Shown one piece after another: positions 1 through 64,000 of a DNA stretch of 64,000 bases. The stretch covers positions 150,301 to 214,300 of IMG/VR virus record IMGVR_UViG_3300037116_000299; one strand, written 5' to 3'. Source of the DNA: a virus. Within the stretch, counting starts at the first letter, position 1; every line of letters begins with the position of its first letter. Both the position numbers and the translations under genes were made by a program. The notes under the pieces are model-generated. The model was given only the letters and a program-made list of their open reading frames with translations. It was not told the origin of the DNA and did no database searches.

Positions 1-948
1 ACCGAGTCCGAGACTCCGGCAACGGAAGTCAAGGACAAGGTCGAATGCTTTGCCTGCAAGGCGAAGTTCACCAAGGACAAGATGGGCGTCACTTCCGACG
101 GTGAGAATGTCTGCGAAGAGTGCAGCGAGAACATCAAGGACGCCAAGAAGGCAACCGACGGTGTTGTCAAGATCAGCGATGAGCTGAAGGCCCTCGCAGT
201 CGGCGTCAAGTTGCTCGATGCCGAAGAGAAGGCCGAGCCCACCGAAGAAGCCAAGTCGATTCTCGGTTGCTACGAGACGCTGGACAAGTTGCACGGCAAT
301 GCGAGCCAGGAACTGCGCTGGAAGATGGAAGACCTTCACGGCTCCATCGGCGAGCGTTGGGGCAAGGATCGCTGGGTCGAGTACGCGAAGTCCACGCTGG
401 CCAACCACGTCAAGGACTCCAAGCTCGTCTCCAACGACGAGCTGGCGCTCAAGGATGAGGCTGTCGTCACCCAGGAAGCCGAGATCACCAAGCTCCAGGG
501 CACGATCACGATCAAGGATCAGTCGATCGCCAAGTTCTTCAACGACTCGAAGCTGAGCATGGCCACCACCATCGTCATGGCCAGTGTCCTGCGCCAGAAG
601 GACGGTTTCACCGGCCTGGATGGAGCCAAGATCCAGGACAAGATCAGCGAGTACGCGAAGCGGCATATCACCAGCCTGCGCGACTCCGTCGCCGACATCC
701 TGAATGAGCTGCAGTGGGCCAAGCCCGTTGTAGCCGCACCGGAGGCAGCGGGCAAGGACCCGGCCACCACGGTAACCGACAACGCGCATGTAAGCGAGTC
801 CGAAGGGTTCCACCCTGAAGCGCAAATTCCGGAACTGAAGGCGCAAGACGCCCAGAAGCTGAACCGGATGCTCTCTTACATCACCGACGAACCTGCACGT
901 ACCCGGCTGATTGCGGATGTGCGGTGGGGTCGGACGAAGCTCAGCTAA
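1..948 (+). CDS. Zinc-ribbon/helical scaffold-like head protein (5' truncated)
   Basis: The reading frame is already open at base 1, so the start lies to the left; 315 codons are visible. Two CxxC pairs (C16/C19 and C38/C41 of the visible part) form a probable zinc ribbon. A long, charged, Glu/Lys-rich helical stretch follows, ending in a Pro/Ala-rich linker and a short basic C-terminus. No enzymatic motif is visible. It lies two genes before the major capsid protein, the usual place of a scaffolding or prohead core protein, and helical charged sequence fits that role. The zinc ribbon is not typical of scaffolds. The function is inferred from position and composition only. Confidence 0.6.
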   Translation, partial: TESETPATEVKDKVECFACKAKFTKDKMGVTSDGENVCEECSENIKDAKKATDGVVKISDELKALAVGVKLLDAEEKAEPTEEAKSILGCYETLDKLHGNASQELRWKMEDLHGSIGERWGKDRWVEYAKSTLANHVKDSKLVSNDELALKDEAVVTQEAEITKLQGTITIKDQSIAKFFNDSKLSMATTIVMASVLRQKDGFTGLDGAKIQDKISEYAKRHITSLRDSVADILNELQWAKPVVAAPEAAGKDPATTVTDNAHVSESEGFHPEAQIPELKAQDAQKLNRMLSYITDEPARTRLIADVRWGRTKLS

Positions 949-975
949 CTCAGCGTTAGCACAAGGAGATTCACC

Positions 976-2178
976 ATGGCTTTTGACGTCAATAACCAGT
1001 ACACCGGCAAGATGTTCGGCAACGACCGGTGGCCCGGTCACACCACCCCCGATCTCGAGGCTTCCGAGCCCATTCGGCCGTGGCTGCCCGTTCCCTACCC
1101 GGCGCCCTACCTCCCGGCTCTGCGCCAGGATGCGGGTCATCCCAAGTTGGCTTCCGTTGTCCTCAGCTCGCAGCATCTCGTGGGCCAGGACAAGAGCGGC
1201 GCATTGGTTCCCGCGGGCCTGTTCTGCGGCGTCACCCCCGGCGCGTCGAACAAGTATTGCATCCTGCAGTACAGCTCCGGCCTGGCCGATGAGTTCACCG
1301 TTGACCCGCGCACCGGCGGACCGGTAACTCCTGGCGACCACGTGTTGCTCGCAGCGCCGTCCGATGCAGCTCCAGGGAACATCACGCTGCCCAACGGCAC
1401 CGTGGTTGTGATCTCGCAGCCCGACATCGACTTCGCCCATGCCTGTAACCTCTTCCCGGCTGTGCAGTCCGGCACGACCCCCACGGGCGTGGCTGGCGCG
1501 CCGGTTGCCTACTCCTTCGGAGTAGCCCGTCCCATCGGCGTCGCAGTGCGCAACGTGCTCCAGTACATCGGCGGCGTGAAGGTGCTCGACACGACTCTGG
1601 TCGGCGGCATCCTGTATCGCCTCGAAGGCATGGTTCCCACCGGCTTCCAGGTCAACAACTACATGCACGAGATGGGCACGGCCATCCAGACCCAGTACGT
1701 GCTGCGCGTGCCATGGATCGGCGCAACCCCCGGCACTCTGCAGGGCTTTGCGACGACCGACAACATCCGCGGCTATGTCCAGGGTTACGGACGCAGCTTC
1801 GCCCACTACACCGGCGCACCCCAGGTCGGCAACGGCGTCACCTTCTCCCAGCAGACCGGCGATTGCGGCAACTACTCCGACTTCGACGCGACCAAGAACA
1901 CCCCGGTCGATCTCATCGGACGCATCATCGGCGTGCTGAACATGATCCAGAAGGTCGGGTACTCGAACCGCATCAAGACCCTGTGGGATCCGTCCCGCAT
2001 GGTTGGTCCGACCAACAACCCGAACCCCGCGTCGATCATGATGGGCGGTTCCGCCACCGGCGGTATCCCGTACGACCTGTCTCTGACCACGGACGGCATC
2101 TACAAGGCCTCCCTGATCCAGAAGACGGCCGCTCGCCCGGAGTACGGCACCTACGTCCTCGTTCGCGTCAACCTGTAA
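976..2178 (+). CDS. Putative capsid-associated (decoration-type) protein
   Basis: A 400-residue protein with a good AAGGAG site nine bases before the ATG. It is rich in Gly, Pro, Thr and Val, has no signal peptide or membrane segment and looks like an all-beta virion protein. It lies between the scaffold-like gene and the major capsid gene, which suggests a head decoration or auxiliary capsid protein. I do not recognise a named family. The C-terminal third (residues about 300-400), with motifs such as TLWDPSRM and RPEYGTYVLVRVNL, looks like a compact domain. It could instead be a second capsid-fold protein. Confidence 0.6.
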   Translation: MAFDVNNQYTGKMFGNDRWPGHTTPDLEASEPIRPWLPVPYPAPYLPALRQDAGHPKLASVVLSSQHLVGQDKSGALVPAGLFCGVTPGASNKYCILQYSSGLADEFTVDPRTGGPVTPGDHVLLAAPSDAAPGNITLPNGTVVVISQPDIDFAHACNLFPAVQSGTTPTGVAGAPVAYSFGVARPIGVAVRNVLQYIGGVKVLDTTLVGGILYRLEGMVPTGFQVNNYMHEMGTAIQTQYVLRVPWIGATPGTLQGFATTDNIRGYVQGYGRSFAHYTGAPQVGNGVTFSQQTGDCGNYSDFDATKNTPVDLIGRIIGVLNMIQKVGYSNRIKTLWDPSRMVGPTNNPNPASIMMGGSATGGIPYDLSLTTDGIYKASLIQKTAARPEYGTYVLVRVNL

Positions 2179-2217
2179 GCCGACCGAACCAACAGTTTGT
2201 TCGTGTGGAGATTGCCC

Positions 2218-2418
2218 GTGCCGCAGATCGTGATTACCCAGGGTCAGGCGTACCTGAAGGGAAACGGTCTGCGGTGCATGGCTCCCCGCTATGACGACGC
2301 CACCTGCAAGTGCAACACGCTGGTGGTGAAGAAGAACTCGGCCGGTGAACTATCCGGGGCCTTCCAATGCCCCGAACGCCGCTGCCGCCAACACATCGAG
2401 GTTGAGGTTCGGCCCTAA
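2218..2418 (+). CDS. Small zinc-ribbon protein
   Basis: A 66-residue protein. I chose the GTG at 2218 because GTGGAG lies seven bases upstream; a TTG further upstream has no such site. Five cysteines (C20, C30, C32, C51, C56) plus H59 suggest a single zinc-binding domain. Small zinc-finger proteins near capsid genes can be regulators (Mu Com is one example), but sequence similarity to Com is not evident. It is sandwiched between two head genes in one transcription direction. Function unknown. Confidence 0.6.
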   Translation: MPQIVITQGQAYLKGNGLRCMAPRYDDATCKCNTLVVKKNSAGELSGAFQCPERRCRQHIEVEVRP

Positions 2419-2503
2419 ACCGAACCCCTTCGTGAATCCAGCTCCACAAGAACACCCGCACGGTCCCGCGCGGACCAGCTCGCCCCAGGAGGGTATTTTC
2501 ACC

Positions 2504-3832
2504 ATGGCAAAGAATAAGCAGACACCGGAAGAGTTCCAGGCCGAGCTGAAGCTTCAGGACCGGTTCGCGACCATTTTCCGCAGCAATGGGTACGATCCCG
2601 AGACCGGCGACCCGATGGATATCAAGGACGCTCTGGATGTTCAGAACGCGGCCTTCATGATCCCCCGCGCGCTGACTCAGATCGTGCAGGAAGGCATCGA
2701 GCCGATGCTCATCGGCACGAACCTGCTCCAGAAGGTCCAGTACAAGCCTGGAATGACGACCGTATTCCCCGCCATCGAGCCGCTTCGCGCGGACGAAGCC
2801 GGCGACGGAATGGATCTGCCGATCTACAACATCAACATCGGTGGAGCACAGTCGTTCGGTGTGACGGTCAAGCGGCACGGTCTGCGTCTCAAGATCGCCA
2901 AGCGCTTCGTCGACGAGTCCAGCTACCCCTGGATCAACTTCTGGCTGCGCCTGGCCGGCAACGCTCTCGCCCGCCACAAGGAAGAGTACATCTTCGACTT
3001 CATCACGCGCCTCGGCACGGTTGTCTTCGACAACGACGTCAACGCACGTATGACGTCCAACACCGTCGGCCAGCCCATCAAGGGCGTCACCACGGGTCGC
3101 GACTACAAGGGCAAGCTGAACGGCTCCATGACGGTCGACGACATCTTCGATATGTACGCGGCTGTTCTCTTGAACGGTTTCGTGCCCGACACGATGCTGG
3201 TCCATCCAATGGCGTGGCTCATGTGGGTAAAGGATCCCGTGATCCGCGAGTTCGCGATCCAGGCGGGCGGCGGAAGCTTCTTCGCTCAGTGGACCGGAAA
3301 CCCGGCTGTCCAGGGCAACAAGTTCTACAACAACGGCGGCCTCGGCCTCGGTACCGGCCAGACCGGCCAGTACACCAACGGTCAGCTGACCGGTGGGGAA
3401 GTCTCCAACGCCACGTCCGGCAACTACCAGAACATGAGTTCGGCACCGCAGCTCCCCGGTTACCTCGGCCTGCCCTTCCGCATCCTGGTCTCGCCGTTCG
3501 TCAAGTTCGACCCCGAGGATCGCACGACCGACATCCTGATGTTCAACAGCCGCAACCTCGGCGCCTTGATCGTGGCTGAAGAGCCCCATGTCAAGAGCTG
3601 GGAAGATGGCCAGTTCAACATCCAGAACATGTCGATCGAAGAGACCTACGGCTTCGGCATCCTCAACGAAGGCCAGGCGATCGCGGTTGCCCGCAACATC
3701 AAGGTCCGCCCGAACGAGTTCACCATGCCGGCGCGCACCGTGTTCAACCTGTCGGAGGCGAACAACACCTTCACCGATCTGGCAACGGCAGCGATCTTCG
3801 ATGCGGCGAACCCGCTCAACGTCAACGCCTAA
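2504..3832 (+). CDS. Major capsid protein (HK97-fold candidate)
   Basis: A 442-residue protein. The ATG at 2504 is preceded by an excellent AGGAGGG at 2487-2493, so the longer upstream frame is not the start. It has the expected features of a large-myovirus major head protein: a helical N-terminus, a central region with RHGLRLKIAKRFVDE and a long helix around FWLRLAGNALARHKEEYIF, a loop region rich in Gly/Asn, and a C-terminal segment that includes ILVSPFVKFDPEDRTTDILM. It is followed by a terminator-like hairpin, as is common for highly expressed capsid genes. Family assignment is by length, position and overall pattern. Confidence 0.8.
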   Translation: MAKNKQTPEEFQAELKLQDRFATIFRSNGYDPETGDPMDIKDALDVQNAAFMIPRALTQIVQEGIEPMLIGTNLLQKVQYKPGMTTVFPAIEPLRADEAGDGMDLPIYNINIGGAQSFGVTVKRHGLRLKIAKRFVDESSYPWINFWLRLAGNALARHKEEYIFDFITRLGTVVFDNDVNARMTSNTVGQPIKGVTTGRDYKGKLNGSMTVDDIFDMYAAVLLNGFVPDTMLVHPMAWLMWVKDPVIREFAIQAGGGSFFAQWTGNPAVQGNKFYNNGGLGLGTGQTGQYTNGQLTGGEVSNATSGNYQNMSSAPQLPGYLGLPFRILVSPFVKFDPEDRTTDILMFNSRNLGALIVAEEPHVKSWEDGQFNIQNMSIEETYGFGILNEGQAIAVARNIKVRPNEFTMPARTVFNLSEANNTFTDLATAAIFDAANPLNVNA

Positions 3833-3853
3833 CCTCAACGCAACATCTTCCCG

Positions 3854-3885
3854 GAGGCGGACGGTCAACACTGATCGTCCGCCTC
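3854..3885 (+). terminator. Hairpin after the capsid gene
   Basis: A perfect 10-bp stem, GAGGCGGACG (3854-3863) with CGTCCGCCTC (3876-3885), and a 12-base loop, 21 bases after the capsid stop. The tail is GTGTGGTTT, so it is not a strong U tract. It could be a weak or factor-assisted terminator, or a 3' stabilising structure on abundant capsid mRNA. Confidence 0.6.
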
Positions 3886-3967
3886 GTGTGGTTTCGAGGC
3901 CCTCCATGTTATCCAGCCTTTGGTAGTCCGCTCCGCCCTTCCACAATCAGGGGTGGAGGCATACTTC

Positions 3968-4621
3968 ATGTCCAATTTGATCGTGATGCCTGGTTCGAAA
4001 GAGTTCAACGAGACTCTCGCCACCAAGACATCTCCCGCCAAACGCCGCACCGCCCCGAAGATGCCCGAGGACCTGACTGGCAAGACGCTGATGTTGAACA
4101 CAGCGGTGATCCAGCAGTTCCAATGCGGTGGCTTCCACCTGGGCTCCCGCCATCCCTTTGCCATCGTGGGCCCGCAGGCCCAGCAGGCGCCGCTGCACAT
4201 CGCCCTGGCTGCCGGCAACCTCATCGACATGACCGGCAAGGACATGACCAAGGGCTACAAGGGCAAGGGCGGCGAGACTTCCGCGATCGCCGAGGAAGAT
4301 ACCGGCAAGCAGGTCTTCATCGCCACCGACGGCCGCGGCAACCTTTACATCGCCGCGCCCAAGTCGAAGGCGGAAGGCAAGCGCTTTGAGAAGGAGATCC
4401 GCAGGACCGGGACCCTCAAGAGCGTGAACTTCGACGAGCATGTCACTGGCTTCGCTGGTGGCATCACCGAGGAAGTCGTCGAGAGCAGCCTGCCCGCCAA
4501 GAAGCCCACCAGGAAGCCCACCAAGAAACCGGCGCAGAAGAAGCCAGCCACCAAGCCGAGCAAGACGAAGGCAAAGAAGAATGTCAGCTCCAGTAGTCGT
4601 AAGCGTAGACCCGGGAAATAG
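3968..4621 (+). CDS. Head protein with Lys/Pro-rich basic tail
   Basis: A 217-residue protein. The ATG at 3968 follows GGTGGAGG and is preferred over the earlier frame start. Residues about 1-165 look globular. The last roughly 45 residues are a lysine- and proline-rich tail with repeats of the form KKPTRKPTKKP, similar in composition to histone H1 tails. Such a tail would bind nucleic acid or acidic surfaces. Its place directly after the major capsid gene suggests a head-located role, possibly contacting packaged DNA. The gene overlaps the next by 41 bases in another frame. No family recognised. Confidence 0.6.
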   Translation: MSNLIVMPGSKEFNETLATKTSPAKRRTAPKMPEDLTGKTLMLNTAVIQQFQCGGFHLGSRHPFAIVGPQAQQAPLHIALAAGNLIDMTGKDMTKGYKGKGGETSAIAEEDTGKQVFIATDGRGNLYIAAPKSKAEGKRFEKEIRRTGTLKSVNFDEHVTGFAGGITEEVVESSLPAKKPTRKPTKKPAQKKPATKPSKTKAKKNVSSSSRKRRPGK

Positions 4622-5282
4622 CGAGACCGACGTCGTTCTGGGTCAGGCCCTCATCGTCACCTTTGACCAGGTGATCGATCCGACCACTCTGAACGACAGC
4701 ACCTTTTCGCTGACCTACCCCGCATCGATCCAGGTGGTCAATGCGTCGCAGCTCATCTCAGGCAAGCCGGAGTCCTCGACGGTTGCCGTCGACGGCACCT
4801 GGTCCCTCGCCACGGTGGCGGGCGCTACCGTCGCCACCTTCCAGCCCACCCGCGGGTTCCAGCAGAACACCCCGTATACCGCGATGCTGTTGGGCGCCGA
4901 CGCTTCCCTCTCCACTGAGGATCTCAAGAACCTCGCGGGCGAGTCGATGGCGGTCAGCTACCAGTGGACCTTCACGACGGGCGTGCTCGATCTGCTGATC
5001 CCACCGTCCACTTCTCCCCTGGTCGACGACAACCGCGCGATCCAGTTGGACCAGATCCGCATCGTTCCCCGCATTCGCCTGAACCAGGATCTCACCCAGG
5101 AGTTCGATGTCATCTTCCCAGGTGATATCGATCCGACATCCTTCGACGTCAGCGATATCTATCTGAGCGTCGAGGCCATCCTGGGCAATCCCCTCATCCC
5201 CGGGCCGCCGCCGAATCTCGAGTACAGCGCGACGGTCGACGGCAACAAGCTGCGCATCCGGGTCACCGGCTGGCCAGCCTAA
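4581..5282 (+). CDS. Ig-like (Big_5/SbsA-type) domain protein
   Basis: A 233-residue protein. I took the ATG at 4581, inside the end of the preceding gene; the longer upstream frame encodes only Arg/Pro-rich shadow sequence. Residues about 4-135 match the bacterial Ig-like Big_5 pattern: a VVSVDPGNSET start, LIVTFDQVIDPTTL, GATVATFQPTRGF, a YTAMLLG strand and YQWTFTTGVLDL. A second, less clear beta region follows. Such domains decorate capsids, fibres and surface proteins. A clear homologue lies on the other strand at 62703-63266, beyond the tRNA. Probably a virion surface decoration, by inference. Confidence 0.7.
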   Translation: MSAPVVVSVDPGNSETDVVLGQALIVTFDQVIDPTTLNDSTFSLTYPASIQVVNASQLISGKPESSTVAVDGTWSLATVAGATVATFQPTRGFQQNTPYTAMLLGADASLSTEDLKNLAGESMAVSYQWTFTTGVLDLLIPPSTSPLVDDNRAIQLDQIRIVPRIRLNQDLTQEFDVIFPGDIDPTSFDVSDIYLSVEAILGNPLIPGPPPNLEYSATVDGNKLRIRVTGWPA

Positions 5283-5290
5283 GGAGCTTC

Positions 5291-5734
5291 ATGCAACTGA
5301 CAGAACACTTCGCCGATCGTGAACTTGGAGTTGCCGGCGAGATCGATCCTCGGATCTATGCCAATGCGGTCTTCCTGTGCAAGGAAGTCCTCGAACCCAT
5401 CCACGCCAAGTTCGGCGCCGTCCGGATCCATGACGGTTACCGCGATCCAGGCCACAACGCCCGGGTAGGCGGCAAGACAGCATCCTTCCATCTCTTCGTC
5501 GGCGGCGACGCCGCAGCCGACGTGGATGCGCAGGGCACCACGATCCAGATCCTCTTCGATTGGCTGCGCCTGGAGTCAGACCTGCCCTTCGACAAGGTCA
5601 TCCTCGAGAAGAACGCAGCCGAAGTCCCCGCCTGCGTTCACATCCAGATCGACCGCCTCAACAAACCCCGCCGCCAGGCCTTCATCGGCCACACCGGCAA
5701 CTCTCTCCGCTATGACCAGGTAGAGGTTCGCTAA
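5291..5734 (+). CDS. M15-type peptidoglycan peptidase (endolysin)
   Basis: A 147-residue protein with AAGGAG directly before the start. It carries the Peptidase_M15_3 pattern: Y50-R51 with N56 and a GG at 60-61, then S65-x-H67 followed by acidic D73/D77/D79, and a second His in VHIQID (H117). These supply the zinc ligands of enzymes that cut D-Ala-D-Ala or L-Ala-D-Glu bonds in cell-wall peptide stems. The usual SxHxxGxAxD spacing seems widened by a few residues, so the exact Asp ligand is uncertain. There is no signal peptide, so release would need a holin; small membrane proteins follow immediately. Likely the phage endolysin. Confidence 0.78.
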   Translation: MQLTEHFADRELGVAGEIDPRIYANAVFLCKEVLEPIHAKFGAVRIHDGYRDPGHNARVGGKTASFHLFVGGDAAADVDAQGTTIQILFDWLRLESDLPFDKVILEKNAAEVPACVHIQIDRLNKPRRQAFIGHTGNSLRYDQVEVR

Positions 5735-5743
5735 GGAGCTGCC

Positions 5744-5989
5744 ATGTCCTTTCTTCCCAGCATCAAGATCACGTTTCCCGACCTGACCAGTAAGACCGCG
5801 ACCATCGTGATCCTGCTCGGCCTCGACCTGTTGTTCTTTCACTCGGCCATCTCCGGAGCACACGACACCATCACCACCAACCGGCTCTGGGAGTTGTTCG
5901 TCGGATCCAACGCAGGTCTGTTGCTGGCGCTCAATGCAGGCAGCAGCCACATGCCTCCTCCGCCCGCGGTCCCCACAGGAATTCTGTAA
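5744..5989 (+). CDS. Small membrane protein, holin candidate
   Basis: An 81-residue protein with a good ribosome site (AAGGAG, 5733-5738). One clear hydrophobic segment lies at about residues 18-38 and a weaker one at about 48-68; the C-terminus is Pro-rich. Size, topology and position next to the M15 endolysin fit a two-segment holin. No family signature is visible. Its stop overlaps the next start (TAATG). Confidence 0.55.
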   Translation: MSFLPSIKITFPDLTSKTATIVILLGLDLLFFHSAISGAHDTITTNRLWELFVGSNAGLLLALNAGSSHMPPPPAVPTGIL

Positions 5990-6765
5990 TGTCGGTTCTT
6001 CAAACAGCTTGCTTCCTCCGCAACCGGCGCCGCCGGGCGCGCGTCGCTTCAGTATTCACCTTCAGAAACGCTGTCCTCACTGCGGCCGCTTTCGCGCTGG
6101 TGTGTCTTGGACTTGCATTCCTATCGGTGCGCAAGGCCGCGACTGGGATGGTCGTAACGGAGCAAGCGCTGAACACGTTTGCCGCGACGGCGACGCGGGA
6201 AGTCACCAACAACGGCGATGAAGCCCACCGGGTTCTGCTCGAGGCTGGTCTGACAGCAACTGAGGCGCGCAAGGCCGCGGTGACCCAGCGCAAGTATTGG
6301 GAAACCGAAGTCCCCGTCCTCACCGCCAAGTCGGAGTTGACCCTCGATCGGACCAATGAACTTCTGGCGTCGCTCAAGAAGACGTCGGACGGCTTCAACG
6401 GTGATGGCACGGACATCACCAAGGAAGTGCTCAACGTCCTCGGCGATCTGCGGCCCGCGCTGCAGAAGAGCACCGAGACTCTCCAGGCGACCGCCGATAC
6501 GGCCCGCGCCGCCACCAAGGTGATCGGGGATCCTGCGATTCCCTCAGCTTTGAAGCACGTCGACACTGCGACGGGCCACATTGCTGAAGCGTCCGATCAC
6601 TTTGCCAAGGCTACTGACCACGTTGAGAAAACTATGGTCGATATCCAGGGCGGCGTGCACACCATCGTCCACCCCACCAAGGTCCAGCAGGTTAAGAACT
6701 GGATCACATTCAGCCTCGACGTGGCTCAGAAGTTCACCGAGACCCACTTCTACTGGCCCTTCTAG
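5989..6765 (+). CDS. Membrane-anchored coiled-coil protein
   Basis: A 258-residue protein with a very basic N-terminus (RNRRRRAR), one transmembrane segment at about 25-48, then a long helical domain rich in Ala, Thr and Asp with coiled-coil spacing. That topology (inside N-terminus, one membrane span, elongated helical outer domain) resembles an inner-membrane spanin. Spanins are usually shorter, and no partner lipoprotein is seen. It is translationally coupled to the holin candidate by a TAATG overlap. The lysis role is inferred from neighbours. Confidence 0.5.
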   Translation: MSVLQTACFLRNRRRRARVASVFTFRNAVLTAAAFALVCLGLAFLSVRKAATGMVVTEQALNTFAATATREVTNNGDEAHRVLLEAGLTATEARKAAVTQRKYWETEVPVLTAKSELTLDRTNELLASLKKTSDGFNGDGTDITKEVLNVLGDLRPALQKSTETLQATADTARAATKVIGDPAIPSALKHVDTATGHIAEASDHFAKATDHVEKTMVDIQGGVHTIVHPTKVQQVKNWITFSLDVAQKFTETHFYWPF

Positions 6766-6814
6766 CTTTGGTACTTCGTTTCTCCCATCCACACTCACAT
6801 CAAGGAGCACACTC

Positions 6815-7177
6815 ATGACTTTCTCTCTGAAACCGTTCAAGTCCATTGGCCATTTCTTCGCAACCGCGATCAAGGCCCTCGCCCAAAAGGGTCCTGCCGA
6901 AATCGACAAGCTCGAAGCGACCAAGACCGTTGTCGAAAAGGTCACAACCGCCGCCTCCGCAGTCCTCGGGATCGGCACTGTTGCTACGAGCATCGAAGAT
7001 CTGGGCTATGCCCTGCTCGGCGAGTTCGCCAAGGTCCTCACCCTGGGTGATGCGGCTGCTCAGGCCAAGTTGGCTGATGCAGGCGTCGACATCGCTGTGA
7101 TCAACGAAGTGAAGACCTTCGTGAACCAGTCCCAGGCGCTCAGCTCCGCGCTGCCGGCCCTCATCGCAGGCAAGTAA
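6815..7177 (+). CDS. Small helical protein of unknown function
   Basis: A 120-residue protein starting at the ATG at 6815, seven bases after AAGGAG; earlier codons in this frame have no ribosome site and lie inside the previous gene. Composition is Ala/Lys/Val-rich and almost all helical. A mildly hydrophobic stretch at about 48-70 (ASAVLGIGTVATS) is too weak to call a membrane span with confidence. It is the last gene before a strong terminator, so it closes the lysis-type cassette. Function not recognised. Confidence 0.55.
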   Translation: MTFSLKPFKSIGHFFATAIKALAQKGPAEIDKLEATKTVVEKVTTAASAVLGIGTVATSIEDLGYALLGEFAKVLTLGDAAAQAKLADAGVDIAVINEVKTFVNQSQALSSALPALIAGK

Positions 7178-7196
7178 GCACACGTTCCAACCGGAG

Positions 7197-7224
7197 GGGC
7201 GGCCGCACTGGCCGCCCTTTCTTC
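7197..7224 (+). terminator. Intrinsic terminator
   Basis: A perfect 8-bp GC stem, GGGCGGCC (7197-7204) with GGCCGCCC (7210-7217), a 5-base loop and TTTCTTCC after it. It separates the lysis-type cassette from the fibre genes. Confidence 0.75.
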
Positions 7225-7243
7225 CGTGACACTCGGAGACCTC

Positions 7244-7888
7244 ATGCTTTATCCCGGCGACATCCGCACCTTCCTGCTTTCCCTTTCGCATACCGACGGA
7301 TCCGCCCCTACCGTCACCACTGCCCCGCTGATCACGGTGATTCGTCTCATCGACGGCGTGTCGGTGACGACTGCTCAGGCAATGGTGCTGGTGACCGGAA
7401 CCTCGCTCGTCTATGCCTATCCCTGGAACACCGCCGGGTTGGCAAATGGTGATTACCTGGCCGTGGTCTCCTACGCCGCTGACGGCGCGACCATCAATGG
7501 CAGGTTCCTCGAGAACGTGCGCCTAGGCGATACCCGCGTCACCGGACTGGTTGCGCTGGACTCAACCGTCGCTCACGACGCCACGGTGGCTAAGGACGCA
7601 ACCGTTGCGCACCTGGCGGACCTGGCGACGATCAATCCCAGCACTTCGGCAGCGGTCCTCGCCATCAAGGCCAAGACCGACACATTGCCCACCAACCCCG
7701 CCAGTCAGGACTCTCTCCTGGCTCTGACGCAGCTGATCACCGACGTTCACGACGTCTCGCTGGGCACATGGGTGGTGGATAAAACGCAGAACCCGAAGGT
7801 CCTGACCTTCCGCCGCCTGGATGGTTCCGTCCTGGCCAACTTCCAGATTACTGAAGACACCAACTCAGCCACCCGCACTGTCCGCTAA
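7244..7888 (+). CDS. Tail or baseplate protein preceding the fibre genes
   Basis: A 214-residue protein; the ATG at 7244 follows CGGAG, while a GTG at 7226 has none. The N-terminal part (to about 105) looks like a beta domain with strands such as SLVYAYPW and [11 protein letters not shown]. The middle has a short repeat, [15 protein letters not shown], and an Ala/Thr helical stretch. The C-terminus ([18 protein letters not shown]) resembles the end of many fibre-associated phage proteins. It overlaps the collagen-like gene by one base, so it is probably part of the same appendage. No family named. Confidence 0.55.
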
Positions 7889-8490
7889 TGAGTCAGAGCA
7901 CAGACCTTACGCGTTACTACACCCGCCCTCAGGTCGACGCAAAGCTTGCTGGCCTAATCGGTGGAACCGGCCCTACCGGACCTACCGGTACGGCCGGCGT
8001 TACTGGTGCTGCCAGCACAGTTCCTGGACCAACTGGTCCCACCGGATCTGCCAGCACAGTTCCTGGACCCACCGGAGCAACTGGGGCCAACAGCACGGTA
8101 GCAGGTCCTACTGGGCCGACGGGTTTGACCGGATCTACTGGAGCAGCCGGCGCCGCGGCGCCGCTCTCCATCGGATTCATCATCAATATCGGCACTGCTG
8201 GAACGAATGTGGGGCCAATGCTGCCCGCCACTCGCGTGGCAGGTTTTACTAAATGTGTCGTCACTGTGAAGTTCTCGGATACGGTTACTGCTCTTTCCTT
8301 CCGAATCAAGCAGAACGGAACGAGTGTCTTCACAACTAACCCGACCATAGCAGCTGGCACCTCTTCAGGCACTGTGTCCACATTTACAGCGCTCACCTCG
8401 AGTCCACTGACCGTTGCTGCGAACGATCTGTTCACCATCGACATCCTGACTGGCACCGCCAACTGGCAATTCACCGCAGTGATGGAGTAA
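7888..8490 (+). CDS. Collagen-like fibre protein
   Basis: A 200-residue protein. After a short helical N-terminus (about 1-25) comes a Gly-X-Y region (about 28-90) rich in GPTGPTG, GATGA and GAAGA triplets, interrupted by two AST-V-PGPTG units, which would form a trimeric collagen-like shaft. Residues about 92-200 form a beta-rich head with strands such as [10 protein letters not shown] and NWQFTAVME. This architecture is common in phage tail fibres and spore or surface adhesins. Probable short tail fibre or appendage tip. Confidence 0.75.
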
Positions 8491-8497
8491 TCCGCAA

Positions 8498-9661
8498 ATG
8501 GCAGCATCCCTCAGCTATCTCCTCAATGACAGCTCTACCTTCGCTAACTACTTCGCGTGGGCGAGTTCTTTCGCCACAGCATTTATCGCGGCAGGTTCTT
8601 GGGTGCAATCACCCGATACTGGCCAGGTGATGTGGTCCGGGTTGAGCATCACAGCCGTGAGCATGTCCGGCACAACGATGACCTGCACCTATTCTTCTCA
8701 GACAGGTCTCGCCCTGGCTGTTGGCCGTGCTTTGACCGTCACCGGATGGACGTCCGGCAACGTCGGCAACAACGGCACCTTCGTCATCACCGGCGGAACT
8801 CTTACCGCGGGCAGCGGAACCTTCACTGCGACCAATGCTGCAGGAGTCACCGTGGCTTCGGGAGGTACTGGGGTAGTCACCGCCCAGGCGACCGCTCCTG
8901 GCACGAACGTGTACTTCTATGAAATCTGGCAGCCAAACGATGGTCTGACGAACTTCTACCTGAAGATGGAGTACGGGAGCTATTCCTCCGGTACCAATGC
9001 ACCTACCATAGCGGCCACCATCGGGGGAGCCACAAATGGAGCTGGAATCATTGTTGGTCTTGCCACAGGTCGATTCGTTGGTTCAGTGGTCACGAACACC
9101 GCTGCTTCTTCCACCATCCCCTATGAGTGCCGATTCTCAGGCGGAGCTGGGTACTTCGGAGCCATGCTATGGAGAGGCATCAACAATGGTCAGTTGGTGT
9201 ATGTGGAGCGTTCGGTCAACTCTTCGGGTGCCTACACTAGCTCCCATGTGACTCTGGTAGTCATTGGTGCAGCCGCAGGGACTCAAGCATGTTCGGCCAA
9301 TCAGCAGACGTACACGCTTGGCGGTCTTGGCCCTGCTCCACAGGTGTGTTCATCTTCGAACACGAACAACATCAACTATATTGGCCTGTCCATCCGCAAT
9401 GCTAACCCCCGAACCTCTCTTGTGTTCAACAACAGCGTGCCATTCGATACATTGGCCCCCGTTGTTGGCTACTACGACTATCCGCTACTTGGACTCGGGG
9501 GTACTAACTACCTCAACGTCACTGAAGGCCAAATCCTAGTGACCCCTGTGTATGGAACGAACCACACCTACATCTGCACTCAGGCGTACCCCTTTTCTTT
9601 TGCGTTTGTAGGCGCGGGTTCAAGCAGTGCCGGTCAGTCTCTTGCTATGAGGTACGAATAA
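8498..9661 (+). CDS. Fibre/adhesin protein, paralogue A
   Basis: A 387-residue protein, a clear paralogue of the next gene. Shared anchors include YLLNDSSTFANY, SPDTGQVMW, an NNGTFVITG segment, YEIWQPND, the CRFSGG-YFGA-LWRG segment, VYVERSVNSSG and the C-terminal LAMRYE. The protein is Ser/Thr/Gly-rich and beta-type. The DNA is less GC-biased at third positions than the surrounding head and tail genes, suggesting separate acquisition. Probable receptor-binding or decoration protein of an appendage. No catalytic motif seen. Confidence 0.6.
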   Translation: MAASLSYLLNDSSTFANYFAWASSFATAFIAAGSWVQSPDTGQVMWSGLSITAVSMSGTTMTCTYSSQTGLALAVGRALTVTGWTSGNVGNNGTFVITGGTLTAGSGTFTATNAAGVTVASGGTGVVTAQATAPGTNVYFYEIWQPNDGLTNFYLKMEYGSYSSGTNAPTIAATIGGATNGAGIIVGLATGRFVGSVVTNTAASSTIPYECRFSGGAGYFGAMLWRGINNGQLVYVERSVNSSGAYTSSHVTLVVIGAAAGTQACSANQQTYTLGGLGPAPQVCSSSNTNNINYIGLSIRNANPRTSLVFNNSVPFDTLAPVVGYYDYPLLGLGGTNYLNVTEGQILVTPVYGTNHTYICTQAYPFSFAFVGAGSSSAGQSLAMRYE

Positions 9662-10810
9662 ATGACCGCTAACCTTGTGTACCTCTTGAACGACGCTTCC
9701 ACGTTCGCCAACTTCTCCCAGTGGGCATCGCAGATTAGCGTCCAGCTTCAGCTCGCCGGATGGATTCAAAGCAACGACACAGGACAAGTCATGTGGACGG
9801 GCTTGACCATCAGTGCTGTGACCTGCACCGGAACCACATCAGTCTATACATACGCCTCGCTCACAGGTCTGCCGCTTGCGAATGGTCGTGCCTTGAACAT
9901 CACAGGCATGGGCAATTCGGTCAACAACGGAACGTTTGTCATCACGTCGTTCACCGGCACGACCTCGGGCACCTTCACCGTGACCAACTCAGCCAGTGGC
10001 ACTACGGCTTCCGGTCAGTCGGGTGTGGTCACAGCGAACACCGTTGTTCCTGCCACCAACGCCACGGTTTATGAAATCTGGCAACCCAATGACTCGTTGA
10101 CCAACTTCTTCCTCAAGATACAGTATGGGAACAGTCAGGCCGCGAATGCCCCGGTTCTAGTTGCTCAACTCAGCACCACCACCAATGGGGCTGGGGTACC
10201 CACAGGCTACGTTACCTCCCAATTTGTAGCGTGTGTGGGCGCACCCACCGCCCAGAGTGCCACGGTGCCCTGGGAGTGCCGCTTCTCTGGAGGACCCAGC
10301 TACTTCGGGGCTCTGATGTGGAGAGGAGTAAACACCGGTCAGTTGGTGTACATCGAACGCAGCGTGAACTCCAGCGGTGTCTACACCAACACGCACGTCA
10401 CCTTGGTGGTCATCGGGGACACTAACGGAGGCGGAGTCGTCACGGTTGCTAACCAGCAGACTCTGTACCTACAGAGCGGACTCGGGGCTTGCCCTGTAGT
10501 GTGCTCATCCACGAACTCAAACGCTTACGGCGGTTTGACTATCTCTGTGCCTAACCCTACCTCCAGAGGCAACCAAGCCTTCAACGGCACCGTGCCTGTG
10601 GACTTCATCTCTCCAGTGGTTGGGCTCCTCGATTACCCCCTTTATGGATTGGCGGGGACGAACTATCTGGCGGTGTCAGAAGGTCAGATTCTAACGGTAT
10701 CGGTGTACGGCTCTAACCACACCTACTTCGCCACTCAGGCTACACCTTTCTCTCAAGCGTTTCAGGGTTCAAGTGCCGCAGGTAACGCCCTCCTCATGAG
10801 GTACGAATAA
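9662..10810 (+). CDS. Fibre/adhesin protein, paralogue B
   Basis: A 382-residue protein whose ATG follows the previous stop directly. It aligns end to end with paralogue A (YLLNDASTFANF, SNDTGQVMW, VNNGTFVITS, YEIWQPNDS, CRFSGGPSYFGALMWRG, VYIERSVNSSG, LLMRYE), with the greatest differences in the middle loops. A tandem duplication followed by divergence is the simplest reading. Two copies could form hetero-oligomers or bind different receptors. Its stop overlaps the next start (TAATG). Confidence 0.6.
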   Translation: MTANLVYLLNDASTFANFSQWASQISVQLQLAGWIQSNDTGQVMWTGLTISAVTCTGTTSVYTYASLTGLPLANGRALNITGMGNSVNNGTFVITSFTGTTSGTFTVTNSASGTTASGQSGVVTANTVVPATNATVYEIWQPNDSLTNFFLKIQYGNSQAANAPVLVAQLSTTTNGAGVPTGYVTSQFVACVGAPTAQSATVPWECRFSGGPSYFGALMWRGVNTGQLVYIERSVNSSGVYTNTHVTLVVIGDTNGGGVVTVANQQTLYLQSGLGACPVVCSSTNSNAYGGLTISVPNPTSRGNQAFNGTVPVDFISPVVGLLDYPLYGLAGTNYLAVSEGQILTVSVYGSNHTYFATQATPFSQAFQGSSAAGNALLMRYE

Positions 10811-12570
10811 TGCCCCTGATGGCGCCCACGCCCATTGCGATGGCGAATCGTGGTAACACGGTCACCAACAGCAACACCGTTGCGGCTACGACACTCACCA
10901 TGTCTATCGCCAACAACAGTGTGGGTGTGAACGGGGGCAACTCCGTGGGCGGAAATGTATTGATGGTAGCGGCTATCGCTATCTACACGGCCAGTGTGAC
11001 GGTCTCCTCCATCACCCCCGGAGCGAACCTCTTCACCGGATGGACATTTCAAGGAGCAAGCACCGAACCCGGCTCAGGCGTCCGCATTGAACTGTGGACG
11101 ACGCCTTGTGTCCTCGGGGCTGGAACAGCCAACTCGACCATCAACTTCAGTTCAGCCGCTCTGGCCTCTGTGTCCGTGACCAGCTACACGGAACCTTACG
11201 ACTACCCCTCGTCGCCTCTGGTGAACAGCGGTTTGTACAACAACACCAACGGCATCACCACCGGTGTTCACGTTGAGACCATCTCTCCCGCAGCCTTCAC
11301 AGCGGGAAACCTGATTATCATGAGTATGCAAGCGACTCCGACCCCCACCAGCGTCACGGACAGTGTAGGTACCACATACACTTTGGTCAACACCGGTTCC
11401 TACAATGCCTATGGTGCTAACCTCTACGTCGCCGTGTTCGCCGGTATCGCCGCAGGTTCCTCCGCGTCTCCCACGGTGACGATGCACTTCGGGGCCAGCA
11501 GTGGTGTCTATCGCTACTACGTGAGCCAGTGGGCCGGGGTCACCGCAACGGTGGACACAACGAACGCTGTAGGAGTCCCGTCTCTTGGCGGGGCTGCGAT
11601 GAACACTATCAACGTCACCACGACCAATGCCAATGACCTCATTCACACCGTGCTTGCCATGTATGGTGGGAACCCGACCGTGTTGAGTCAATATCCGGGC
11701 AACGGCGTCATTGGTAGTTTTGAAGGCGCCAGAATTGTAAACAGTACGGGAACCTACCCGACCTACTGGACAAACAACAACTCAAGTATGGCGGTCACCA
11801 CCGCGTTCAAGGTATCTCCGACGTACACTCCGACCGCCGCGCCAACACCGCGTGTCGTAACGGCTCACAGTGCTGCAAGCACTGGTTTTTATGCTGAACT
11901 GGACAACACCCCCCAGTACGGGGGAAACATGATGGTCACCGCGTATGCGGTGGCTACCAACTCAGGAGATACATTCGCGGGTGCGGTTGGTACGCTTCGA
12001 ACTTCGGTGACACCTACGGTGACATCCGCTGCTGCTGTCCTCATGGAGAATGGGCCAACTAGCACCATCGCCAGTATGCGTACTCAGTTGAGGATGTCGT
12101 CCCAACGGGCATGGGCTGCTATCAGCTTTGAACTGGTGGCCGCTAACGGCACCTACACGCTGAATGCCAACCCGCTCGTTCAGTCCAACCACATAGGTCA
12201 ATCTGAAACGGCCAAGTACCAAGTGAAGTCCACCGACATAATCGAGAAGTACATGGTTCCGTCTCAGAATGGAAGTAGCTCCGGACTCTATCTGTTTGCT
12301 CAGGCTCTCGCCAGCGCTACCCTTGGCATTGCGTACTCAGAAACGATCTTTGCTACCGGAGGTTCCAGCCCCTATGCACTCACGGTTCTGTCCGGGACTC
12401 TGCCTCCTGGTCTGTCCTTGAACTCAGGCACTGGTGTGATTTCCGGTACACCTACAACGGCAGGTACGTACGGTTTCACGCTCAAGGCAATTGACTCGCT
12501 GCGCAACACTACGACTTGCACGTTCCAGATCCTGACGATTGCATCGACCAACAGCGGATTCGTGAACTAA
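10810..12570 (+). CDS. Ig-domain fibre/adhesin protein
   Basis: A 586-residue, Thr/Ser/Gly-rich beta protein. Residues about 1-440 contain two or three related beta domains of a type with SVTDSVGTTYTLVNTG and later YYVSQWAGV segments. Residues about 490-575 match the putative Ig (He_PIG) pattern: LPPGLSLNSGTGVISGTP followed by AGTYGFTLKAID. Such domains occur in surface adhesins and fibre tips. It ends the fibre block; its last four bases overlap the end of the reverse-strand glycosyltransferase gene. Likely receptor-binding or carbohydrate-contacting. Confidence 0.65.
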   Translation: MPLMAPTPIAMANRGNTVTNSNTVAATTLTMSIANNSVGVNGGNSVGGNVLMVAAIAIYTASVTVSSITPGANLFTGWTFQGASTEPGSGVRIELWTTPCVLGAGTANSTINFSSAALASVSVTSYTEPYDYPSSPLVNSGLYNNTNGITTGVHVETISPAAFTAGNLIIMSMQATPTPTSVTDSVGTTYTLVNTGSYNAYGANLYVAVFAGIAAGSSASPTVTMHFGASSGVYRYYVSQWAGVTATVDTTNAVGVPSLGGAAMNTINVTTTNANDLIHTVLAMYGGNPTVLSQYPGNGVIGSFEGARIVNSTGTYPTYWTNNNSSMAVTTAFKVSPTYTPTAAPTPRVVTAHSAASTGFYAELDNTPQYGGNMMVTAYAVATNSGDTFAGAVGTLRTSVTPTVTSAAAVLMENGPTSTIASMRTQLRMSSQRAWAAISFELVAANGTYTLNANPLVQSNHIGQSETAKYQVKSTDIIEKYMVPSQNGSSSGLYLFAQALASATLGIAYSETIFATGGSSPYALTVLSGTLPPGLSLNSGTGVISGTPTTAGTYGFTLKAIDSLRNTTTCTFQILTIASTNSGFVN

Positions 12571-13640
12571 GCCACTTGGATCTTGGTCTTGAGGACCGCG
12601 ATCCAAGGCTGCATCCATCCCGTATCGCGCGAGTTCCGTTCGATCGCGGCCAGCGTCCTGTCCGCGAGTCCGATCCTTCCGGTTTGAATCGCAGCAAAGG
12701 CAAACTCGTACGGCATTAGGTGCTGGTAGATGGTGGCATCGATGAACAACCGATCTTCCTTCGGATAGGGGAAGTCGTGGCCCCAGACCGAAGCATAGAA
12801 GAATGCCATCCGCGGCTCATCGATCGCCCGGTAATGCTGGACGATTTCATAGATCGGCTCAATGCGCGTCGGCCGATATTGGTAAGCCTTGAGGAATAGG
12901 GGCAGCACGGTCGCCTCCCAATCCTCTCCCAGGCGCATGGCCATCCGGCCCTTCTGATACATGGCGTACCAGCGTTCCTCGTCGAAGCCTTCAAGCAGCA
13001 CGCGTCGCCCATACCAGTATTCGGCGGGCCCATAGTGGCCGAAGTCCTTGTAGGACTGGGCCAGATAGAAGAGGCTCCGCGGATTGGTCGGATCTTCGAT
13101 CACAGCCTTGGTCAACAGGCAGATGTCGCGTTCGAACTTGTCCGTACGCATTGCTCCATCCGCCAGGTGAGTCAGGCTGATGTCGTGGATCTGCTCAAAG
13201 CGCAGCGCCGTCGGCGACGTGATGTATTCGTGGGTGACCCCGACATAGTTCCACTCGTGGCGCGACGACACCAGCATGGTCTGGGTGTAGTCGAGCGACC
13301 CTTCGTAGCGCAACTCATACGCATCCGCGGTCAGCTTTTCCTTGAATGGAGCCCGAACATTCAACACCATGTCCGCATCCATGATCAGCATGTAATCAGT
13401 CTTCGCCCGAGCGAGCCGTACGAGTTGCGTGCGATTGGCCCCGAAATTCACCCATGGGACTTCAATCAGATCCCCCGGCAGGCTCCCCAGTACGTCGAGC
13501 ACGATCGCCTGGGTGCCATCTGTCGACCCTGTGTCGCAAACGATCCAGGAATCGATCCATGGCTTCGCGGACTCTAGGGCGCGCCGAACGACTGCGCTCT
13601 CATTCTTCACCATCATGGCCAGGCAAACAGTTGGTTTCAT
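12567..13640 (-). CDS. Family 2 (GT-A) glycosyltransferase
   Basis: A 357-residue protein on the opposite strand to the neighbouring virion genes. The N-terminal domain has GT-A features: a start of the form CLAMMVKNES, DTGSTDGT at 36-43 and the metal-binding DAD at 88-90. The C-terminal half (about 180-350) is helical and Tyr/Trp-rich (YLAQSYKDFGHYGPAEYWYGRR), resembling a TPR-like region. It would transfer a sugar from a nucleotide sugar onto an unknown acceptor. Acceptor options are the adjacent Ser/Thr-rich fibres, or host surface glycans during lysogeny (seroconversion). The separate strand favours independent, possibly lysogenic, expression. Confidence 0.8.
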   Translation of the reverse strand: MKPTVCLAMMVKNESAVVRRALESAKPWIDSWIVCDTGSTDGTQAIVLDVLGSLPGDLIEVPWVNFGANRTQLVRLARAKTDYMLIMDADMVLNVRAPFKEKLTADAYELRYEGSLDYTQTMLVSSRHEWNYVGVTHEYITSPTALRFEQIHDISLTHLADGAMRTDKFERDICLLTKAVIEDPTNPRSLFYLAQSYKDFGHYGPAEYWYGRRVLLEGFDEERWYAMYQKGRMAMRLGEDWEATVLPLFLKAYQYRPTRIEPIYEIVQHYRAIDEPRMAFFYASVWGHDFPYPKEDRLFIDATIYQHLMPYEFAFAAIQTGRIGLADRTLAAIERNSRDTGWMQPWIAVLKTKIQVA

Positions 13641-13692
13641 ATCGCCATCATTCCATTGGCGAAAGTAGGTACCAAAGACTAGACCCGCCGTC

Positions 13693-13708
13693 TTCCTATA
13701 CTAGATAG
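13693..13708 (+). promoter_or_regulatory. Repeated motif TTCCTATACTAGATAG, copy 1
   Basis: A 16-bp motif identical to copy 3 and one base from copy 2. It lies in the gap between the reverse-strand glycosyltransferase and the gene starting at 13759. It includes TATACT (13697-13702), a plausible -10 element, but no good -35 lies 16-18 bases upstream. It could be a phage-specific promoter or an operator. Confidence 0.6.
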
Positions 13709-13758
13709 CTCCAGGAGCCTTTTATTGCGGCTCTACTCCGACAACAGGATGTCCAACC

Positions 13759-14043
13759 ATGAGTCTTTCGTCCTCAGATGAGAAGGAAATGCTTCTCAAA
13801 GTACGAGACATCCATGCCGTATTCATCGGCATCGAGGGTCAACCAGGGCGCTTTGCCACCCTTTCCAACACCGTAGAAGGACACGGCCGCCAGCTCGGCA
13901 GGCTTCAGAAGTTCCAGTGGGCGTTGACCGGTATGGGCGTCGTCATTGGCTATCTCTTCTATCATCTGGCCGGAGTTCTCGGCGCGGTTGACGCGCTGAA
14001 GAAGATCTCCTTCGTTCACACCGTCTTCCTTTCCAGGACCTAA
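13759..14043 (+). CDS. XhlA-like single-span membrane protein
   Basis: A 94-residue protein: a charged N-terminal helix with coiled-coil pattern (about 5-48, ending in EGHGRQLGRLQ), then one hydrophobic segment at about 50-75 and a short tail. This topology matches XhlA/hemolysin-type holin-associated proteins of prophages. It is the first gene after motif copy 1, well away from the M15 endolysin cassette. A structural membrane role cannot be excluded. Its stop is directly followed by the next start. Confidence 0.5.
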   Translation: MSLSSSDEKEMLLKVRDIHAVFIGIEGQPGRFATLSNTVEGHGRQLGRLQKFQWALTGMGVVIGYLFYHLAGVLGAVDALKKISFVHTVFLSRT

Positions 14044-14589
14044 ATGGCGACTGTTGGCCAATCCCGGTTGATTCAGTTCTGGATCGCCGATGTTGCCAGT
14101 GTTCCGATCACCACCTGCACGCTGTCCAGTTTCGCCATCTCCTTTACGCGGGATGGCGCAGCCTGTGCTGATGGTCTGAGCCTTGTAAACAATGGTGCCG
14201 GCAGTTACTGCCTGCAGTACACCCCAACGGCCGCCGGTCGCGATGCGGTGACGATCGATGATACTGTCAACGATCTCTACTACTGCGACATCGAGCCCAT
14301 TGTGTTGGTTGGGTCAGATGGTCTGGACCTCGTGACCGTGACCCAGGACTACGGCGGAGTGGGCGCGCTCCTGCCAAGCGCTCCGCAGCTTGCGACGTTT
14401 ACCCTCTACGCCTACTTCTATTCCGACTGGTCGGTGGGCAACAACGACCCGTCCTACGCCCTGGCTTCTTATCAACTCGATAGTTCCGGTGCCTGGAGCC
14501 TGACGCTTGTTCCCGGCACCTACACTCTGGTGCTCACGAACAACATCGGAACCACGATCGTCTTTCAGCCAAGTCTGGTGGTCGCCTAA
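14044..14589 (+). CDS. Beta-rich virion protein, unknown
   Basis: A 181-residue protein whose ATG follows the previous stop directly. Two beta domains are suggested: about 1-95 (SRLIQFWIAD, GAGSYCLQYTPTAAG, DDTVNDLYYCDIEPIVL) and about 110-181 (ATFTLYAYFYSDWS, GAWSLTLVPGTYTLVLTN). The second resembles a carboxypeptidase-regulatory-like or Ig-like fold. It lies just before the connector genes. No family recognised; probably a head-tail or decoration protein. Confidence 0.5.
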   Translation: MATVGQSRLIQFWIADVASVPITTCTLSSFAISFTRDGAACADGLSLVNNGAGSYCLQYTPTAAGRDAVTIDDTVNDLYYCDIEPIVLVGSDGLDLVTVTQDYGGVGALLPSAPQLATFTLYAYFYSDWSVGNNDPSYALASYQLDSSGAWSLTLVPGTYTLVLTNNIGTTIVFQPSLVVA

Positions 14590-14592
14590 GTC

Positions 14593-15330
14593 ATGCAGAG
14601 CAATCTCGTATTCCACATCGCGATCCCGCGCGGGCTCAAACTGAAGAACGGCGCGACACTGATGAAGGACGTCACCTTCGACCTCATCAGTCAGCTCACT
14701 CCGTTTTACTCGAGTGTGGACCTGGTGCGCCTGGGCGGCGGACCTGCGATCGCCAAGCTCTCCGACATCACCCTGGCTTGCCAGATCTTCCAGGCCAGTC
14801 TGAAAGCAGACCTGATCTCACCCAACCATCATCCCTGGTTCGGGCCGCAGTTCAAACGTTTCCTTGGCGCCCGGATGCAGTGGACCACAGCAGTCGCCAC
14901 CCGCGACCTGATGCTGAACATCGTTTCCCTGCTGGGCCCGAGCGCGCACGTGTTGGCCAACTTCTCCGCCGATCGCAAGACCGACCTCAAACAGCCCCTG
15001 TCCCAGATCGCCGGCGACATCAAGAGCTACGAGGTTGCGGTCCGCAGCGGCGGCCGTACAGTTCCGGGCGGCCGGCCCACCTTCCACTTTGCTGCCAAGG
15101 GAGTCATGGACTGGGGCGAACGCACCCCCGGGCGATCCTGGAGCGGGAACGGTATGGGTGCAAACGCCACCTCGATTGATCCCGGGTCCGCCACCGGCGG
15201 CCGCGGCAAGCCGGTCAAGTTCTTCGCATCCCCCATCTGCTCGCCGCCCTTCTCCGCGATGCGGTCTGGCATCTACCAGCCGGGCTATCCTCTGGCTCCA
15301 ACGTCGATGTCCTCGTCGGGGTACTACTAA
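14593..15330 (+). CDS. Putative head-tail connector-region protein
   Basis: A 245-residue protein with a globular first 150 residues and a low-complexity Gly/Ser/Pro tail (about 155-245) that includes GERTPGRSWSGNGMG and ends MSSSGYY. No motif is recognised. Gene order (before a zinc-ribbon connector candidate, a tail-completion candidate and the sheath) suggests a neck protein. Confidence 0.45.
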   Translation: MQSNLVFHIAIPRGLKLKNGATLMKDVTFDLISQLTPFYSSVDLVRLGGGPAIAKLSDITLACQIFQASLKADLISPNHHPWFGPQFKRFLGARMQWTTAVATRDLMLNIVSLLGPSAHVLANFSADRKTDLKQPLSQIAGDIKSYEVAVRSGGRTVPGGRPTFHFAAKGVMDWGERTPGRSWSGNGMGANATSIDPGSATGGRGKPVKFFASPICSPPFSAMRSGIYQPGYPLAPTSMSSSGYY

Positions 15331-15332
15331 GC

Positions 15333-15914
15333 ATGGATTTCTACGGCAACATGAGCATGGTCCCGGACATCCGGGAAGAGCTGCACGCAGTCATTCACGG
15401 CCGGGCGGATGTTACACCCCAGGGCCGCGGAGTTGTCCTGCGCCGGCTCAGCAATACACCGTGCGCCTGCTGGGACCCGGTCACAGGCGGCAGCAAGCGC
15501 CCCAACTGCCCGTACTGCAAGGGTGAGGGTTGGCAGTTCATCGAGACCCAGGAAACGATGGCGATCTACCGCGGCGTCGCCCCGGTCTATAAGCCGGGTG
15601 TGCTGGCCACCGGCCAGTATCCCCAGGCGGGTATGGGCTATACCGATACCAACCGCGCAACCGCCTACGTCGAGTTCTTCCGCACAGACGGCAGCGAGGT
15701 CTATCCGAACTACGAACGCTACACGCTGCAGGAGGCCAAGGCCTACGACAAGCTCTACGAGCTGAAGGTCGACCACGAAGGCGAGCTGGTCATCGATCTC
15801 ACCGGACACTTCGTCCGGACGGTCAAATGGAAGGTCCTGTCGGTGGTTCCCACGCACGGAGATCACGGTCGAATCGAGTTCTTCGAGCTTGGCCTCGAGA
15901 AGGAGAACGCCTAA
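15333..15914 (+). CDS. Zinc-ribbon neck protein (head-tail stopper candidate)
   Basis: A 193-residue protein. A four-cysteine ribbon is visible: C44-x-C46 and C59-x-x-C62, the second within CPYCKGEG, a DnaJ-like CxxCxGxG form. The rest alternates strands and charged loops and ends with VLSVVPTHGDHGRIEFFELGLEKENA, a pattern seen in small head-tail joining proteins that end in a beta barrel. Its place between head genes and tail sheath supports a stopper or connector role. Confidence 0.5.
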   Translation: MDFYGNMSMVPDIREELHAVIHGRADVTPQGRGVVLRRLSNTPCACWDPVTGGSKRPNCPYCKGEGWQFIETQETMAIYRGVAPVYKPGVLATGQYPQAGMGYTDTNRATAYVEFFRTDGSEVYPNYERYTLQEAKAYDKLYELKVDHEGELVIDLTGHFVRTVKWKVLSVVPTHGDHGRIEFFELGLEKENA

Positions 15915-15955
15915 ATGCGCGTGATCAAGTGGTGAATCACCGGTAGAGGTGTGTC

Positions 15956-15971
15956 TTCCTATACTAGACAG
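15956..15971 (+). promoter_or_regulatory. Repeated motif TTCCTATACTAGACAG, copy 2
   Basis: It differs from copies 1 and 3 at one base and lies 36 bases before the ATG at 16008. TATACT occupies 15960-15965; no consensus -35 is seen. A near-palindrome GGTGAATCACC (15931-15941) lies just upstream and could be an operator. The position, ahead of the tail module, fits a promoter for the sheath and tube genes. Confidence 0.6.
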
Positions 15972-16007
15972 AGGTGGCCGGGTAAACCTCCCGCGAGAGG
16001 ACCGCAC

Positions 16008-16673
16008 ATGTCTGCAATCGTGCACCCCTCGATGATCCCTCCGCCACTGCGTTCCAGCAAGCCTGCTGTGGACATCAATGGTTTCTTCCAGATCGTCGGG
16101 CAGGCGCTGACCAATTACGTCACCACCGAGGGACTTCCCCAGGGAGTCACTCCCTTCTACGTTGAGGATTTCCCTAAGGAGCGCCTCTCCCAGCCGGATA
16201 CCCCGTTCGACGGATTCACCTTCCACGTCGTGGATGGTGAGATGGCAACCACTTCGAACCTGGGCAACGCCCCACGCCAACCCGCTCTGCGCGAGACGCG
16301 CGTGATGAACGAGCTGACCGGTTACAACGAGGTCACGCTGGGCTGGTGGGAGAACTACACGGTCATCTTTGAGACCTGGTCGAAGTCCAATGGGACCGCC
16401 AACGATTTGTGCATGTGGTTTCACCGTTTCCTGATTCGGTATGCCTATTTCTACAAGGTCTTCGAAGCCTACGGGGTCAAGCAACTCCGATTCCTGAAGC
16501 GGCTCGAAGACACCGTGGAACTCAAGGAAAACCAGGAGTTGTACAAGCGTCAGTACGCCTACACCTTCCGGCTTGAATATCTCGACACCTTTGTCGAACG
16601 CCAACTCACCGACCTGACGGTCAATGTAAGCATCGGGCGGAACATTCAGACGATCGAAGTTCCTGCCACCTAA
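16008..16673 (+). CDS. Tail completion/terminator protein candidate
   Basis: A 221-residue protein. The ATG at 16008 is preceded by GAGAGGA; the frame's earlier start would overlap the regulatory motif. It has aromatic-rich strands (GWWENYTVIFETWSKSNG, KRQYAYTFRLEYLDTFVERQ) and no enzyme motif. Position immediately before the sheath gene is typical of tail terminator or neck proteins in myoviruses. Assignment by synteny only. Confidence 0.5.
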   Translation: MSAIVHPSMIPPPLRSSKPAVDINGFFQIVGQALTNYVTTEGLPQGVTPFYVEDFPKERLSQPDTPFDGFTFHVVDGEMATTSNLGNAPRQPALRETRVMNELTGYNEVTLGWWENYTVIFETWSKSNGTANDLCMWFHRFLIRYAYFYKVFEAYGVKQLRFLKRLEDTVELKENQELYKRQYAYTFRLEYLDTFVERQLTDLTVNVSIGRNIQTIEVPAT

Positions 16674-16687
16674 GCCCCGCACCTGTA

Positions 16688-16708
16688 GCGAACAGACTGT
16701 CAGTTCGC
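16688..16708 (+). repeat. Inverted repeat before the sheath gene
   Basis: GCGAAC (16688-16693) pairs with GTTCGC (16703-16708) around a 9-base loop, 22 bases before the sheath start. Too short for a strong terminator; possibly a leader hairpin or RNase processing site. The sheath ATG has its own GAGGAGAAA site downstream. Confidence 0.4.
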
Positions 16709-16730
16709 CCGATCCACGAGGAGAAATCGA

Positions 16731-18578
16731 ATGTACAACAATCTGCCTGGGATTCTGGTCAACACCGTTGATGGCGGCCTCGCCGTTCAGCGGCAGCCGG
16801 TGGCCGACTCCACTCTTGTCATCAGCACGTCCGGCCAGGGCGTCGCCAACCAGCCTTACCAGGTTGTCGATCGCACCAAAGCGGCTCTCGAATTCGGACT
16901 GCAGGGCAACCTGATCCGGGGCATGGAAGAGGCTGCATCGAATTCCGACAACCTGATCCTGTTCCGCATGGGTACCGCTCCGATGACCCTCACTGGCATC
17001 GGCGCAGATTCCACCCCGGGCGCTTTGACTGCAGGCTTCGGTTTGGAGTTCGGCCAGGTTCAGGCCACCGCCGCGACCGACTACAAGGTCTGGTACAAGG
17101 CCGGTGTGCTCGCCGTTTACTTCGGCGAGGCTCTGATCTATTCCAACGACCCGCTGCAGACGACCGACAACGGCGACCTCACCATCGACGGCTTGATCGC
17201 CGGCAATGCAGGTCTGCAGATCGGTACCGGAGCCAGCGCGACCCTCGCCAATGCCATCACGGTTCAGGCCGCAGCGGCTCTGGCAGGCGTAGCCCATCAG
17301 GCGGCTCCGACGCTGACCGCGTGCGTAACCGGCCTCGGCCTCACCGGCCGCCAGCAGTTCGTCGCCTTGCTCAAGGCGCTCGACTTGCTCCAGGGCTTCC
17401 AGGTCAAACAGATTGTGGTTCCGGAGGCGCTCTTCAATGCGCCGAACGTGGCCTTCTATGTCGCAGGCGACGCTACCACGTCCCTCAACAACCCGGTCAC
17501 CAACCCGAGTGCGCTCGACTGGCTCAAAACCTCAGCCGATGCGTATGGCAACCTCACGTTCCAGTGGGCGTCCGAGACAACGGACTCGAACGGAACAGCG
17601 GTTGCTGCCTTCGCCGGTGTGACCCTTGCGTCGCGCAAGGCCGCGGGCTTCTCCGAAGTCAACTGGGGCTACACCCTCGCCAACTTCTGCGCGTCGGTGA
17701 GCATGCTCGGCAACGAGTGCATTGGCTTCATCGGCACGACTGGCCCTGCTTCCTACAAGCTGGTCGATGTGCGCAAGTGGGTGGGTTACCTGCCCAAGTA
17801 CGACGCCAACGGAGTTGTGACCACGGCCGGTGCAGGCCTGCTCGGCATCGCCTACACGGCGGGCACGGACACCGCGCATCTGAATCCCCTGTGTGTCGAC
17901 TTTGCTTCCGGTTCGCGCAAGCCTGGCTTCTTCCAGACGGCGAGCGGACAGTACGATGATGCCGCGGAACAGGACATCAACCAGAATCCGATCGACATCG
18001 GCGCCTACCTGCATGTGGTTGCAGACCAGGCCATTCTTTCGAATGGCTTTGCCACCAACTATGTCAGCAACATCGCGACGTTCGTTGCCGGTATCTGCGG
18101 CATGCTCGACGAGAAGCGCGCACTGACCAACCTGTCGGTCTCCGGCATTCAGCAGCTGCCGGGCCTGACCTACACACCCGGCCAGCTCGATGCGCTCACC
18201 CAGGTCAACATCAACGTGCTCAAGACCAAGACCACCGGTCCGGCGCTGTTGCATGACAAGACCTGCGCCACCGATGCCAGCGACTACACCCAGGTGCTGC
18301 GCGTCCGCATCAAGGGCCTGGTGGTTGCCACCATGCTTGCGATCGGCGACCCCTTCGTGGGAGCCAGCTCGCTCGACGGTCTCCAGCTCACCTCGCTGAA
18401 GACGGCGTTGGACACCGGACTCTCCGAACTGTCCAAGCGTGGCTACATCAACAGCCCCAGCGTGGTCATCAAGACCACAGCGGCTGAACAGCGCATCGGT
18501 CACGCCGACCTGTTCCTGAAGTTCCACCCGGCCGACCAGATGGTGCAGCTCAACGCCTATGTGGGCCTGACCCGCTAA
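16731..18578 (+). CDS. Contractile tail sheath protein
   Basis: A 615-residue protein with a strong ribosome site (GAGGAG, 16718-16723). The N-terminal segment (PGILVNTVDGGLAVQRQPVADSTLVISTSGQG) has the opening strand pattern of sheath proteins, in which a bound virus activates contraction. The C-terminal domain (about 500-615) includes VLRVRIKGLVVATMLAIGD, a knob-like region and HADLFLKFHPADQMVQLNAYV, resembling the conserved C-terminal fold that makes inter-subunit strands. A tube protein follows, as in other contractile systems. This is the main evidence that the phage is a myovirus. Confidence 0.85.
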   Translation: MYNNLPGILVNTVDGGLAVQRQPVADSTLVISTSGQGVANQPYQVVDRTKAALEFGLQGNLIRGMEEAASNSDNLILFRMGTAPMTLTGIGADSTPGALTAGFGLEFGQVQATAATDYKVWYKAGVLAVYFGEALIYSNDPLQTTDNGDLTIDGLIAGNAGLQIGTGASATLANAITVQAAAALAGVAHQAAPTLTACVTGLGLTGRQQFVALLKALDLLQGFQVKQIVVPEALFNAPNVAFYVAGDATTSLNNPVTNPSALDWLKTSADAYGNLTFQWASETTDSNGTAVAAFAGVTLASRKAAGFSEVNWGYTLANFCASVSMLGNECIGFIGTTGPASYKLVDVRKWVGYLPKYDANGVVTTAGAGLLGIAYTAGTDTAHLNPLCVDFASGSRKPGFFQTASGQYDDAAEQDINQNPIDIGAYLHVVADQAILSNGFATNYVSNIATFVAGICGMLDEKRALTNLSVSGIQQLPGLTYTPGQLDALTQVNINVLKTKTTGPALLHDKTCATDASDYTQVLRVRIKGLVVATMLAIGDPFVGASSLDGLQLTSLKTALDTGLSELSKRGYINSPSVVIKTTAAEQRIGHADLFLKFHPADQMVQLNAYVGLTR

Positions 18579-18614
18579 GTAGTCCCTCCCTCCGCCGGCA
18601 AACCTGCCGCGGCT

Positions 18615-18649
18615 CAGCTCCCGTGAGGTCGCCCGATCTCCGGGAGCTG
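18615..18649 (+). terminator. Hairpin after the sheath gene
   Basis: A perfect 9-bp stem, CAGCTCCCG (18615-18623) with CGGGAGCTG (18641-18649), and a 17-base loop in the 109-base gap between sheath and tube genes. The tail is only weakly U-rich (AATCCCTTCTG). It may be a partial terminator or an mRNA-protecting hairpin. Confidence 0.5.
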
Positions 18650-18687
18650 CGAATCCCTTCTGACTTCATCCTTCCAAGGAGTTCTCC

Positions 18688-19386
18688 ATGTCCAGTGCTC
18701 TCGGCGGTGTACTCGCCAGCGAAATCAGCCGTTCCTACAATTCGTTCGCAGGTTCGGACATCAAGGCGGTAATTGGCCAGTTCCAGTTCGCCGAGCTGCA
18801 GGCGATCAGCTACTCCATCACCCGCGAGAAGGCCCCGGTCTACACCCTGGGCAGCGCCGATGTGCGCGCCTACTCGCGCAACAAGCGCGGCATTGCCGGC
18901 TCCCTCATCTGGATCAACTTCGATCGCCACGCTCTGTTGAATCTCATTCAGCAGGCCGCCGGCACCTTCGTCGCCGATGCAGACGAGATTCGCCCGCAGT
19001 ACACCGACGTGTCCAACGGCTCCGCGGTCTTCCAGTCCTCGGTCATTCGTGACATGGGCCCCTCGATCAGTTCCACGATCAATGCTCTCGATCAGCAGAC
19101 CATCAACACGGTCGGCGCGACCAATGAGCTGGCGACCCCGTGGTATTCGGATCAGATTCTGCCGTTCGATGTAACGCTCGCTGGCGCAAATGAGTACGGC
19201 GCCATGTGTGCGGCCAAGATCTTCGGCCTCGAAATCCTCAACGAGGGTTCCGGGATCTCGATCGACGATGCGGTTACCGAGATGCAGGCGACCTTCGTTG
19301 CCCGTGTGGTCGAACCGATGGCCGCCGTGTCCAGTCCGTTCCAGCCGTCCACCGGCATTGGCGGTTCGGCTCTGACGCGCGCGTAA
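18688..19386 (+). CDS. Tail tube protein
   Basis: A 232-residue protein with an AAGGAG site. A central block, YTLGSADVRAYSRNKRGIAG followed by LIWINF, and a later block, NEYGAMCAAKIFGLEILNEG, match the general layout of myovirus tube proteins, where a loop is followed by a beta barrel. Immediately downstream of the sheath, as expected. Two further proteins with the same two blocks follow, so this is probably the principal tube subunit. A strong terminator follows the gene, in line with high expression. Confidence 0.75.
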   Translation: MSSALGGVLASEISRSYNSFAGSDIKAVIGQFQFAELQAISYSITREKAPVYTLGSADVRAYSRNKRGIAGSLIWINFDRHALLNLIQQAAGTFVADADEIRPQYTDVSNGSAVFQSSVIRDMGPSISSTINALDQQTINTVGATNELATPWYSDQILPFDVTLAGANEYGAMCAAKIFGLEILNEGSGISIDDAVTEMQATFVARVVEPMAAVSSPFQPSTGIGGSALTRA

Positions 19387-19407
19387 TCGTTTCTCCTCAA
19401 TCTCCAT

Positions 19408-19473
19408 ACGGGCAGTTTCAGCCTTTGGCTCTTTGTTCCTTTCTGCCATGCTGAAGCTGCCCGTTTCTTTATT
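19408..19473 (+). terminator. Strong intrinsic terminator between tube genes
   Basis: A 14-bp stem pairs 19408-19421 (ACGGGCAGTTTCAG) with 19451-19464 (CTGAAGCTGCCCGT); the single non-Watson-Crick pair is a G-U wobble. The loop is 29 bases and the 3' tail is TTCTTTATT. The next start codon lies only 12 bases beyond the stem, so partial read-through would set the level of the later tail genes relative to sheath and tube. Confidence 0.75.
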
Positions 19474-19475
19474 CC

Positions 19476-20402
19476 ATGTCCATCTCCTTCCCTACCGTAT
19501 CTCCCGACCAATGCCTGCTTACCTGTGGACTTGAGACGACTTCGTCTCAGGTCACTTCGTTCGTGGCGATGGGTCTGCCTGCGGACGCCGGTCCTACTCC
19601 GGCAGCCAGTGCGCCGGTGCTCGCCCCGCCAACAGCGCAGGACGCCGCGGCGCTCGCGGCTTACACCCCGTCGAAGACCAATACCCTCGACGGAAAGGGA
19701 ACGGTTGTAACGCCGCAGTGGAACCCCGGCGCCGCCGGCGCCTTCGACTATCCCACCGATGCGATCAATCACACTCCGAACCCAGGGCTGACCACGTCAG
19801 GGTCGAACTACGATGACATGACCTACACCGGGTCCGACCTGAAGGTCATGCTCGAGGTTGCAGGCAGCGGAAGCACTCCGGGATCGGTACGGCTGTCCAA
19901 GCGCCTGGCGGAGTTGACCACAATCACCGTCTCGGTCCATCGGGTCAAGTCCCCGGTACCTGCCTGCGGGTACATCAACACCAAGGGCTGGGCGCGCGGG
20001 CGGCGCACGATCGCCGGCACCATGGTCTTCACCAAGTTCCTGCAGGATGTGCTGGCCGAGTTTCTCACCTCCGCCGCCTTCACCTCCGATCTCTCCAAGG
20101 ATTCCCAGTACGTCAAGGTCGATCAGCTCCCGCCCTTCAATCTGACCTTCCTGTTCTCGAACGAGTACGGTCACCAGAGTTACCAGCGCCTGATCGGTGT
20201 TGAGTTCGTCACTTCGGGTGACGTCTACTCCATCCAGGACATGCTGAGCGAACAGACGGTCTCCTACGTCTGTGCCGACTTCACTCCTCTCCTCCCCATC
20301 TCCCAAAACAGTCAGCATGTAGCGGCAGCGTCCAACCCGATCACCGCTGCTCAGCGGACCGTGGCGGACGTGCTCAACGCCGCCGCAACACGGCAGGTCT
20401 AG
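19476..20402 (+). CDS. Tail tube-like protein (second paralogue)
   Basis: A 308-residue protein. Its C-terminal two-thirds repeats the layout of the tube protein: WARGRRTIAGTMVFTKF corresponds to RNKRGIAG followed by LIWINF, and SNEYGHQSYQRLIGVEF to NEYGAMCAAKIFGLE. The N-terminal 120 residues are a Pro/Ala-rich insertion absent from the first copy. No good ribosome site is visible; the start lies just after the terminator tail. Likely a tail-tube initiator, tip or terminal ring. Confidence 0.6.
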   Translation: MSISFPTVSPDQCLLTCGLETTSSQVTSFVAMGLPADAGPTPAASAPVLAPPTAQDAAALAAYTPSKTNTLDGKGTVVTPQWNPGAAGAFDYPTDAINHTPNPGLTTSGSNYDDMTYTGSDLKVMLEVAGSGSTPGSVRLSKRLAELTTITVSVHRVKSPVPACGYINTKGWARGRRTIAGTMVFTKFLQDVLAEFLTSAAFTSDLSKDSQYVKVDQLPPFNLTFLFSNEYGHQSYQRLIGVEFVTSGDVYSIQDMLSEQTVSYVCADFTPLLPISQNSQHVAAASNPITAAQRTVADVLNAAATRQV

Positions 20403-20404
20403 CC

Positions 20405-21922
20405 ATGGCCATTGCAACGATCCGATTCAAAGTCGTCAATCACGGCAACTTCCTTCCCGTTCAGGGAGCAACCGTGTCCAGTGGCGGCGCGTCCGCATCC
20501 ACGGCGAGCGACGGCACGACAACCCTGAAGGTGACCATCGGCTTGACCAACCAGTTCACGGTGGCGGCCCCTACCTATCTGACCAAGTCCGACTGGATCA
20601 CCTTTTCCGAGACCGACGTCAACACCCTCTATCTGGACCGCGATCCGAAGTATTTCGCCAACTGGACCAAGCTGGTTGACTCGAAGACCAACCAGCCGAT
20701 CGCCGGGGCGACGATCTACATCAACTCCAGCCGGGCCGGCACCTCGGATTCGACCGGCGCCGTGTGGGTCACCGGGCCTGTCGGCGCGGTATCCGTGCGC
20801 GTAACCGGCACCGGCTACGATTCCACCTTTCCTCAGACTGCGACCGGCCCCCAGGGATTCCCCGCACAACTCAGTGTGACGGCGACGCCGCCGTCGCCTC
20901 AGCACCTGACTCTGACGGCGGGCGCGGCTACTGCCGCAACCGCAGGCTGTACCCTGTTCTTCGCCACGGCAGCTGCCGGCGGCCCCGCTGCAGAACAGTT
21001 GACCTGCGCCAACGGGCAGGCCACGACAGCCAACACGTATCTCCCAGGTCAATACCTCGTCACTGCTTCCCAGACGGGTTATACCAGTTCGGACACGCCT
21101 CTCACCGTCACCGCGGGCGTCACCCAGTACGCGGTCCAGCCTCCAATCCTGGATGCGGCAGCTTCGAATGTAAAGGCAGGCGACGCTCAGAAGGTCCCCG
21201 CGAACGGAGGATCCGTCTCCGCCGGGCCGACAACCGCGTCAAGCGGGATTGCGACTCTGACCTCGACCCCTCCGGACTACGAGTGGATCTACCCGAACTC
21301 CCAGGATGGGAAGTATTTCACCGCCACCCAGGCGCGCATCTACGTGGGCAACCTCTTTATGGACGAGCTGGTGCAGATCCAGTTCACCTACCAGGGCAAC
21401 CGGATCCCCATCTACGGCTACAGTTCTGAACTGGCCGACGGCTTTGGAACCGGCAGGCGTTTGGTACAAGGCCAGCTCGCGCTTAACTTTGTCACTGAAG
21501 GCTACCTGTACACCGTCTTGAAAGAGTTCGCCAAGATGGCAAGCAACCGACCCGCGTCGGTGCAGGATGCCAACATCGCCGATCTGACAACCACCGTCCA
21601 GCAGTACCAGACCCTGGCTGCACAGAAGGACGATCAGACCGACCAGCTGCAGGCACTTTCCATCAAGATCCAGTCGCTGGCCGATTCACTTGGGCCCAGC
21701 GGACTCGATCTTTACACTGCGGGCCGGACCGTCTCGACGCAGAGTAAGTCGCCCCTCGCACTGTCCATCCCGTTCGACATCCGGTTTGAATTGACCGGCG
21801 CTGGTCGTACGGTAACGAAGATCATCCGGAATTGTCTGCTGACCGCGAACGATCAGGTCTATGACCAATCCGGCTCAACCTTGCTTGACGCCTATGGCTT
21901 CGTTGCACGAAGCCTGGACTAA
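20405..21922 (+). CDS. Tube-like protein with carboxypeptidase-regulatory-like repeats
   Basis: A 505-residue protein. Residues about 1-270 hold three beta domains of the carboxypeptidase-regulatory/PEGA kind: GNFLPVQGATVSSGGASAST, then NQPIAGATIYINSSRAGTSD, then a third with GQYLVTASQTGYTSSD. Residues about 290-505 resemble the tube paralogues (DELVQIQFTYQGNRIPIYGY, GRRLVQGQLALNFVTEGYLY) with a coiled-coil insertion (about 395-440). A tube or baseplate-type domain carrying surface-exposed Ig-like domains is likely. Good family-level evidence for the repeats, weaker for the tube domain. Confidence 0.6.
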   Translation: MAIATIRFKVVNHGNFLPVQGATVSSGGASASTASDGTTTLKVTIGLTNQFTVAAPTYLTKSDWITFSETDVNTLYLDRDPKYFANWTKLVDSKTNQPIAGATIYINSSRAGTSDSTGAVWVTGPVGAVSVRVTGTGYDSTFPQTATGPQGFPAQLSVTATPPSPQHLTLTAGAATAATAGCTLFFATAAAGGPAAEQLTCANGQATTANTYLPGQYLVTASQTGYTSSDTPLTVTAGVTQYAVQPPILDAAASNVKAGDAQKVPANGGSVSAGPTTASSGIATLTSTPPDYEWIYPNSQDGKYFTATQARIYVGNLFMDELVQIQFTYQGNRIPIYGYSSELADGFGTGRRLVQGQLALNFVTEGYLYTVLKEFAKMASNRPASVQDANIADLTTTVQQYQTLAAQKDDQTDQLQALSIKIQSLADSLGPSGLDLYTAGRTVSTQSKSPLALSIPFDIRFELTGAGRTVTKIIRNCLLTANDQVYDQSGSTLLDAYGFVARSLD

Positions 21923-21933
21923 CAGGAGTTTCT

Positions 21934-22377
21934 ATGGCAGAACAGACCGCAGACCAGACCGCAGACCAGGGAGCCCCGATCACCCCTTTCGAGTTCCTCC
22001 AGGGTTTCGCCGGCGCGCCCAACCAAGCCGACATTGACAGTCTGAAGGCGCAAGCCCCAGGGGGACGCATCCGCCTCTTCCATTCCACCGACGCCAAGCG
22101 CGTGTACCTGATGCGCGGGATCTCCGCGATCGAACTGGTGCAGGTGCAGAACCTCATCCCCGCAGGCATCCACCCGGACAAACTGTCCGGAGTGATGCAG
22201 ACCACGGTTGCCATCAAATGTTGCGCGTGGACCAGCGAAACCGCCGACCACAAGCTCAGCGATCTGGCATTGCAGGCCGCCGGCGCGGGTCTCACCGGGA
22301 CGCTTCACGAGATCGTCTGCCAGCTCTCCGACTACATGGATCCGGCGACCATCGACCGCTGCAGCGCGGACCTGTAA
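21934..22377 (+). CDS. Tail assembly chaperone candidate 1
   Basis: A 147-residue acidic protein with an AGGAG site. It starts with a Gln/Asp/Ala-rich stretch, then a mixed alpha/beta domain (GGRIRLFHSTDAKRVYLMRG, VAIKCCAWTSETADHKLSDL). Between tube genes and the giant tail genes, this is the classical slot of the tail assembly chaperone pair. Its TAA is in the same frame as the next gene and separated from it by only four codons. Confidence 0.5.
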   Translation: MAEQTADQTADQGAPITPFEFLQGFAGAPNQADIDSLKAQAPGGRIRLFHSTDAKRVYLMRGISAIELVQVQNLIPAGIHPDKLSGVMQTTVAIKCCAWTSETADHKLSDLALQAAGAGLTGTLHEIVCQLSDYMDPATIDRCSADL

Positions 22378-22389
22378 GAGGAGGTCCTT

Positions 22390-23067
22390 GTGCAGGTATT
22401 TAGCGCTCAGTGGGCAAGCGGCCGCTACGCCAAGTGGCGGTCGCTGACCTGGGCAGAGTTCCGGCGGTTCGAAGATCGACTCCGTTACGAAAGCCCGATG
22501 CAGGTGTACGTCGACCTGTACCGGGCTGTCGTGATTCAGGGTCCTCCCTTGGAAGGCGATCCCATCTTCCAGGCCCCCGCGGGTCTGGTCGAGTTCGTCG
22601 CCCATTCGATGCTGGACTCCAATCCGTTCGGCGGCGAGTACACCTCCGTCAAGAACGCGATGGAGCAGAAGCGCACCGAGCTGAAGCAGAACTTCCTCTC
22701 CGCCAGCAAAGCCATCATCGCCGGGATCTTCCGCTACACCTTCGAGGAGATCGAGCAGTGGGATGCCGAGATGTTCTTTGAGCGCCTGGCTGCCGCCGAG
22801 TTTGTCTCCGGCCGCAAGGTAGAACCCGGCAATCCCAATCGCAAGGGCCGCCGCGGCCCCCAGAAGAAAGACTTGACCGCAGCACAGGAGCAAGTTGTCC
22901 AGCGTGTCGCGCAACGCGATCCGCGCATGCCGATGCCGGCCGAGGAATCCAGCTACGACCCCACCGCAAACTCAGAGGACGATCAGCCTCGTATGACCAA
23001 GCGACCCCTGACCCCTGCACAGGAGCAAGTCGCCGATCGGGTCCGCAAACAACGCATGGGAAGGTAG
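22390..23067 (+). CDS. Tail assembly chaperone candidate 2
   Basis: A 225-residue protein starting at GTG 22390 with a strong AGAGGAGG site overlapping the preceding stop. It is mostly helical and ends in two copies of a charged unit (LTAAQEQVVQRVAQR near residue 160 and LTPAQEQVADRVRKQR near the end) joined by an acidic linker. Position and the preceding in-frame partner suggest the second, larger tail chaperone. In many phages the two are joined by a -1 frameshift; here they share one frame and a stop codon separates them. Confidence 0.5.
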   Translation: MQVFSAQWASGRYAKWRSLTWAEFRRFEDRLRYESPMQVYVDLYRAVVIQGPPLEGDPIFQAPAGLVEFVAHSMLDSNPFGGEYTSVKNAMEQKRTELKQNFLSASKAIIAGIFRYTFEEIEQWDAEMFFERLAAAEFVSGRKVEPGNPNRKGRRGPQKKDLTAAQEQVVQRVAQRDPRMPMPAEESSYDPTANSEDDQPRMTKRPLTPAQEQVADRVRKQRMGR

Positions 23068-23070
23068 TCC

Positions 23071-26000
23071 GTGCCCAATCCATTCATCGTATTCGATCTC
23101 GAGGCCAGCTCCTTCAACACGGGGCTGGCCAATTCGTTTCTGAATGGAGACGGCCGCGGCGCTGACTTGATTCAGGAGTTCGTCCGCACTAGTTCCGACC
23201 CTTCCCGTCTGCAACAGCATCCCCTCTTCCAAGCTCACCAGCGTTCCCAGATTCTGCAGGTCTACGCAACCGGCGGCGCCTTTCAAGGCGGCGACGAAGG
23301 ATGGGTACGTCCGTTCGACGAGATGCGCCGGTTCAACCGGCCGATCGGGAATTCACTCTACGATGAGAGCGACTTTGCCCTCCGTCATTCCCTGCTCTCG
23401 AAGGCACAGGGAGGCCGCAACTATGAAGCCCAGCGCGTCGAGCAACTGTACCAGGGAATCTCGGACTCGATCCGGTCCCATGGCAAGGCAGTCCTCGGTG
23501 GGCACAACATCGGGTCTTATGACTTGTGGAGGCTCGAGTACGCCACCTATCAGCACGACTCCCTGCGGAATCGCCGCGGGTGGCTGGCGGACCAGGTGCG
23601 CACGGGCCGTCTCATGTTGCGGGACAGCGACGCCGAACTGCTCGGAGCTGCCTCGGCGTTTGCCCGCCAGGATGCAGACTTTGCCGCCCATCACTTGAAG
23701 GGTGCGACCGACGTGGCTTCGGCCAAGTGGGTCTCCGGTCACAACCTGACCAACATCACCGAGGCAATGGGCTATCGCAACACCAATGCCCACAATGCCC
23801 TGGATGACACCCTCGGGAATGTGGCGTTCTTCGGGGACATCGATTCGGGGAAGGCCTTCACGCCGGAATCACTGCGTTCGATCTTCCCCCGCCAGGCTGC
23901 CGCTGCCACGCGCGAAGCCGCGCCGCTCCGGGCTACCGTGGCTGAAGCTGCAACGGAAGCGCGTTCTCTCTTCACCGGCGGAGAGAAGAAGTTCCTCATC
24001 GGCGCCGCCGTCGCCGCCGCCGCCGCCGCCGTAGGCTCTCTGATTGCGCACTCTACCCGCCGCGATCGCCAGACCCAAATCACAGGTCTTGGCGAGACCG
24101 GCATGGGCGCGCAGGGCCGCCACAGACTCACGGACTTCGGCTCTGGCTACCAGGGCCTCTCCACCTCCCCCAATCCCTTCCAGCTCGAGTCTGAGGCCGC
24201 CTACAACCCCCTGGTGCGCGCACTGGGTGTAGGCGTCACCGGCTCTGCGCTCTACGGCGCCCATCGCTACATGCTGGCGACGAGCCCGAACTATGCCAAG
24301 CGCCTCCACGGTGCTGCGCTCAAGTTCGAGCAGTATTCCCCCATGCACCTGGGGCGCACCTTCGCTGCCAGCGAACGGTTCTCGTCCTACCTGCCCAGCA
24401 AGCTGGTATTCACCCGCGGGATGCTGACCAATGACGACGGCACCCTCAATGAGGTGGGCCAGACCTTCGATCGTCAGTTCTCAGCAGCCGGACACAAGTT
24501 TGATTTCCTGAATGAGGTCACCGAAGACAATCCCCTGGTCTTCGAAGGCCGCCGCCGGGCGGGCTCCGGATCCCTGCAACTCCAGGGGCGCGGCATCGAC
24601 ATCGAGACCCGGTTCGTCCCCTCCGAGGGACGTCTGGCGGGAACCGCCGCGCGGCTTGACCAGGCGTTGGTCAACCATCCGATTCGCAGGTCGCAGGCTC
24701 AGAGTTCAGTCAAGCAGGCCTGGGGTGATTTCCAGGCAGTCCGCCGATCCCAGCGAATCTCGAATGCATCTCCCTGGTCTGAAGTCGCTAGTGCTGAAAA
24801 GCTGTATCGGCCTTTCTATACCCAGGGGCATGTCGCCGATCCTGCCGACGAGCTGTTCTCCCAGGCCCGCAATGCATGGACCCGTCTTCGGGTAGAGGGG
24901 CTCGAGGCGACCGAGCGTACCCAGAGACTCTTCGCGGAAGCAGGGTTCGGACTGAAGGCAGGTACCTGGAACAAAGCAGCTCATCTCCCCTTTGTCGGGG
25001 AAGGCGGCATGCTCAACCAGATGCTCACCAAGCGCGTCGCGCCTCTGGTGCTTGCAGCCACTGCGCTGGGCTGGCTGGACTATAAGCTGGGGCATCCAAG
25101 CAACAAGATCGTCGATCTTGGCCTGAAGGCCAATGTCCTGCGCGCCGACCTGACCGATATGGTCCCCGGCGCCCGCGGCGTCACTGACTTCTACGACAAG
25201 GTCACCCCGGGATCGCAGTACGGCCCGTTGGCGTTGCCCCTGGCCGGCGCTTTCTTTGGAGGTGTCTACCACTACGGCAAACTCCTCGGCGGCAAGTACG
25301 CCGATGAGGCAGCCAGGACCCTCGGGGCTCGTATCCTCCCTGAGATGAAGGGCCTGCGCAACTTCACCGCTAAGGGTGGCAAGTTGGTTTCCGTCGAAGG
25401 AGCTTCCGCTATCTGGAAGTCTCTCGGCGCGCCGGGCAAGGGCGCTGCCATCGGCCTGGCTGCCATGGCTCTGTTCGTGCCCGGCATGCTTGGGTCCCGT
25501 AAGAGCGGCGCCGATCTGCGCGACATCTACTCCGGCAGCGAACCGATTCCAATCAGGTCCGGCCGCTGGTGGGAAGTCGGCTCAACACCCTACGAAGGCG
25601 GACGCATCAAGGAGTGGCGTCCCCACTGGAGCGTGCTGCGCAAGAGTCATGCAGAAGACATCTCGCTCTACGGATCCGAGAAGGATAAGTGGAAGCACAA
25701 TCCCATCCTGCATCCGCTGAAGTATGCCCGCGATCCCTACTGGCTTGAGAAGCAGCATTACTACGATCGACCGTACCCGGTTGCGTCCCCGGCGTTCTCC
25801 AATGTTCCCTTGATCGGCCCGCTGCTCGCCGCGACCGTCGGCAAGTTGGTCAAACCGCCTGTGCGCATGCATGAAGAGAACTGGAATGGAGAGGATTACA
25901 CCCTCTACTCAACCCGTCTGGAACCGAAGGGCCCAGGCGCGGTCGCGCCGCCCCGTCCGGAAGACGAGTTCACCCTCAGACATGCCCTCAAGCAGGAAGT

Positions 26001-28101
26001 AGGTATCCTGGCCGAGTACACCGGACTCTACGGATTCATCGCCAGCAGCGCCTACCAGGCCATCTTCCCAGGTGTGAACCAGGGCAAGGACGTCTACTTC
26101 CAGGGCTCCCGTCAGATGGACAATTTCTCCCGCCGCTACTACGAGCGGGAGCTGGGCGCCGGCATCGCGCCGTCTCCCTCGATGAAGGAACACTTCGGAT
26201 ACACCGAGCCCTTCCGCCGATTTGTCCAGCGGGAAGACTTCTCTCCCCAGGCCAACCCACTGCGCAACCAGATGCCTGGCTGGCTGCCCGGAGCCGACTA
26301 CCTCACCAACTTCCAAATCGGCGATCCCTTCACCAAGGTCGACGAGGGCTATGCCCGCCTGCCTGGCGCCGGCTACGAGGCCCTGCATCCAGAGTTGAAG
26401 GGACTCAAGCCCGAAGACTACCCCGACATCAACAAGCTGGCCATCCTGGGTGACGTAGCCCCGTACTCGCGCGAGTACAACATCTTCCGTTCGAAGGTAG
26501 GCGCCGACTCCGCCGACAACACCGAGCTGCGCATCGAGTACGAGAAGATCCTCGACCGCGTCCGGCAGACCAGGGAGTCCGTCATCCGGATGGACGCTCG
26601 TCGCTTCACCGAGCCTGTCGCTGAGCTTGAAGGCACCGTCGAAACGGCGACGCCCGGCGGAGTCACCCTCAAGGAACACCCCGGACAACTCTTCCAGTTC
26701 TCGTCCGTGAGCATGAGTGCCGCCAGCATGTCGGCGAGCATTCTCGGCGAGCACAACAATCTGACCCGCGCGGAAGTTGCCGGACAGGTTGACGAGCGCC
26801 ATCAGAAACTGCAGGACTACCTGGCTGGGATGGTTGGATCCAAAGCCCACCTGACAGTCCCCGATGGAACACTCGGCCGGGCGGAGCGCGCACGAGCCGT
26901 CATCGAAGTCGATGGCAAGAACCTCAACCGGGAACTGATCGACCAGGGTTACGGCCAGTATCAAGAACGCCTGGGCGGAGCTGAAGCGCAGGAGATGTTC
27001 GGCGCCGCCGGCAAGACCATGGGCTCGATCGCTGAGGCCCTCGCCTTCCAGGGCGACTCCGGCCGGCTCAACCCGATGCGCTACATCCCCACACCAGGCC
27101 ACACCAAGGCCTGGCAGGAGCGCACGCCACTCGCCCAGTACATGACCAACGAGGTTGTTGGCACCCGCATGCGGCGGTGGGAACGGCCCATCCATGACTT
27201 CCTCATGCCTTACGCACGAGGCGCCTGGCAGCGGATGAGCGGTAAAGCTCTCATTCCTGAGGATGTACAGGTTCGGCGGGATCTGAACACCCTGGGCGAC
27301 ACCATGCAATATCTCCGCGGACTCAATGCGGAGACCTCGGGGACCTATACTAATAAGAAGCAGAGGACTTCTGTCGGGGCCAACCTGTTTGCCGCGTCGA
27401 CGTTTGTAGCTTCTACCCTTCCCGCCCGCGAATCCCATTACTTCCGCCAGTTCCTCAACGAGACGGATCCCGAGAAGCGGGCCTCGATTCTCGAAGTGGC
27501 TTCGACCGAGATGCAGCGCGCCCTTTCCGCGCAGTGGGTCGCTCAGGAAGCTCGCATTCAGGTAGCCAACGGCGAAGACCCTGGCCCGATCGGCGAAGGC
27601 GGCCGGCTCTACACCCAGGCCAACGTCGAGGACTACAAGAAAACCGACACCAGTCTGGACTACGGCAATTGGTTGCGATCCAAGGAGATCGCCGACTTCT
27701 TCTCCCGCACCGGGTTTGCTCTTCCCGAACAAGGATCAGCTGCATACGACGAAGCTTTGGATTATGAGGACGTCAAGCTGAAACTGATTCAACAGGAAGG
27801 GTACGACTCCCATGACTTCAACATCTTCGATGACCGGGCAGCCATGCTGTGGCGCAAGCCGTATGTGGATGGCGCTGTCCGCGAACTCACCAGTGGTGAC
27901 GATCGTTCCCCAGAACAGTTGCGGCGGGCGGTCGAACAGCTGATGACAGCCTCACACGACGCAAGATCGGATGTTCGAACTGCGGTACACGCAAGCCACA
28001 CGAATCGCGCGAGCATTCGAGTGGATGTATCTGTCGACGAGAGCGACGCACTGGTGAGAGACATTCGCCGCAACCCCGACAAGTATGCGCAGGAGACGTA
28101 A
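23071..28101 (+). CDS. Giant membrane-segment tail protein with N-terminal DEDDh exonuclease domain
   Basis: A 1,676-residue protein at the tape-measure position. Residues about 5-255 form a complete RNase T/DnaQ-type 3'-5' exonuclease domain: D9-x-E11, GGHNIGSYD with D151, and H241 with D246 in AHNALDDT. Residues about 305-325 (an alanine run encoded by a GCC-rich tract), 375-395, 665-680, 715-735, 790-810 and 910-930 are hydrophobic and could span membranes. Residues about 1175-1300 resemble a degenerate staphylococcal-nuclease fold ending in NRELIDQGYGQY. It may act as tape measure and/or be ejected into the cell. Nuclease activity is predicted from the motifs, not known. Confidence 0.75.
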   Translation: MPNPFIVFDLEASSFNTGLANSFLNGDGRGADLIQEFVRTSSDPSRLQQHPLFQAHQRSQILQVYATGGAFQGGDEGWVRPFDEMRRFNRPIGNSLYDESDFALRHSLLSKAQGGRNYEAQRVEQLYQGISDSIRSHGKAVLGGHNIGSYDLWRLEYATYQHDSLRNRRGWLADQVRTGRLMLRDSDAELLGAASAFARQDADFAAHHLKGATDVASAKWVSGHNLTNITEAMGYRNTNAHNALDDTLGNVAFFGDIDSGKAFTPESLRSIFPRQAAAATREAAPLRATVAEAATEARSLFTGGEKKFLIGAAVAAAAAAVGSLIAHSTRRDRQTQITGLGETGMGAQGRHRLTDFGSGYQGLSTSPNPFQLESEAAYNPLVRALGVGVTGSALYGAHRYMLATSPNYAKRLHGAALKFEQYSPMHLGRTFAASERFSSYLPSKLVFTRGMLTNDDGTLNEVGQTFDRQFSAAGHKFDFLNEVTEDNPLVFEGRRRAGSGSLQLQGRGIDIETRFVPSEGRLAGTAARLDQALVNHPIRRSQAQSSVKQAWGDFQAVRRSQRISNASPWSEVASAEKLYRPFYTQGHVADPADELFSQARNAWTRLRVEGLEATERTQRLFAEAGFGLKAGTWNKAAHLPFVGEGGMLNQMLTKRVAPLVLAATALGWLDYKLGHPSNKIVDLGLKANVLRADLTDMVPGARGVTDFYDKVTPGSQYGPLALPLAGAFFGGVYHYGKLLGGKYADEAARTLGARILPEMKGLRNFTAKGGKLVSVEGASAIWKSLGAPGKGAAIGLAAMALFVPGMLGSRKSGADLRDIYSGSEPIPIRSGRWWEVGSTPYEGGRIKEWRPHWSVLRKSHAEDISLYGSEKDKWKHNPILHPLKYARDPYWLEKQHYYDRPYPVASPAFSNVPLIGPLLAATVGKLVKPPVRMHEENWNGEDYTLYSTRLEPKGPGAVAPPRPEDEFTLRHALKQEVGILAEYTGLYGFIASSAYQAIFPGVNQGKDVYFQGSRQMDNFSRRYYERELGAGIAPSPSMKEHFGYTEPFRRFVQREDFSPQANPLRNQMPGWLPGADYLTNFQIGDPFTKVDEGYARLPGAGYEALHPELKGLKPEDYPDINKLAILGDVAPYSREYNIFRSKVGADSADNTELRIEYEKILDRVRQTRESVIRMDARRFTEPVAELEGTVETATPGGVTLKEHPGQLFQFSSVSMSAASMSASILGEHNNLTRAEVAGQVDERHQKLQDYLAGMVGSKAHLTVPDGTLGRAERARAVIEVDGKNLNRELIDQGYGQYQERLGGAEAQEMFGAAGKTMGSIAEALAFQGDSGRLNPMRYIPTPGHTKAWQERTPLAQYMTNEVVGTRMRRWERPIHDFLMPYARGAWQRMSGKALIPEDVQVRRDLNTLGDTMQYLRGLNAETSGTYTNKKQRTSVGANLFAASTFVASTLPARESHYFRQFLNETDPEKRASILEVASTEMQRALSAQWVAQEARIQVANGEDPGPIGEGGRLYTQANVEDYKKTDTSLDYGNWLRSKEIADFFSRTGFALPEQGSAAYDEALDYEDVKLKLIQQEGYDSHDFNIFDDRAAMLWRKPYVDGAVRELTSGDDRSPEQLRRAVEQLMTASHDARSDVRTAVHASHTNRASIRVDVSVDESDALVRDIRRNPDKYAQET

Positions 28102-29171
28102 TGCAACCGCACAGCATCACCCTTGACCCCGAGCTGCACAGCGTTGATATCCGCGAGATTGAACGTCGCCTGAAAGAAAGGGTGGCTGGTCAAGATCCGG
28201 CCATTTCACAGTTGGTGGGCTTGCTCGAAACCTACTTTGCCGGCTACAACGACCCTAATGCTCCTGTGGGCGTGGTGCTTGCCCTGGGCCCGTCCGGGAC
28301 CGGCAAGACCAGTCTGATCGAAGCTCTGTGCGAGATACTCTACGACAACCCCAAGGCGCATGTTCGGATGAACTGCGCGGACTTCAAGGAGTCCCAACAG
28401 ACCCAGCGGATTGTCGGAGCGCCTCCGGGCTACATCGGTTTCAAGGACAAGTCGATCGAGACGTATTTGACCCAGGAGAATCTGGACCGCCATCACACGG
28501 CGAAGATGAAGCTCAGCGTCGTCCTGCTGGACGAGATCGAGGAAGCTCATAGCGCCCTCTATGACTACCTGCTGGCCGTATTCAATGACGGCGAAGGCAT
28601 GGTCAGCGGCAAGCTGGTCAACTTCCGCAACACCCTGTTTGTCATGACCTCGAACCTGGGGACCTCCACGAAGTCCAGCCTGCTTGGCTTTACGGCCGAC
28701 CAGGTCGCCGCCCATAACCACCAGAACGAAGCATCGATCCGCAAGGCAGTGCAGGAGCATTTCAAGTTCAAGTTCCTGAACCGCATCGACGAAACCATGA
28801 TCTTCGAGGCGCTGTCCAAAGAGACCATCGACCTGATCTTCGACATGCAGGTGTGCCAGATCCGCCGCAGGCTTCTGATCTCGAAGCAACCCGGTCCGCA
28901 GTACGTGTTCAAGATCCAGGACGATGCCCGCCAGGAGCTGGTCCGCCGCGGCTTTGACATCAAGTTTGGAGCCCGTCCCCTGAAGCGTGTCCTCCGCCGG
29001 GTCATTACCGACAAGCTGGCGGCTCTGATGCGCAGCGGCCAGGTGGAACACGGCGACCTGGTGGTGATCGATTACACCGGCATTCGCTTCATCTACGAGA
29101 AATACAACGGTGACGAAATCGGCCAGCTCTCGGACCCGCAATGGGCCGAGTTCAGCAGGATCATCGACTAG
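28101..29171 (+). CDS. ClpA/ClpB-type AAA+ ATPase
   Basis: A 356-residue single-ring AAA+ protein resembling the second ATPase module of ClpA/B/V. Walker A GPSGTGKT (63-70), substrate-gripping pore loop GAPPGYIGF (106-114), Walker B VVLLDEIE (140-147), sensor 1 TSN (183-185), arginine finger in FLNRID (R228) and sensor 2 GARPLKR (290-296) are all present, so it should be an active hexameric unfoldase. It lacks the N-domain, first ring and middle coiled coil of ClpB. It overlaps the upstream giant gene by one base and precedes the second giant gene. A role in folding, loading or threading those proteins, or in sheath handling as with ClpV, is inferred. Confidence 0.88.
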   Translation: MQPHSITLDPELHSVDIREIERRLKERVAGQDPAISQLVGLLETYFAGYNDPNAPVGVVLALGPSGTGKTSLIEALCEILYDNPKAHVRMNCADFKESQQTQRIVGAPPGYIGFKDKSIETYLTQENLDRHHTAKMKLSVVLLDEIEEAHSALYDYLLAVFNDGEGMVSGKLVNFRNTLFVMTSNLGTSTKSSLLGFTADQVAAHNHQNEASIRKAVQEHFKFKFLNRIDETMIFEALSKETIDLIFDMQVCQIRRRLLISKQPGPQYVFKIQDDARQELVRRGFDIKFGARPLKRVLRRVITDKLAALMRSGQVEHGDLVVIDYTGIRFIYEKYNGDEIGQLSDPQWAEFSRIID

Positions 29172-29190
29172 ACCTTTGATAGATGCGGCG

Positions 29191-29207
29191 GAACAGCGAT
29201 GCTGTTC
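29191..29207 (+). repeat. Small hairpin in the gap before the polymerase-like gene
   Basis: GAACAG (29191-29196) pairs with CTGTTC (29202-29207) over a 5-base loop in the 158-base gap 29172-29329. The rest of the gap is C-rich, with no gene and no obvious promoter. The downstream start has no Shine-Dalgarno sequence, so this gap may be a regulated leader. Confidence 0.4.
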
Positions 29208-29329
29208 TAGCCACCAAGGCTCCCACCGGGCGGACGAGTAACTCACCTGGACTTCCGCGATAGCACCCTGCCGTCCTCACCTGTGCTCCCCACCTCGCTC
29301 GGAAGCGTCCGCCCACCCCTCTCCCTCCC

Positions 29330-32300
29330 ATGCCAAATCCCCTCCCATCGATGACCCGAACCGCCCTCAACTCCCTCAATGAGGGTGTTGACGGCGTGCG
29401 TGCATGGGCGAATCTCAGCCTGCTGCACTCCAGGGTGGGTATGGGAGCGGGCATTGCCATGCTGGCAGCTCCGTTGTTCCTGAAGAATGACGAGCGCGGT
29501 TACTTCCAGACGGCTGCGATGACCACTCCCTTGATCGCCGCCGGCGCCATGGTAGCGCCGCGGCTGTTCCCGACGCTGCAGCGCGAAGGTAAACGCCTCA
29601 TCGACGTGGTCAAGCAGGTTCCTACCGACTACGGCTTTCAGAGCGGGGTCTACAACGCCGAGAGCGGCGCAATGAACCTATCCGAACTGCGCCAGGCCTT
29701 CGAAGGCGGACGCATCTCCTCCGCGGATTACAACCGAGGTTTGCTGCGCTATCACGGTGACATTGCCGCCAGCGTGATCAGTCCCGACGAGATCGACCGG
29801 CAGTTCCTGTCGGCATCCCGCACCTTCTCCGAACTGTACAAAGATCCCACCAAGCACCGCATGCTCGAGAACGCGCTGTACCGCGCGACGCTGAGCCAGG
29901 AAAGCGCCGGCGAGAAAGCTGCCTGGAACGACCTGACGGCGGTTGCACCAAAGATGTCGCTCAATGAGATCGACGACCTGTTCGACGCCTACTCCAAGAA
30001 CCCGGACTGGCTGAAACAGGTCAACTACCGAATGCAGGAAGCCCGCAAGGCAACTACATCCGGCGCCACCATTCCCTCAATCGACACCCTGGTCGATGCG
30101 AATGCCGAGTACGTGCACTCTTACAGCCTGGATACAGATCAGGGCATGGCGATGCTCAAGAACTCGCCGTTCCAGGATGAGATGAGCGAGATCGAGACCC
30201 TGCTCGGCACTCAGGGTGCGGGCTGGAAACGATCTGACTTCGAACTGCAGGTTCTGCCTGATCGCAACCAGGCAGTCAACCGCATCCAGGGCCTGATGGT
30301 TCGGGGCGAGCTGTCGATTCCTTTTGCTGATGCGGACGGCGGCGTGCGCCTGGGCAGCCGGTTCGACCGGCACGGGGCCTCCCGCTTCTTCATCACCCAC
30401 AACGACCGGCTCTCCTCCCAGGTCTATGCCCTGCGCGGGCTGCAGAGCGGCCCCGCCGCCATGCCGAGTGTGGCCGAGGAGCTGGCGCGCGCTCAGTTCA
30501 ACATTCAGGGCGATGCAGGTGCATTGCGCAACCAGAAGTTCTTCTTTGGCAAGCAGGGTGTCATGGGCAATCTGCCGAACTCATTTCCCACCGAACGAGG
30601 CGCAAAGGGATTTGCCGATCTTCGTCCGGAAGAGATGATGGCCGCGATCAAACATCAGACCGAGGGGCCGGATGGCCTGGTCCGGATGTCAGGCGGTACG
30701 GGTCTGGACATCTATGAAGATCGCTCACTGCGGTTGATCGAGCCCCAGGGCGTGCACTCGCGTGAGGCGGAGAGTCTGCGCGGCAAGGCCGTCAACAAGG
30801 GCGTCTCCGCCTGGGTAGCTCCCGGCCATGAAGGCTTCTCCGCCACCAACGCCGTGGATCTTCCTGAGTTTGCGATGCGGACCTACCAGGTGTCGGGCAG
30901 CCAGCATGCCTTCTTCAGCGAGATGCCGGAATGGAAGGCGATCGAGAACGACGTCAACCAGCAGTTCGGTTATATGGAAGCTGCCGGTTTCGGAGGCAGC
31001 TCCGCCCTGGAAGAAGAGGCACGACAACTGTCTGTCGATGTCGCCTTGAGCAAGATTGGCGCTCGGGAACGCATGATCACCTTCATGGCAGGAGATGCGG
31101 GTGTTGGTATGGAAGCAGCCGAGGCCATGTACACCAAGTTCCTGCCATTCCTGGCCAATCCCAAGAACTACGAGGCCATGCGATCGCTCTCCTATCTGGG
31201 AGATGGATCCAGAATCATGGGCAACAGCATCGGCGCTGGCTTCACCCAGACCCGCTCGGTGCGCCTGCACGAGAGCCTGCTCACCGAAGGCATGCTGAAC
31301 GGGGAGACCATTCCCGAAGGCACGCCACTGGGCTTCGAGTACGGCAACGCCGTGTTCCCCAACGGGGAGCGCAACAAGATCGTCTCGCACTCGAGCACCT
31401 TCAACGAAGACGGGTCAATGACCTTCCAGATCGAAGAGAACCTGGGCAGCCAAGGCCTGAAGACGCACGGCTACACCAAGCAGACGACTGTGCTCGGGCT
31501 CAACGACCTGACCCTGGACCGCGTGCGCCGCGGTACGAATGCGTGGCATCAGGCGACCGGCAGCGGTGGTGTGGTCGATGAGCGAGTAGCCGCCTTCACC
31601 CTGGAGGGTTCCAACTCGGCCAAGGCCAAGAACCCCCTCTCCATCATGGAGAACATGCTGGGCGCCACGCTGGGCGATGTCCAGCAGGCAAACGGTGAGC
31701 TGCCCGACTTTCTCAATGCCGGCCTCAAGCAGCTGTCGCCCTACGGCTATTCGTTTGAGAACGGCGGACTGCTCAGCGACTCGTCGAAGTTCCTGAGCAT
31801 GGAGCATGCTCCTGCGAACTACACCGCTGTGGCCGAGATTATGCACGGCTTGATGGAACAGACCGGCGCGGCCATCAAGGCCGAGCAAATCAAGCTGGAC
31901 GCATCCATGCGCGGCTACATTGACTGGTCCATGAAGAACTCCAACGGGTCTTATACCGACTACAAGACCCGCTTCGGCATGCCCGAATCTCTCAGCGTAT
32001 CCGATCACATGGCCCTGAACCACGCCGGTGAGGTTCGGATCACGCGCGACGCACTGCAGCAGTTGAACATTATGGGCTACCACGAGGTTGCCAAAGAGAT
32101 CAACGACCGCCTGCAGACCGACGGACTCCCGAGTATGACCCAGGACTTCCTCAAGCACATCGAGAAGGACGGCCAGGACTTCTCCGGTCAGTTTGGTGAT
32201 ACCACCGTTTCGCTCGCTGATGCAATGGGAGGTTCCGACCTGCGCCTGGGCACCGCCGCTGGGCGCTCGGGTACGATCTTCGACCCAAAGAATCCGCTTG

Positions 32301-34279
32301 CCCAGAAGAACTACTCCGTCCTGGCCAATGTGGAAGGCAAGGACTATTACATCCCTGCCCTGGGGCGAGAAGCCTTTGGAGGCGGAGCAAACGCATACGG
32401 CACCGACGGTTACTCGGCCAACACGTGGGAGGGCCAGTTCAAAGATGTGCTGCAGGCTGCCGGCGGCGACAAGGAACCCTTCGAAGCGAAACTCAAGACT
32501 TACACCGACACCGTGAAACAGAAGGTGGGGATGGGCAAGGAGAGTGTGTGGCGCCCGTCGTCCGTTGACCCTCTGGGCATGGAAGGGCGCGCCGCCTCGC
32601 GCGCTTCGTCTCTGCGCTACGCGGATGGTTCCGTAAACCCCTACGAGATCGGAGTGGGCAACCGTTATCTGGATCTGATGGCCGCCGACGATGCAGCCGC
32701 TCTGCGCCGCGGTGGTAGCCGAGCATCTCTGCTCTTGCGTCACCCGATCAACGCTCCGGCCATCACCGTGATGAAGTACGACCCGCGGCTGGACAACACC
32801 TGGGACATTGGAGTGGATCCTCTGCTGCAGTTGATCGATAAGGGCGACACCGACGGCGATCGTATGTCAGCCCATCTGATCAACGGGGACCACTTCACCA
32901 AAGAAGGTTTCGCCAACTTCATGAAGAATGAAGTTCACGGATCTCAGAGCCTGCAAAGCAGTCAGGTCAAGTTCAACCGAATCTTCAATGGTGATGAGGG
33001 GCCCGTTCCCTTCAAGGACTGGTTCGCCGAAGCAGGTGAAGGCGCCCGGCGGCGCAACGGGTTTGCCACCTTCGCAGGAGTTGATGTCCGCCGCGCCCTG
33101 ATGGCTCGCACCGCCGGCGCCGACGTCGGCATGCTGTCGAACACCTTTGAGCTGATGGAGACCACGATCGCGCACAGCAATTCGATCCGCATGCCTGCCG
33201 AGCGTCTACTTGCCCACCAGACCCTGTTCGATATCGTCAAGCAATCCTCGATTGCCGCCCAGAAGTTGAAGAAGGGGGACGCGGTCGGGGACTACACCCA
33301 GCTTATGGCCTGGAACAACAAGCTGCGTGGTTCCCTTGCAGATCGGTCTGCCAATGGCCAACAGGGCTTTATGAAGGCCCTCATGGAAGGCGCTGAGAAG
33401 TTCGGCAAGGATGTCGACATCAACGATGAACACGTTGGAATGGGCATTGCCACCCAGGCAGAGCTGGAAGCTGGCAGTCAAATCAATCCCTACGCGCGCT
33501 TGCTCGAGCACAAGGCTGATCTCTTCGGACGGGTCCACTCTAGCTTCGACCCGCGACAGGCAGATGCCCATAAGCTATGGACCATGTCCGCCGCTGATGC
33601 CGAGAAGTTCTACGGCAACGTCACCGGCCGGATGACCGACGATATGCTTCCCCTGATCCAGGCGGCAGCCAACCGAGGCAGCGCAAGCAATTTGAGTGCT
33701 GCGGTTCTGGGAGCTGAGAACGAAGCCAACAAGGTGGCGCAGTTTGCCGGGAAGGCACGGCGGGCGGCCGCCGGGTTGGTCGATGCGGCCGGGCAGTCTG
33801 CGGAAGAAGTCATGCGGACCGCTCGGGGAGCTGGCGTCAGTAAGGTCCTGGGCATCGGCATGGCAGCCGCGGCTGCAGGAGGCCTGCTGTTGGGGTCTCT
33901 GCACAGCCCGCGCGAGGGACAGGCTTTGGCTCCTCCATCGGGTAATGCCCAGCGTCCGGAAGAACGGATCGGAGTCGAAGATCGCATTCCAGGAGAACCT
34001 GAGCCTGGGGCGATGGCACCTGCCAACCCACCGCGTATGGTGAGGTCAGCTCGGCAGGGTGTACGCACTTCCGTCGTTGCCCCCATGGGTCGTGCGACCC
34101 AGCTCGAAGTCCACATGAAGGCCGACGACCGTAGTCGAGCGGCCGAAGCTGCCCGTCTTGCCGCAAGACTTGCCTCCGGCGATGGGAACTCCAGCACCAC
34201 GATCAATTACCGCGACACCACTCGACTGGACAGTCTCCGCACCCGGGACAAGGTCCGCGAGGCGATGAACGAAAGCTAA
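29330..34279 (+). CDS. Giant virion protein with RNA polymerase double-psi-barrel motifs
   Basis: A 1,649-residue protein. The key segment is LLLRHPINAPAITV (R1137, P1139) followed 36 residues after R1137 by D1173-x-D1175-G-D1177 in GDTDGDRMSAHLI. E. coli beta-prime has LLNRAPTLHRLGIQ and NADFDGDQMAVH with R425 and D460 35 residues apart, so both sequence and spacing agree. Residues about 680-720 (EGTPLGFEYGNAVF, then LGSQGLKTHGYTKQ with K711 and K717) resemble the beta-subunit barrel that supplies two lysines. A single chain with both barrels fits the YonO/crAss-phage virion polymerase class. Hydrophobic segments lie at about 40-75 and 1500-1525. The start at 29330 has no ribosome site; an ATG at 29351 is an alternative. 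Part of the protein may have tape-measure functions. Confidence 0.72.
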   Translation: MPNPLPSMTRTALNSLNEGVDGVRAWANLSLLHSRVGMGAGIAMLAAPLFLKNDERGYFQTAAMTTPLIAAGAMVAPRLFPTLQREGKRLIDVVKQVPTDYGFQSGVYNAESGAMNLSELRQAFEGGRISSADYNRGLLRYHGDIAASVISPDEIDRQFLSASRTFSELYKDPTKHRMLENALYRATLSQESAGEKAAWNDLTAVAPKMSLNEIDDLFDAYSKNPDWLKQVNYRMQEARKATTSGATIPSIDTLVDANAEYVHSYSLDTDQGMAMLKNSPFQDEMSEIETLLGTQGAGWKRSDFELQVLPDRNQAVNRIQGLMVRGELSIPFADADGGVRLGSRFDRHGASRFFITHNDRLSSQVYALRGLQSGPAAMPSVAEELARAQFNIQGDAGALRNQKFFFGKQGVMGNLPNSFPTERGAKGFADLRPEEMMAAIKHQTEGPDGLVRMSGGTGLDIYEDRSLRLIEPQGVHSREAESLRGKAVNKGVSAWVAPGHEGFSATNAVDLPEFAMRTYQVSGSQHAFFSEMPEWKAIENDVNQQFGYMEAAGFGGSSALEEEARQLSVDVALSKIGARERMITFMAGDAGVGMEAAEAMYTKFLPFLANPKNYEAMRSLSYLGDGSRIMGNSIGAGFTQTRSVRLHESLLTEGMLNGETIPEGTPLGFEYGNAVFPNGERNKIVSHSSTFNEDGSMTFQIEENLGSQGLKTHGYTKQTTVLGLNDLTLDRVRRGTNAWHQATGSGGVVDERVAAFTLEGSNSAKAKNPLSIMENMLGATLGDVQQANGELPDFLNAGLKQLSPYGYSFENGGLLSDSSKFLSMEHAPANYTAVAEIMHGLMEQTGAAIKAEQIKLDASMRGYIDWSMKNSNGSYTDYKTRFGMPESLSVSDHMALNHAGEVRITRDALQQLNIMGYHEVAKEINDRLQTDGLPSMTQDFLKHIEKDGQDFSGQFGDTTVSLADAMGGSDLRLGTAAGRSGTIFDPKNPLAQKNYSVLANVEGKDYYIPALGREAFGGGANAYGTDGYSANTWEGQFKDVLQAAGGDKEPFEAKLKTYTDTVKQKVGMGKESVWRPSSVDPLGMEGRAASRASSLRYADGSVNPYEIGVGNRYLDLMAADDAAALRRGGSRASLLLRHPINAPAITVMKYDPRLDNTWDIGVDPLLQLIDKGDTDGDRMSAHLINGDHFTKEGFANFMKNEVHGSQSLQSSQVKFNRIFNGDEGPVPFKDWFAEAGEGARRRNGFATFAGVDVRRALMARTAGADVGMLSNTFELMETTIAHSNSIRMPAERLLAHQTLFDIVKQSSIAAQKLKKGDAVGDYTQLMAWNNKLRGSLADRSANGQQGFMKALMEGAEKFGKDVDINDEHVGMGIATQAELEAGSQINPYARLLEHKADLFGRVHSSFDPRQADAHKLWTMSAADAEKFYGNVTGRMTDDMLPLIQAAANRGSASNLSAAVLGAENEANKVAQFAGKARRAAAGLVDAAGQSAEEVMRTARGAGVSKVLGIGMAAAAAGGLLLGSLHSPREGQALAPPSGNAQRPEERIGVEDRIPGEPEPGAMAPANPPRMVRSARQGVRTSVVAPMGRATQLEVHMKADDRSRAAEAARLAARLASGDGNSSTTINYRDTTRLDSLRTRDKVREAMNES

Positions 34280-34282
34280 ACC

Positions 34283-37200
34283 ATGAGTGTTACCTTCTCC
34301 ACCAGCAACTCGGGCCCTTCGTCTGCCGGCTACTTCCGGATCGGCTTTGTCACGCTGCAGATCCCGCCTCAGAACATCGTGACCTCGCGCGTCGTCAACA
34401 ACGACAAGCTGGCCACTCTGCGCGGCATGAACGAGATGTTCCGCAAGACCGGTCAGGCTCGCTGGGACGTAACCGTGAGCTGGGCCGCCATGATGGGCGG
34501 CGCCACACCCGAAGCCAAGTACCAGCAGTGGAATGATCTGCAGAACGTCGCCGCCATGTTCAAGGCAGCTCCCTTTGTCGAAGTCGAGTCACCTCACCTG
34601 CGCCAGGTCCTGGCCCCTCACGATCCGCTGATGGCTTATCCCCACCGGCTGGGGATGGCGTTGCGGCAGCTACGCGTTGATTCCCATCCCGATATCGTGG
34701 ACACCCTTCTGGTCACGTTGACGATGACCTACTTCAACTTCGGTCCCTACTCTGTGGCCTTCGACTATGTGGGCGACGAAGGACAGCCAGTCAGCGCCGA
34801 TCAATGCACCAAGTTCAAGAACTACATCGCCATGTGGCGCGCGAACAATATGGACCACGTCTCCGCGCGGGACGGCGACCCGATCGCACCGCTGTGGATG
34901 GCACAGGATCCAGGCGAGATGGCCCTGAAGTACCGGATCTACAACCCGGTTCCAACCGGTCAACTGCCGGACTTTGGAACCATGGTCATGCCTGGCGGCG
35001 CCCAGGTGGGCACGACAGTGCTGCCCAGCACCTACACTCCAGCGTCAGCGACATCTGCCGCGGCCGGCAAAGCGAGCAAGGGAACTCTGCCTCCGGATAT
35101 CGAAGCTCTGATTCGGAAGACGGCACTTACGGTCAAAGGGTACTGTGATCCGGCTATTGCCTGTGCAGTCTGTCTCACCGAAAGCGCTGGAAACCCAACT
35201 GCTCACAATGCAGGATCGACAGCACAGGGTCTCTTTCAGTTGCTGGCAGGCACGCGCCAGTCCCTCAACGTGGCGGACGGCTTCAATGCACAGCAGAGCG
35301 CCCAAGGTGGCTGCCAGTACCTGGCCGATCTGTTCAAGAAACTGGGCACCTGGGAGCTTGCCGTTGCTGGTTTCAACCAGGGATCCGGCACCATCGTTGC
35401 TTATCGGGACGGCAAGGCCTTGACCGACAAGAGCAACGGGCACGTGATCAATCCGAACAAGCTGGTGACCGGTGGAATTCCTCCGGATCCTGCTGTGCAG
35501 CGGTACGTTTCAACCATCCTGCGCAATGCACAGATGAAGTTCGGATTCACCGGGCAGACAGCACCTCAGCCAGGCTCCCAGCGGCCACAGACCGCACAAG
35601 TGGCACCGGCCGCTGCGACCAACAGCGCCACATCGCCCGCCACTTCCACCAGCAATCCAATGACAGCGACGGACTCCGCGACCGAACAGGCGTTCCAGGC
35701 CCAGGCTACCGAGATGGCGGCCGACGGTTGGAGTCTTGATCATCGGTCGGACACCGCGGGCGTCGGGATCTGCTTCTTCTACAAGGAAGCCGAAGTGAGG
35801 ATGGCTCCGCTCGATTCGTCTACGGCGGATGTCACCGGCGGCATCTGGCCCACCCAGTTCTCGGTTCTGCTGGTGAACAATCTGGCGCAGATCCCTCTGT
35901 CCGGTTATCAGTATCCGACCTATCAGCATCTTGGCCCCTGCAGTTCGCTGGTGCAGATCTCGTTCATGTCCAAGGGCGAGCGCGCCGACGAAACCCAGGA
36001 ACCTGTGCACGAAGGCCTCAGGTCGCTATCCTCCATGGCTCACTTCATGGAACAACAGCACCTGCGTCTGCGCACGCAACTGCGCACGCCCAATTCCCTG
36101 CATCGGATGCAGGCAGTCTACGTTGAGAACCAGGTCCTGAACATGCTCGGCATCTACGGCCTCATGCTTGACCAGGTCACTACCGAGACATTGCCCGAGT
36201 CCTCGGACCTGGTCACGGCGCAGCTGACGGCCAGCCAGTACGAGAACCGCTTCGAAGAGATCGAGCCCTACAAGTTGAACGGCATCTCCCAGGCCTACAA
36301 CCAGGGGTTGAAGGACCTGGTGCTGACCGACAATACCATTCAGCAGGCACCTTCCGATGTCCAGGGACCGTTGAAGCCCATCTTGAACTACCGCACCCAG
36401 GCAGATAACGCAGATGAAAATGCGATGATCGCGCGCCTGATGGAAGTCGCGGCTCAGCCGTCGTCGACTCTGTTCACGTACATGGCAGGTGCACCCACTT
36501 TCACCATCAGCCAGGTCGACGCCGCCCAGATCACCTACCAGACGGGAGTGGACTGGTCGAAGTATCCGGTCGCACTCGCCCGGGTGAAGCAACTCCAGCA
36601 GACTGGCGATGCTCAGACCTGGACGATGGCCGACTACCTGATGATCAAGAGCGTGGCCTGGAAGGTCTACAAGCCGGTTAATCTGGGCGGCAGTATTCAA
36701 CACGTCGACTCAACCTTCCAGGGCAACACCCGCCGGACGATGGTCCAGGATGCGTATCAGCGGCTGTTCGCGTACTTTGCCGCGAGCGACACCGGACTGC
36801 GCACCGCTCTCAACCAGGTGATGAACAGCCCAGCCCTGGCCGCCAAGGTCAAGGGCGCAGTGCCCTCCGGGGACCCGTCGCTGGCGTCACCAGGATCCAA
36901 CGACCACGGCGCCTACCGGGATATGGGTTTGAACACCATCCTGTTGAACGGCGAAGACTTCAACCCCGGCATGTACTTTGTCAACAACAACGAACAGTAC
37001 AAGACACTTGCGAAAGGCGCCCTGCTGGATGTGATGAGGTCGACGGCATCGGCGGCGGCGCAGACCAACAGCAATGACAACAGCCAGCAGCTGCCGAATT
37101 CAGTGGCCCCAATCTCCTCGACGACATCTCTGACTCCGACAAACCTCCCCGTAGATCAGGCAGGACAGATCAACCTGCCGGCAGGCCTCAAGTCGATCCC

Positions 37201-39973
37201 CGGCAATGCGGATACGGTCATGCGGATGTGCAACATCCCCGGCTACAACATGGCCGAGGCGTTCCCGACCTTCAAGCTGATGTTCCTGGAGGACGAGAAC
37301 AACAACGTCTATTACGCATTCGACGACTTCTTCAGCTATGCCTCGGTGCTCGACTTCGAGATGCAGCGGCCGTGGAATCGCCCGGCTACACTGCAGATCA
37401 AGATCACCAACCTGGCCTACCTGCTCAACCACAAGATCTACGATGCTTCGACCGCTGGCAAGTGGGCGTCCTACCGCGACCGCTTTGCCACCGAGGTCTC
37501 CGGATCCGCAGCAGTCGCTGTTCCTAGCGACACCAACACCAAGATCACTGCCGGAAAGGAAGGCATCGGAGGCACGCCCTATCAGCTGATGGGCCCGGAC
37601 ATGACCGAAGGCCCGCGCGGCGGCAACATGAAGAACCGTCGCATTCCGCTGCAGTATTTCCCACTGCAGACCGGCACCAAGATCCAACTGCGGGTTGGCT
37701 ATTCGAACAACCCCGACAAGCTGTTCCCCATCTTCTGCGGGACTGTGACGGAGATGGAAGGCAACGAGATCATCACCATCACAGCGCAGAGTTTCATGCT
37801 GGAGTTGACGGAACCGCTGAGCGACAAGGCTCAGACGGACTCCTGGATTCACATCGGCTCGCTGCTGGAGAGTGGCCTCAGCTGCCTAACCCTTGGCCGG
37901 ATTGGAACGATCGGCCGCGGCGCCGCCTATGGAGGCCTGACTCTCTTCGGCGACTCCGGCGATACCGGCACCGTGATCTCGAAGATGCTCAAGTCTTCGG
38001 GCGCGAAACACTTCGGGCACTGGCAGATCGATGCCACCGGCAACCACATGTTGAAGGGGTTTGGCTGGAAGGAACTGTCCGGCGAAGTGGCCGGCACCGC
38101 GGCGGGTTGGGTTGGTCATGGAGACGTGGGCATCGCATTGCAGTCGAACTACGATCGGACGGATGAGAACGTCATGATCAACTCGGCCGGCAACTTCGAT
38201 GGCACCTCGACGGACGCCGCCAACTCCCACCAGTATCTGGATCAGGGCAGCCCGTTGCGGCCGTTCTCCTACTACGTGGACTCAGCGACGCAGCTGACCC
38301 TCATGGAACTGATTCAGGACGTGGCCCGGCGTTATCCGGAGTACCTGCTGCTCGAGAAGTGGTACGGCTATCCGTACAGCTGCGATGCGACCCTGGTCTT
38401 CGGTCATCCCTTCGATTGGTACTTCGCTCGGCCGTCCCTGCTGGGCGACCAGGAGAAACAGCGCGCGGCCGATCAGAACATCGACGCTTACAAGCTGTGG
38501 TGGGACGCGCAGGGCAAGAAGATGTTCACAGATCTGTTGGGCGGTGCCGGTCACCTCAGTCTTCTTGGCATTCCGCTGGGCAGTTCTGTTGGCTGGCTGG
38601 AATCTCACGTGATGACTGGACTGGTAAACCAGGCGGCGCAGAGCCCCGCCGGTCTGCAGGCAGCTCTGCAGTCAGATGCCATCGTTGGAATGACACCGGG
38701 CGTTGTAGGAAAGATTCCAGGACTGAGGGACTTCCAGCGCGCCCTGCAGCAGGACGCAGCCGCTATCCTGAAGTCCTATTACGCCAGCCAGATGTCTGGT
38801 TCGGATCTGGCTTCTTCAGATCGCATGAAGCCCGTGCGCCGCTACCACTTCATCGACGACCAGTCGATCGTCCACAACGGCATGTCGCTCAACGACAAGA
38901 TCTACAACTGCGTGAAGATTGGGGATGGTGAGAAGGGCGGCAAGAAGTATGCCGTGAGCGCCAATCCCAACATCATGCCCAGCTACCTGCGGGCGCTCGA
39001 TGTGACGGACCGCATCAACGATCCGAAGCAGAACGTCATCGACCAGGCCCTGATCGGCACCAACCAGCAGATGATCCAGGTCTACGGCCAGAGCTTCCTG
39101 CGTGAAGAGGTCGGCAAGATGTACAAGGGCGAGATCATCCTGCGCGGGATCCCCGAGATCGAGCCGATGGACATCCTGATGATCATGGACCCGGCGACAG
39201 GCATGCAGGGACCTGTAGAAGTCGACACCGTGACCCAGATCATGAACCTTGAGATGGGTTTCATCACCATCATCAAGCCGCGGGCTGTCGTCTGCATCAA
39301 CGAAGCATCAAGCGCCGGTTTCCTGCGCATGTTGGGCATGATGGCCGGAGCCGCACTGCCGGAACTCCGCCGTCTGACCAGCCTGTCCAGGTATGCAGTG
39401 ACCGGTGCTGGCACCAAGGCAGTAACTGCTGCAGTTGTCGGCCGCGTTGGCTGGGCAGGTCTGAAGTGGGCGGGTGAAAAGGCGGCATCGGGAGTAGTCT
39501 CGAATGCCCTCAAAGCTACCAGTGAAGGACTGCTGGACGTCGCTACCGCTCCGGGCGCCATAACGGGCTTTACGACGGCAGTTGGGACCGCCTCTGAGGC
39601 CGCCGGCACCGCCGCCACCGGCGCGCTCGCAGCTGAAGGTGCAATGGCTGGAACGGTTGCCTTCCTGGCGAGCCCTCCCGGCTGGGCGGTACTCGCACTG
39701 TGCGCTGTGGCTGCGATCGGTGGATCCATCTGGATGGTCAACAAGGGCACTGAGAACAGCAATGCCCTGGTGATCTCTCCCTGCCTGAAGCTCGGCCGGC
39801 CCTGGGTCGGCGGCGTCCAAGGCTGGGCCATCGAGGACATGGTGGGCATCATGAACAACGAGGCTATGCAGTTCATGGCAGACGAGATCTTCCCCCTTTA
39901 CGACCTGTGGCTCGAAGCAGGCGGGTATTCCAACCCGATTCCGGCGGCATTTCAACCGGCTTTGGCCCAGTAG
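34283..39973 (+). CDS. Giant baseplate hub protein with lytic transglycosylase domain
   Basis: A 1,896-residue protein. Residues about 1-170 look like a tail-tube/baseplate-hub beta domain. Residues about 268-375 form an SLT-type lytic transglycosylase: catalytic E300 in CLTESAGNP, then AQGLFQLLAGT and AVAGFNQGSGT. Residues about 1000-1200 (FEMQRPWNRPATLQIKITN, LRVGYSNNPDKLFPIFCG, GTVTEMEGNEIITITAQ) resemble gp27/hub domains. Residues about 1690-1830 are Ala/Gly-rich with a likely membrane segment near 1805-1830. It would open peptidoglycan during tail penetration. It follows the polymerase-like gene by three bases. Confidence 0.75.
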   Translation: MSVTFSTSNSGPSSAGYFRIGFVTLQIPPQNIVTSRVVNNDKLATLRGMNEMFRKTGQARWDVTVSWAAMMGGATPEAKYQQWNDLQNVAAMFKAAPFVEVESPHLRQVLAPHDPLMAYPHRLGMALRQLRVDSHPDIVDTLLVTLTMTYFNFGPYSVAFDYVGDEGQPVSADQCTKFKNYIAMWRANNMDHVSARDGDPIAPLWMAQDPGEMALKYRIYNPVPTGQLPDFGTMVMPGGAQVGTTVLPSTYTPASATSAAAGKASKGTLPPDIEALIRKTALTVKGYCDPAIACAVCLTESAGNPTAHNAGSTAQGLFQLLAGTRQSLNVADGFNAQQSAQGGCQYLADLFKKLGTWELAVAGFNQGSGTIVAYRDGKALTDKSNGHVINPNKLVTGGIPPDPAVQRYVSTILRNAQMKFGFTGQTAPQPGSQRPQTAQVAPAAATNSATSPATSTSNPMTATDSATEQAFQAQATEMAADGWSLDHRSDTAGVGICFFYKEAEVRMAPLDSSTADVTGGIWPTQFSVLLVNNLAQIPLSGYQYPTYQHLGPCSSLVQISFMSKGERADETQEPVHEGLRSLSSMAHFMEQQHLRLRTQLRTPNSLHRMQAVYVENQVLNMLGIYGLMLDQVTTETLPESSDLVTAQLTASQYENRFEEIEPYKLNGISQAYNQGLKDLVLTDNTIQQAPSDVQGPLKPILNYRTQADNADENAMIARLMEVAAQPSSTLFTYMAGAPTFTISQVDAAQITYQTGVDWSKYPVALARVKQLQQTGDAQTWTMADYLMIKSVAWKVYKPVNLGGSIQHVDSTFQGNTRRTMVQDAYQRLFAYFAASDTGLRTALNQVMNSPALAAKVKGAVPSGDPSLASPGSNDHGAYRDMGLNTILLNGEDFNPGMYFVNNNEQYKTLAKGALLDVMRSTASAAAQTNSNDNSQQLPNSVAPISSTTSLTPTNLPVDQAGQINLPAGLKSIPGNADTVMRMCNIPGYNMAEAFPTFKLMFLEDENNNVYYAFDDFFSYASVLDFEMQRPWNRPATLQIKITNLAYLLNHKIYDASTAGKWASYRDRFATEVSGSAAVAVPSDTNTKITAGKEGIGGTPYQLMGPDMTEGPRGGNMKNRRIPLQYFPLQTGTKIQLRVGYSNNPDKLFPIFCGTVTEMEGNEIITITAQSFMLELTEPLSDKAQTDSWIHIGSLLESGLSCLTLGRIGTIGRGAAYGGLTLFGDSGDTGTVISKMLKSSGAKHFGHWQIDATGNHMLKGFGWKELSGEVAGTAAGWVGHGDVGIALQSNYDRTDENVMINSAGNFDGTSTDAANSHQYLDQGSPLRPFSYYVDSATQLTLMELIQDVARRYPEYLLLEKWYGYPYSCDATLVFGHPFDWYFARPSLLGDQEKQRAADQNIDAYKLWWDAQGKKMFTDLLGGAGHLSLLGIPLGSSVGWLESHVMTGLVNQAAQSPAGLQAALQSDAIVGMTPGVVGKIPGLRDFQRALQQDAAAILKSYYASQMSGSDLASSDRMKPVRRYHFIDDQSIVHNGMSLNDKIYNCVKIGDGEKGGKKYAVSANPNIMPSYLRALDVTDRINDPKQNVIDQALIGTNQQMIQVYGQSFLREEVGKMYKGEIILRGIPEIEPMDILMIMDPATGMQGPVEVDTVTQIMNLEMGFITIIKPRAVVCINEASSAGFLRMLGMMAGAALPELRRLTSLSRYAVTGAGTKAVTAAVVGRVGWAGLKWAGEKAASGVVSNALKATSEGLLDVATAPGAITGFTTAVGTASEAAGTAATGALAAEGAMAGTVAFLASPPGWAVLALCAVAAIGGSIWMVNKGTENSNALVISPCLKLGRPWVGGVQGWAIEDMVGIMNNEAMQFMADEIFPLYDLWLEAGGYSNPIPAAFQPALAQ

Positions 39974-39980
39974 CCACGCA

Positions 39981-39996
39981 TTCCTATACTAGATAG
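39981..39996 (+). promoter_or_regulatory. Repeated motif TTCCTATACTAGATAG, copy 3
   Basis: Identical to copy 1. TATACT (39985-39990) has a possible -35 TTGGCC (39962-39967) at 17-base spacing. The ATG of the next gene is only four bases beyond the motif, so a transcript starting about seven bases after the -10 would have almost no leader. Confidence 0.6.
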
Positions 39997-39999
39997 CTT

Positions 40000-40581
40000 A
40001 TGAATCCTTCCTCCGGTACCGCCAATCCGCTCCGCCTTGCTCTTGTCAGCCCCTGCTCGACCTGTAAGAACCAGCTGACGGCCGCTGGGCCCAATGGGCA
40101 ACCCACGTGTCCGCGGCGCGTCCTGCAGGCTGGCGGCGCTACAACCACCGCAACCGATCACCTGGTCCTCTATGGGACCGAGGGGACGGCCAATGAGGGA
40201 GACGGCTCCTATCGCAATCCGGTGTACTGGACCGATGGGCACGCCATCCTGGTTTGGATCGCTCTGCTGGGGGACAATGGCGGCGTCTACGACGGCGCTG
40301 GCAATCCGGTTACCCCAGGCATCCTTGATCCCGGCTTCGACACCAGCCACATTCAGTGCAGGCCGCTGCCGATCGTACCGCGGGATTCCGAAGCCGCCTA
40401 CTTTCAGCATGGCGCGCTGGCGGAGAACGACCAGCTGGAGGTCTCGTTGACGAGCAGCCAGCAACAGGCCATGGACACCGGAGCCCCGGTTTTGATCGAT
40501 GGCTTTGGTAAGAAGGTCAGCTTCGTATTCAATCATCCTCGTACACCGGTGAATAAGGACCTCTGTCCCGCCGGCACCTAA
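40000..40581 (+). CDS. Cys-motif baseplate-region protein
   Basis: A 193-residue protein with no ribosome site; the start abuts motif copy 3 and may be leaderless. C19-x-x-C22 and C37 within TCPRR suggest a metal site near the N-terminus. The rest is a mixed beta domain (TDHLVLYGTEG, GHAILVWIALLGDNG). It is first in the baseplate gene run, directly before small baseplate genes. No family recognised. Confidence 0.5.
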   Translation: MNPSSGTANPLRLALVSPCSTCKNQLTAAGPNGQPTCPRRVLQAGGATTTATDHLVLYGTEGTANEGDGSYRNPVYWTDGHAILVWIALLGDNGGVYDGAGNPVTPGILDPGFDTSHIQCRPLPIVPRDSEAAYFQHGALAENDQLEVSLTSSQQQAMDTGAPVLIDGFGKKVSFVFNHPRTPVNKDLCPAGT

Positions 40582-40613
40582 TCGTCAGGGTATCGTCAGG
40601 AATCGTCCGATTC

Positions 40614-41012
40614 ATGTCCAGCCAACCTCTCGTCTTCGATCTCGAAAACCAGTCCGGAACCTATCAGAAGCAGCCAAAGACCTTGTATGCCGGCGACTCC
40701 TACGATGGGCAGCCGACGGTCGCAGTTACGGAAGACGAGATCATTCTCGCTGCCGATGCCAACAATGTCGTGCGTGTGGATCCCGACTTCGGGGTTCTGC
40801 TATCCGGCAAGTTGAGTCTCTCCGCTACTCCGGATCAGATCTCCTTTGGCGGCGGCTATTGGCGGTTCAATCCCCTGCTGCTGACCTGCCTGCCCTCCAC
40901 CACCCCCACTCCGATTCCCACGCTGATCCGGTCCACGCCCAACTTGCTGGAAGGAAAAAGTGCACTTTCTTCTTGCATGGACTTTCTGACAGCTAACTCC
41001 GATGCCGCTTAG
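40614..41012 (+). CDS. Small baseplate-region protein, unknown
   Basis: A 132-residue protein. The N-terminal 90 residues are beta-rich (ILAADANNVVRVDPDFGVLLSG); the last 40 are Pro/Thr/Ser-rich. It is preceded by three near-copies of ATCGTCAGG between 40581 and 40608. A 12-bp palindrome, AAAGTGCACTTT, lies within its 3' end. It is followed closely by the gp25-like gene, so it is probably a baseplate component. No motif. Confidence 0.45.
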   Translation: MSSQPLVFDLENQSGTYQKQPKTLYAGDSYDGQPTVAVTEDEIILAADANNVVRVDPDFGVLLSGKLSLSATPDQISFGGGYWRFNPLLLTCLPSTTPTPIPTLIRSTPNLLEGKSALSSCMDFLTANSDAA

Positions 41013-41021
41013 AAGGCCCCA

Positions 41022-41381
41022 ATGTCTGTAGATCTCGGATGGATGAGTAAGGGCGGCCTGCTGCAAGACGGCTCCGGCGACATCGCCTTCACGGTGTCCC
41101 CGCTGCAGTGTCTCAAGGACATGGCCTACACGCGGCTCAAGGCCGCGTTGAACGCCTGGAAGCTCTATCCCATGATCGGTGCGGATCTCGACTCCTGTCC
41201 AGGTCAGACGGTCGCCGCGGAGCTGGAGACAACCATCCAGCGCCAGGTCACCGCCGCTTTCACCCAGGACTTTCTACCCTACGGTTCTTTCACAGTGAAG
41301 ACCGTCCCCATGGGTTCGACCATCCAGGTCTTCGTCTTCCTTGATAAGACCCTGATCGCTACCACTACGGTGACCAAGTAA
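41022..41381 (+). CDS. gp25/W-like baseplate wedge protein
   Basis: A 119-residue protein. The segment GDIAFTVSPLQCLKDMAYTRL (about 18-38), then KLYPMIGADL and an E/I-rich helix, matches the GPW/gp25 baseplate family, whose members initiate wedge and sheath assembly. It lies directly before the J-like protein, as in P2, T4 and contractile injection systems. A conserved glutamate equivalent to the gp25 EPR motif is not obvious. Confidence 0.65.
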   Translation: MSVDLGWMSKGGLLQDGSGDIAFTVSPLQCLKDMAYTRLKAALNAWKLYPMIGADLDSCPGQTVAAELETTIQRQVTAAFTQDFLPYGSFTVKTVPMGSTIQVFVFLDKTLIATTTVTK

Positions 41382-42593
41382 ATGTCCGTCCAGACTCCCA
41401 CCTCTCCCACCACCTACCAGGCCAACATCCTTGCGGCCCTGCAGCAGACTGGTATCCAGAACACGTCCGCCGGCGGCAAAGCGCGGGCCTTCTGCGACGC
41501 GGTCGGCAACCAGCAGGGATTGTCGGAAGCCAAGAGCTTCGTCGCCATTGCCCAGAAGCTGCTGCCCTACGCCACCAAGACCAGCCTCGACGACTTCGGC
41601 CAGATGTTCAACATGCCGCGGTTGCAGCGCCTCGATGTGAACAGCTCGGCGCTCGACGACAACTTCGAGTTCTATGTTGCCCGTGGGACCTTCGGTTCGA
41701 TCAACAGCGGCCAGGACATCATCATCCCCGCCGGCACGCAGATCTACACCACAGCTGGGGTCTCTGGCCAGATCGTGGTCACTGCCACTCAGGTCACCTG
41801 CCAGGCCTCGCAGACCACCGTATCCTTTGCCGTTCAGAGCCAGCAGGTCGGGGCCTCCGGCAATGCCGCGGAAGGCGTCTTCCAAGCCCACAACTTCACC
41901 AACTACGCGGACTCGCGTTACAGTTCGCTGCTGGTCACCAACAACTATGGACTGATCGGGGGCCGCGATGTCGAGACCGACGATGACTACCGGTACCGTA
42001 TCAGCCTACGGCTCCAATCGCACGGCGGAGCAGCAGAGGCTGATTTGCGCCTCGCTGTACTTGCTGTACCTGGAATCCAGGACTGCGTATTCGACCGTCT
42101 GGCCGGGACCTTCCTCTGCTACGTCTACGGCATCTCGCCCGTCGTTCCTCCGTCGCTTCTGGCGCTGGTGCAAGGACAGATGGACGACATCACGGCGTAC
42201 CCTCTCTCGGGTTCCGCCATCCAGCCGGACCTGATCGGCATCTCGTTCTCGACTACGGTGACCTTTGCCAGCACGGCGACCGCGGGAGATCAACAGAACG
42301 CCATCTCGACGGCGACGACGGCCGCACAGAACTACATCAACAATCTCAACTCGGCCCAAGGCCAGGCATTGGTCATCAATGCCCTGGCGGACGCGATTCA
42401 GTCGTCAAGCACTAACATCCTCGACATCGGGCAGCCGGATGCGCCGATCAATCAGATCTTCATCTGGCGCAGCCGGGCCGACGGTACACGTTACTCGCGC
42501 TATCTGGTCGGGAATTACACCCCTAAGAACGGTGAGCGCATCGTTGTCGAGACCTCGATCTCGAACCCAGTCAACCTGGCACAGGCTTCCTAA
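41382..42593 (+). CDS. Baseplate J-like (gp6-type) wedge protein
   Basis: A 403-residue protein whose ATG follows the previous stop directly. Typical Baseplate_J features: a helical N-terminus, IIIPAGTQIYTTAGVSG (about 115-131), the GASGNAAEG turn, a DDDYRYRISLRLQS segment (about 196-211), AVPGIQDCVF, and a C-terminal domain with VTTTAAQ-like helices. It forms the wedge ring of the baseplate. Good family-level match by pattern. Confidence 0.82.
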   Translation: MSVQTPTSPTTYQANILAALQQTGIQNTSAGGKARAFCDAVGNQQGLSEAKSFVAIAQKLLPYATKTSLDDFGQMFNMPRLQRLDVNSSALDDNFEFYVARGTFGSINSGQDIIIPAGTQIYTTAGVSGQIVVTATQVTCQASQTTVSFAVQSQQVGASGNAAEGVFQAHNFTNYADSRYSSLLVTNNYGLIGGRDVETDDDYRYRISLRLQSHGGAAEADLRLAVLAVPGIQDCVFDRLAGTFLCYVYGISPVVPPSLLALVQGQMDDITAYPLSGSAIQPDLIGISFSTTVTFASTATAGDQQNAISTATTAAQNYINNLNSAQGQALVINALADAIQSSSTNILDIGQPDAPINQIFIWRSRADGTRYSRYLVGNYTPKNGERIVVETSISNPVNLAQAS

Positions 42594-42595
42594 CC

Positions 42596-44140
42596 ATGTC
42601 CACGGCTCCTTACAGATCGCACCGCACCCAGGTGTTGCTCAACTACTTTGATGCGGCAGATCAGCGTGTCCGAGAAGAGCCTTACACGATCGATGCGCAG
42701 CTGCTGAACACGGCGGCCATGGCGTTCGATGACTCCCAGCAGAGGATTGAACGGGAGCTGGCGGCTCTCCTTCTGGCGACTTGTCCGTCCGGACTGGACA
42801 ACGGCGGGTCTTACTATGCCATCGCGATTCCGAACGAGTTCGTGCTGGGATCCGACCAGGCCAAGCTTGACCTGGTGACCGGAATTACCGGAACCAGTTC
42901 GACCATCCTGAAGCCCTACGACGACCGTCTGCCGGTACCAAGTGCGATGCTCGAAGATACGGCACGGTCCCGCGTTGCATTCACCAGTCCGATCCTATTC
43001 GATATCACCGGGACAGGCGACGCCACCAACCTGGTGTGGGATATGCACGACGTCGGACCCTTTGCCCTGGCGGTCCCCAATCGCCTGACCTTCTGGGCCG
43101 AAGGCATTGAGGGCAACCACATGGCACTGGACATCTTCGTCCAGGGCGACCAGTTTCCGAAACCTGTTTGGGCGTCGCAACAGACCGGCGCCAGCGAGAC
43201 GATTAGCCAGGCGGACGAAGGTATCTTCACCGGTGCCAAGATCTGGCAGAACGTCACGTCCATGGTGATCCGTGGTCTCCCCGCGGGAGTCCGCCTGCGT
43301 TGCTGGCAACTGCCGGTCAATGTGCCGGCAGTGCTGGATGCAGACCGGCCCTACACCCATCCCGTCTTCCGGGACGTGCTGTTCGATCGCTATTGGGCGA
43401 TCTCCGCGCGCGAGAACCTGCTGAAGGAACTGTTCATGATGGACAACTTCAGCACCCTCGAGTATGCGCAATCCTACGCGATGAGCGTACCTTTCAACGC
43501 ACTTTGCGTAGAACCCCACACCTGGGGCATGTTTGCTGCTTCCGGCGCGAACGTGACTTACTTCGATCGCCGCGAGCCCCTGCCGCTCAAGTTGAATGTG
43601 ACGGCGATGACCCTGGAACCTCTCTATGGCCTGGACGTCTGTTACGACGTCGTTCACAACGGAGCGGTTCGGTATGTGGCTCTGCGACCGGTGGACTACG
43701 GCGGCGCCTCCAATCTTTCCCACTGGCGGTACCTGATCGAGGATCCCCAGGGCAATGACTTCGTGCTGATGCCCGATGGATCGCTTGCGGCCTATACCGG
43801 AGCGGCTGGATGGCAAGGTGGAAAGCCCATCCCGCTGTCCATTCCTTTGGTACAGACCGGCACCTATGTAATCACTATTGAGTGCATGGGAATGGACGGC
43901 GTCTTGACGGCCGACAACTTCCCGTACCCGAACTTCGCCGCGCCAACAGGAGCTTCCTTCGATCTCTCCGGCATTCTTCCCGGGATTCAAGGCCTGGCCT
44001 TCGACGCCCTTGAACAACTCTGGGCATGGACAGGCGATTACCTGGTGCCGCTGAAGGTTCGCTACGATGCGTATCTTCTCGACGCCGCCAACCGGATGCT
44101 TTACCTGACAGACACGTACGACACGGTTCAGTACCAGTAA
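42596..44140 (+). CDS. Baseplate wedge/fibre-connector protein
   Basis: A 514-residue protein directly after the J-like gene. The first 60 residues are helical (VREEPYTIDAQLLNTAAMAF, ERELAALLLA); the rest is mixed beta with many aromatic residues and ends in LLDAANRMLYLTDTYDTVQYQ. In P2-type order this would be the place of protein I (gp7-like), but I see no family signature. Coupled to the next gene by TAATG. Confidence 0.5.
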   Translation: MSTAPYRSHRTQVLLNYFDAADQRVREEPYTIDAQLLNTAAMAFDDSQQRIERELAALLLATCPSGLDNGGSYYAIAIPNEFVLGSDQAKLDLVTGITGTSSTILKPYDDRLPVPSAMLEDTARSRVAFTSPILFDITGTGDATNLVWDMHDVGPFALAVPNRLTFWAEGIEGNHMALDIFVQGDQFPKPVWASQQTGASETISQADEGIFTGAKIWQNVTSMVIRGLPAGVRLRCWQLPVNVPAVLDADRPYTHPVFRDVLFDRYWAISARENLLKELFMMDNFSTLEYAQSYAMSVPFNALCVEPHTWGMFAASGANVTYFDRREPLPLKLNVTAMTLEPLYGLDVCYDVVHNGAVRYVALRPVDYGGASNLSHWRYLIEDPQGNDFVLMPDGSLAAYTGAAGWQGGKPIPLSIPLVQTGTYVITIECMGMDGVLTADNFPYPNFAAPTGASFDLSGILPGIQGLAFDALEQLWAWTGDYLVPLKVRYDAYLLDAANRMLYLTDTYDTVQYQ

Positions 44141-44928
44141 TGAACTCGACCAGCCAACTCCAACTCGTCAACAGCCTGACCTATGCGGACCTCGCCGCTC
44201 TGAACCTGGGACTGTCCCGGTTCCCCGGCGAGAAGGCAGCCACGTTTCTCGCGCGCTGCTATCAGGCCACCACTCGCCGCCGGGATCACAGCTATGAAGG
44301 CACACAGGATGAGTTGTGCCTGCAGCTGGGCCTGGCACAGTCTGAGGGGATCTCGATCGCCTCGACGGACCCAACCCTGGCCATCGCCTCATCGATCGGC
44401 CTGGTGACCGTCCTGACGCTTGGAGTGACCCACCAGATCCCCACTGTCACTATGGCCGTGGACAATTACTGGGAGTGGCGCCTGTTGAGCGATGTGGTCC
44501 GGGATCTGAACAGCATTCCCGGAGTCACTGCCCTGCTGCTGACCGAGGACGGTCCAGCTCTCCAGTTGGCACGACAGAGCAACATTCACACGGTGGTCGG
44601 CGAACCGATCATCTCGAATGACCAGATTCTGGAGCATGCCGGCATTCTCGAAGCATCCGCGGCGTTCAACAACGCACCCGGCGACTACGTGCTTTACGGC
44701 GAGACCGGTGAACTGATCCTGCATGCGACCCCTGCACTCGGTCTGGCAATTTCCTATCAGTATCTCGTACTGCCATTCAACCTGGTTTGTACCCAGGTTG
44801 GTCTCTTCGGATTGACCGAACCCGCCCTGGCCACGGTCGGCGTCGGTTCGAACAACGTGCTGGCTTACCAACTTCGGGAAGCAATCCAGGTGGTCATGAC
44901 AGCAGACCCCTCGTATTGGGCGGAATAA
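44140..44928 (+). CDS. Baseplate protein, unknown
   Basis: A 262-residue protein starting at the ATG that overlaps the preceding TAA. The longer frame upstream is shadow sequence. The N-terminus is helical (LTYADLAALNLGLSRFPGEKA); the rest alternates strands and helices with SIGLVTVLTLGVTHQIPTVT and GDYVLYGETGELILHATP. No enzymatic motif. Probably a baseplate wedge component; its stop overlaps the next ATG. Confidence 0.5.
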   Translation: MNSTSQLQLVNSLTYADLAALNLGLSRFPGEKAATFLARCYQATTRRRDHSYEGTQDELCLQLGLAQSEGISIASTDPTLAIASSIGLVTVLTLGVTHQIPTVTMAVDNYWEWRLLSDVVRDLNSIPGVTALLLTEDGPALQLARQSNIHTVVGEPIISNDQILEHAGILEASAAFNNAPGDYVLYGETGELILHATPALGLAISYQYLVLPFNLVCTQVGLFGLTEPALATVGVGSNNVLAYQLREAIQVVMTADPSYWAE

Positions 44929-47384
44929 TGATTGGCTTTTATCTCGACTCCCAGCTTCGCAACGCAGTGACGGTGAACACGCCCAAGCGATTCCTCTGTG
45001 CGCTTGTAGGCGGGACCCAGACGGGTTCGCTGTACCTGGGAGACCCTTACACCGCCACCGTGCGCACCGCGGCCGCCAGCGGCGCCGCCACCATCGTCAC
45101 CAATCAGACCTTTGAGTTCCCGGAAGCGGGCTCGGCGATCGTGACCCGGGGTGGTCATGACACGATGACCATCACCTATACCGGCCTGACCAGCCAGAGC
45201 CTGACCGGGGTCACCGGCTTGACCGCTCCTTTGGCCGTGGATGATGTCATCAGGCCGAACATCGCATGGCGGAGCCGCGGGAACATCGTCTTCTTCGGCG
45301 CAGGTAACGACCTGACCAACGGTTTGTTGGTCTCGTTCGGAACTCCGGTCCTCAGTTCCAATCCCAGCTGGCAGACTTCCTTTGGTGTCATGGGAGCAGC
45401 CTTCATCGTTCCGCAGGCTGCGATCAGCTCCGGAGTCGCGCACGCACTGCGGATGGACGTGCAATTGACGATCCCCGCGGGCGACCTGGCGGAGTTGACC
45501 GACTGGCAGATCCACACGAGCAACTTCTTTGCCTATCAGGCAGGGGACAGCTCGGCCATTCCTTCGACAGCCGCCGGCATTCTGCCGAGCGCGTCGGCCT
45601 ACTTGTTGCGGCAGGATCAGATGCTGAAGCAGAGCGCGCGTTTGTTGTCGGCAAACCGCAGGGTCTCTAGAACCATTCCCGGTTTCATCGTCGGCGAGTA
45701 TCGCTGGCGGGATGAAACAGAGATCAATGCCGGCACAATCGTACCGACCCGCTGGGACACCGATGTCAATGCCGTCGGCTTCGACAAGTTCATCGACGGG
45801 ATCGGGGACAATGACGATCTCAAGCCGCTGGGTCTGACCGAGATCGAGGAGTCCGTTTTCCTCAACATCGAGGATGGTACCTATTTCGACGGACCGGTGC
45901 GCTACTTCCTGCCGGGTTCTTCCATGCTGGAGTTCCTGTCCGGCTATGCGACCCAGCACACTCTGCAGCAGACCCCCGCGTGGCCGGCTCCGGTCTTCGT
46001 AGGCACATGGCAGCGCGACTCGAACGGCTTTTACTCGATCGCCACCAACTACCGCTACCAGGCGGGCAGTCAGTTCGATGCGAATGGCTTGCAGTTCCAG
46101 CTGAACCGCCGCACCCGCACCATCACCCTGAGCCAGCCTCAGGCTCAGCTGCCGGTGTTGTTGGGCGTGTTGAGCGGGTCGGGAACGGATTACTTCAGTC
46201 TGCCGATCTACCCTGTGTTCTCGATCCAGAACGTGTACGTCGACCACGGCCCGTCCATCGCCCACGGCGGCTGCACAGACTTCACCTACAACTTCGACGA
46301 AGGCACGATGGTCGTTCGCGGAGCACCCGGCGTTACGGGCGAGCCTGTCTATGCGATCTGCGACCCAGCGGTGGCTGTTCTCTACGAGACCGTAAGTCAG
46401 ACCCGCCAACTTCCTCCGGATCTCAACCCGGCGTTCTCCGGGCTTGCCGAAGGCTTTGTGTATCTGCAGCACCGGCGGCTCGCACCGATCTCCGTCGCGC
46501 TTTCCTGCGACAAGCCATTGATTGACATCCCCGCAACGTACTCCTCGGTGATCGACATGGTCGCGTACGGCCCGGTCTACTTCAACGGGGACTATGCCCT
46601 GCTGAGCGCGACCGCGTACGGTCCGCTGAACGGCGAGACCGTTCCGAACGTGAGGATGAAGGTGGTGGTTGATCCCGAGACTTGGTCCGGGTCGATCAAC
46701 TACCAGGATCCAAACACCGAAGATGTGATCGTGACGACAGGCGCCGACGGCGCAGTCAGCATGGTCTTCACGCCCTCACCGGATTGGGGCATGTACATTC
46801 CGCCCATTGCTGCCAGCGGCGGCCTGGCGGGGCTCAGGCTCACGACCATTGCCAACGACACAATCGTTCTGCCTGAGGGAATTCCCATCTCGCAGGTCTT
46901 CGACGGCACCGACTGGTTGAGCACGGTGTACTTGGATTTCAACAACAATGCCCTGTTCGGGAAAGTGGGCGCGGACACTGCCGCTGGCGAGATCGCCTGG
47001 ACGACTTCCGGAACTCCCGGCCACCCGAACTACAAGACCAACGGTCTGCGCACGTCCTGGGGTCTGAACCCGATCCAGGCCCTGGATCAGCACGGGAACA
47101 ATTACACCTCTTCGAGCTTCGATGGCGTCGTCGTGGCGTTGGTCTTTGCCCAGCCGCTGCCGACAATCTCGACCATCGGTTCCTACTTCCTGACCTTTCT
47201 GCAGCGGGTCACTCTTCAGCTGCAGGTTCTCGACAGCAATGTCGAATCCAACACGATCCTGCTGCAGATGGCCACACCTCCGGCGATTCAGGACAACCCC
47301 TGGTTGATCCTCAACAGCGCCACGAATGGCCAACTCAACGTTTACCGCCTCGGCTACCAGCCAGGCAATACTCCCATCTTCTAA
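44928..47384 (+). CDS. Large baseplate/fibre protein
   Basis: An 818-residue protein. The ATG at 44928 overlaps the preceding stop and begins MIGFYLDSQLRNAV; the frame's longer form is antisense-like shadow. Residues about 60-180 resemble a beta domain common in baseplate fibres (ETEINAG-type linker follows at about 265). A long middle region with WRDETEINAGTIVPTRWDTD and several Ig-like beta stretches leads to a C-terminal TLQLQVLDSNVESNTILLQM strand pair. No catalytic motif. Likely long wedge or tail-fibre base. Confidence 0.55.
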   Translation: MIGFYLDSQLRNAVTVNTPKRFLCALVGGTQTGSLYLGDPYTATVRTAAASGAATIVTNQTFEFPEAGSAIVTRGGHDTMTITYTGLTSQSLTGVTGLTAPLAVDDVIRPNIAWRSRGNIVFFGAGNDLTNGLLVSFGTPVLSSNPSWQTSFGVMGAAFIVPQAAISSGVAHALRMDVQLTIPAGDLAELTDWQIHTSNFFAYQAGDSSAIPSTAAGILPSASAYLLRQDQMLKQSARLLSANRRVSRTIPGFIVGEYRWRDETEINAGTIVPTRWDTDVNAVGFDKFIDGIGDNDDLKPLGLTEIEESVFLNIEDGTYFDGPVRYFLPGSSMLEFLSGYATQHTLQQTPAWPAPVFVGTWQRDSNGFYSIATNYRYQAGSQFDANGLQFQLNRRTRTITLSQPQAQLPVLLGVLSGSGTDYFSLPIYPVFSIQNVYVDHGPSIAHGGCTDFTYNFDEGTMVVRGAPGVTGEPVYAICDPAVAVLYETVSQTRQLPPDLNPAFSGLAEGFVYLQHRRLAPISVALSCDKPLIDIPATYSSVIDMVAYGPVYFNGDYALLSATAYGPLNGETVPNVRMKVVVDPETWSGSINYQDPNTEDVIVTTGADGAVSMVFTPSPDWGMYIPPIAASGGLAGLRLTTIANDTIVLPEGIPISQVFDGTDWLSTVYLDFNNNALFGKVGADTAAGEIAWTTSGTPGHPNYKTNGLRTSWGLNPIQALDQHGNNYTSSSFDGVVVALVFAQPLPTISTIGSYFLTFLQRVTLQLQVLDSNVESNTILLQMATPPAIQDNPWLILNSATNGQLNVYRLGYQPGNTPIF

Positions 47385-47393
47385 GGACTCCCC

Positions 47394-49046
47394 ATGAATC
47401 CGGCCCGGTACCGCTATATCTACTGGATTGGCGATCGTATTCTCCAAGGTCGCGAGCTGAACAAGCTCCAGGCGATTACTCACGGCGTTGACGCCAGTGA
47501 CAATCTCGTCACGTTCGACCTGGATGCAATCTACCAGGAAGGCGCGACATTCAATGTCACGCCGACGATTGTATCCAGCACCGTCAGCTTTGTGCCGACC
47601 AACTCCCTGCTGCCCATGCTGGTGTTTGTCCGCGGCCGCTGGGAAGTGCTTGCCTCCGGGGAAGCCGCGCCGGTCACCCTCACGACCGGTCAGACTCAGG
47701 TCTTTCTGAACTGGCAGTTGGTGATCCGGACCAATGCTGACGACTCTTCCCTGGTCGACGCCGGCACGGGCGAACCTACGGCGCAGATGGGCGAGCTGGT
47801 GTTGCAGCTGTCGAACGTCGACACCTCGGCGACTCCGCTCAACCCCACCACGCAGTTCGAGGTCAATACGGCTCCGGTCGTTCTGTTCACCTTCACCTCT
47901 TCGGGCGGCGTTCTGACCCTCGCCAGTACGACGAGCGTCAAGCCCCAGGCACTTGCCACCGCGAAGCAGGCCGGTCATGTGCTCCTGACCACCGGTACCT
48001 CTTCCGGGCAAGCCGTAGCCTCCGACGATCCTCGCCTGGGCGATGCGCGCACACCCTTGGCCGTCTCAGTGGTCGATGCCAGTGTCCGCGCTCCAGTGCC
48101 GGATGGAAGCGGCAACTACTCCATTGGGGCGGATCCAGGCGGGATTTCAAACGCCAAGATCGTGCATACCCCAACTCATCAGACCGGTGAGGCCGCACTG
48201 GAAGGTGTACGCGCGACAGCGAACGATGCCGATCTCCGGATCGCCTCACATATCAATCGTCCACTGGGAGGGGGAGTCCACCCCATGCCCACGGCCGCGG
48301 ACGTAGGAGCTGCTCCTGCCAGCCACGTTGGCCAGGCGCTGGGGCTCTCGACATCCCATCCTCCCCAGGTCAATGCGGACTCTGGCGGTTTCTCCGTCAA
48401 CCAGAGCGCGGGCACCTTCGTCGCCAGCGCCAATGACCCTGCCTATGCGGTGAATGAGAACGGCGTCTACAAGGCCGGTCTCGAACACGGTGGCGACGTT
48501 TTCAGCGCCCTGTTGGCCAGCCTGGTCGCTGCGCCTGGTGGAACTCCCCTCACCTTCACCGGCCCTCTCCACGGGATGATGAGCATGGCTCAGGTCCTGA
48601 TCGATCACGTCAACCAGAAGGATGGCACGACAAATCCTCACGGCACCACGAGCCTTTCGCTTTCAAGTGTGACGGTCGCAGGCGGTTCAGGCAGCTCGAT
48701 GAAGTGGCTCATCCTTCGGTTTGCGCCGAACGGGACCAATGCAATTGAGGTTGCGGTCGGAGCGGGCACAACCCGCAGCGGGCAGTTCGTTCCGCTGCCC
48801 AATGTCAACTTCGGTTACACCAACTTCCTCGGATCCCCGTCGATCGGGTTGGGCATGGGCCACGGCACCACCTACAACAACATTCATGTTGCGATGAACA
48901 TTGGGCCAGATGGCGTCACCGTTGTACCGGGTCAGGTGTACTGCGGGGCCTGGAACAACGTCGGCGCAGGAATCCCAGGCGAAGTCGACACCGGCAATCC
49001 GATGATTGCGAACATCTTCGCGCTTACATGGAGGGTCGGCGCCTAA
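47394..49046 (+). CDS. Tail fibre-type protein
   Basis: A 550-residue protein with an AAGGA site. The N-terminus (YIYWIGDRILQGRELNKLQ) has the attachment motif seen in baseplate-bound fibre proteins. The middle has fibre-like repeats (SDDPRLGDARTPLAVSV, THQTGEAALEG, GGVHPMPTAADVGAAPASHV). The C-terminal 120 residues form a beta domain (SSMKWLILRFAPNGTNAIEVA, GYTNFLGSPSIGLG). DDPRL and TAADVGA units are typical of tail fibre shafts. Probable tail fibre. Confidence 0.65.
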   Translation: MNPARYRYIYWIGDRILQGRELNKLQAITHGVDASDNLVTFDLDAIYQEGATFNVTPTIVSSTVSFVPTNSLLPMLVFVRGRWEVLASGEAAPVTLTTGQTQVFLNWQLVIRTNADDSSLVDAGTGEPTAQMGELVLQLSNVDTSATPLNPTTQFEVNTAPVVLFTFTSSGGVLTLASTTSVKPQALATAKQAGHVLLTTGTSSGQAVASDDPRLGDARTPLAVSVVDASVRAPVPDGSGNYSIGADPGGISNAKIVHTPTHQTGEAALEGVRATANDADLRIASHINRPLGGGVHPMPTAADVGAAPASHVGQALGLSTSHPPQVNADSGGFSVNQSAGTFVASANDPAYAVNENGVYKAGLEHGGDVFSALLASLVAAPGGTPLTFTGPLHGMMSMAQVLIDHVNQKDGTTNPHGTTSLSLSSVTVAGGSGSSMKWLILRFAPNGTNAIEVAVGAGTTRSGQFVPLPNVNFGYTNFLGSPSIGLGMGHGTTYNNIHVAMNIGPDGVTVVPGQVYCGAWNNVGAGIPGEVDTGNPMIANIFALTWRVGA

Positions 49047-49063
49047 GGCGCTGAGGAATAATC

Positions 49064-50629
49064 ATGGCCCCCAGAGGAATTCAAGAGTTCTATTACGCAC
49101 GCCAGATCCCGTCGCGGGCGGTGGCGATCGCACAGGTCGCTGCCAGCCAGGCCACGCCGAATGACCTGGTGGATGTGGTCAATACGCCCCATCTGCAAGG
49201 TTCGCTCGGCATCTGGAAGGCATCCGGAACTCTGGCAACCGATCCGGATTTTACCGCGCCGGATGTGAACCAGTCCGTGCTGATCTCAGGGGACATCAAT
49301 TACCTGGTCCAGAACCAGTTCTTCCAGATCACCAACCGTTTCGCCGTCGACGGCACACCCCTCTACTGTGCCCACTCTTTCGGCCAGAATGTGGCCGGCG
49401 CGACCATCCTGGACGCGCAGAACAATGTGGTCACGGCACCGGTGCTGGTCCTGGGCAGTCAGATGTTCCATGACATGCCTGCAAGCGATCCGTCCGGCGG
49501 CGCCTACCAGGTCCGTTACGTCGACGCAGCCAACACGGTGCAGGTAGTCCTTTTGCAGTATGCCCCGGTGCTGTTGACGAACCTCTATTCGACCTCGCCG
49601 ACGACTTACCTGTTCACCAGTCAGTTGCTGCAGGTAGCCAACCGGCTGGCGTACGCCGTGCGCTTCACTGCGCAGAACGGGTTCCAGGCACTGGTGCCCT
49701 ATATCGCCCCCTCGTACCTGCCCTGGTATCCCCGCGTGCGCTTCGCGCTCACCGCGCCCGCGCCGGAGTATATGACTCAGATCTTCACGCCGATGCGGCC
49801 GTACCAGATGGGATCCTGGGTGCCCGGCAAGATCCTCAGCTCCCACCTGGTTGAGTTTGATCGCAAGCACATCTACACCGATGCGCGAAAGCCGTATCCC
49901 GACATTGTCGTCTTCGATTCCACGAACGCCATCAAGTATGCGCTCGATGGTTCGGCGCCGGACACTCCGCAGGGAGTTGCCCAGCCGACCTACCGAGGCA
50001 CTCTCTATCCCTGGAAGCGGCAGCAGATCCAGGACTTCGATTCGGTCAATGCGAGGGTCAAGGTACTACCGGCACTCGATCCGACCGACATCGTGTATGC
50101 GTTCTATTCCTACGAGGAGCCGGACGTTCTCTACACTGCGCTCGACGTCAATCCAGTCACCAACCCGGCCGTGAAGAACTGCAGCATCAAGTTCTACTAC
50201 CGCACCGACAGCGATCCGTTCCGGGTGATTTATCACCAGATCTTCGACAGCGCCGGCAATGCGGTCGCCGGGCAGACTAATGACCCTGCACCGCCCAACT
50301 GGGTGACAACTTCGCCCCTGGTCTTTGGCCAGATGGTGGCAGGTGCCGCGTTTGGCACATCTTCTTTCACGGTCACCGACGCGCGCGTCCGCGGCGGAGG
50401 ACTGGCGCCGCGGTACCAAAGCATTCCGGAGGCGGACAACTTCTGGGACCTCGGCTACCTCGACGGTCGACCCTATCCAATCGGCGCAGCTTTGGTAGTG
50501 TACCTGCCCACGAGCATCCTGGATTCAATGACCCGCAGCGTCGTCGCAGCCAAAGTGAACTCCGTGCTTCCCATGGGCACTATCGCCGTCGTCCGTTACT
50601 ACGCTCCGGATGGGACTGAATCAATCTAA
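49064..50629 (+). CDS. Baseplate/fibre protein, unknown
   Basis: A 521-residue protein with GAGGA before the ATG. Mostly beta, rich in Tyr, Pro, Asp and Val, with segments such as YLVQNQFFQITNRFAVDG and VIYHQIFDSAGNAVAGQTND. It ends in VVRYYAPDGTESI. No motif recognised. In a tightly coupled run of structural genes; TAATG to the next gene. Confidence 0.5.
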   Translation: MAPRGIQEFYYARQIPSRAVAIAQVAASQATPNDLVDVVNTPHLQGSLGIWKASGTLATDPDFTAPDVNQSVLISGDINYLVQNQFFQITNRFAVDGTPLYCAHSFGQNVAGATILDAQNNVVTAPVLVLGSQMFHDMPASDPSGGAYQVRYVDAANTVQVVLLQYAPVLLTNLYSTSPTTYLFTSQLLQVANRLAYAVRFTAQNGFQALVPYIAPSYLPWYPRVRFALTAPAPEYMTQIFTPMRPYQMGSWVPGKILSSHLVEFDRKHIYTDARKPYPDIVVFDSTNAIKYALDGSAPDTPQGVAQPTYRGTLYPWKRQQIQDFDSVNARVKVLPALDPTDIVYAFYSYEEPDVLYTALDVNPVTNPAVKNCSIKFYYRTDSDPFRVIYHQIFDSAGNAVAGQTNDPAPPNWVTTSPLVFGQMVAGAAFGTSSFTVTDARVRGGGLAPRYQSIPEADNFWDLGYLDGRPYPIGAALVVYLPTSILDSMTRSVVAAKVNSVLPMGTIAVVRYYAPDGTESI

Positions 50630-51156
50630 TGACGAATCCTTTCTATCTCATCTGGCGGCAGAACGGCACCCTGATCCAGGGATATGACGGCACGGCGTGG
50701 GTCAGCACAGGCCTGACCTTCCCCATCATCTTCCCCGGCACTACGACCGACGGCCAGGCAATCAGCCTGCAAACCTCCGCCGCCATCAACGGGACCTTCG
50801 AAACCCTGATCAGTGTGGGCTTCTACCTCGTGGGCTCCGATGTTCCGGCCGTACAGAACGAGTGGCCTTATCTCGGGGACGTCTACACCCCGACCCGGCC
50901 AGAGATGAGCGGTGGGTTCGAGATCAGCTGCGATGGAGGCAGTACCTGGACCCGGTTTTCGAAGACGGTAGGGGTCGAGTCCAATCGCTCGACCTGGATC
51001 CCGCTGTCGGAGTTGGCCATCGGTTCCACCGGCATTGCCGGGCAGCTGGGTGCTTTTGACGCAGCCAACCTGCTGGTCCGCTACGTGGTTCCACCCCAGG
51101 TCACCCTGACCAAGGTTCTCGACATTCAACTCGCGGCCGGTTTTGAGGTCGCCTAA
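50629..51156 (+). CDS. Baseplate/fibre small protein, unknown
   Basis: A 175-residue beta-rich protein starting MTNPFYLIWRQNGTLIQGYDG. A central MSGGFEISCDGGSTWTRFSK strand pair and a C-terminal VTLTKVLDIQLAAGFEVA strand suggest a jelly-roll-like or Ig-like fold. No catalytic residues visible. Likely an accessory baseplate or fibre protein of the same operon. Confidence 0.5.
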   Translation: MTNPFYLIWRQNGTLIQGYDGTAWVSTGLTFPIIFPGTTTDGQAISLQTSAAINGTFETLISVGFYLVGSDVPAVQNEWPYLGDVYTPTRPEMSGGFEISCDGGSTWTRFSKTVGVESNRSTWIPLSELAIGSTGIAGQLGAFDAANLLVRYVVPPQVTLTKVLDIQLAAGFEVA

Positions 51157-51164
51157 GAGTTTCC

Positions 51165-53123
51165 ATGCAAATCCTCGGTAATTACGCATCGCAGTTGAGC
51201 ACGTTCGGCTACCAGCAACTGGTGGCCCTGCTGCAACAGGCCATCCAGTTGGGCGAGTATTCCGGAGGCCAGGCCTTCGACCAGACCGCTCTGGATTCTC
51301 TCCAGCAACAGGCGCAGAGCTTTGCCAACCAACCCCAGCCGGAGGCCGGCCAGCGCACCACGGATGACACCTTCAACAACCCTTTGAGTCTGCTCGCCGC
51401 GCGCTTTGCTGCGCTCCTCAGCGAATCAACTGCATTCGCGTCCGAATTGAGTGCGTTGCTGGCGGTCCTGGAGAAGGACACCAAGCTGATCGACCAGTTG
51501 ATCTTTGCTGCGGCGCTCGAGGCCTGGGCAGCGAGCAAGCCAGCCTTGGGCGGCACGGCTATCAAGTGGGACTTCGGCACTGGCTACGGGCCGGTGGCGG
51601 GTCTGGAGACCCCTTCTCTCTGGACAGATCCAGTGAACGGTGTGGTGTATAACAGCCGCCCAGCGTCGATCAGCCTGCTGACGGATCAACTCCACACTGG
51701 GCTGGCGTGCGCTTCGACGGTCAAACCTGTCGCTACCAAGAACATGGTGTGGCAGTACACCGCCGGACAGGCGCAGATCGAAGAGTTGTATGCCAACACC
51801 TGGACCAAGTTGACGCTGCTCGATCCGTCCGTACTGATCAACTACGTGCCGTCGCCCGTTGTGGTTCCTGCAACCAATCCCTTTGTCATCACCGGACTCT
51901 CGAATCTGGGCAACCTGCCTGTCTACGTCCAGACATCCTTCACCGGCCGCCGCCGGCACATTCAGGCAATGGTCACCAATGGCACGAGCTTCTCGCTGTC
52001 GAGGTACACCCTCGAAACGGATGCGGTTGCGGTCTTTGCAGGCATCAAGGCCTACAACAATGTCACCGACTACACGGTCGATGAGAACGGCACCTTCACC
52101 CCGATCCATCTCGATGAGACCCCACTGATCGACATCTACTACGTCGAGAACTTTCCTTCGTATCAATGCTCGATCAATCAGAAGGATTGGTCGCCCCTGC
52201 AGATGCTGGATCCGGACCGGCCGTACGCGGACACCGAAACTCGGTTCCTGCCGATCGCGTTCGGCAACGATGGAGTCGGCGGCAAACTGCTGCCGATTAC
52301 GGATGAGCTGGGTGTAGGAACGGGCATGTACATCAGCCTGACGACTCCGCCCACACAGCAGTACCTGCTGCAGGTGTCGTGCCAGGCTTCCCCAGCCACC
52401 GTGGGCGCCACCGCCGTGCTCGAGGTGGACCTGGCTGCCTTCGGTTTCCTGAATGCCATCCGGCTGTCCCCTTTCACGACTTTCCCGCTGATTTTGAAAC
52501 GAGTAGAGACTCAGAGCCTGACGAGCAATACTAGAGAGACAGTGTGGGAAGGTTCGGTCACCGTGGACCGCGCGACGACGGTCCGCTTCCCGACCGCTGC
52601 CGTTTCCAGCCTCTTCCTGACCTTCTACCAGCCGAACTACTCGCTGAAGCAGCAGTCAGTGACTCCGCCGGATGCTCTGCGGCGCGATGTCATGAACCAG
52701 TTGCAGGCCATTCTTCCTTTCGACGCCCGCCGGATCCCTCCAACCCCGACGGTGGTCTACACCGGAGCGCAGTATGAGTTTGGCCTGGAGAACATCGAAG
52801 GCGAACTCTGGACGTCCCAACCCAGCGTATTCGCGGCCGGCCCGAACCGTCTGGCTGGGCGTCCGGATGTGGTTCGGTTCGATGTCGACTTCATTGGCAC
52901 GATCGACTTCTATCTGGCCTACCAGGCCTATAACGCTTCCGGGGACCTGGTCGATCAGAACCTCTCTGGCATTCCCGTGACCGACGCGCAGTGCTTCGTC
53001 TTCCCCTTTTCATCCGGCATCGACCGGACCCAGATCGACCACGTGGACTTCTACGTACGCGTGGTTCATCGGGATCCCACCTCCCTGGTAGAACGCTTCA
53101 TGCTGCAGGCCCTCAATGTTTAG
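51165..53123 (+). CDS. Large baseplate/fibre protein
   Basis: A 652-residue protein. The first 130 residues are helical and Gln/Ala/Leu-rich (LVALLQQAIQLGEYSGGQAF), perhaps a coiled-coil docking segment. The remainder is a series of beta domains with aromatic-rich strands (FPSYQCSINQKDWSPLQML, VDFIGTIDFYLAYQAYNASG). It ends eight bases inside the next gene. No family named. Confidence 0.5.
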   Translation: MQILGNYASQLSTFGYQQLVALLQQAIQLGEYSGGQAFDQTALDSLQQQAQSFANQPQPEAGQRTTDDTFNNPLSLLAARFAALLSESTAFASELSALLAVLEKDTKLIDQLIFAAALEAWAASKPALGGTAIKWDFGTGYGPVAGLETPSLWTDPVNGVVYNSRPASISLLTDQLHTGLACASTVKPVATKNMVWQYTAGQAQIEELYANTWTKLTLLDPSVLINYVPSPVVVPATNPFVITGLSNLGNLPVYVQTSFTGRRRHIQAMVTNGTSFSLSRYTLETDAVAVFAGIKAYNNVTDYTVDENGTFTPIHLDETPLIDIYYVENFPSYQCSINQKDWSPLQMLDPDRPYADTETRFLPIAFGNDGVGGKLLPITDELGVGTGMYISLTTPPTQQYLLQVSCQASPATVGATAVLEVDLAAFGFLNAIRLSPFTTFPLILKRVETQSLTSNTRETVWEGSVTVDRATTVRFPTAAVSSLFLTFYQPNYSLKQQSVTPPDALRRDVMNQLQAILPFDARRIPPTPTVVYTGAQYEFGLENIEGELWTSQPSVFAAGPNRLAGRPDVVRFDVDFIGTIDFYLAYQAYNASGDLVDQNLSGIPVTDAQCFVFPFSSGIDRTQIDHVDFYVRVVHRDPTSLVERFMLQALNV

Positions 53124-54594
53124 TTCCCTTCTGCTCAGTTCCGATGACAGCGTCATTGCCGACCGGATGACCCGGCTGCAGGACAGCCTCCGTGCATTGA
53201 GTCTCTCGACGCGCGAGGAGTATCAGGCCGCCGTCTACTCCCTGGTCAACCGGGTGCTGAACCTCGGAGACAACATGCAGTCCCTGGTGCAGGTAGCGCC
53301 GCGGCCTGCAATCGTCGGGGATCTCACGCAGAACCTGACTTTGCTGAACCAGGACGCTGGCGACATTGCAGCGGAGATGCTGCGGGTGGAAGATAACGCG
53401 GCCGCGCTCTACAATCTGGCGGCGACTTCGCAGAACTCCCTGCGCCAGCTTATCCGGACCGCGATCTATGCCTCGAATCCGAAGTTGTTCGTCGAAGCCT
53501 TCATCGATGACAGCGCCCTGGCTGCGAGCTACACCACCACCCTGGACTACAACGCCGGGTTGGCTACGCTTCCGCTGGGAGTTGAGACTCAGGTAACCCC
53601 CACCATCGCGATTGGCCTGGGCAGTGTGGGCACAGCGGGAACTCCGGTAAGTAACCTCTCTGCCGGCACCGTGGGGTCCTCCCTGCAGTGGAACGGCACG
53701 GTTCTGGAACTGGTGCTGAGTTTCTCCGGGCCCACCATCATCAATCGCCTGGCGCTTGCACTCGACGAGTACGAGGGTCTGGAGATCACCGAACTGACCA
53801 GTTCGCCAGACGGTCTCTCGACGGACGATGTGCTCAAGGACCTCGGGGTTTCCTCCATCATCATGGATGCCACCTCGGGCAAGTATTCCGGAGACGTGAT
53901 CCTCGACTTCCCGCCGCGCTACGTGACGCAGATGAAGATCGTCATCGAAAGCCGCGCAGGTCAAGCGACCTTCGGTATTCGTTCGTTGTCTCTGTTCAAC
54001 CGGACCTACCAGATCTCAGGCACCTTCACCACGCAGCCTATCACTCTGTCGACGGGCAATGCCCTGTTCTCCATCGATGCCAATACCTTCGATCCCTACA
54101 CCTCCATCGCACACCAGATCTCAACCGATGGGGTCAACTTCAATGCGATCGAACCTGGACAGGTTTCGATCTCGACTCCCTTCTGGTACAAGGCGCTGTT
54201 GACGCGCAATGAGAAAGCGTTCACGCAACAGCAGTCCGCATTGCTGCTGCAGACATCGAATGGCGCAGTCAATGCGTTCTACACGGTCAAGAGCCAGACC
54301 ACAAACACGTTGAACAGCGGACTCATCGAACAGACCGTGACACTCTCCGGGATCACCGGTCCGGTTCCCTTCCGATCCACTCCATTGCCCAAGACCTTTC
54401 GCGTCCAGGTAGGTTCCACCTACCTCAACCCGGGGACGGACTACACCCTGGCCAACAACGTGTTGTCCTTTGCGGCACCGCAGGCATTGGCCACCATCAC
54501 CTTCCAGACCTCTTCGCTCGGGGCGGCCGCCCTGGCCTCGCTGAAGAATTACTACACACCGTTGCTGTACGGAGTGAGGTTCCAAGCCATCTAA
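53116..54594 (+). CDS. Baseplate/fibre protein with helical N-terminus
   Basis: A 492-residue protein overlapping the previous gene by eight bases (ATGTTTAG). Residues about 1-130 are helical, with heptad-like spacing (RMTRLQDSLRALSLSTREEY). The rest is beta-rich, including an IINRLALALDEYEGLEITEL segment and a C-terminal PLPKTFRVQVGSTYLNPGTD module. The architecture (helical dock, galactose-binding-like beta domain, C-terminal domain) resembles the adjacent 652- and 416-residue proteins, suggesting a related set of fibre parts. Confidence 0.5.
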   Translation: MFSSLLLSSDDSVIADRMTRLQDSLRALSLSTREEYQAAVYSLVNRVLNLGDNMQSLVQVAPRPAIVGDLTQNLTLLNQDAGDIAAEMLRVEDNAAALYNLAATSQNSLRQLIRTAIYASNPKLFVEAFIDDSALAASYTTTLDYNAGLATLPLGVETQVTPTIAIGLGSVGTAGTPVSNLSAGTVGSSLQWNGTVLELVLSFSGPTIINRLALALDEYEGLEITELTSSPDGLSTDDVLKDLGVSSIIMDATSGKYSGDVILDFPPRYVTQMKIVIESRAGQATFGIRSLSLFNRTYQISGTFTTQPITLSTGNALFSIDANTFDPYTSIAHQISTDGVNFNAIEPGQVSISTPFWYKALLTRNEKAFTQQQSALLLQTSNGAVNAFYTVKSQTTNTLNSGLIEQTVTLSGITGPVPFRSTPLPKTFRVQVGSTYLNPGTDYTLANNVLSFAAPQALATITFQTSSLGAAALASLKNYYTPLLYGVRFQAI

Positions 54595-55844
54595 TGAGCA
54601 CCTCCAATGTTACCTTTCAACTCGGTGAAGCTGCCTCGGCTTCCAAACTGATGGGCGCATTCAATGTGCTCCGGAATCAGGGCCAGCAGCTGCTGACCAC
54701 TCTCGGCACCTACCGAACTGACAGTCTGGTCTCCTTCGAACAGCGCGTGGAGGCTCTCAACAGCCGCCGCGAGCGCGCCAACCGAGTGAAATCCTCGTAC
54801 GTGGCTGTGCGTTTCGTTGCCACAGACCTGCTGGATATGGACCAGACCCAGACATCGGCCACCGTTCGCGCCGATACCCAGGCGGTCACCTTGCAGGAGC
54901 GGCAAACCGCGACTAATGCAATCGTGCAACAGCAGACGTTCTCGACGTCCGATGGCACGGCGGAGTCGATCTCGGTCGATAACTCGATGTACATGGTCTC
55001 GACCAGCGACGGGCTGATCCCCACCGGAACCTTCACATTGAAGTTGCTCCAGGCATTGAACCTTACCGTTCTGACCTTCGACCTGTCTGCAGTACCGGCA
55101 AAGTCGACGGTCGTGGTCTCTGCGTCACCGGATGGCATCAACTACACGGCCGCGGTCCAGACCAGCATGAACGGCTACAGACTCACCGCCTGGTTTTCGC
55201 CGATGAACATGCGGTACATCACGCTGGCTGTCACACCCTCCGCGCCCGATGTGCTGGGAGGCTCTTCATACACCTTTGGGCTCACCGACTTTGTTGGAGC
55301 TGAGACGGAGTTCCAGCTGCTCTCCGACCTGGTGACTCTGCCGATCGCCTTCCGCCCGGTCGGCACTCGACTTCAACTGGTGGCCCAGCACGATCCCAAC
55401 CTGACGTTCTTCCTGAACTTCAACAATGTGGGATGGTTGGAATACGCAGCCGGGGCCACCATCACGATTCCCGGGACGATCGAGACCAAGACACCTGCGG
55501 TGGCCCTCCACACCGGCGGAGCGCTGGAGATCGTCCTCCCGGTCGACGCCTATCCGAATTCCGTCCAGGTCTTCGACGAGACAACCAGCAAGAACCTGAC
55601 CGTCGTCCCCAACCTCTCGGCAACGGATCCCAATCTTGCACATCTGGTTCACGACTACATCGCACTCAACGGAACCACCCTCACGTATATCGGGCCCGAC
55701 CTGGCGGCCGCCGCAGGGCACACCTTCACGGTGACCTTTGTCGAAGGCCCAGCTTTGGTAGAGGTCCAACTCAAGGTTCAACTGATCACACCAGACCGCA
55801 CGGTGACTCCCACATTCACCGGTGCTTCGCTTCAGGAGTTGTAA
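54594..55844 (+). CDS. Baseplate/fibre protein
   Basis: A 416-residue protein, TAATG-coupled. It has a helical N-terminus (about 15-80, with EQRVEALNSRRERANRVKSS), then a beta domain (about 110-250) with VSASPDGINYTAAVQT and MNMRYITLAVTPSAPDVLGG, which resembles discoidin/F5-F8-type sugar-binding folds, and a C-terminal domain with VDAYPNSVQVFDETTSKNLT. The fold suggestion is weak. Likely a tail fibre segment. Confidence 0.5.
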   Translation: MSTSNVTFQLGEAASASKLMGAFNVLRNQGQQLLTTLGTYRTDSLVSFEQRVEALNSRRERANRVKSSYVAVRFVATDLLDMDQTQTSATVRADTQAVTLQERQTATNAIVQQQTFSTSDGTAESISVDNSMYMVSTSDGLIPTGTFTLKLLQALNLTVLTFDLSAVPAKSTVVVSASPDGINYTAAVQTSMNGYRLTAWFSPMNMRYITLAVTPSAPDVLGGSSYTFGLTDFVGAETEFQLLSDLVTLPIAFRPVGTRLQLVAQHDPNLTFFLNFNNVGWLEYAAGATITIPGTIETKTPAVALHTGGALEIVLPVDAYPNSVQVFDETTSKNLTVVPNLSATDPNLAHLVHDYIALNGTTLTYIGPDLAAAAGHTFTVTFVEGPALVEVQLKVQLITPDRTVTPTFTGASLQEL

Positions 55845-56588
55845 ATGGCTAACGCTACCCTTTCTATCGATACCCTGGAACTCGTGTCCACCGAACGAGT
55901 CGTTCCCAAGAACGGCTCGCCGGCAACGCAGGACTACAACGACACCCAGAACGAGAACCTGCTCGATCATGCAACGCTGGCGGAGTTCATCAATAACTTC
56001 CTGCGTCCGATCCTGCTGGCGTTGCCGCCTGGCGCAGCCAACGGCCTGTTGGCTTCAACTCTGTTCACGGATCCTACGGATGAGAGCGCTCTTTGCTTTG
56101 ACCCTCTGTCGGACACACCGCTGACCGTCAAGCAGTCCCTGCAGTACCTGCTCAATCTCACCACGAGCGCGCAGGGGAAACTGACTGACGTCAGTACCCA
56201 GGTTGGGATTCTGGCTTCGAAGCTCTCGTCAACCAACCAGAACGACATCGCCCTGGTCCTGCAGAACTTCCAGGCGGCCCTGGCCGCGCAGGCAAATGCC
56301 ATCGCGGCTTTGGAGACCAGTTCGGGGACAGGCGTTTCCGCGTTGCAGCAGGCCACGCCGTTGATCGACCCCCGGGGCCAGGAGACTGTGCGCTGCGAAT
56401 GGTCGACTGCCCAGCTCAACGATACCTATACCGTGACCGCTTCGATCGAGGACACTGCTGGATTCCTCGATATCGCGAGCTGGTCGTACATCACAGGAGG
56501 TCTGGGTGTGAATGTCGTCATTCGCAACTCCGACCCGGCAGCCGGCCACCAGGGCATTGTCCACGTCTGCGCCTTCCCCCTCAGCTAA
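55845..56588 (+). CDS. Fibre-associated protein
   Basis: A 247-residue protein whose ATG follows the previous stop directly. The first half has a docking segment (VVPKNGSPATQDYNDTQNEN) and helical LRPILLALPPGAANG. The middle is a coiled coil (about 105-160, KLTDVSTQVGILASKLSSTN) that should trimerise. The last 75 residues form a beta cap (CEWSTAQLNDTYTVTASIED, ending HVCAFPLS). Short trimeric fibre architecture. No family named. Confidence 0.55.
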   Translation: MANATLSIDTLELVSTERVVPKNGSPATQDYNDTQNENLLDHATLAEFINNFLRPILLALPPGAANGLLASTLFTDPTDESALCFDPLSDTPLTVKQSLQYLLNLTTSAQGKLTDVSTQVGILASKLSSTNQNDIALVLQNFQAALAAQANAIAALETSSGTGVSALQQATPLIDPRGQETVRCEWSTAQLNDTYTVTASIEDTAGFLDIASWSYITGGLGVNVVIRNSDPAAGHQGIVHVCAFPLS

Positions 56589-56614
56589 CCAATCTCTTCA
56601 AAGGACCTGAAATC

Positions 56615-58153
56615 ATGCGTCGTCTTCTTGCTTCGATCGTTCTTGCGCTGAGCGCACTCGTATCTTCCGGACAGACCACCACGGTGGCCACGACCGCCAC
56701 GACTGGTGCTGGGGTTGTGGTGCCCCGCGCCACTCTGAGCTTCCAGCTGCAGAACTGCGGCGTTACCGTCACTCCGAATCCGACAGCGACCCTGACGGCC
56801 AATGCGTTCGGTGTGGTGAATGCCACGGTGCCGAACAGCAACAGCTTTGTCTGCCCCAGCAACCAGGCCTACTACCTGGTCACCATGAAGAACTTCACAG
56901 GCAACATCGTCTGGACGCGGCCTTATCAGCTGACTGGCGGAACCAACACCCTCGCGACACCCCTTGCAGCCCTGCCCTCGACAGCGACGGATATCCGCAC
57001 GCTCCTGGGACCGGATGGCAAGATCCTTTCCGGATTTCTGCCAGCAGGGGCTCCCACAGTTCAAAGCGTAAATGGGCATGTAGGCACAGTGGTTCTGGCA
57101 GCTACCGATGTAGGAGCGATCCCCTCCACCGGCGGATCCGTTACAGGGCCGATCGCCCTGCCTGCCGATCCAACTCTAGCGCTACAGGCCGCCACCAAGC
57201 AGTATGTCGATAACAGCATCTGCAAGCTGCCCGCCCTTGTACAGTACGCCCCATCGGCCTGGCAAGTTGCCGGCAGTGTGACCTCGACATTCAGTGCATC
57301 GCTCGTCGCCGGTAATACGATCTACGTAGTCGGAGCCTCAGAGGGTACAACCGGGAGCAGCGTCACGTCCATCACCGGGATTAGCGATACCCAGGGGAAT
57401 GTCTTCCACCCTATCTTCGTGCAATCCGGAAGTGTCTTCGATGTCGGCGAGGAGATCTGGTATGCCACCAACATCGTTGGAGGGCCTGAGTCGATCACGG
57501 TCTCGGCGACCGGAGCTACTCCGGAGATCCGAGTCGAGGCAGCGGAGTACAGAGGGGTCGCCACATCCAGCGCACTTGACAATTCGGTTCTCGGCTGGAG
57601 CGCTTCCTCACCCATCTACCCAGGACCATTGACTACAGCTGGTCCAAACGAGCTGCTCCTCGTGACCCTGGTGAATGTGGCGTCTGCTTCATCGCCTGGG
57701 TTTACGCAGAGTTCTCCAAGCACAACGTTTTCCAACAGCGGTACTGACAACCTTACATTCAGCATGATGGTCGCGGGCGGCGGACTCCAGAACCCGGGTT
57801 TCACCGTCGTCTCCGGCGGAGCAGGTAACGTCCACACCGTAAGCACCGCCTTCTTTCCAACCCCAGGCTGCATCAGCGGAGGCAGCTCGCCACAGCCCGT
57901 GCCGCTTTACAACTCGACTGGAACACTGCAAGCCAGCGCCCATACAGTCACCGGCATCGGCACCCTCGTGGGAGGAGCACTGACGGTTACCTTTACTGGC
58001 TCATCTGTGTTCACAAGCTCGACTTCCTATGCTTGCAGTCAGTCCGACACGACCGCTGTGCATGGATTTGAAGTCACCTACACCTCGGGTTCGGTTGTGA
58101 CTTTTACCGGAACGGGTACGGATACGTTCCGCTATTCGTGTGTAGGAAACTAA
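56615..58153 (+). CDS. Tail fibre-like protein with N-terminal signal-like segment
   Basis: A 512-residue protein. The ATG at 56615 follows an AAAGGACC site; the longer frame upstream is shadow sequence. Residues 1-20 look like a cleavable Sec signal (two Arg, a Leu/Ala-rich core, then SSGQ), with no lipobox Cys. Residues about 145-205 carry fibre-shaft motifs (VNGHVGTVVLAATDVGA, ALQAATKQYVDNS). Residues about 225-420 are a beta domain with TQGNVFHPIFVQSG and EEIWYATNIVGG, of the type also present in the protein at 10810. The C-terminal 90 residues form another beta domain. Confidence 0.6.
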   Translation: MRRLLASIVLALSALVSSGQTTTVATTATTGAGVVVPRATLSFQLQNCGVTVTPNPTATLTANAFGVVNATVPNSNSFVCPSNQAYYLVTMKNFTGNIVWTRPYQLTGGTNTLATPLAALPSTATDIRTLLGPDGKILSGFLPAGAPTVQSVNGHVGTVVLAATDVGAIPSTGGSVTGPIALPADPTLALQAATKQYVDNSICKLPALVQYAPSAWQVAGSVTSTFSASLVAGNTIYVVGASEGTTGSSVTSITGISDTQGNVFHPIFVQSGSVFDVGEEIWYATNIVGGPESITVSATGATPEIRVEAAEYRGVATSSALDNSVLGWSASSPIYPGPLTTAGPNELLLVTLVNVASASSPGFTQSSPSTTFSNSGTDNLTFSMMVAGGGLQNPGFTVVSGGAGNVHTVSTAFFPTPGCISGGSSPQPVPLYNSTGTLQASAHTVTGIGTLVGGALTVTFTGSSVFTSSTSYACSQSDTTAVHGFEVTYTSGSVVTFTGTGTDTFRYSCVGN

Positions 58154-58167
58154 GATCGGTTGCGTCA

Positions 58168-58575
58168 GTGCCTAGAATCATTGCCAAGAAACGTGCAACC
58201 AAACTGGTGCCCTACTCCGCCCGTCGGCGACACAATCGCCGGCGGGTGGCGACGGAGCCGGAAAAGCATGTCCACACCATCCTCAAGGAGGAAGGCATTC
58301 CCTACACCCGCGAGAAGCAGATCAGTCACTGCCATGTCGATGTCTTCATCGCGCCGCATACGGTGATCGAGATCCAGGGTTGCTTCTGGCACAAGCATGA
58401 CTGCCAGGAGCCGGAAGGCGGATGGCCCGTGGCGGACGTGGCTGTACAGACCCGGGATGAAGCCAGGTTTGCCTTCCTGCGCGCCCAAGGATACGACGTG
58501 ATTCCGATCTGGGAGTGCGACCTCCGCGATCACCCGCGGATGATCCGCAACCAGCTCCGCAAACTCAAGGTCTAG
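58168..58575 (+). CDS. Vsr-like (PD-(D/E)XK-type) endonuclease
   Basis: A 135-residue protein; GTG 58168 is the likeliest start because an earlier start would overlap the fibre gene. It has an Arg/Lys-rich N-terminus, then HVDVF (D58), VIEIQGCFWHKHDC (66-79) and GYDVIPIWECDL (108-119), the core pattern of Vsr-type mismatch endonucleases and relatives. The asparagine-rich stretch before RD in classical Vsr is altered (VAVQTRDEAR). No cytosine methylase is in the window, so mismatch repair after methylation is not supported. Could be a moron, a DNA-processing or a homing-type nuclease. Confidence 0.7.
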   Translation: MPRIIAKKRATKLVPYSARRRHNRRRVATEPEKHVHTILKEEGIPYTREKQISHCHVDVFIAPHTVIEIQGCFWHKHDCQEPEGGWPVADVAVQTRDEARFAFLRAQGYDVIPIWECDLRDHPRMIRNQLRKLKV

Positions 58576-58584
58576 GGGAACTAC

Positions 58585-59325
58585 ATGCGCGGCGGCACAT
58601 TTGCATTCATTGGCGATATCTTCGAGACGGCCGGACGTATGGCCGGACGTGCATCGGGCAATGCCGGCCCGGGGTATGCCGGTCAGTTCGGATCACCGGA
58701 GTTCTTCGCGTCCGCCCGCGCTGGTGACGAGCGCGCGTTGCGCACGATGGAGAAGCAGGGTTACGGCCTGGCCTGGAAGAAGCAGAGACGCTGGGCAAGC
58801 GTCGAACGCGAGGTTGGGAAAGACTCGGCTCGGTATGCGCCAGGCTGGTCTGCCGCAAGTTTGAAGCCTCGAGGTTTGCTGACAGGCCGACGGGTGTACG
58901 GGATGAACCGTGCCATGTCCAACTTCCACGGCGCCACCCTCAAGATGGGTCTCGGTATCGGTGCGGCGATGACCCTGCTGCAAGGCGCTACAGCCCCTCG
59001 CGGCCACATGGTCTCGCAACTTGCGGCCGGCACCGGAGCGACCGCCGGCGGCATGCTGGGGGCTGCGGTCGGAGGCCTCATGTTGGGGCTGCCTGGCGAA
59101 CTCATCGGAGGTTGGGTAGGCGGCACCGCTGGCGAGAAGGTCGGCGCGGCTGTACATGCCTTCACCGACATCGCTCACTCGGCGCAACACCTGAACTTCG
59201 GCGGGCACTATCAGGACACGCAAGAGGCATTCACCATGCGGCAACGCGCGGTCCAGGAGATGAGCACTTCCCTCTTGAACGCACGACAGTACCTCGGCAA
59301 GGAAGCAGCTTTGCTGCATCAGTAA
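58585..59325 (+). CDS. Glycine-zipper membrane-type protein
   Basis: A 246-residue protein with GGGGAA before the ATG. A basic N-terminal half (KQRRWASVEREVGKD) is followed by a Gly/Ala-rich hydrophobic region at about 118-185 (GATAGGMLGAAVGGLMLGLP, then GGWVGGTAGEKVG), a glycine-zipper pattern of membrane-inserting proteins, and a helical C-terminal tail (MRQRAVQEMSTSLLNARQYL). It could be a virion-ejected membrane protein or an internal tail protein. It sits after the endonuclease gene at the end of the structural run. Confidence 0.5.
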   Translation: MRGGTFAFIGDIFETAGRMAGRASGNAGPGYAGQFGSPEFFASARAGDERALRTMEKQGYGLAWKKQRRWASVEREVGKDSARYAPGWSAASLKPRGLLTGRRVYGMNRAMSNFHGATLKMGLGIGAAMTLLQGATAPRGHMVSQLAAGTGATAGGMLGAAVGGLMLGLPGELIGGWVGGTAGEKVGAAVHAFTDIAHSAQHLNFGGHYQDTQEAFTMRQRAVQEMSTSLLNARQYLGKEAALLHQ

Positions 59326-59334
59326 AGGAGAATC

Positions 59335-59589
59335 ATGAGCTACACACTCGATCAACTCGGCGCTATGTTGGATTCACTCACCACCAGGATGGCCGCTATT
59401 GATGGCCAAGGGCTCCCAGAGGGCACGCAGAGCGTCCAGGGCAGCCTGACAGCCAACGTCGCTGGCCTGCGGCGGGATTTCAAGCAGCTGGTGGGCACGC
59501 TGCAGCAGCAACTGGATGGCGTGAAGACCCAGGTAACCGGTTACGTCGCGGCGGTCAAGGATGTCACCACGGCGAATTCCACACCATAA
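59335..59589 (+). CDS. Small coiled-coil protein
   Basis: An 84-residue protein with AAAGGAG before the ATG. Most of it is helical with heptad spacing (LDQLGAMLDSLTTRMAAI; RRDFKQLVGTLQQQLDGVK). No motif. Final gene of the rightward structural block. Confidence 0.5.
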   Translation: MSYTLDQLGAMLDSLTTRMAAIDGQGLPEGTQSVQGSLTANVAGLRRDFKQLVGTLQQQLDGVKTQVTGYVAAVKDVTTANSTP

Positions 59590-59717
59590 GGTGTTTTGTT
59601 CACCAAACTAAGGTGTTTCACTGACGACAAGTGGTAGTTACTTCCGTACTCTGGGAAAGTTCTTTTCATGTGGTGAGCAATATAGATCACATGCAGGCCA
59701 TCTCCAAGGAGCTATCC
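59590..59717 (+). promoter_or_regulatory. Candidate regulatory region between structural and integration genes
   Basis: This 128-base gap is more AT-rich than the genes. It holds two copies of AAGGTGTTT (near 59587 and 59610), an interrupted inverted repeat GGTG/CACC around 59590-59604, and GTGA/TCAC arms around TATAGA (59681-59686), a possible -10. No clear -35. It looks like a promoter/operator region, but the evidence is only suggestive. Confidence 0.35.
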
Positions 59718-59906
59718 GTGTCTCAGAGCATTGTTGCGCACTTGAATCGTGAACTGTCCGAAGTGGACTCTCAACTCACCGCACTCCGTGAAAAGCGGGA
59801 GGGCATCCAGGCGGTCCTTGCCTCCGCATCCAGGTCCTTGGGAGTGCGACAACCGTATCGTCACATCTACGTCGTCAACTCGCAGCCCGACCGAAGATCT
59901 GCCTGA
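59718..59906 (+). CDS. Small helical protein, unknown
   Basis: A 62-residue protein, starting at GTG 59718 after AAGGAG; an ATG at 59691 is an alternative without a good site. Residues about 1-42 form a coiled coil (IVAHLNRELSEVDSQLTALR), with a short basic tail. A small regulator or assembly protein is possible. It is followed by a strong terminator. Confidence 0.45.
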   Translation: MSQSIVAHLNRELSEVDSQLTALREKREGIQAVLASASRSLGVRQPYRHIYVVNSQPDRRSA

Positions 59907-59934
59907 GTATTCCTCCTCGTTTCCTCGGCACTAG

Positions 59935-59963
59935 AATGCCCCGGCGCTTATGCCCGGGGCATT
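59935..59963. terminator. Bidirectional-looking terminator
   Basis: A perfect 10-bp stem AATGCCCCGG (59935-59944) with CCGGGGCATT (59954-59963), a 9-base loop and TCTGGTTGT after. The structure is symmetrical, so it could also limit leftward transcription from the integrase side. Confidence 0.7.
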
Positions 59964-59974
59964 TCTGGTTGTGT

Positions 59975-59996
59975 AGGCGATCTGAGGTGTTCGCCT
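59975..59996 (+). promoter_or_regulatory. Inverted repeat upstream of the excisionase-like gene
   Basis: AGGCGA (59975-59980) and TCGCCT (59991-59996) flank 10 bases, about 45 bases before the GTG start at 60041. It may be an operator for self-regulation by the HTH protein. No convincing promoter seen. Confidence 0.35.
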
Positions 59997-60040
59997 GAGT
60001 GTTTCGGCTTCTACTTCTCGATAAAAAAGAGGAGGAGGGT

Positions 60041-60229
60041 GTGAAAGTGAAAGAGATCGAAACCGAGCAGAACGACATCATGGATGCGAGTGAACTGGCG
60101 GCTCTTCTGCGTGTCAATGTAGTAACTGTCCGCCTCAAGGCTTCAGCGGGTGTGATTCCAGGCCGGCAAATCGGAAACCGCTGGCGCTTCAGCCGCACAC
60201 GGATCATTCAGTGGATGGAGTCCGCTTGA
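60041..60229 (+). CDS. Excisionase/MerR-type HTH protein
   Basis: A 62-residue protein from GTG 60041, preceded by GAGGAGGAGG. Residues about 14-60 form the winged-helix HTH_17 pattern used by excisionases and small MerR-like regulators: MDASELAALLRVNVVTVRLK, then GRQIGNRWRFSRTRIIQWME. Convergent with the integrase gene, with a 26-base overlap of their 3' ends. Likely controls direction of integrase recombination or is a lysogeny regulator. Confidence 0.75.
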   Translation: MKVKEIETEQNDIMDASELAALLRVNVVTVRLKASAGVIPGRQIGNRWRFSRTRIIQWMESA

Positions 60230-61334
60230 GCTTGATCCCTTTGGCGACGTTGGCAAGGAGAGGACGCAGCTCCTCCACAGGCGTGTTGCCGTAGATATTC
60301 GCTGTCGTGCTGATGTCCCCGTGCCGCATGGCGCCCTTCTGCTGTGTCAGGGTGGCCTTCCCGCTGCCCAGCCAGGCTCGATAGCTGTGGCGGAAGGTGT
60401 GCCATCCGAAGTGGGGCAGCTTCAGCTTCTTCCCAACCGGGTTGAAGTGCCGCTTCAGGATCGCATCTCCCGATCGTGGCTGGCTCTTGTCCTTCCTGGG
60501 AGAAGGAAAGACCCAGGGACTATTGCCCTTCTTGTGGGCTTTCAGTTGTGCCAGCAGGTCAGGAGTAAGCGGAAGTTCAGCCTCCGATGAGGGTGTCTTC
60601 GCTTCCTTCAACGCGGCATGTGTCCAGGCCCGTCGGATGTTCACAGTCTTTCGTTTGAGGTCGATATCCTCCCATCGAACAGCCACCACCTCTGACACAC
60701 GGAGACCCAGGGCGGCCGCCATAATCACCATCAAGCGGAACGGTGGTTCCAGGGCATCTAGCAGGCTGTTCAGTTGCTTAAAGGTGAAGAGGGTGGTTTT
60801 CTGGAACTTCTTCTTCGAGCCGCGCACTTTGATCAGAGTGATCGGGTTGAAGCCGAACGGGATGTACTCCCAGAACATCGCCTTGTCGATGAGTTGCTTC
60901 ATCATGCGTCTCGCACGTCCGCGAGAAGCATCTCCTGTCTTCAGAGTTCCGAGCCAAGCCTCTACCACCATTGGTTTGATCTCTTGGATCCGTGTCTTAC
61001 CCCATTTCGGCCGGACGTGAACCCGAAGCATTGAGCCGTCGGTGTTCTGGGTGCTCTTGGCCAACTTTGGCAGGTACTCCTCTTCGTAGCGATCGATGAC
61101 AGTCTCGAGTAGGATGGCGATTGGGATCCGAGCGGATCCGTTGTTCAGGACGGCGAGAGGCGTAGCAAGATGCCGGCGGAGAGCCTTCTCAGTCGGGAAT
61201 TCGACCGTTGAGAACGTCTTCTGCTTCATCTTCTGGTCTGGGCCTCGGCCCTGCCGGTAGCGCCACTCCCAAGCCTCTGATCCGTTGCTTCTCTTGACCC
61301 TGCGAATCGATCCCATCTGATATGTTGAAGGCAT
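60204..61334 (-). CDS. Tyrosine recombinase (integrase)
   Basis: A 376-residue integrase. I chose the ATG at 61334 with GGAAAGAAG just upstream; an in-frame TTG at 61361 has no such site. The N-terminal basic arm-binding region (about 1-60), a core-binding SAM-like region (about 75-170) and the catalytic domain are all present, with R212, K246, H312-x-x-R315, H338 and Y348, so it should be active. It starts about 100 bases from the tRNA-Arg gene, pointing to that region as the integration site. Confidence 0.92.
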   Translation of the reverse strand: MPSTYQMGSIRRVKRSNGSEAWEWRYRQGRGPDQKMKQKTFSTVEFPTEKALRRHLATPLAVLNNGSARIPIAILLETVIDRYEEEYLPKLAKSTQNTDGSMLRVHVRPKWGKTRIQEIKPMVVEAWLGTLKTGDASRGRARRMMKQLIDKAMFWEYIPFGFNPITLIKVRGSKKKFQKTTLFTFKQLNSLLDALEPPFRLMVIMAAALGLRVSEVVAVRWEDIDLKRKTVNIRRAWTHAALKEAKTPSSEAELPLTPDLLAQLKAHKKGNSPWVFPSPRKDKSQPRSGDAILKRHFNPVGKKLKLPHFGWHTFRHSYRAWLGSGKATLTQQKGAMRHGDISTTANIYGNTPVEELRPLLANVAKGIKLKRTPSTE

Positions 61335-61380
61335 GACTTCTTTCCGAACCCCCGTATGCAATATCAGGAAGTATACCTTT

Positions 61381-61398
61381 TGTGGGGTTTGTGGGGTT
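61381..61398. repeat. Tandem 9-mer TGTGGGGTT, two copies
   Basis: Two perfect adjacent copies of TGTGGGGTT lie between the integrase start and the tRNA. Short direct repeats beside integrase genes are often arm-binding sites for the recombinase. They could also be part of the attachment core. Confidence 0.4.
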
Positions 61399-61430
61399 GG
61401 TCATTTTACTAAACTGTTGATAACAAAGAT

Positions 61431-61507
61431 GCGCCCGTAGCTCAGCTGGATAGAGCGGCAGCCTCCGAAGCTGTAGGTCAGAAGTTCGAATCTTCTCGGG
61501 CGCACCA
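61431..61507 (+). tRNA. tRNA-Arg (anticodon CCG), CCA encoded
   Basis: A full cloverleaf of 77 bases: acceptor GCGCCCG pairs with CGGGCGC, the D arm includes AGCTCAGCTGGATAGAGC, the anticodon stem is GCAGC/GCTGT (one G-T pair) around the loop CTCCGAA with anticodon CCG, the T arm includes AGAAGTTCGAATCTTCT, and the end is ACCA. It reads CGG. The gene is intact, on the plus strand, immediately beyond the integrase, so it is the likely chromosomal attachment locus. The prophage lies on its 5' side, unlike the usual arrangement. Confidence 0.95.
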
Positions 61508-61560
61508 TTCTTATCGTTGTTTCAGGAACGCTTCCGACGGGTTTGGGTGGGAGCCAGTGG

Positions 61561-61971
61561 TCAAGCGCCTTCGGCAGCGAGGTCGTCCAGGGCTTTCGCG
61601 GCTTTGGAGAGGTTGTCTACGCCGAAGACCACCAGCGCCTGCGCGGACCCAGGCTCCAGCCCGCAGTACGAATAGTCAACGTTGATCTTGTTTTCGCCCA
61701 ACCGAGCGGCAGCGCGGCCCAGCTCCCCGGGACGATTCGGCAATCGGATGACAGCGGCTTCCGTCTCCTCAAAGATCATGCCCAGACCGCCCAGAACCGC
61801 CTTTGCACTGGCGGGATTGTCCACCACCAATCGGGCCAGGCTTTCGCCTTCCTCAACGTAGGATTGAAAAGCCAGGACGTTTACTCCACGCTCCGCCAGA
61901 GCGAGGAAGCATTTCCCCAGCGCCCCTGGTTTGTCTTCGATCGTTACCGTAAACTCTTTCACCTTCGGCAT
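61561..61971 (-). CDS. Double ACT-domain protein
   Basis: A 136-residue protein; the ATG at 61971 (MPKVKEFTVTIEDKPG) follows a GGGAG site. Two ACT-type domains: KEFTVTIEDKPGALGKCFLA (about 5-65) and VIRLPNRPGELGRAAARLGE (about 72-130). ACT domains bind amino acids or similar ligands and act as regulatory modules. There is no enzyme domain. The style is chromosomal rather than phage, so this marks the host side of the junction. Confidence 0.8.
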   Translation of the reverse strand: MPKVKEFTVTIEDKPGALGKCFLALAERGVNVLAFQSYVEEGESLARLVVDNPASAKAVLGGLGMIFEETEAAVIRLPNRPGELGRAAARLGENKINVDYSYCGLEPGSAQALVVFGVDNLSKAAKALDDLAAEGA

Positions 61972-62702
61972 GCGACTTTGACTCCCTTCGAGTTTGAGGC
62001 CCCGAAAACCAGCGAGCAATTTCGATCATACCGTTCGCAGGATGCAGCCCTCAACCGAAGCTCGCCGTCGGCCTCGAGAGTTTACGGAAAGCGCCGAAGG
62101 CTACTCCCCACGCGCGTCCATGGCCCTGTCGGGGCCGGGGGCGCAGAGGAAGGCTCTATCTCTCCCCTCTACCCCCATACGAGCCCCCTCAAGGGAAGCA
62201 GCATCCAGAGAGCAGTCCCATCTAGCACTCACCTGATACCGCCTCCATCCTCAAAACCTGGCCGGGGCGAGGGTAAGACCGGCGTCCGGCAGACCGGTAT
62301 CCCAGAACCCCCGTAACCCCCAACCCCCCCCCTAAAACAGCCTGGTCCACAGCACCATCTATCTCAAGTCGGCAGCATACGAGCCAGGCAGACTGAATCT
62401 GGACACGCCAACGACATCTGACCCCAGAAAGCCTACTCAGGACCAGGGCATAACCAGCACAGAACCCCCGTTATCACTGGGTCAGGCGCACTCTCTACCA
62501 CCCAGCTCCGGCAGCAGATCGGACTACTCGGCTCCGATCTGGGGGCATCTTCCGGGTCTGGAGCGCTCTCGGACTCCTGAACTTAAGCCAGGACCAGGCC
62601 GGAACCAGCCGAAAGCCCCGTGAACACTGGGCGGAACCAGCGTCCTGACGGCTATTTCCGGCGGTAGTTCTGAACTCGGCTCATGCGCGCGAGAGAATTC
62701 AC
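61972..62702. other. Gap of about 730 bases with no gene seen
   Basis: No frame here has a credible start, ribosome site or recognisable protein. The sequence is C-rich on the plus strand and contains runs of C (62325-62333) and near-repeats (see the next entry). It could be a decayed gene, a non-coding RNA locus or a remnant of an inserted element. I see no RNA structure I can name. Confidence 0.5.
62439..62642. repeat. Imperfect direct repeats of about 50 bp
   Basis: Two diverged copies, 62439-62489 and 62590-62642. They share AGGACCAGG, AACCAGC, CCCCGT and CACTGGG in the same order, about 150 bases apart. A third, weaker resemblance (AGAACCCCCGTAA) lies near 62304. They lie in the gene-free gap. 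Confidence 0.4.
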
Positions 62703-63266
62703 CTAGTTAAATGGGGGGATATGGATGCCAAACTGGGTTTTGCCGAGTTGGTTGCTGAGGTGCTCCAGGACCACGATGATGATCTGGTGCAGGTCATTGT
62801 TGATCGACGAGCGCGGCGAGGTCCGGAGGTCTTCCTTGCGGATCCGGCCGACCTGGCCGGGGCCGGGCTGCTGAGGCGGCGGAGTGGTCAGGTTCAGGAC
62901 GCCGGTGACGAACGACCAGGTGTAGTTGGCGGACAGGGGGACTGGCGTTGGACCTGGGGTCTGGACCGCTGTTGAGATCAGAACGGTGTACTTGACGTTC
63001 GGCCGCATGGGGCGAGCCGGCACGAAGGTGGCGACGGTGGCGCCGGCGGTGTTGACGGCGAAGGTGAAGGTCCCCTGGACGTAGTCAGTGCCGGTGACGG
63101 GGGCCACCGGGCCGACCAGGCCGCCGGGTGGGACTCTGGGTGTCTCCGGGGGCGCCGACAGCAGGAAGGAGCTTTCATCGAAGGTCGTGACATCGATCTC
63201 CTGATCGAAGGTCACGATCACGGCACCCTGGAGGATGACGCCGGTGCTGTTCACGTCAGGCAGCAC
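62703..63266 (-). pseudogene. Ig-like (Big_5) protein remnant homologous to the prophage gene at 4581
   Basis: The open frame covers 187 codons and ends in TAG. Its first codons (GTG, no ribosome site) already lie within the domain: VILQGAVIVTFDQEIDVTTF matches VVLGQALIVTFDQVIDPTTL of the 4581 gene. GATVATFVPARPMRPNVKYT, YTWSFVTGVLNLTTPP and the later NDLHQ region also match in order. A stop lies about 18 codons upstream and no ATG is found between, so the 5' end is probably missing. This is best read as a gene fragment from a related phage inserted in the opposite direction. Confidence 0.65.
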
Positions 63267-63334
63267 TGAGAGGATGTTGGCACATAATATAGCTGTGTTT
63301 TGGCAGATTAGAAGAGTAGTCTAGGCTCATAGTT

Positions 63335-63356
63335 ATATCGACGATATATCGACGAT
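63335..63356. repeat. Tandem 11-mer ATATCGACGAT, two copies
   Basis: Two perfect adjacent copies end 15 bases before the small-gene start at 63372. The unit is AT-rich in a GC-rich setting and contains the palindrome CGATATATCG across the junction. Candidate operator or recombinase-binding site for the downstream operon. Confidence 0.5.
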
Positions 63357-63371
63357 ATGACTGGAGCATCA

Positions 63372-63602
63372 ATGAAAACTCGCCGTGGTAGCCGTCTTTT
63401 CCGTCGTTCTTGCCGTCCCGCCCCGCTTCCTGTCACCCGGCACCAGATCCGTCAGAAGGTCGACCGGATGCGGGATATCTATGAGTTGGAGGTTGTTCTC
63501 GAACTCGGCCGGGCTAAACCGGACATCAACTATCTGCTCCAGCTGGATCTGGAGTCGACCTACTTGCATGACGTCCTGGCTTCGATCGAGGGGAAGATAT
63601 GA
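63372..63602 (+). CDS. Small helical protein coupled to the serine recombinase
   Basis: A 76-residue protein; ATG 63372 is preceded by GGAG. A very basic N-terminus (KTRRGSRLFRRSCR) is followed by helices with a charged pattern (RQKVDRMRDIYELEVVLELG). Its stop overlaps the next start in ATGA. Such a gene pair suggests an accessory or regulator for the recombinase. No family recognised. Confidence 0.5.
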   Translation: MKTRRGSRLFRRSCRPAPLPVTRHQIRQKVDRMRDIYELEVVLELGRAKPDINYLLQLDLESTYLHDVLASIEGKI

Positions 63603-64000
63603 AAACTGTAGCTCTTTATTTGCGCGTATCTACTGTGGACCAGCACCCGGAGACCCAGCTCCACGACCTGCGCGCGATGGCGCAACAGCGAGGTTTTCAG
63701 ATCGTGGCCGAGTACACCGACCGAATCTCGGGAACGAAAGCTCGCCGGCCGGGGCTCGATGATCTGCTCCGCGATGCCCGCCGAGGCCGTTTCCAGGCGG
63801 TGCTGGTGTGGGCCTCGGACCGGATAGCCCGGTCCGTGCGGCACTTCCTCGAGGTCCTGGACGAGTTCAACCGTCTCAGCATCGAGTTCGTCAGCTTCCG
63901 CGAGAGCATCGATACCGGCGGCCCGCTGGGGCGGGCCGTCGTCATCATCATCGGGGCGATCGCAGAACTGGAACGCAACCTCATCATCGAGCGGGTGCGG
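63599..64000 (+). CDS. Serine recombinase/resolvase (3' truncated by the window)
   Basis: 134 codons are visible. N-terminal resolvase domain: YLRVST with the nucleophile serine at residue 11, then QLHDLRAMAQQRGF, SGTKARRPGLDDLL, VWASDRIARS (catalytic Arg region), and GGPLGRAVVIIIGAIAELER. The long E-helix region begins at the cut. The C-terminal DNA-binding domain lies outside the window. Family is clear; whether it is a small resolvase or an integrase-type protein is not. Close in style to recombinases I recall from acidobacterial genomes. Confidence 0.9.
   Translation, partial: MKTVALYLRVSTVDQHPETQLHDLRAMAQQRGFQIVAEYTDRISGTKARRPGLDDLLRDARRGRFQAVLVWASDRIARSVRHFLEVLDEFNRLSIEFVSFRESIDTGGPLGRAVVIIIGAIAELERNLIIERVR

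Follow-up and report, generated by a model that had tools for sequence, protein, structure and literature searches.

The enzymes carried in phage virions shape the very start of infection and, to our knowledge, few have been described that are neither cell-wall hydrolases nor RNA polymerases. Enzymes resembling RNase T trim the 3' ends of RNA and single-stranded DNA, and the largest subunit of RNA polymerases carries the catalytic signature R-x-P...D-x-D-x-D. In the Thermus phage P23-45, the tape measure is fused to a tested virion RNA polymerase (gp96), and some relatives of P23-45 are devoid of the polymerase domain (PMC10770324). A staphylococcal nuclease domain has been reported in the BtI1 hub, from the same phage lineage as the locus described below (PMC2147016). 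The giant proteins 0305phi8-36 orf145, ME3_35 and KLEB27-3 gp031+gp033 all occupy the same place, after a chaperone pair and before the tape-measure place. Here, we describe a protein at this place that begins with a putative DEDDh exonuclease domain; by inspection, no such domain is recognised at the N-termini of the ME3, KLEB27-3 and MTATph1 proteins, unlike in the protein under study.

The stretch of DNA analysed, called here the window, comprises 64,000 nucleotides (bases 150301-214300 of a 214,300-bp IMG/VR virus record) and holds the structural genes of a contractile-tailed jumbo phage. It contains matches to a major head protein (PHROG, E 1e-11), a tail sheath (E 2e-36) and a baseplate wedge/J protein (E 8e-26; Baseplate_J, E 2.5e-22) and, as judged from such matches, the tail of this phage is contractile. 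A gene resembling Vsr-type mismatch endonucleases (58138-58575, E 2e-7) lies close to where the tail genes end, and positions 61431-61507 encode a tRNA-Arg(ccg). The ORF of interest (23071-28101, + strand) opens at a GTG codon and encodes a large putative virion protein of the orf145 type. The protein has 1,676 residues and a membrane-type segment, as the earlier note had described. Its first 262 residues (23071-23856, +) are assigned to the DEDDh 3'-5' exonuclease domain and are followed by a hydrophobic segment detected by hydropathy at residues 308-326 (23992-24048, +) and by a conserved post-membrane motif at residues 332-363 (24064-24159, +), which reads DRQTQITGL...RHRLTDFGSGYQGL in the window. 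This motif (DRQTQITGL...RH.LTDFGSG..GL) is confined to the exonuclease-bearing homologues, and the conserved FGSG motif has no match elsewhere in named phages.

For the body of the protein, matches were obtained to ME3_35 of Acinetobacter phage vB_AbaM_ME3 (E 3e-23; 36% identity across about 20% of the protein), to a protein of the Moorella phage MTATph1 (E 1e-14) and to the KLEB27-3 counterpart gp031/gp033 (E 5e-14), which are annotated as virion structural protein, hypothetical protein and structural protein, respectively. Two further relatives are worth recording. In L014, the orf145-type protein (7995-13205, L039) is apparently split, between a conserved RWWEVG and ST, by an insert that resembles an intein, measures roughly 330-400 residues, starts with C and ends in HN. 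A 4.9-kb contig from an Acidobacteriaceae MAG (L046, JASHTU010000510.1) carries a partial orf145-type protein with 41% identity over about 180 residues; its presence in this bin is a weak hint to the host, or a contamination.

To situate the ORF among the tail genes, its neighbourhood was compared with that of ME3, in which the sheath and tube genes are followed by two chaperone-like genes, the ME3_35 place, a second giant protein and the hub. In the window, the ORF is preceded by two genes (21934-22377 and 22390-23067, both +) presumed from their position only to be the tail assembly chaperone pair, like orfs 143/144 of 0305phi8-36 and ME3_33/34; the first of them has no family match. Downstream are found a ClpB/ClpA-type AAA ATPase (28101-29171, +; AAA_2 E 1e-28, ClpB_D2-small E 2e-15, phrog_4871 E 6e-73), a second giant protein of 1,649 residues (29330-34279, +) that synteny and alignment A5 place with orf146 and ME3_36, and a baseplate hub-type protein with an SLT transglycosylase domain (34283-39973, +; SLT E 3e-13) at the place of the ME3_37 hub. 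The ATPase thus lies between the giant proteins; L010 has an ORF of comparable length at this place, and in L006 and L031 the space is too small for one.

The earlier note had put the exonuclease on a protein in the tape-measure position, and this assignment had to be revised. The ORF does encode a large protein following the chaperone pair, itself assigned by position, as expected of a tape measure. It is the second giant protein, at 29330-34279, that is syntenic with orf146 and lies directly before the hub. The ME3 notes give YP_001429636.1 as the homologue of ME3_35 and YP_001429638.1 as that of the hub ME3_37, which would place the window ORF at orf145, one giant gene before the assigned tape measure orf146. 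Synteny with ME3 and 0305phi8-36 therefore probably rejects the protein encoded by 23071-28101 as the tape measure itself, and both giant proteins, of the orf145 and orf146 types, may be in the tail.

To examine the N-terminal domain, relatives of the whole protein were gathered from IMG/VR and the exonuclease domains of six viral lineages (the window, L009, L010, L011, L030 and L031) were aligned. The five catalytic residues named in the earlier note, D9, E11, D151, H241 and D246, were confirmed in the translation and lie in three motifs identified by sequence and alignment: Exo I, FIVFDLEAS (D9 and E11; 23083-23109, +), Exo II, GGHNIGSYDL (N146 and D151; 23497-23526, +), and Exo III, AHNALDDT (H241-x4-D246; 23788-23811, +). 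Pairwise identity in the domain is only 20-34%, except for L009 and L011 (75%). All five residues are nevertheless invariant in the six lineages, as is the case in every domain-bearing homologue, so that the search for this fusion in related phages proposed in the earlier note returned carriers in which the catalytic residues are all kept. The invariant columns number 20 out of 197 fully occupied ones and include all five (hypergeometric P = 7e-6, a rough guide since the sequences are related), together with Y150 in Exo II and A243 in Exo III. In L030 alone, motif II reads GYHPLYD, with H for the supporting N, and the catalytic D is retained. It should be noted that when the domain was shuffled, 0.6% of the shuffles contained a loose five-residue pattern with broad spacing, so that motif presence alone is weak evidence and the case is carried by conservation; a stricter pattern, tuned on these very sequences, was obtained in 0 of 200,000 shuffles. 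In the one informative pair, L009/L011, dN/dS was 0.10 for the domain and 0.07 for the remaining part of the protein, rough values because dS is near saturation, and the domain is under purifying selection in this pair.

This conservation bears on whether the domain could be a structural exaptation, that is, an RNase-H-like fold kept as an assembly or membrane-docking module devoid of enzymatic activity. The lineage does repurpose nuclease folds: residues 1176-1320 of the same protein (26596-27030, +) correspond to a degenerate staphylococcal-nuclease-like fold, as 60 of the 60 PDB matches listed for profile A9 of this region are of the staphylococcal/thermonuclease type (best E 0.018) and the Pfam SNase model matches its best member at E 0.0096. 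By inspection, the usual catalytic residues, of the R35/D40/E43 type, are not recognisable in the window protein, and this region is thus probably inactive. In the N-terminal domain, by contrast, none of the five metal and catalytic residues varies, although identity over most of the domain is down to 20-34%, and we consider an exapted, inactive exonuclease fold improbable.

The family assignment was then addressed with profiles and predicted structures. Single-sequence searches with the domain returned nothing usable in Pfam, PHROGs or PDB. The curated Pfam RNase_T model (PF00929) did not match it at E <= 10; a match to PF00929 is diagnostic of that model, and the DEDDh superfamily is not defined by it. 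Among PHROGs, phrog_192 (DNA polymerase exonuclease subunit) matched residues 223-247 at E 0.034. When the six-sequence profile was compared with all PDB chains, the top three distinct sequences were RNase T (E 0.0015, 0.11 and 0.16), and D-x-E-T, the N...D segment and H-A-x-x-D aligned in the same order. Comparisons by hhalign with Rnt, DnaQ and Orn of E. coli, each taken as a single sequence and not as a deeper profile, were uninformative and recovered only one motif each at low probability.

AlphaFold models of the domains were built on 6-8 sequences. The model of the window domain reached a pLDDT of 71.6, with a poorly modelled insert at residues 72-116 and a first strand at residues 5-12, on which the D-x-E of Exo I is predicted to sit. 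Against PDB, Foldseek returned weak matches for it, led by a TREX1 homologue at E 0.43, and DEDDh/exonuclease entries were among its top viral matches in BFVD. The model of the sister domain from L031 had a lower confidence (63.5); its best 31 PDB matches were all RNase T or DnaQ, with probabilities up to 0.99 and E values from 0.008, followed by Cap18, ExoI and Orn, and several of the RNase T structures matched contain single-stranded DNA. It should be noted that none of the three Foldseek searches gave a match at E <= 0.001, and that global TM-scores were mostly 0.35-0.55. The structure prediction against RNase T and DnaQ proposed in the earlier note thus returned a fold predicted to be RNase-H-like, in agreement with its claim of an intact DEDDh domain. 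Taking the predicted folds and the motif conservation together, residues 1-262 very probably belong to the DEDDh (RNase T/DnaQ) superfamily with an RNase-H-like fold, a membership that we take as established, and the invariance of the catalytic residues makes the domain a likely competent enzyme, to a high degree of confidence. The same genome also carries, elsewhere, a stand-alone gene of the RNase_T family (DEDDh; G000:C1:34730-35215, L047; E 2e-13).

The distribution of the domain was examined among the relatives. The L006 clade, L014 and L040 lack a block of about 360 residues that comprises the exonuclease, the membrane segment and the post-membrane motif, and the remainder of their protein is intact and alignable; the L006 clade is 67% identical in this remainder. 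In these non-carriers, the reading frame opens directly after the preceding gene, with no room upstream for the module. Relocation of the DEDDh domain to a separate gene was rejected for them, for this same want of room and because their partial records contain no A3 match. In a tree of the protein core, from which L030 was left out as its anchor was not found, carriers and non-carriers are interleaved and at least 3 changes are forced. Since the module is homologous at the same position, this suggests an ancestral module that was repeatedly lost, repeated gain being a possible alternative. In named phages (50,697 records), tblastn with the exonuclease domain gave no match, and single-protein scans with L009, L010, L030 and L031 added no exonuclease-bearing lineage except L043, a fragment close to L031. 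In the open-licence PMC literature, no report was found of a tail or tape-measure protein bearing a DEDDh domain. The earlier note knew of no standard tape measure with this domain, and the absence of the fusion from named phages is supported within these collections. As judged from these alignments, the exonuclease module is accessory, yet catalytically constrained where present.

Two functional explanations are directly affected by this pattern. The first, suggested in the earlier note, is that the phage needs the domain to process the end of its own genome on entry, a reaction that would be within reach of a 3'-5' exonuclease carried on an entry protein. The reaction itself is conceivable; its obligatory form became less likely in view of the repeated absence of the whole module, as three lineages whose remaining protein is intact lack it entirely, and the genome encodes a second enzyme of the DEDDh family at another place. 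We regard this explanation as very improbable. The second is an accessory counter-defence, in which the domain would degrade host defence nucleic acids or nucleotide signals at the entry site, such as oligonucleotides, guide RNA or tRNA fragments. Patchy presence combined with strict catalytic conservation is the pattern expected of arms-race genes, and the DEDDh enzyme Cap18 is among the matches of the predicted fold; any dispensable function would fit the patchiness, however, and the Cap18 match indicates the DEDDh family only. Counter-defence taken by itself is a tentative possibility, and it is also one of the roles included in the explanation that we prefer, namely an accessory exonuclease acting at the entry site. 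That the module is evolutionarily dispensable but catalytically constrained favours such an accessory role, in host takeover or counter-defence, over an obligatory part in genome entry.

The second giant protein carries a signature that raises the question of a partner. Within 29330-34279, a segment at 32738-32860 (+) displays an active-site signature resembling that of RNA polymerase beta' subunits, R-x-P...D-x-D-x-D. Across one 186-column segment aligned from six lineages, KLEB27-3 included, the sole invariant positions are R84, P86, D120, D122 and D124. The motif is retained in L009 and L011 and is visible by eye in ME3. When the profile of this segment was compared with PDB, 32 of the 35 matches were largest subunits of RNA polymerases (best E 0.0019), phiKZ gp55 included, and RNA_pol_Rpb1_2 matches KLEB27-3 gp034 at the same place, at E 7e-5 in one genome, a match that falls short of the curated cut-off. 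The profile of the whole protein (A5) found no polymerase in PDB. With respect to the architecture of two-barrel RNA polymerases, the sequence presents what appears to be the signature of the beta' double-psi barrel, and a second (beta) barrel with its catalytic lysines was not located in 29330-34279. This protein is thus a candidate tape-measure-fused virion RNA polymerase of contractile jumbo phages.

Both giant proteins might then be delivered at the entry pore, where the exonuclease, as a partner of the RNA-polymerase-like protein, would trim or proofread nascent transcripts or clear 3' ends while the incoming genome is transcribed. Two virion-type genes stand in the same neighbourhood, one of them with the invariant R-x-P...DxDxD and its 32 of 35 PDB matches to RNA polymerases, and P23-45 offers the precedent of a tape-measure-fused virion RNA polymerase (PMC10770324). 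In the L006 clade, the polymerase signature is present and the exonuclease is missing, so that the coupling is not obligate, and we hold this partnership to be unlikely as the explanation of the domain. Its fuller version, a two-protein entry complex in which the DEDDh exonuclease protein, tethered to the membrane, and the protein at the tape-measure place, with its polymerase active site, would act together at the pore, transcribing the genome on arrival and trimming or clearing RNA and DNA 3' ends, is a speculation to which we attach a low probability. A role of the exonuclease beside the polymerase-like protein is possible within the accessory reading, and it would not be obligatory, given the same L006 clade.

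Taken together, these results are best explained by an accessory 3'-5' exonuclease, carried on a virion protein and ejected or exposed at the entry site, a reading to which we give a probability of about 0.6. Residues 1-262 would constitute a competent two-metal 3'-5' exonuclease of the DEDDh (RNase T/DnaQ) type, tethered through the membrane segment to a large tail protein of a contractile jumbo phage resembling 0305phi8-36 and ME3. The protein would be stored in the virion and, on tail contraction, would reach or cross the host membrane with its N-terminal domain facing the cytoplasm. There, the domain may trim free 3' ends of RNA, single-stranded DNA or short oligonucleotides near the entry site, and this trimming would serve takeover or counter-defence in an accessory manner, possibly beside the RNA-polymerase-like protein at the tape-measure place. 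A folded domain of 260 residues is not expected to fit in the lumen of a typical tail tube, and the domain would hence be unfolded there or be placed in the head, neck or baseplate.

If this reading is true, a large tail protein with a conserved and catalytically intact 3'-5' exonuclease would add a nucleic-acid-degrading activity to the set of virion enzymes, and the patchy loss of the exonuclease among close relatives suggests an optional weapon or helper at the very start of infection. The close relatives that lack the exonuclease and are 67% identical in the remaining protein provide a natural comparison. Likewise, the signature in the neighbouring protein, if it denotes a polymerase, would extend the tape-measure-fused virion RNA polymerases to contractile jumbo phages, and the entry complex, if true, would be a transcription-and-nuclease machine made of tail-lumen proteins.

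With regard to known enzymes, the window domain shares the order of Exo I, II and III with RNase T (E. coli Rnt, P. aeruginosa 2f96), DnaQ, Cap18, ExoI and Orn, and differs from RNase T and other DEDDh enzymes by a longer insert between Exo I and Exo II. RNase T-type enzymes stand alone, whereas the domain described here is fused to a membrane segment and to a virion protein of about 1,300 residues. With regard to tail proteins, P23-45 provides the precedent of a nucleic-acid enzyme on a tape-measure protein, where here the DxDxD signature is found in the neighbouring protein. P23-45 is also a siphophage with the polymerase on the tape measure itself, whereas here the exonuclease is on the preceding gene and the tail is contractile. 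The tape-measure-related effectors of the Streptomyces contractile injection systems (CIS), such as Sle1 (PMC13277306), are, as may be the case here, tail cargo with exchangeable functional domains. Sle1 belongs to a CIS and not to a phage and has its functional domains at the C-terminus, with no nuclease reported in that paper, whereas the putative exonuclease described here is N-terminal.

Follow-up and report, generated by a model that had tools for sequence, protein, structure and literature searches.

Phage-encoded HSP100 ATPases of the ClpA type adjoin giant virion genes in the RaK2-like jumbo phages and in PA5oct, and a role in virion assembly or in the translocation of unfolded proteins was proposed earlier for such ATPases (PMC7824862; PMC6102473). 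These proteins are double-ring members of the ClpA clade, and the RaK2-like gene lies on the strand opposite to the giant gene and does not overlap it. ClpV (TssH) of type VI secretion, another HSP100 protein found near a contractile tail, combines a double ring with a sheath-binding N-domain, while ClpB disaggregases have two AAA+ rings and an M-domain and no ClpP-docking loop. In M. tuberculosis ClpC1 and ClpX, the ClpP-docking loop is LGF (PMC11992174). The question that such genes touch is how phages make very large enzymes enter a narrow contractile tail and pass through it. Here we describe a phage locus in which, as in the RaK2-like phages and PA5oct, an HSP100 gene adjoins giant virion genes, but in which the ATPase is a single ring of a different clade and its gene overlaps that of its giant neighbor. 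The window analyzed was a stretch of 64,000 nucleotides from one virus record, and the AAA+ protein, P0001, is encoded within its tail module:

16731..18578, + strand: tail sheath (phrog_16991, 2.2e-36)
18688-19386 and 19476-20402, + strand: two tail tube genes, assigned by position and homology
23071..28101, + strand: giant 1, 1676 aa, a gp145-type tail protein whose N-terminal ~300 aa carry DEDDh exonuclease motifs (synteny, motif set)
28099..28103, + strand: TAATG junction, in which the giant-1 stop and the AAA+ start share one base (sequence)
28101..29171, + strand: P0001, single-ring D2-type AAA+ unfoldase, 356 aa (profile, alignment, model, structure matches)
29172..29329, + strand: conserved non-coding leader before giant 2, with a predicted long hairpin (comparison, folding prediction)
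29330..34279, + strand: giant 2, 1649 aa, in the place taken by tape measure gp146 in 0305phi8-36 (synteny)
34283..39973, + strand: giant 3, 1896 aa, a gp147-type baseplate hub with an SLT transglycosylase domain (Pfam, synteny)

Within the AAA+ gene, three short elements were located:

28287..28310, + strand: Walker A, GPSGTGKT, aa 63-70 (D2 alignment)
28416..28442, + strand: substrate pore loop, GAPPGYIGF, aa 106-114 (D2 alignment)
28683..28691, + strand: LGF tripeptide, aa 195-197, where ClpA and ClpC have their ClpP-docking loop (alignment; disordered in the model)

The initial annotation had described P0001 as a complete single-ring AAA+ protein with this pore loop and all ATPase motifs, and the ORF call (with an ATG start codon), Pfam, the D2 alignment and the structural model all bore this out. 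Alignment to the D2 domains of E. coli ClpB and ClpA placed Walker B at VVLLDE (D144, E145), sensor 1 at N185, the Arg finger at R228 and sensor 2 at R292 (GAR), and Pfam matched AAA_2 (1.1e-28) and ClpB_D2-small (1.6e-15), each over its cut-off. P0001 therefore has every element of an HSP100/Clp class II D2 domain, namely Walker A and B, the Tyr pore loop, sensor 1, the Arg finger, the sensor 2 GAR and the D2-small domain, and no N-domain, D1 or M-domain was found in its 356 aa, which are D2 only. The AlphaFold model built from 16 sequences was used (pLDDT 83; an 8-sequence model at pLDDT 62 was set aside), and it matched the D2 domains of ClpC and ClpB with Z of about 29-31. The name "ClpB-type", however, had to be given up. 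Although P0001 has a fold in common with the ClpB/Hsp104 D2, which was also its best sequence match among solved structures, and ClpB ranked first and ClpA second among curated models, it scored 235.9 against a ClpB equivalog cut-off of 1232, and it has the docking-like loop that ClpB lacks and lacks the D1 and M-domain that ClpB has. P0001 resembled the D2 ring of ClpC and ClpA in its fold (Z about 31 against ClpC), its docking-loop tripeptide and its pore Tyr, although it is without their D1, N-domain and M-domain and identity was 27-35%. PADLOC matches to PDC-M37B and DolB reflected only common AAA+ sequence and were discarded.

The LGF tripeptide conforms to the ClpA/ClpC-type pattern [LIV]G[FL] in the flexible loop after sensor 1, and pLDDT in this loop fell under 50 at aa 190-201 of the model; ClpP-docking loops are disordered. 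The form [LIM]GF was kept in all four phage lineages that carry the gene at this tail position (LGF, IGF, MGF and MGF), and the same alignments showed it in the chromosomal single-D2 family described below but not in ClpB. ClpP was present in 8/8 Terriglobia genomes examined, and none was found in the phage record. Judged by its sequence, P0001 is probably a ClpP-docking unfoldase, and its retention of [LIM]GF suggests a partnership with host ClpP rather than a free-standing threading motor.

The one-base overlap with giant 1 that had been reported is real: the giant-1 stop codon TAA occupies 28099-28101, and its last A doubles as the first base of the AAA+ ATG. We considered a fusion to, or frameshift from, giant 1. 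In the window the AAA+ reading frame stays open for 67 codons upstream of the start, whereas in the related contig L014 it does not. GC3 and codon use of the AAA+ gene resembled those of neighboring genes, and a weak promoter and terminator scan found no promoter-like site of its own. Comparison with contig L009 (98.9% identical) revealed 5 synonymous and 0 non-synonymous differences in this gene, which is under purifying selection.

The description of the flanking genes as giant tail proteins proved right by synteny with 0305phi8-36, ME3, KLEB27-3 and MTATph1, giants 1-3 holding the positions of 0305phi8-36 gp145, gp146 (tape measure) and gp147 (hub). The exonuclease assigned to giant 1 stood as far as its DEDDh motifs are concerned, as these occur in order and 0/545 shuffles matched them, but the profile match was weak (phrog_192, E 0.052). 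Giant 2, which begins 158 bases past the AAA+ gene, is polymerase-like as had been noted, with an RNAP-like RHP...DTDGD motif at aa 1173-1177. The DTDGD fits the DxDGD motif of RNA polymerases. Giant 2 had no match in phage records, and Rfam had none in the leader that precedes it.

In four divergent lineages (window/L008/L009; L014; L215=L301/L296; L302/L303), among which giant 1 is 43-48% and the AAA+ protein 32-49% identical, the AAA+ gene immediately follows giant 1. Its start overlaps the giant-1 stop in the window and lies close behind that stop in the other three lineages, and divergent phages keep giant 1, AAA+, giant 2 and hub in this order, although the L302/L303 contigs stop before the hub. 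Conservation of this order, which had been suggested as a check, thus held in part, as eight of the 12 lineages with such giants have no AAA+ gene at the junction. Four long related records (G003, G442, G444 and G448) contained no D2-type AAA+ of any kind; G003 (178 kb) has the same giants, with giant 1 at 67% identity. Because some lineages keep the gene in the same slot and others manage without it, the AAA+ gene is a genuine but optional component of the tail module. A tight link between exonuclease and AAA+ was dropped as an idea, since L014 and L302 have the AAA+ gene without exonuclease motifs and L293 shows the reverse.

The nearest relatives of P0001 are single-D2 proteins encoded on the chromosomes of most Terriglobia (Acidobacteriota), a widespread and multi-copy family; this unexplained single-ring Clp family of the Acidobacteriota is brought to light here. 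Chromosomal members (e.g. L133-L139, L161-L190) range in identity from 35% (to the window) to 48% (to L014) and, like the phage proteins, consist of D2 only, with [LIM]GF and an insertion between the pore loop and Walker B. Unlike the phage copies, they have no phage genes nearby, and a response-regulator gene is often next to them. In phage records, many matches to the AAA+ protein came from fragments or from contigs that look bacterial but bear phage names (Listeria, Staphylococcus, Bacteriophage sp.), so we used annotated true phages only. The same family was also found in other phages away from any tail operon. Most homologues thus lie outside tail operons, largely the outcome named at the outset as refuting the initial proposal. 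In the phylogenetic tree, the Acidobacteriota single-D2 family, including the phage tail copies, was monophyletic (support 100/99), and P0001 grouped with it, distant from ClpV. The chromosomal clade (97/100) left out all four tail copies, and the window branch was long; a recent stray copy of a host clp gene is therefore rejected. A single clade for the four tail copies was neither rejected nor shown (p-AU 0.208). A second set of single-ring, single-D2 AAA+ proteins (clade 2; L048-L052, L105) occurs in a phage lineage with giant-1 relatives, where the gene heads a late operon containing an exonuclease-motif giant. These proteins form a separate clade from P0001, with an AGF/TGF loop and, in several, an N-terminal extension, and their gene precedes the terminase gene and is not part of the tail block.

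We tentatively favor the reading that P0001 is a late, translationally coupled, ClpP-docking accessory unfoldase of the tail module, serving in quality control or remodelling. According to this model, the phage lineage would have acquired the protein long ago from the family found on Terriglobia chromosomes, and it would be made late along with giant 1, form hexamers, draw chains through its Tyr pore and dock host ClpP by its [LIM]GF loops. Its likeliest clients would be tail-module proteins (the giants or their chaperones), remodelled or, if misassembled, degraded. It would be accessory, as related phages that encode no copy of it build a tail of the same kind; those phages may rely on host single-D2 proteins, although this is a guess. 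P0001 has no adaptor or N-domain by which clients would be recognized, a point against this reading. As the unfoldase recurs in one slot beside the giants with a readable docking motif, an assembly or quality-control role is directly testable.

It is also possible, if somewhat doubtful, that the gene is a moron-type accessory without any functional connection to the giants. It would then be an Acidobacteriota single-D2 unfoldase captured at an insertion hot spot, acting with host ClpP on host or stress-damaged proteins and gaining strong late expression from the tail slot. Unrelated genes occupy the slot behind giant 1 in L012, L021, L295 and L297, so this slot may be an insertion hot spot, and such a capture would also fit the patchy presence of the gene (4/12 lineages), the occurrence of its family elsewhere in other phages, and the widespread, multi-copy host family. 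However, the same family sits in exactly the same slot in four divergent lineages, the phage copies predate the host clade and fall outside it, the weak scan revealed no promoter-like site for the gene, and the clade 2 gene, too, shares a late operon with a giant.

A dedicated threading motor, which would unfold the giants and feed them into the tail tube or hub (or reset them) without ClpP, appears unlikely. The conserved order of giant 1, AAA+ and giant 2, the exonuclease and RNAP-like motifs of giants that would need to traverse a narrow tube, the structural matches to PTEX HSP101 (the HSP100 of a translocon, through which it threads cargo) and the ClpA-type genes adjoining giant virion genes in RaK2-like phages are all in its favor. 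Against it, phages that lack the AAA+ gene have these giants as well, L293 among them with the exonuclease form, nothing indicates contact with the tube, and a ClpP-docking tripeptide is retained that a ClpP-independent unfoldase such as ClpB does not need. We consider rather improbable, too, its variant in which the giant enzymes are unfolded for storage in or passage through the tail tube and the docking loop is perhaps re-used for a phage protein. An energy-driven step in loading, assembly or ejection had been suggested for this locus, and we saw no sign here of energy-driven loading or ejection. Still less probable is that P0001 is packed in the tail, injected, and active in the new host at entry: it is encoded among virion genes and co-produced with them, but in virion mass spectrometry of the RaK2-like phage CBB the only Clp-named protein listed was a ClpP-type subunit with one peptide, ClpA not appearing by name (PMC5259590). 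P0001 has no known injection signal. Sheath disassembly and recycling as by ClpV, which had also been raised, is hardly credible even with a contractile tail in the same operon and a common HSP100 D2 fold, as P0001 has the LGF loop and neither a sheath-binding N-domain nor D1, its best curated models are ClpB and ClpA and not ClpV, ClpV is distant in the tree, and phage sheaths are used once.

A host marker was found elsewhere in the window:

60204..61507: integrase (60204-61361, - strand) beside tRNA-Arg(CCG) (61431-61507, + strand), a likely att site

The tRNA-Arg was 100% identical to Terriglobia over 77-83 nt, which points to a Terriglobia host. The host of this large soil phage is thus probably a member of the Acidobacteriota, which links an uncultured lineage of jumbo phages with that phylum.

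The window covers the final 64 kb of a virus record 214.3 kb in length, and contains these tail-region genes:

23071-28101, + strand, giant 1
28101-29171, + strand, AAA+ gene (single-ring, D2-type unfoldase)
29330-34279, + strand, giant 2, in the tape-measure position
34283-39973, + strand, giant 3 (hub type)

The AAA+ gene encodes a complete protein of 356 aa, spanned by AAA_2 and ClpB_D2-small matches, and its start lies within the giant 1 stop codon (TAATG). All catalytic and pore residues align with E. coli ClpB and ClpA, confirming the complete, giant 1-overlapping AAA+ described in the initial annotation. Among solved structures it matched ClpB and ClpC in their D2 domains, and an AlphaFold model (16-sequence alignment, pLDDT 83) aligned with ClpC-ClpP complexes and ClpB at Z of about 29-31. 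The gene differs from that of the near-identical contig L009 by five synonymous and no amino-acid changes, has the GC3 and codon use of its neighbours, and is most likely functional and resident in the phage.

The label "ClpB-type" required correction, however. Because the N-domain, D1 and M-domain are all absent, the loop after sensor 1 carries an LGF tripeptide, ClpB sequences lacked the [LIM]GF tripeptide in shared alignments, and ClpP was present in 8/8 Terriglobia genomes checked, the protein is more aptly described as a ClpC-like ring consisting of D2 alone. Unfoldases dock ClpP through LGF/IGL loops, the M. tuberculosis ClpC1 form being LGF (PMC11992174). The loop is IGF (L014) or MGF (L215, L302) in the AAA+ genes behind giant 1 of other phage lineages (tail-slot copies), and [LIM]GF or close variants in the Terriglobia family. 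It is disordered in the window model, and ClpP was not found in the phage record; the loop sequence suggests that the protein probably docks ClpP.

Two giant-1 alignment searches and one AAA+ family search supplied the loci (L numbers) for examining the pairing. The placement of the ATPase beside the giants recurred in the same slot, directly behind giant 1, in four lineages (window/L008/L009; L014; L215, which equals L301, with L296; L302/L303), with 43-48% giant-1 and 32-49% AAA+ identity, but AAA+ was missing at this junction in the L010 group (67% giant-1 identity), L016, L021, L293, L294/L300, L295, L297 and L299. Nor was an AAA+ of this kind found elsewhere in the long records G003, G442, G444 and G448, which lack it at the junction. 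The pairing is therefore conserved but optional. As L014 branches outside the group of the window, L010 and L021 on the giant-1 tree, one gain with losses and several gains are both possible. A homologous 133-146-aa gene, possibly a partner or adaptor, directly follows AAA+ in two lineages (L014:14940-15380 and L215:11066-11467; E 1e-18).

The closest non-phage relatives were chromosomal single-D2 proteins of about 375 aa from Terriglobia, where 198 of 200 sampled genomes contained a match with E of at most 1e-60; most of the best matches listed lay in frames of the size expected for a single ring, and a genome often had two or more. This D2-only Clp family with a ClpP-type loop is widespread on chromosomes (L133, L135, L139 and other Terriglobia genomes), sometimes with a response-regulator gene downstream. 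In a 47-row tree, the four tail-slot copies joined the Terriglobia family (100/99) outside its chromosomal clade (97/100), and other phage copies (L074, L304-L307) fell inside that clade. A single clade for the four was not rejected (p-AU 0.208), and the exact place of the window copy is unsure because its branch is very long. An integrase (60204-61361) abuts a tRNA-Arg(CCG) (together 60204-61507) whose sequence matches Terriglobia genomes at 100% identity over 77-83 nt, so that the phage is likely a temperate jumbo phage of Acidobacteriota, with a likely Terriglobia host. Giant-1 relatives, some broken, occurred in 4/399 Terriglobia genomes; the stretches concerned (L204-L208, in G413, G439, G253 and G232), some with stop codons and two copies in G413 at 70% identity, are probably decayed prophages.

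Giant 1 is preceded by genes for the sheath and two tubes, one for a 505-aa protein, and a pair of small genes. In gene order, the three giants correspond to gp145, gp146 (the tape measure, judged by its length) and gp147 (the hub) of 0305phi8-36, respectively (PMC2147016); giant 3 has a transglycosylase domain. Giant 1 has relatives in Acinetobacter phage ME3, there a virion structural protein, and among the giants of KLEB27-3 and MTATph1; no AAA+ of the window type was found in these three phages. DEDDh exonuclease motifs are fused at the giant 1 N-terminus (23071-24168), with FILDIET in L215/L296 and FVLDIET in L293, and are absent from giant 1 of L010, L014 and L016.

A different single-D2 AAA+, of a second clade (L200-L203, L105), heads a late operon in five related phage records; in the four neighbourhoods read, a giant, roughly 1200-1300 aa long and in some cases split, follows within a few genes, then terminase. 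L200, L202 and L203 showed exonuclease motifs or a phrog_192 match. A double-ring ClpA-like gene adjoins a giant virion gene in RaK2, GAP32, XaC1 and SE_PL, and DnaJ in PA5oct and Atu_ph07 (in PA5oct also a giant tail gene), whereas in Vibrio phages it lies near reductase genes. Translocase or virion-assembly roles have been proposed for such genes (PMC7824862; PMC6102473). This convergence of unfoldase and giant genes across phages lends moderate support to a late, virion-linked role.

Motifs, fold, overlap, selection and the repeated slot underlie our tentative reading, in which AAA+ would be made late, form a hexameric ring, probably dock host ClpP and act as an accessory for the tail module, with clients predicted to lie there. 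The main rival, in which the gene is an accessory captured into a hot spot and its product acts on host proteins, is possible though doubtful; unrelated genes fill the slot in L012, L021, L295 and L297. Threading, in which AAA+ would feed the giants into the tail tube, is attractive given the exonuclease motifs of giant 1 and the RNAP-like motif of giant 2, but is unlikely, as sister phages manage without AAA+ and the ClpP loop is retained. The same two points weigh against the energy-driven loading, assembly or ejection of giants proposed in the initial annotation, which the repeated slot by giant 1 supports in part. ClpV-like recycling is the least likely reading, and very improbable.

Giant 2 contains RHPIN...DP...DTDGDRMSAH, in which DTDGD (aa 1173-1177, 32846-32860) closely resembles the DxDGD catalytic motif in the double-psi barrel of RNAP beta'; the motif reads DADGD in L010, DYDGD in KLEB27-3 gp034 and DxDKD in L014/L016. 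An RNAP is fused to the tape measure in P23-45 (PMC10770324). Phages of the 0305phi8-36 lineage may carry an RNAP in their virions. The leader upstream of giant 2, without an Rfam match, is non-coding and conserved (window 29172-29329; L010 13985-14131; L011, L012, L013, L015), and is predicted to form a long hairpin (GGGCGGAC...GTCCGCCC) in which one C-G pair has clearly changed to T-A.
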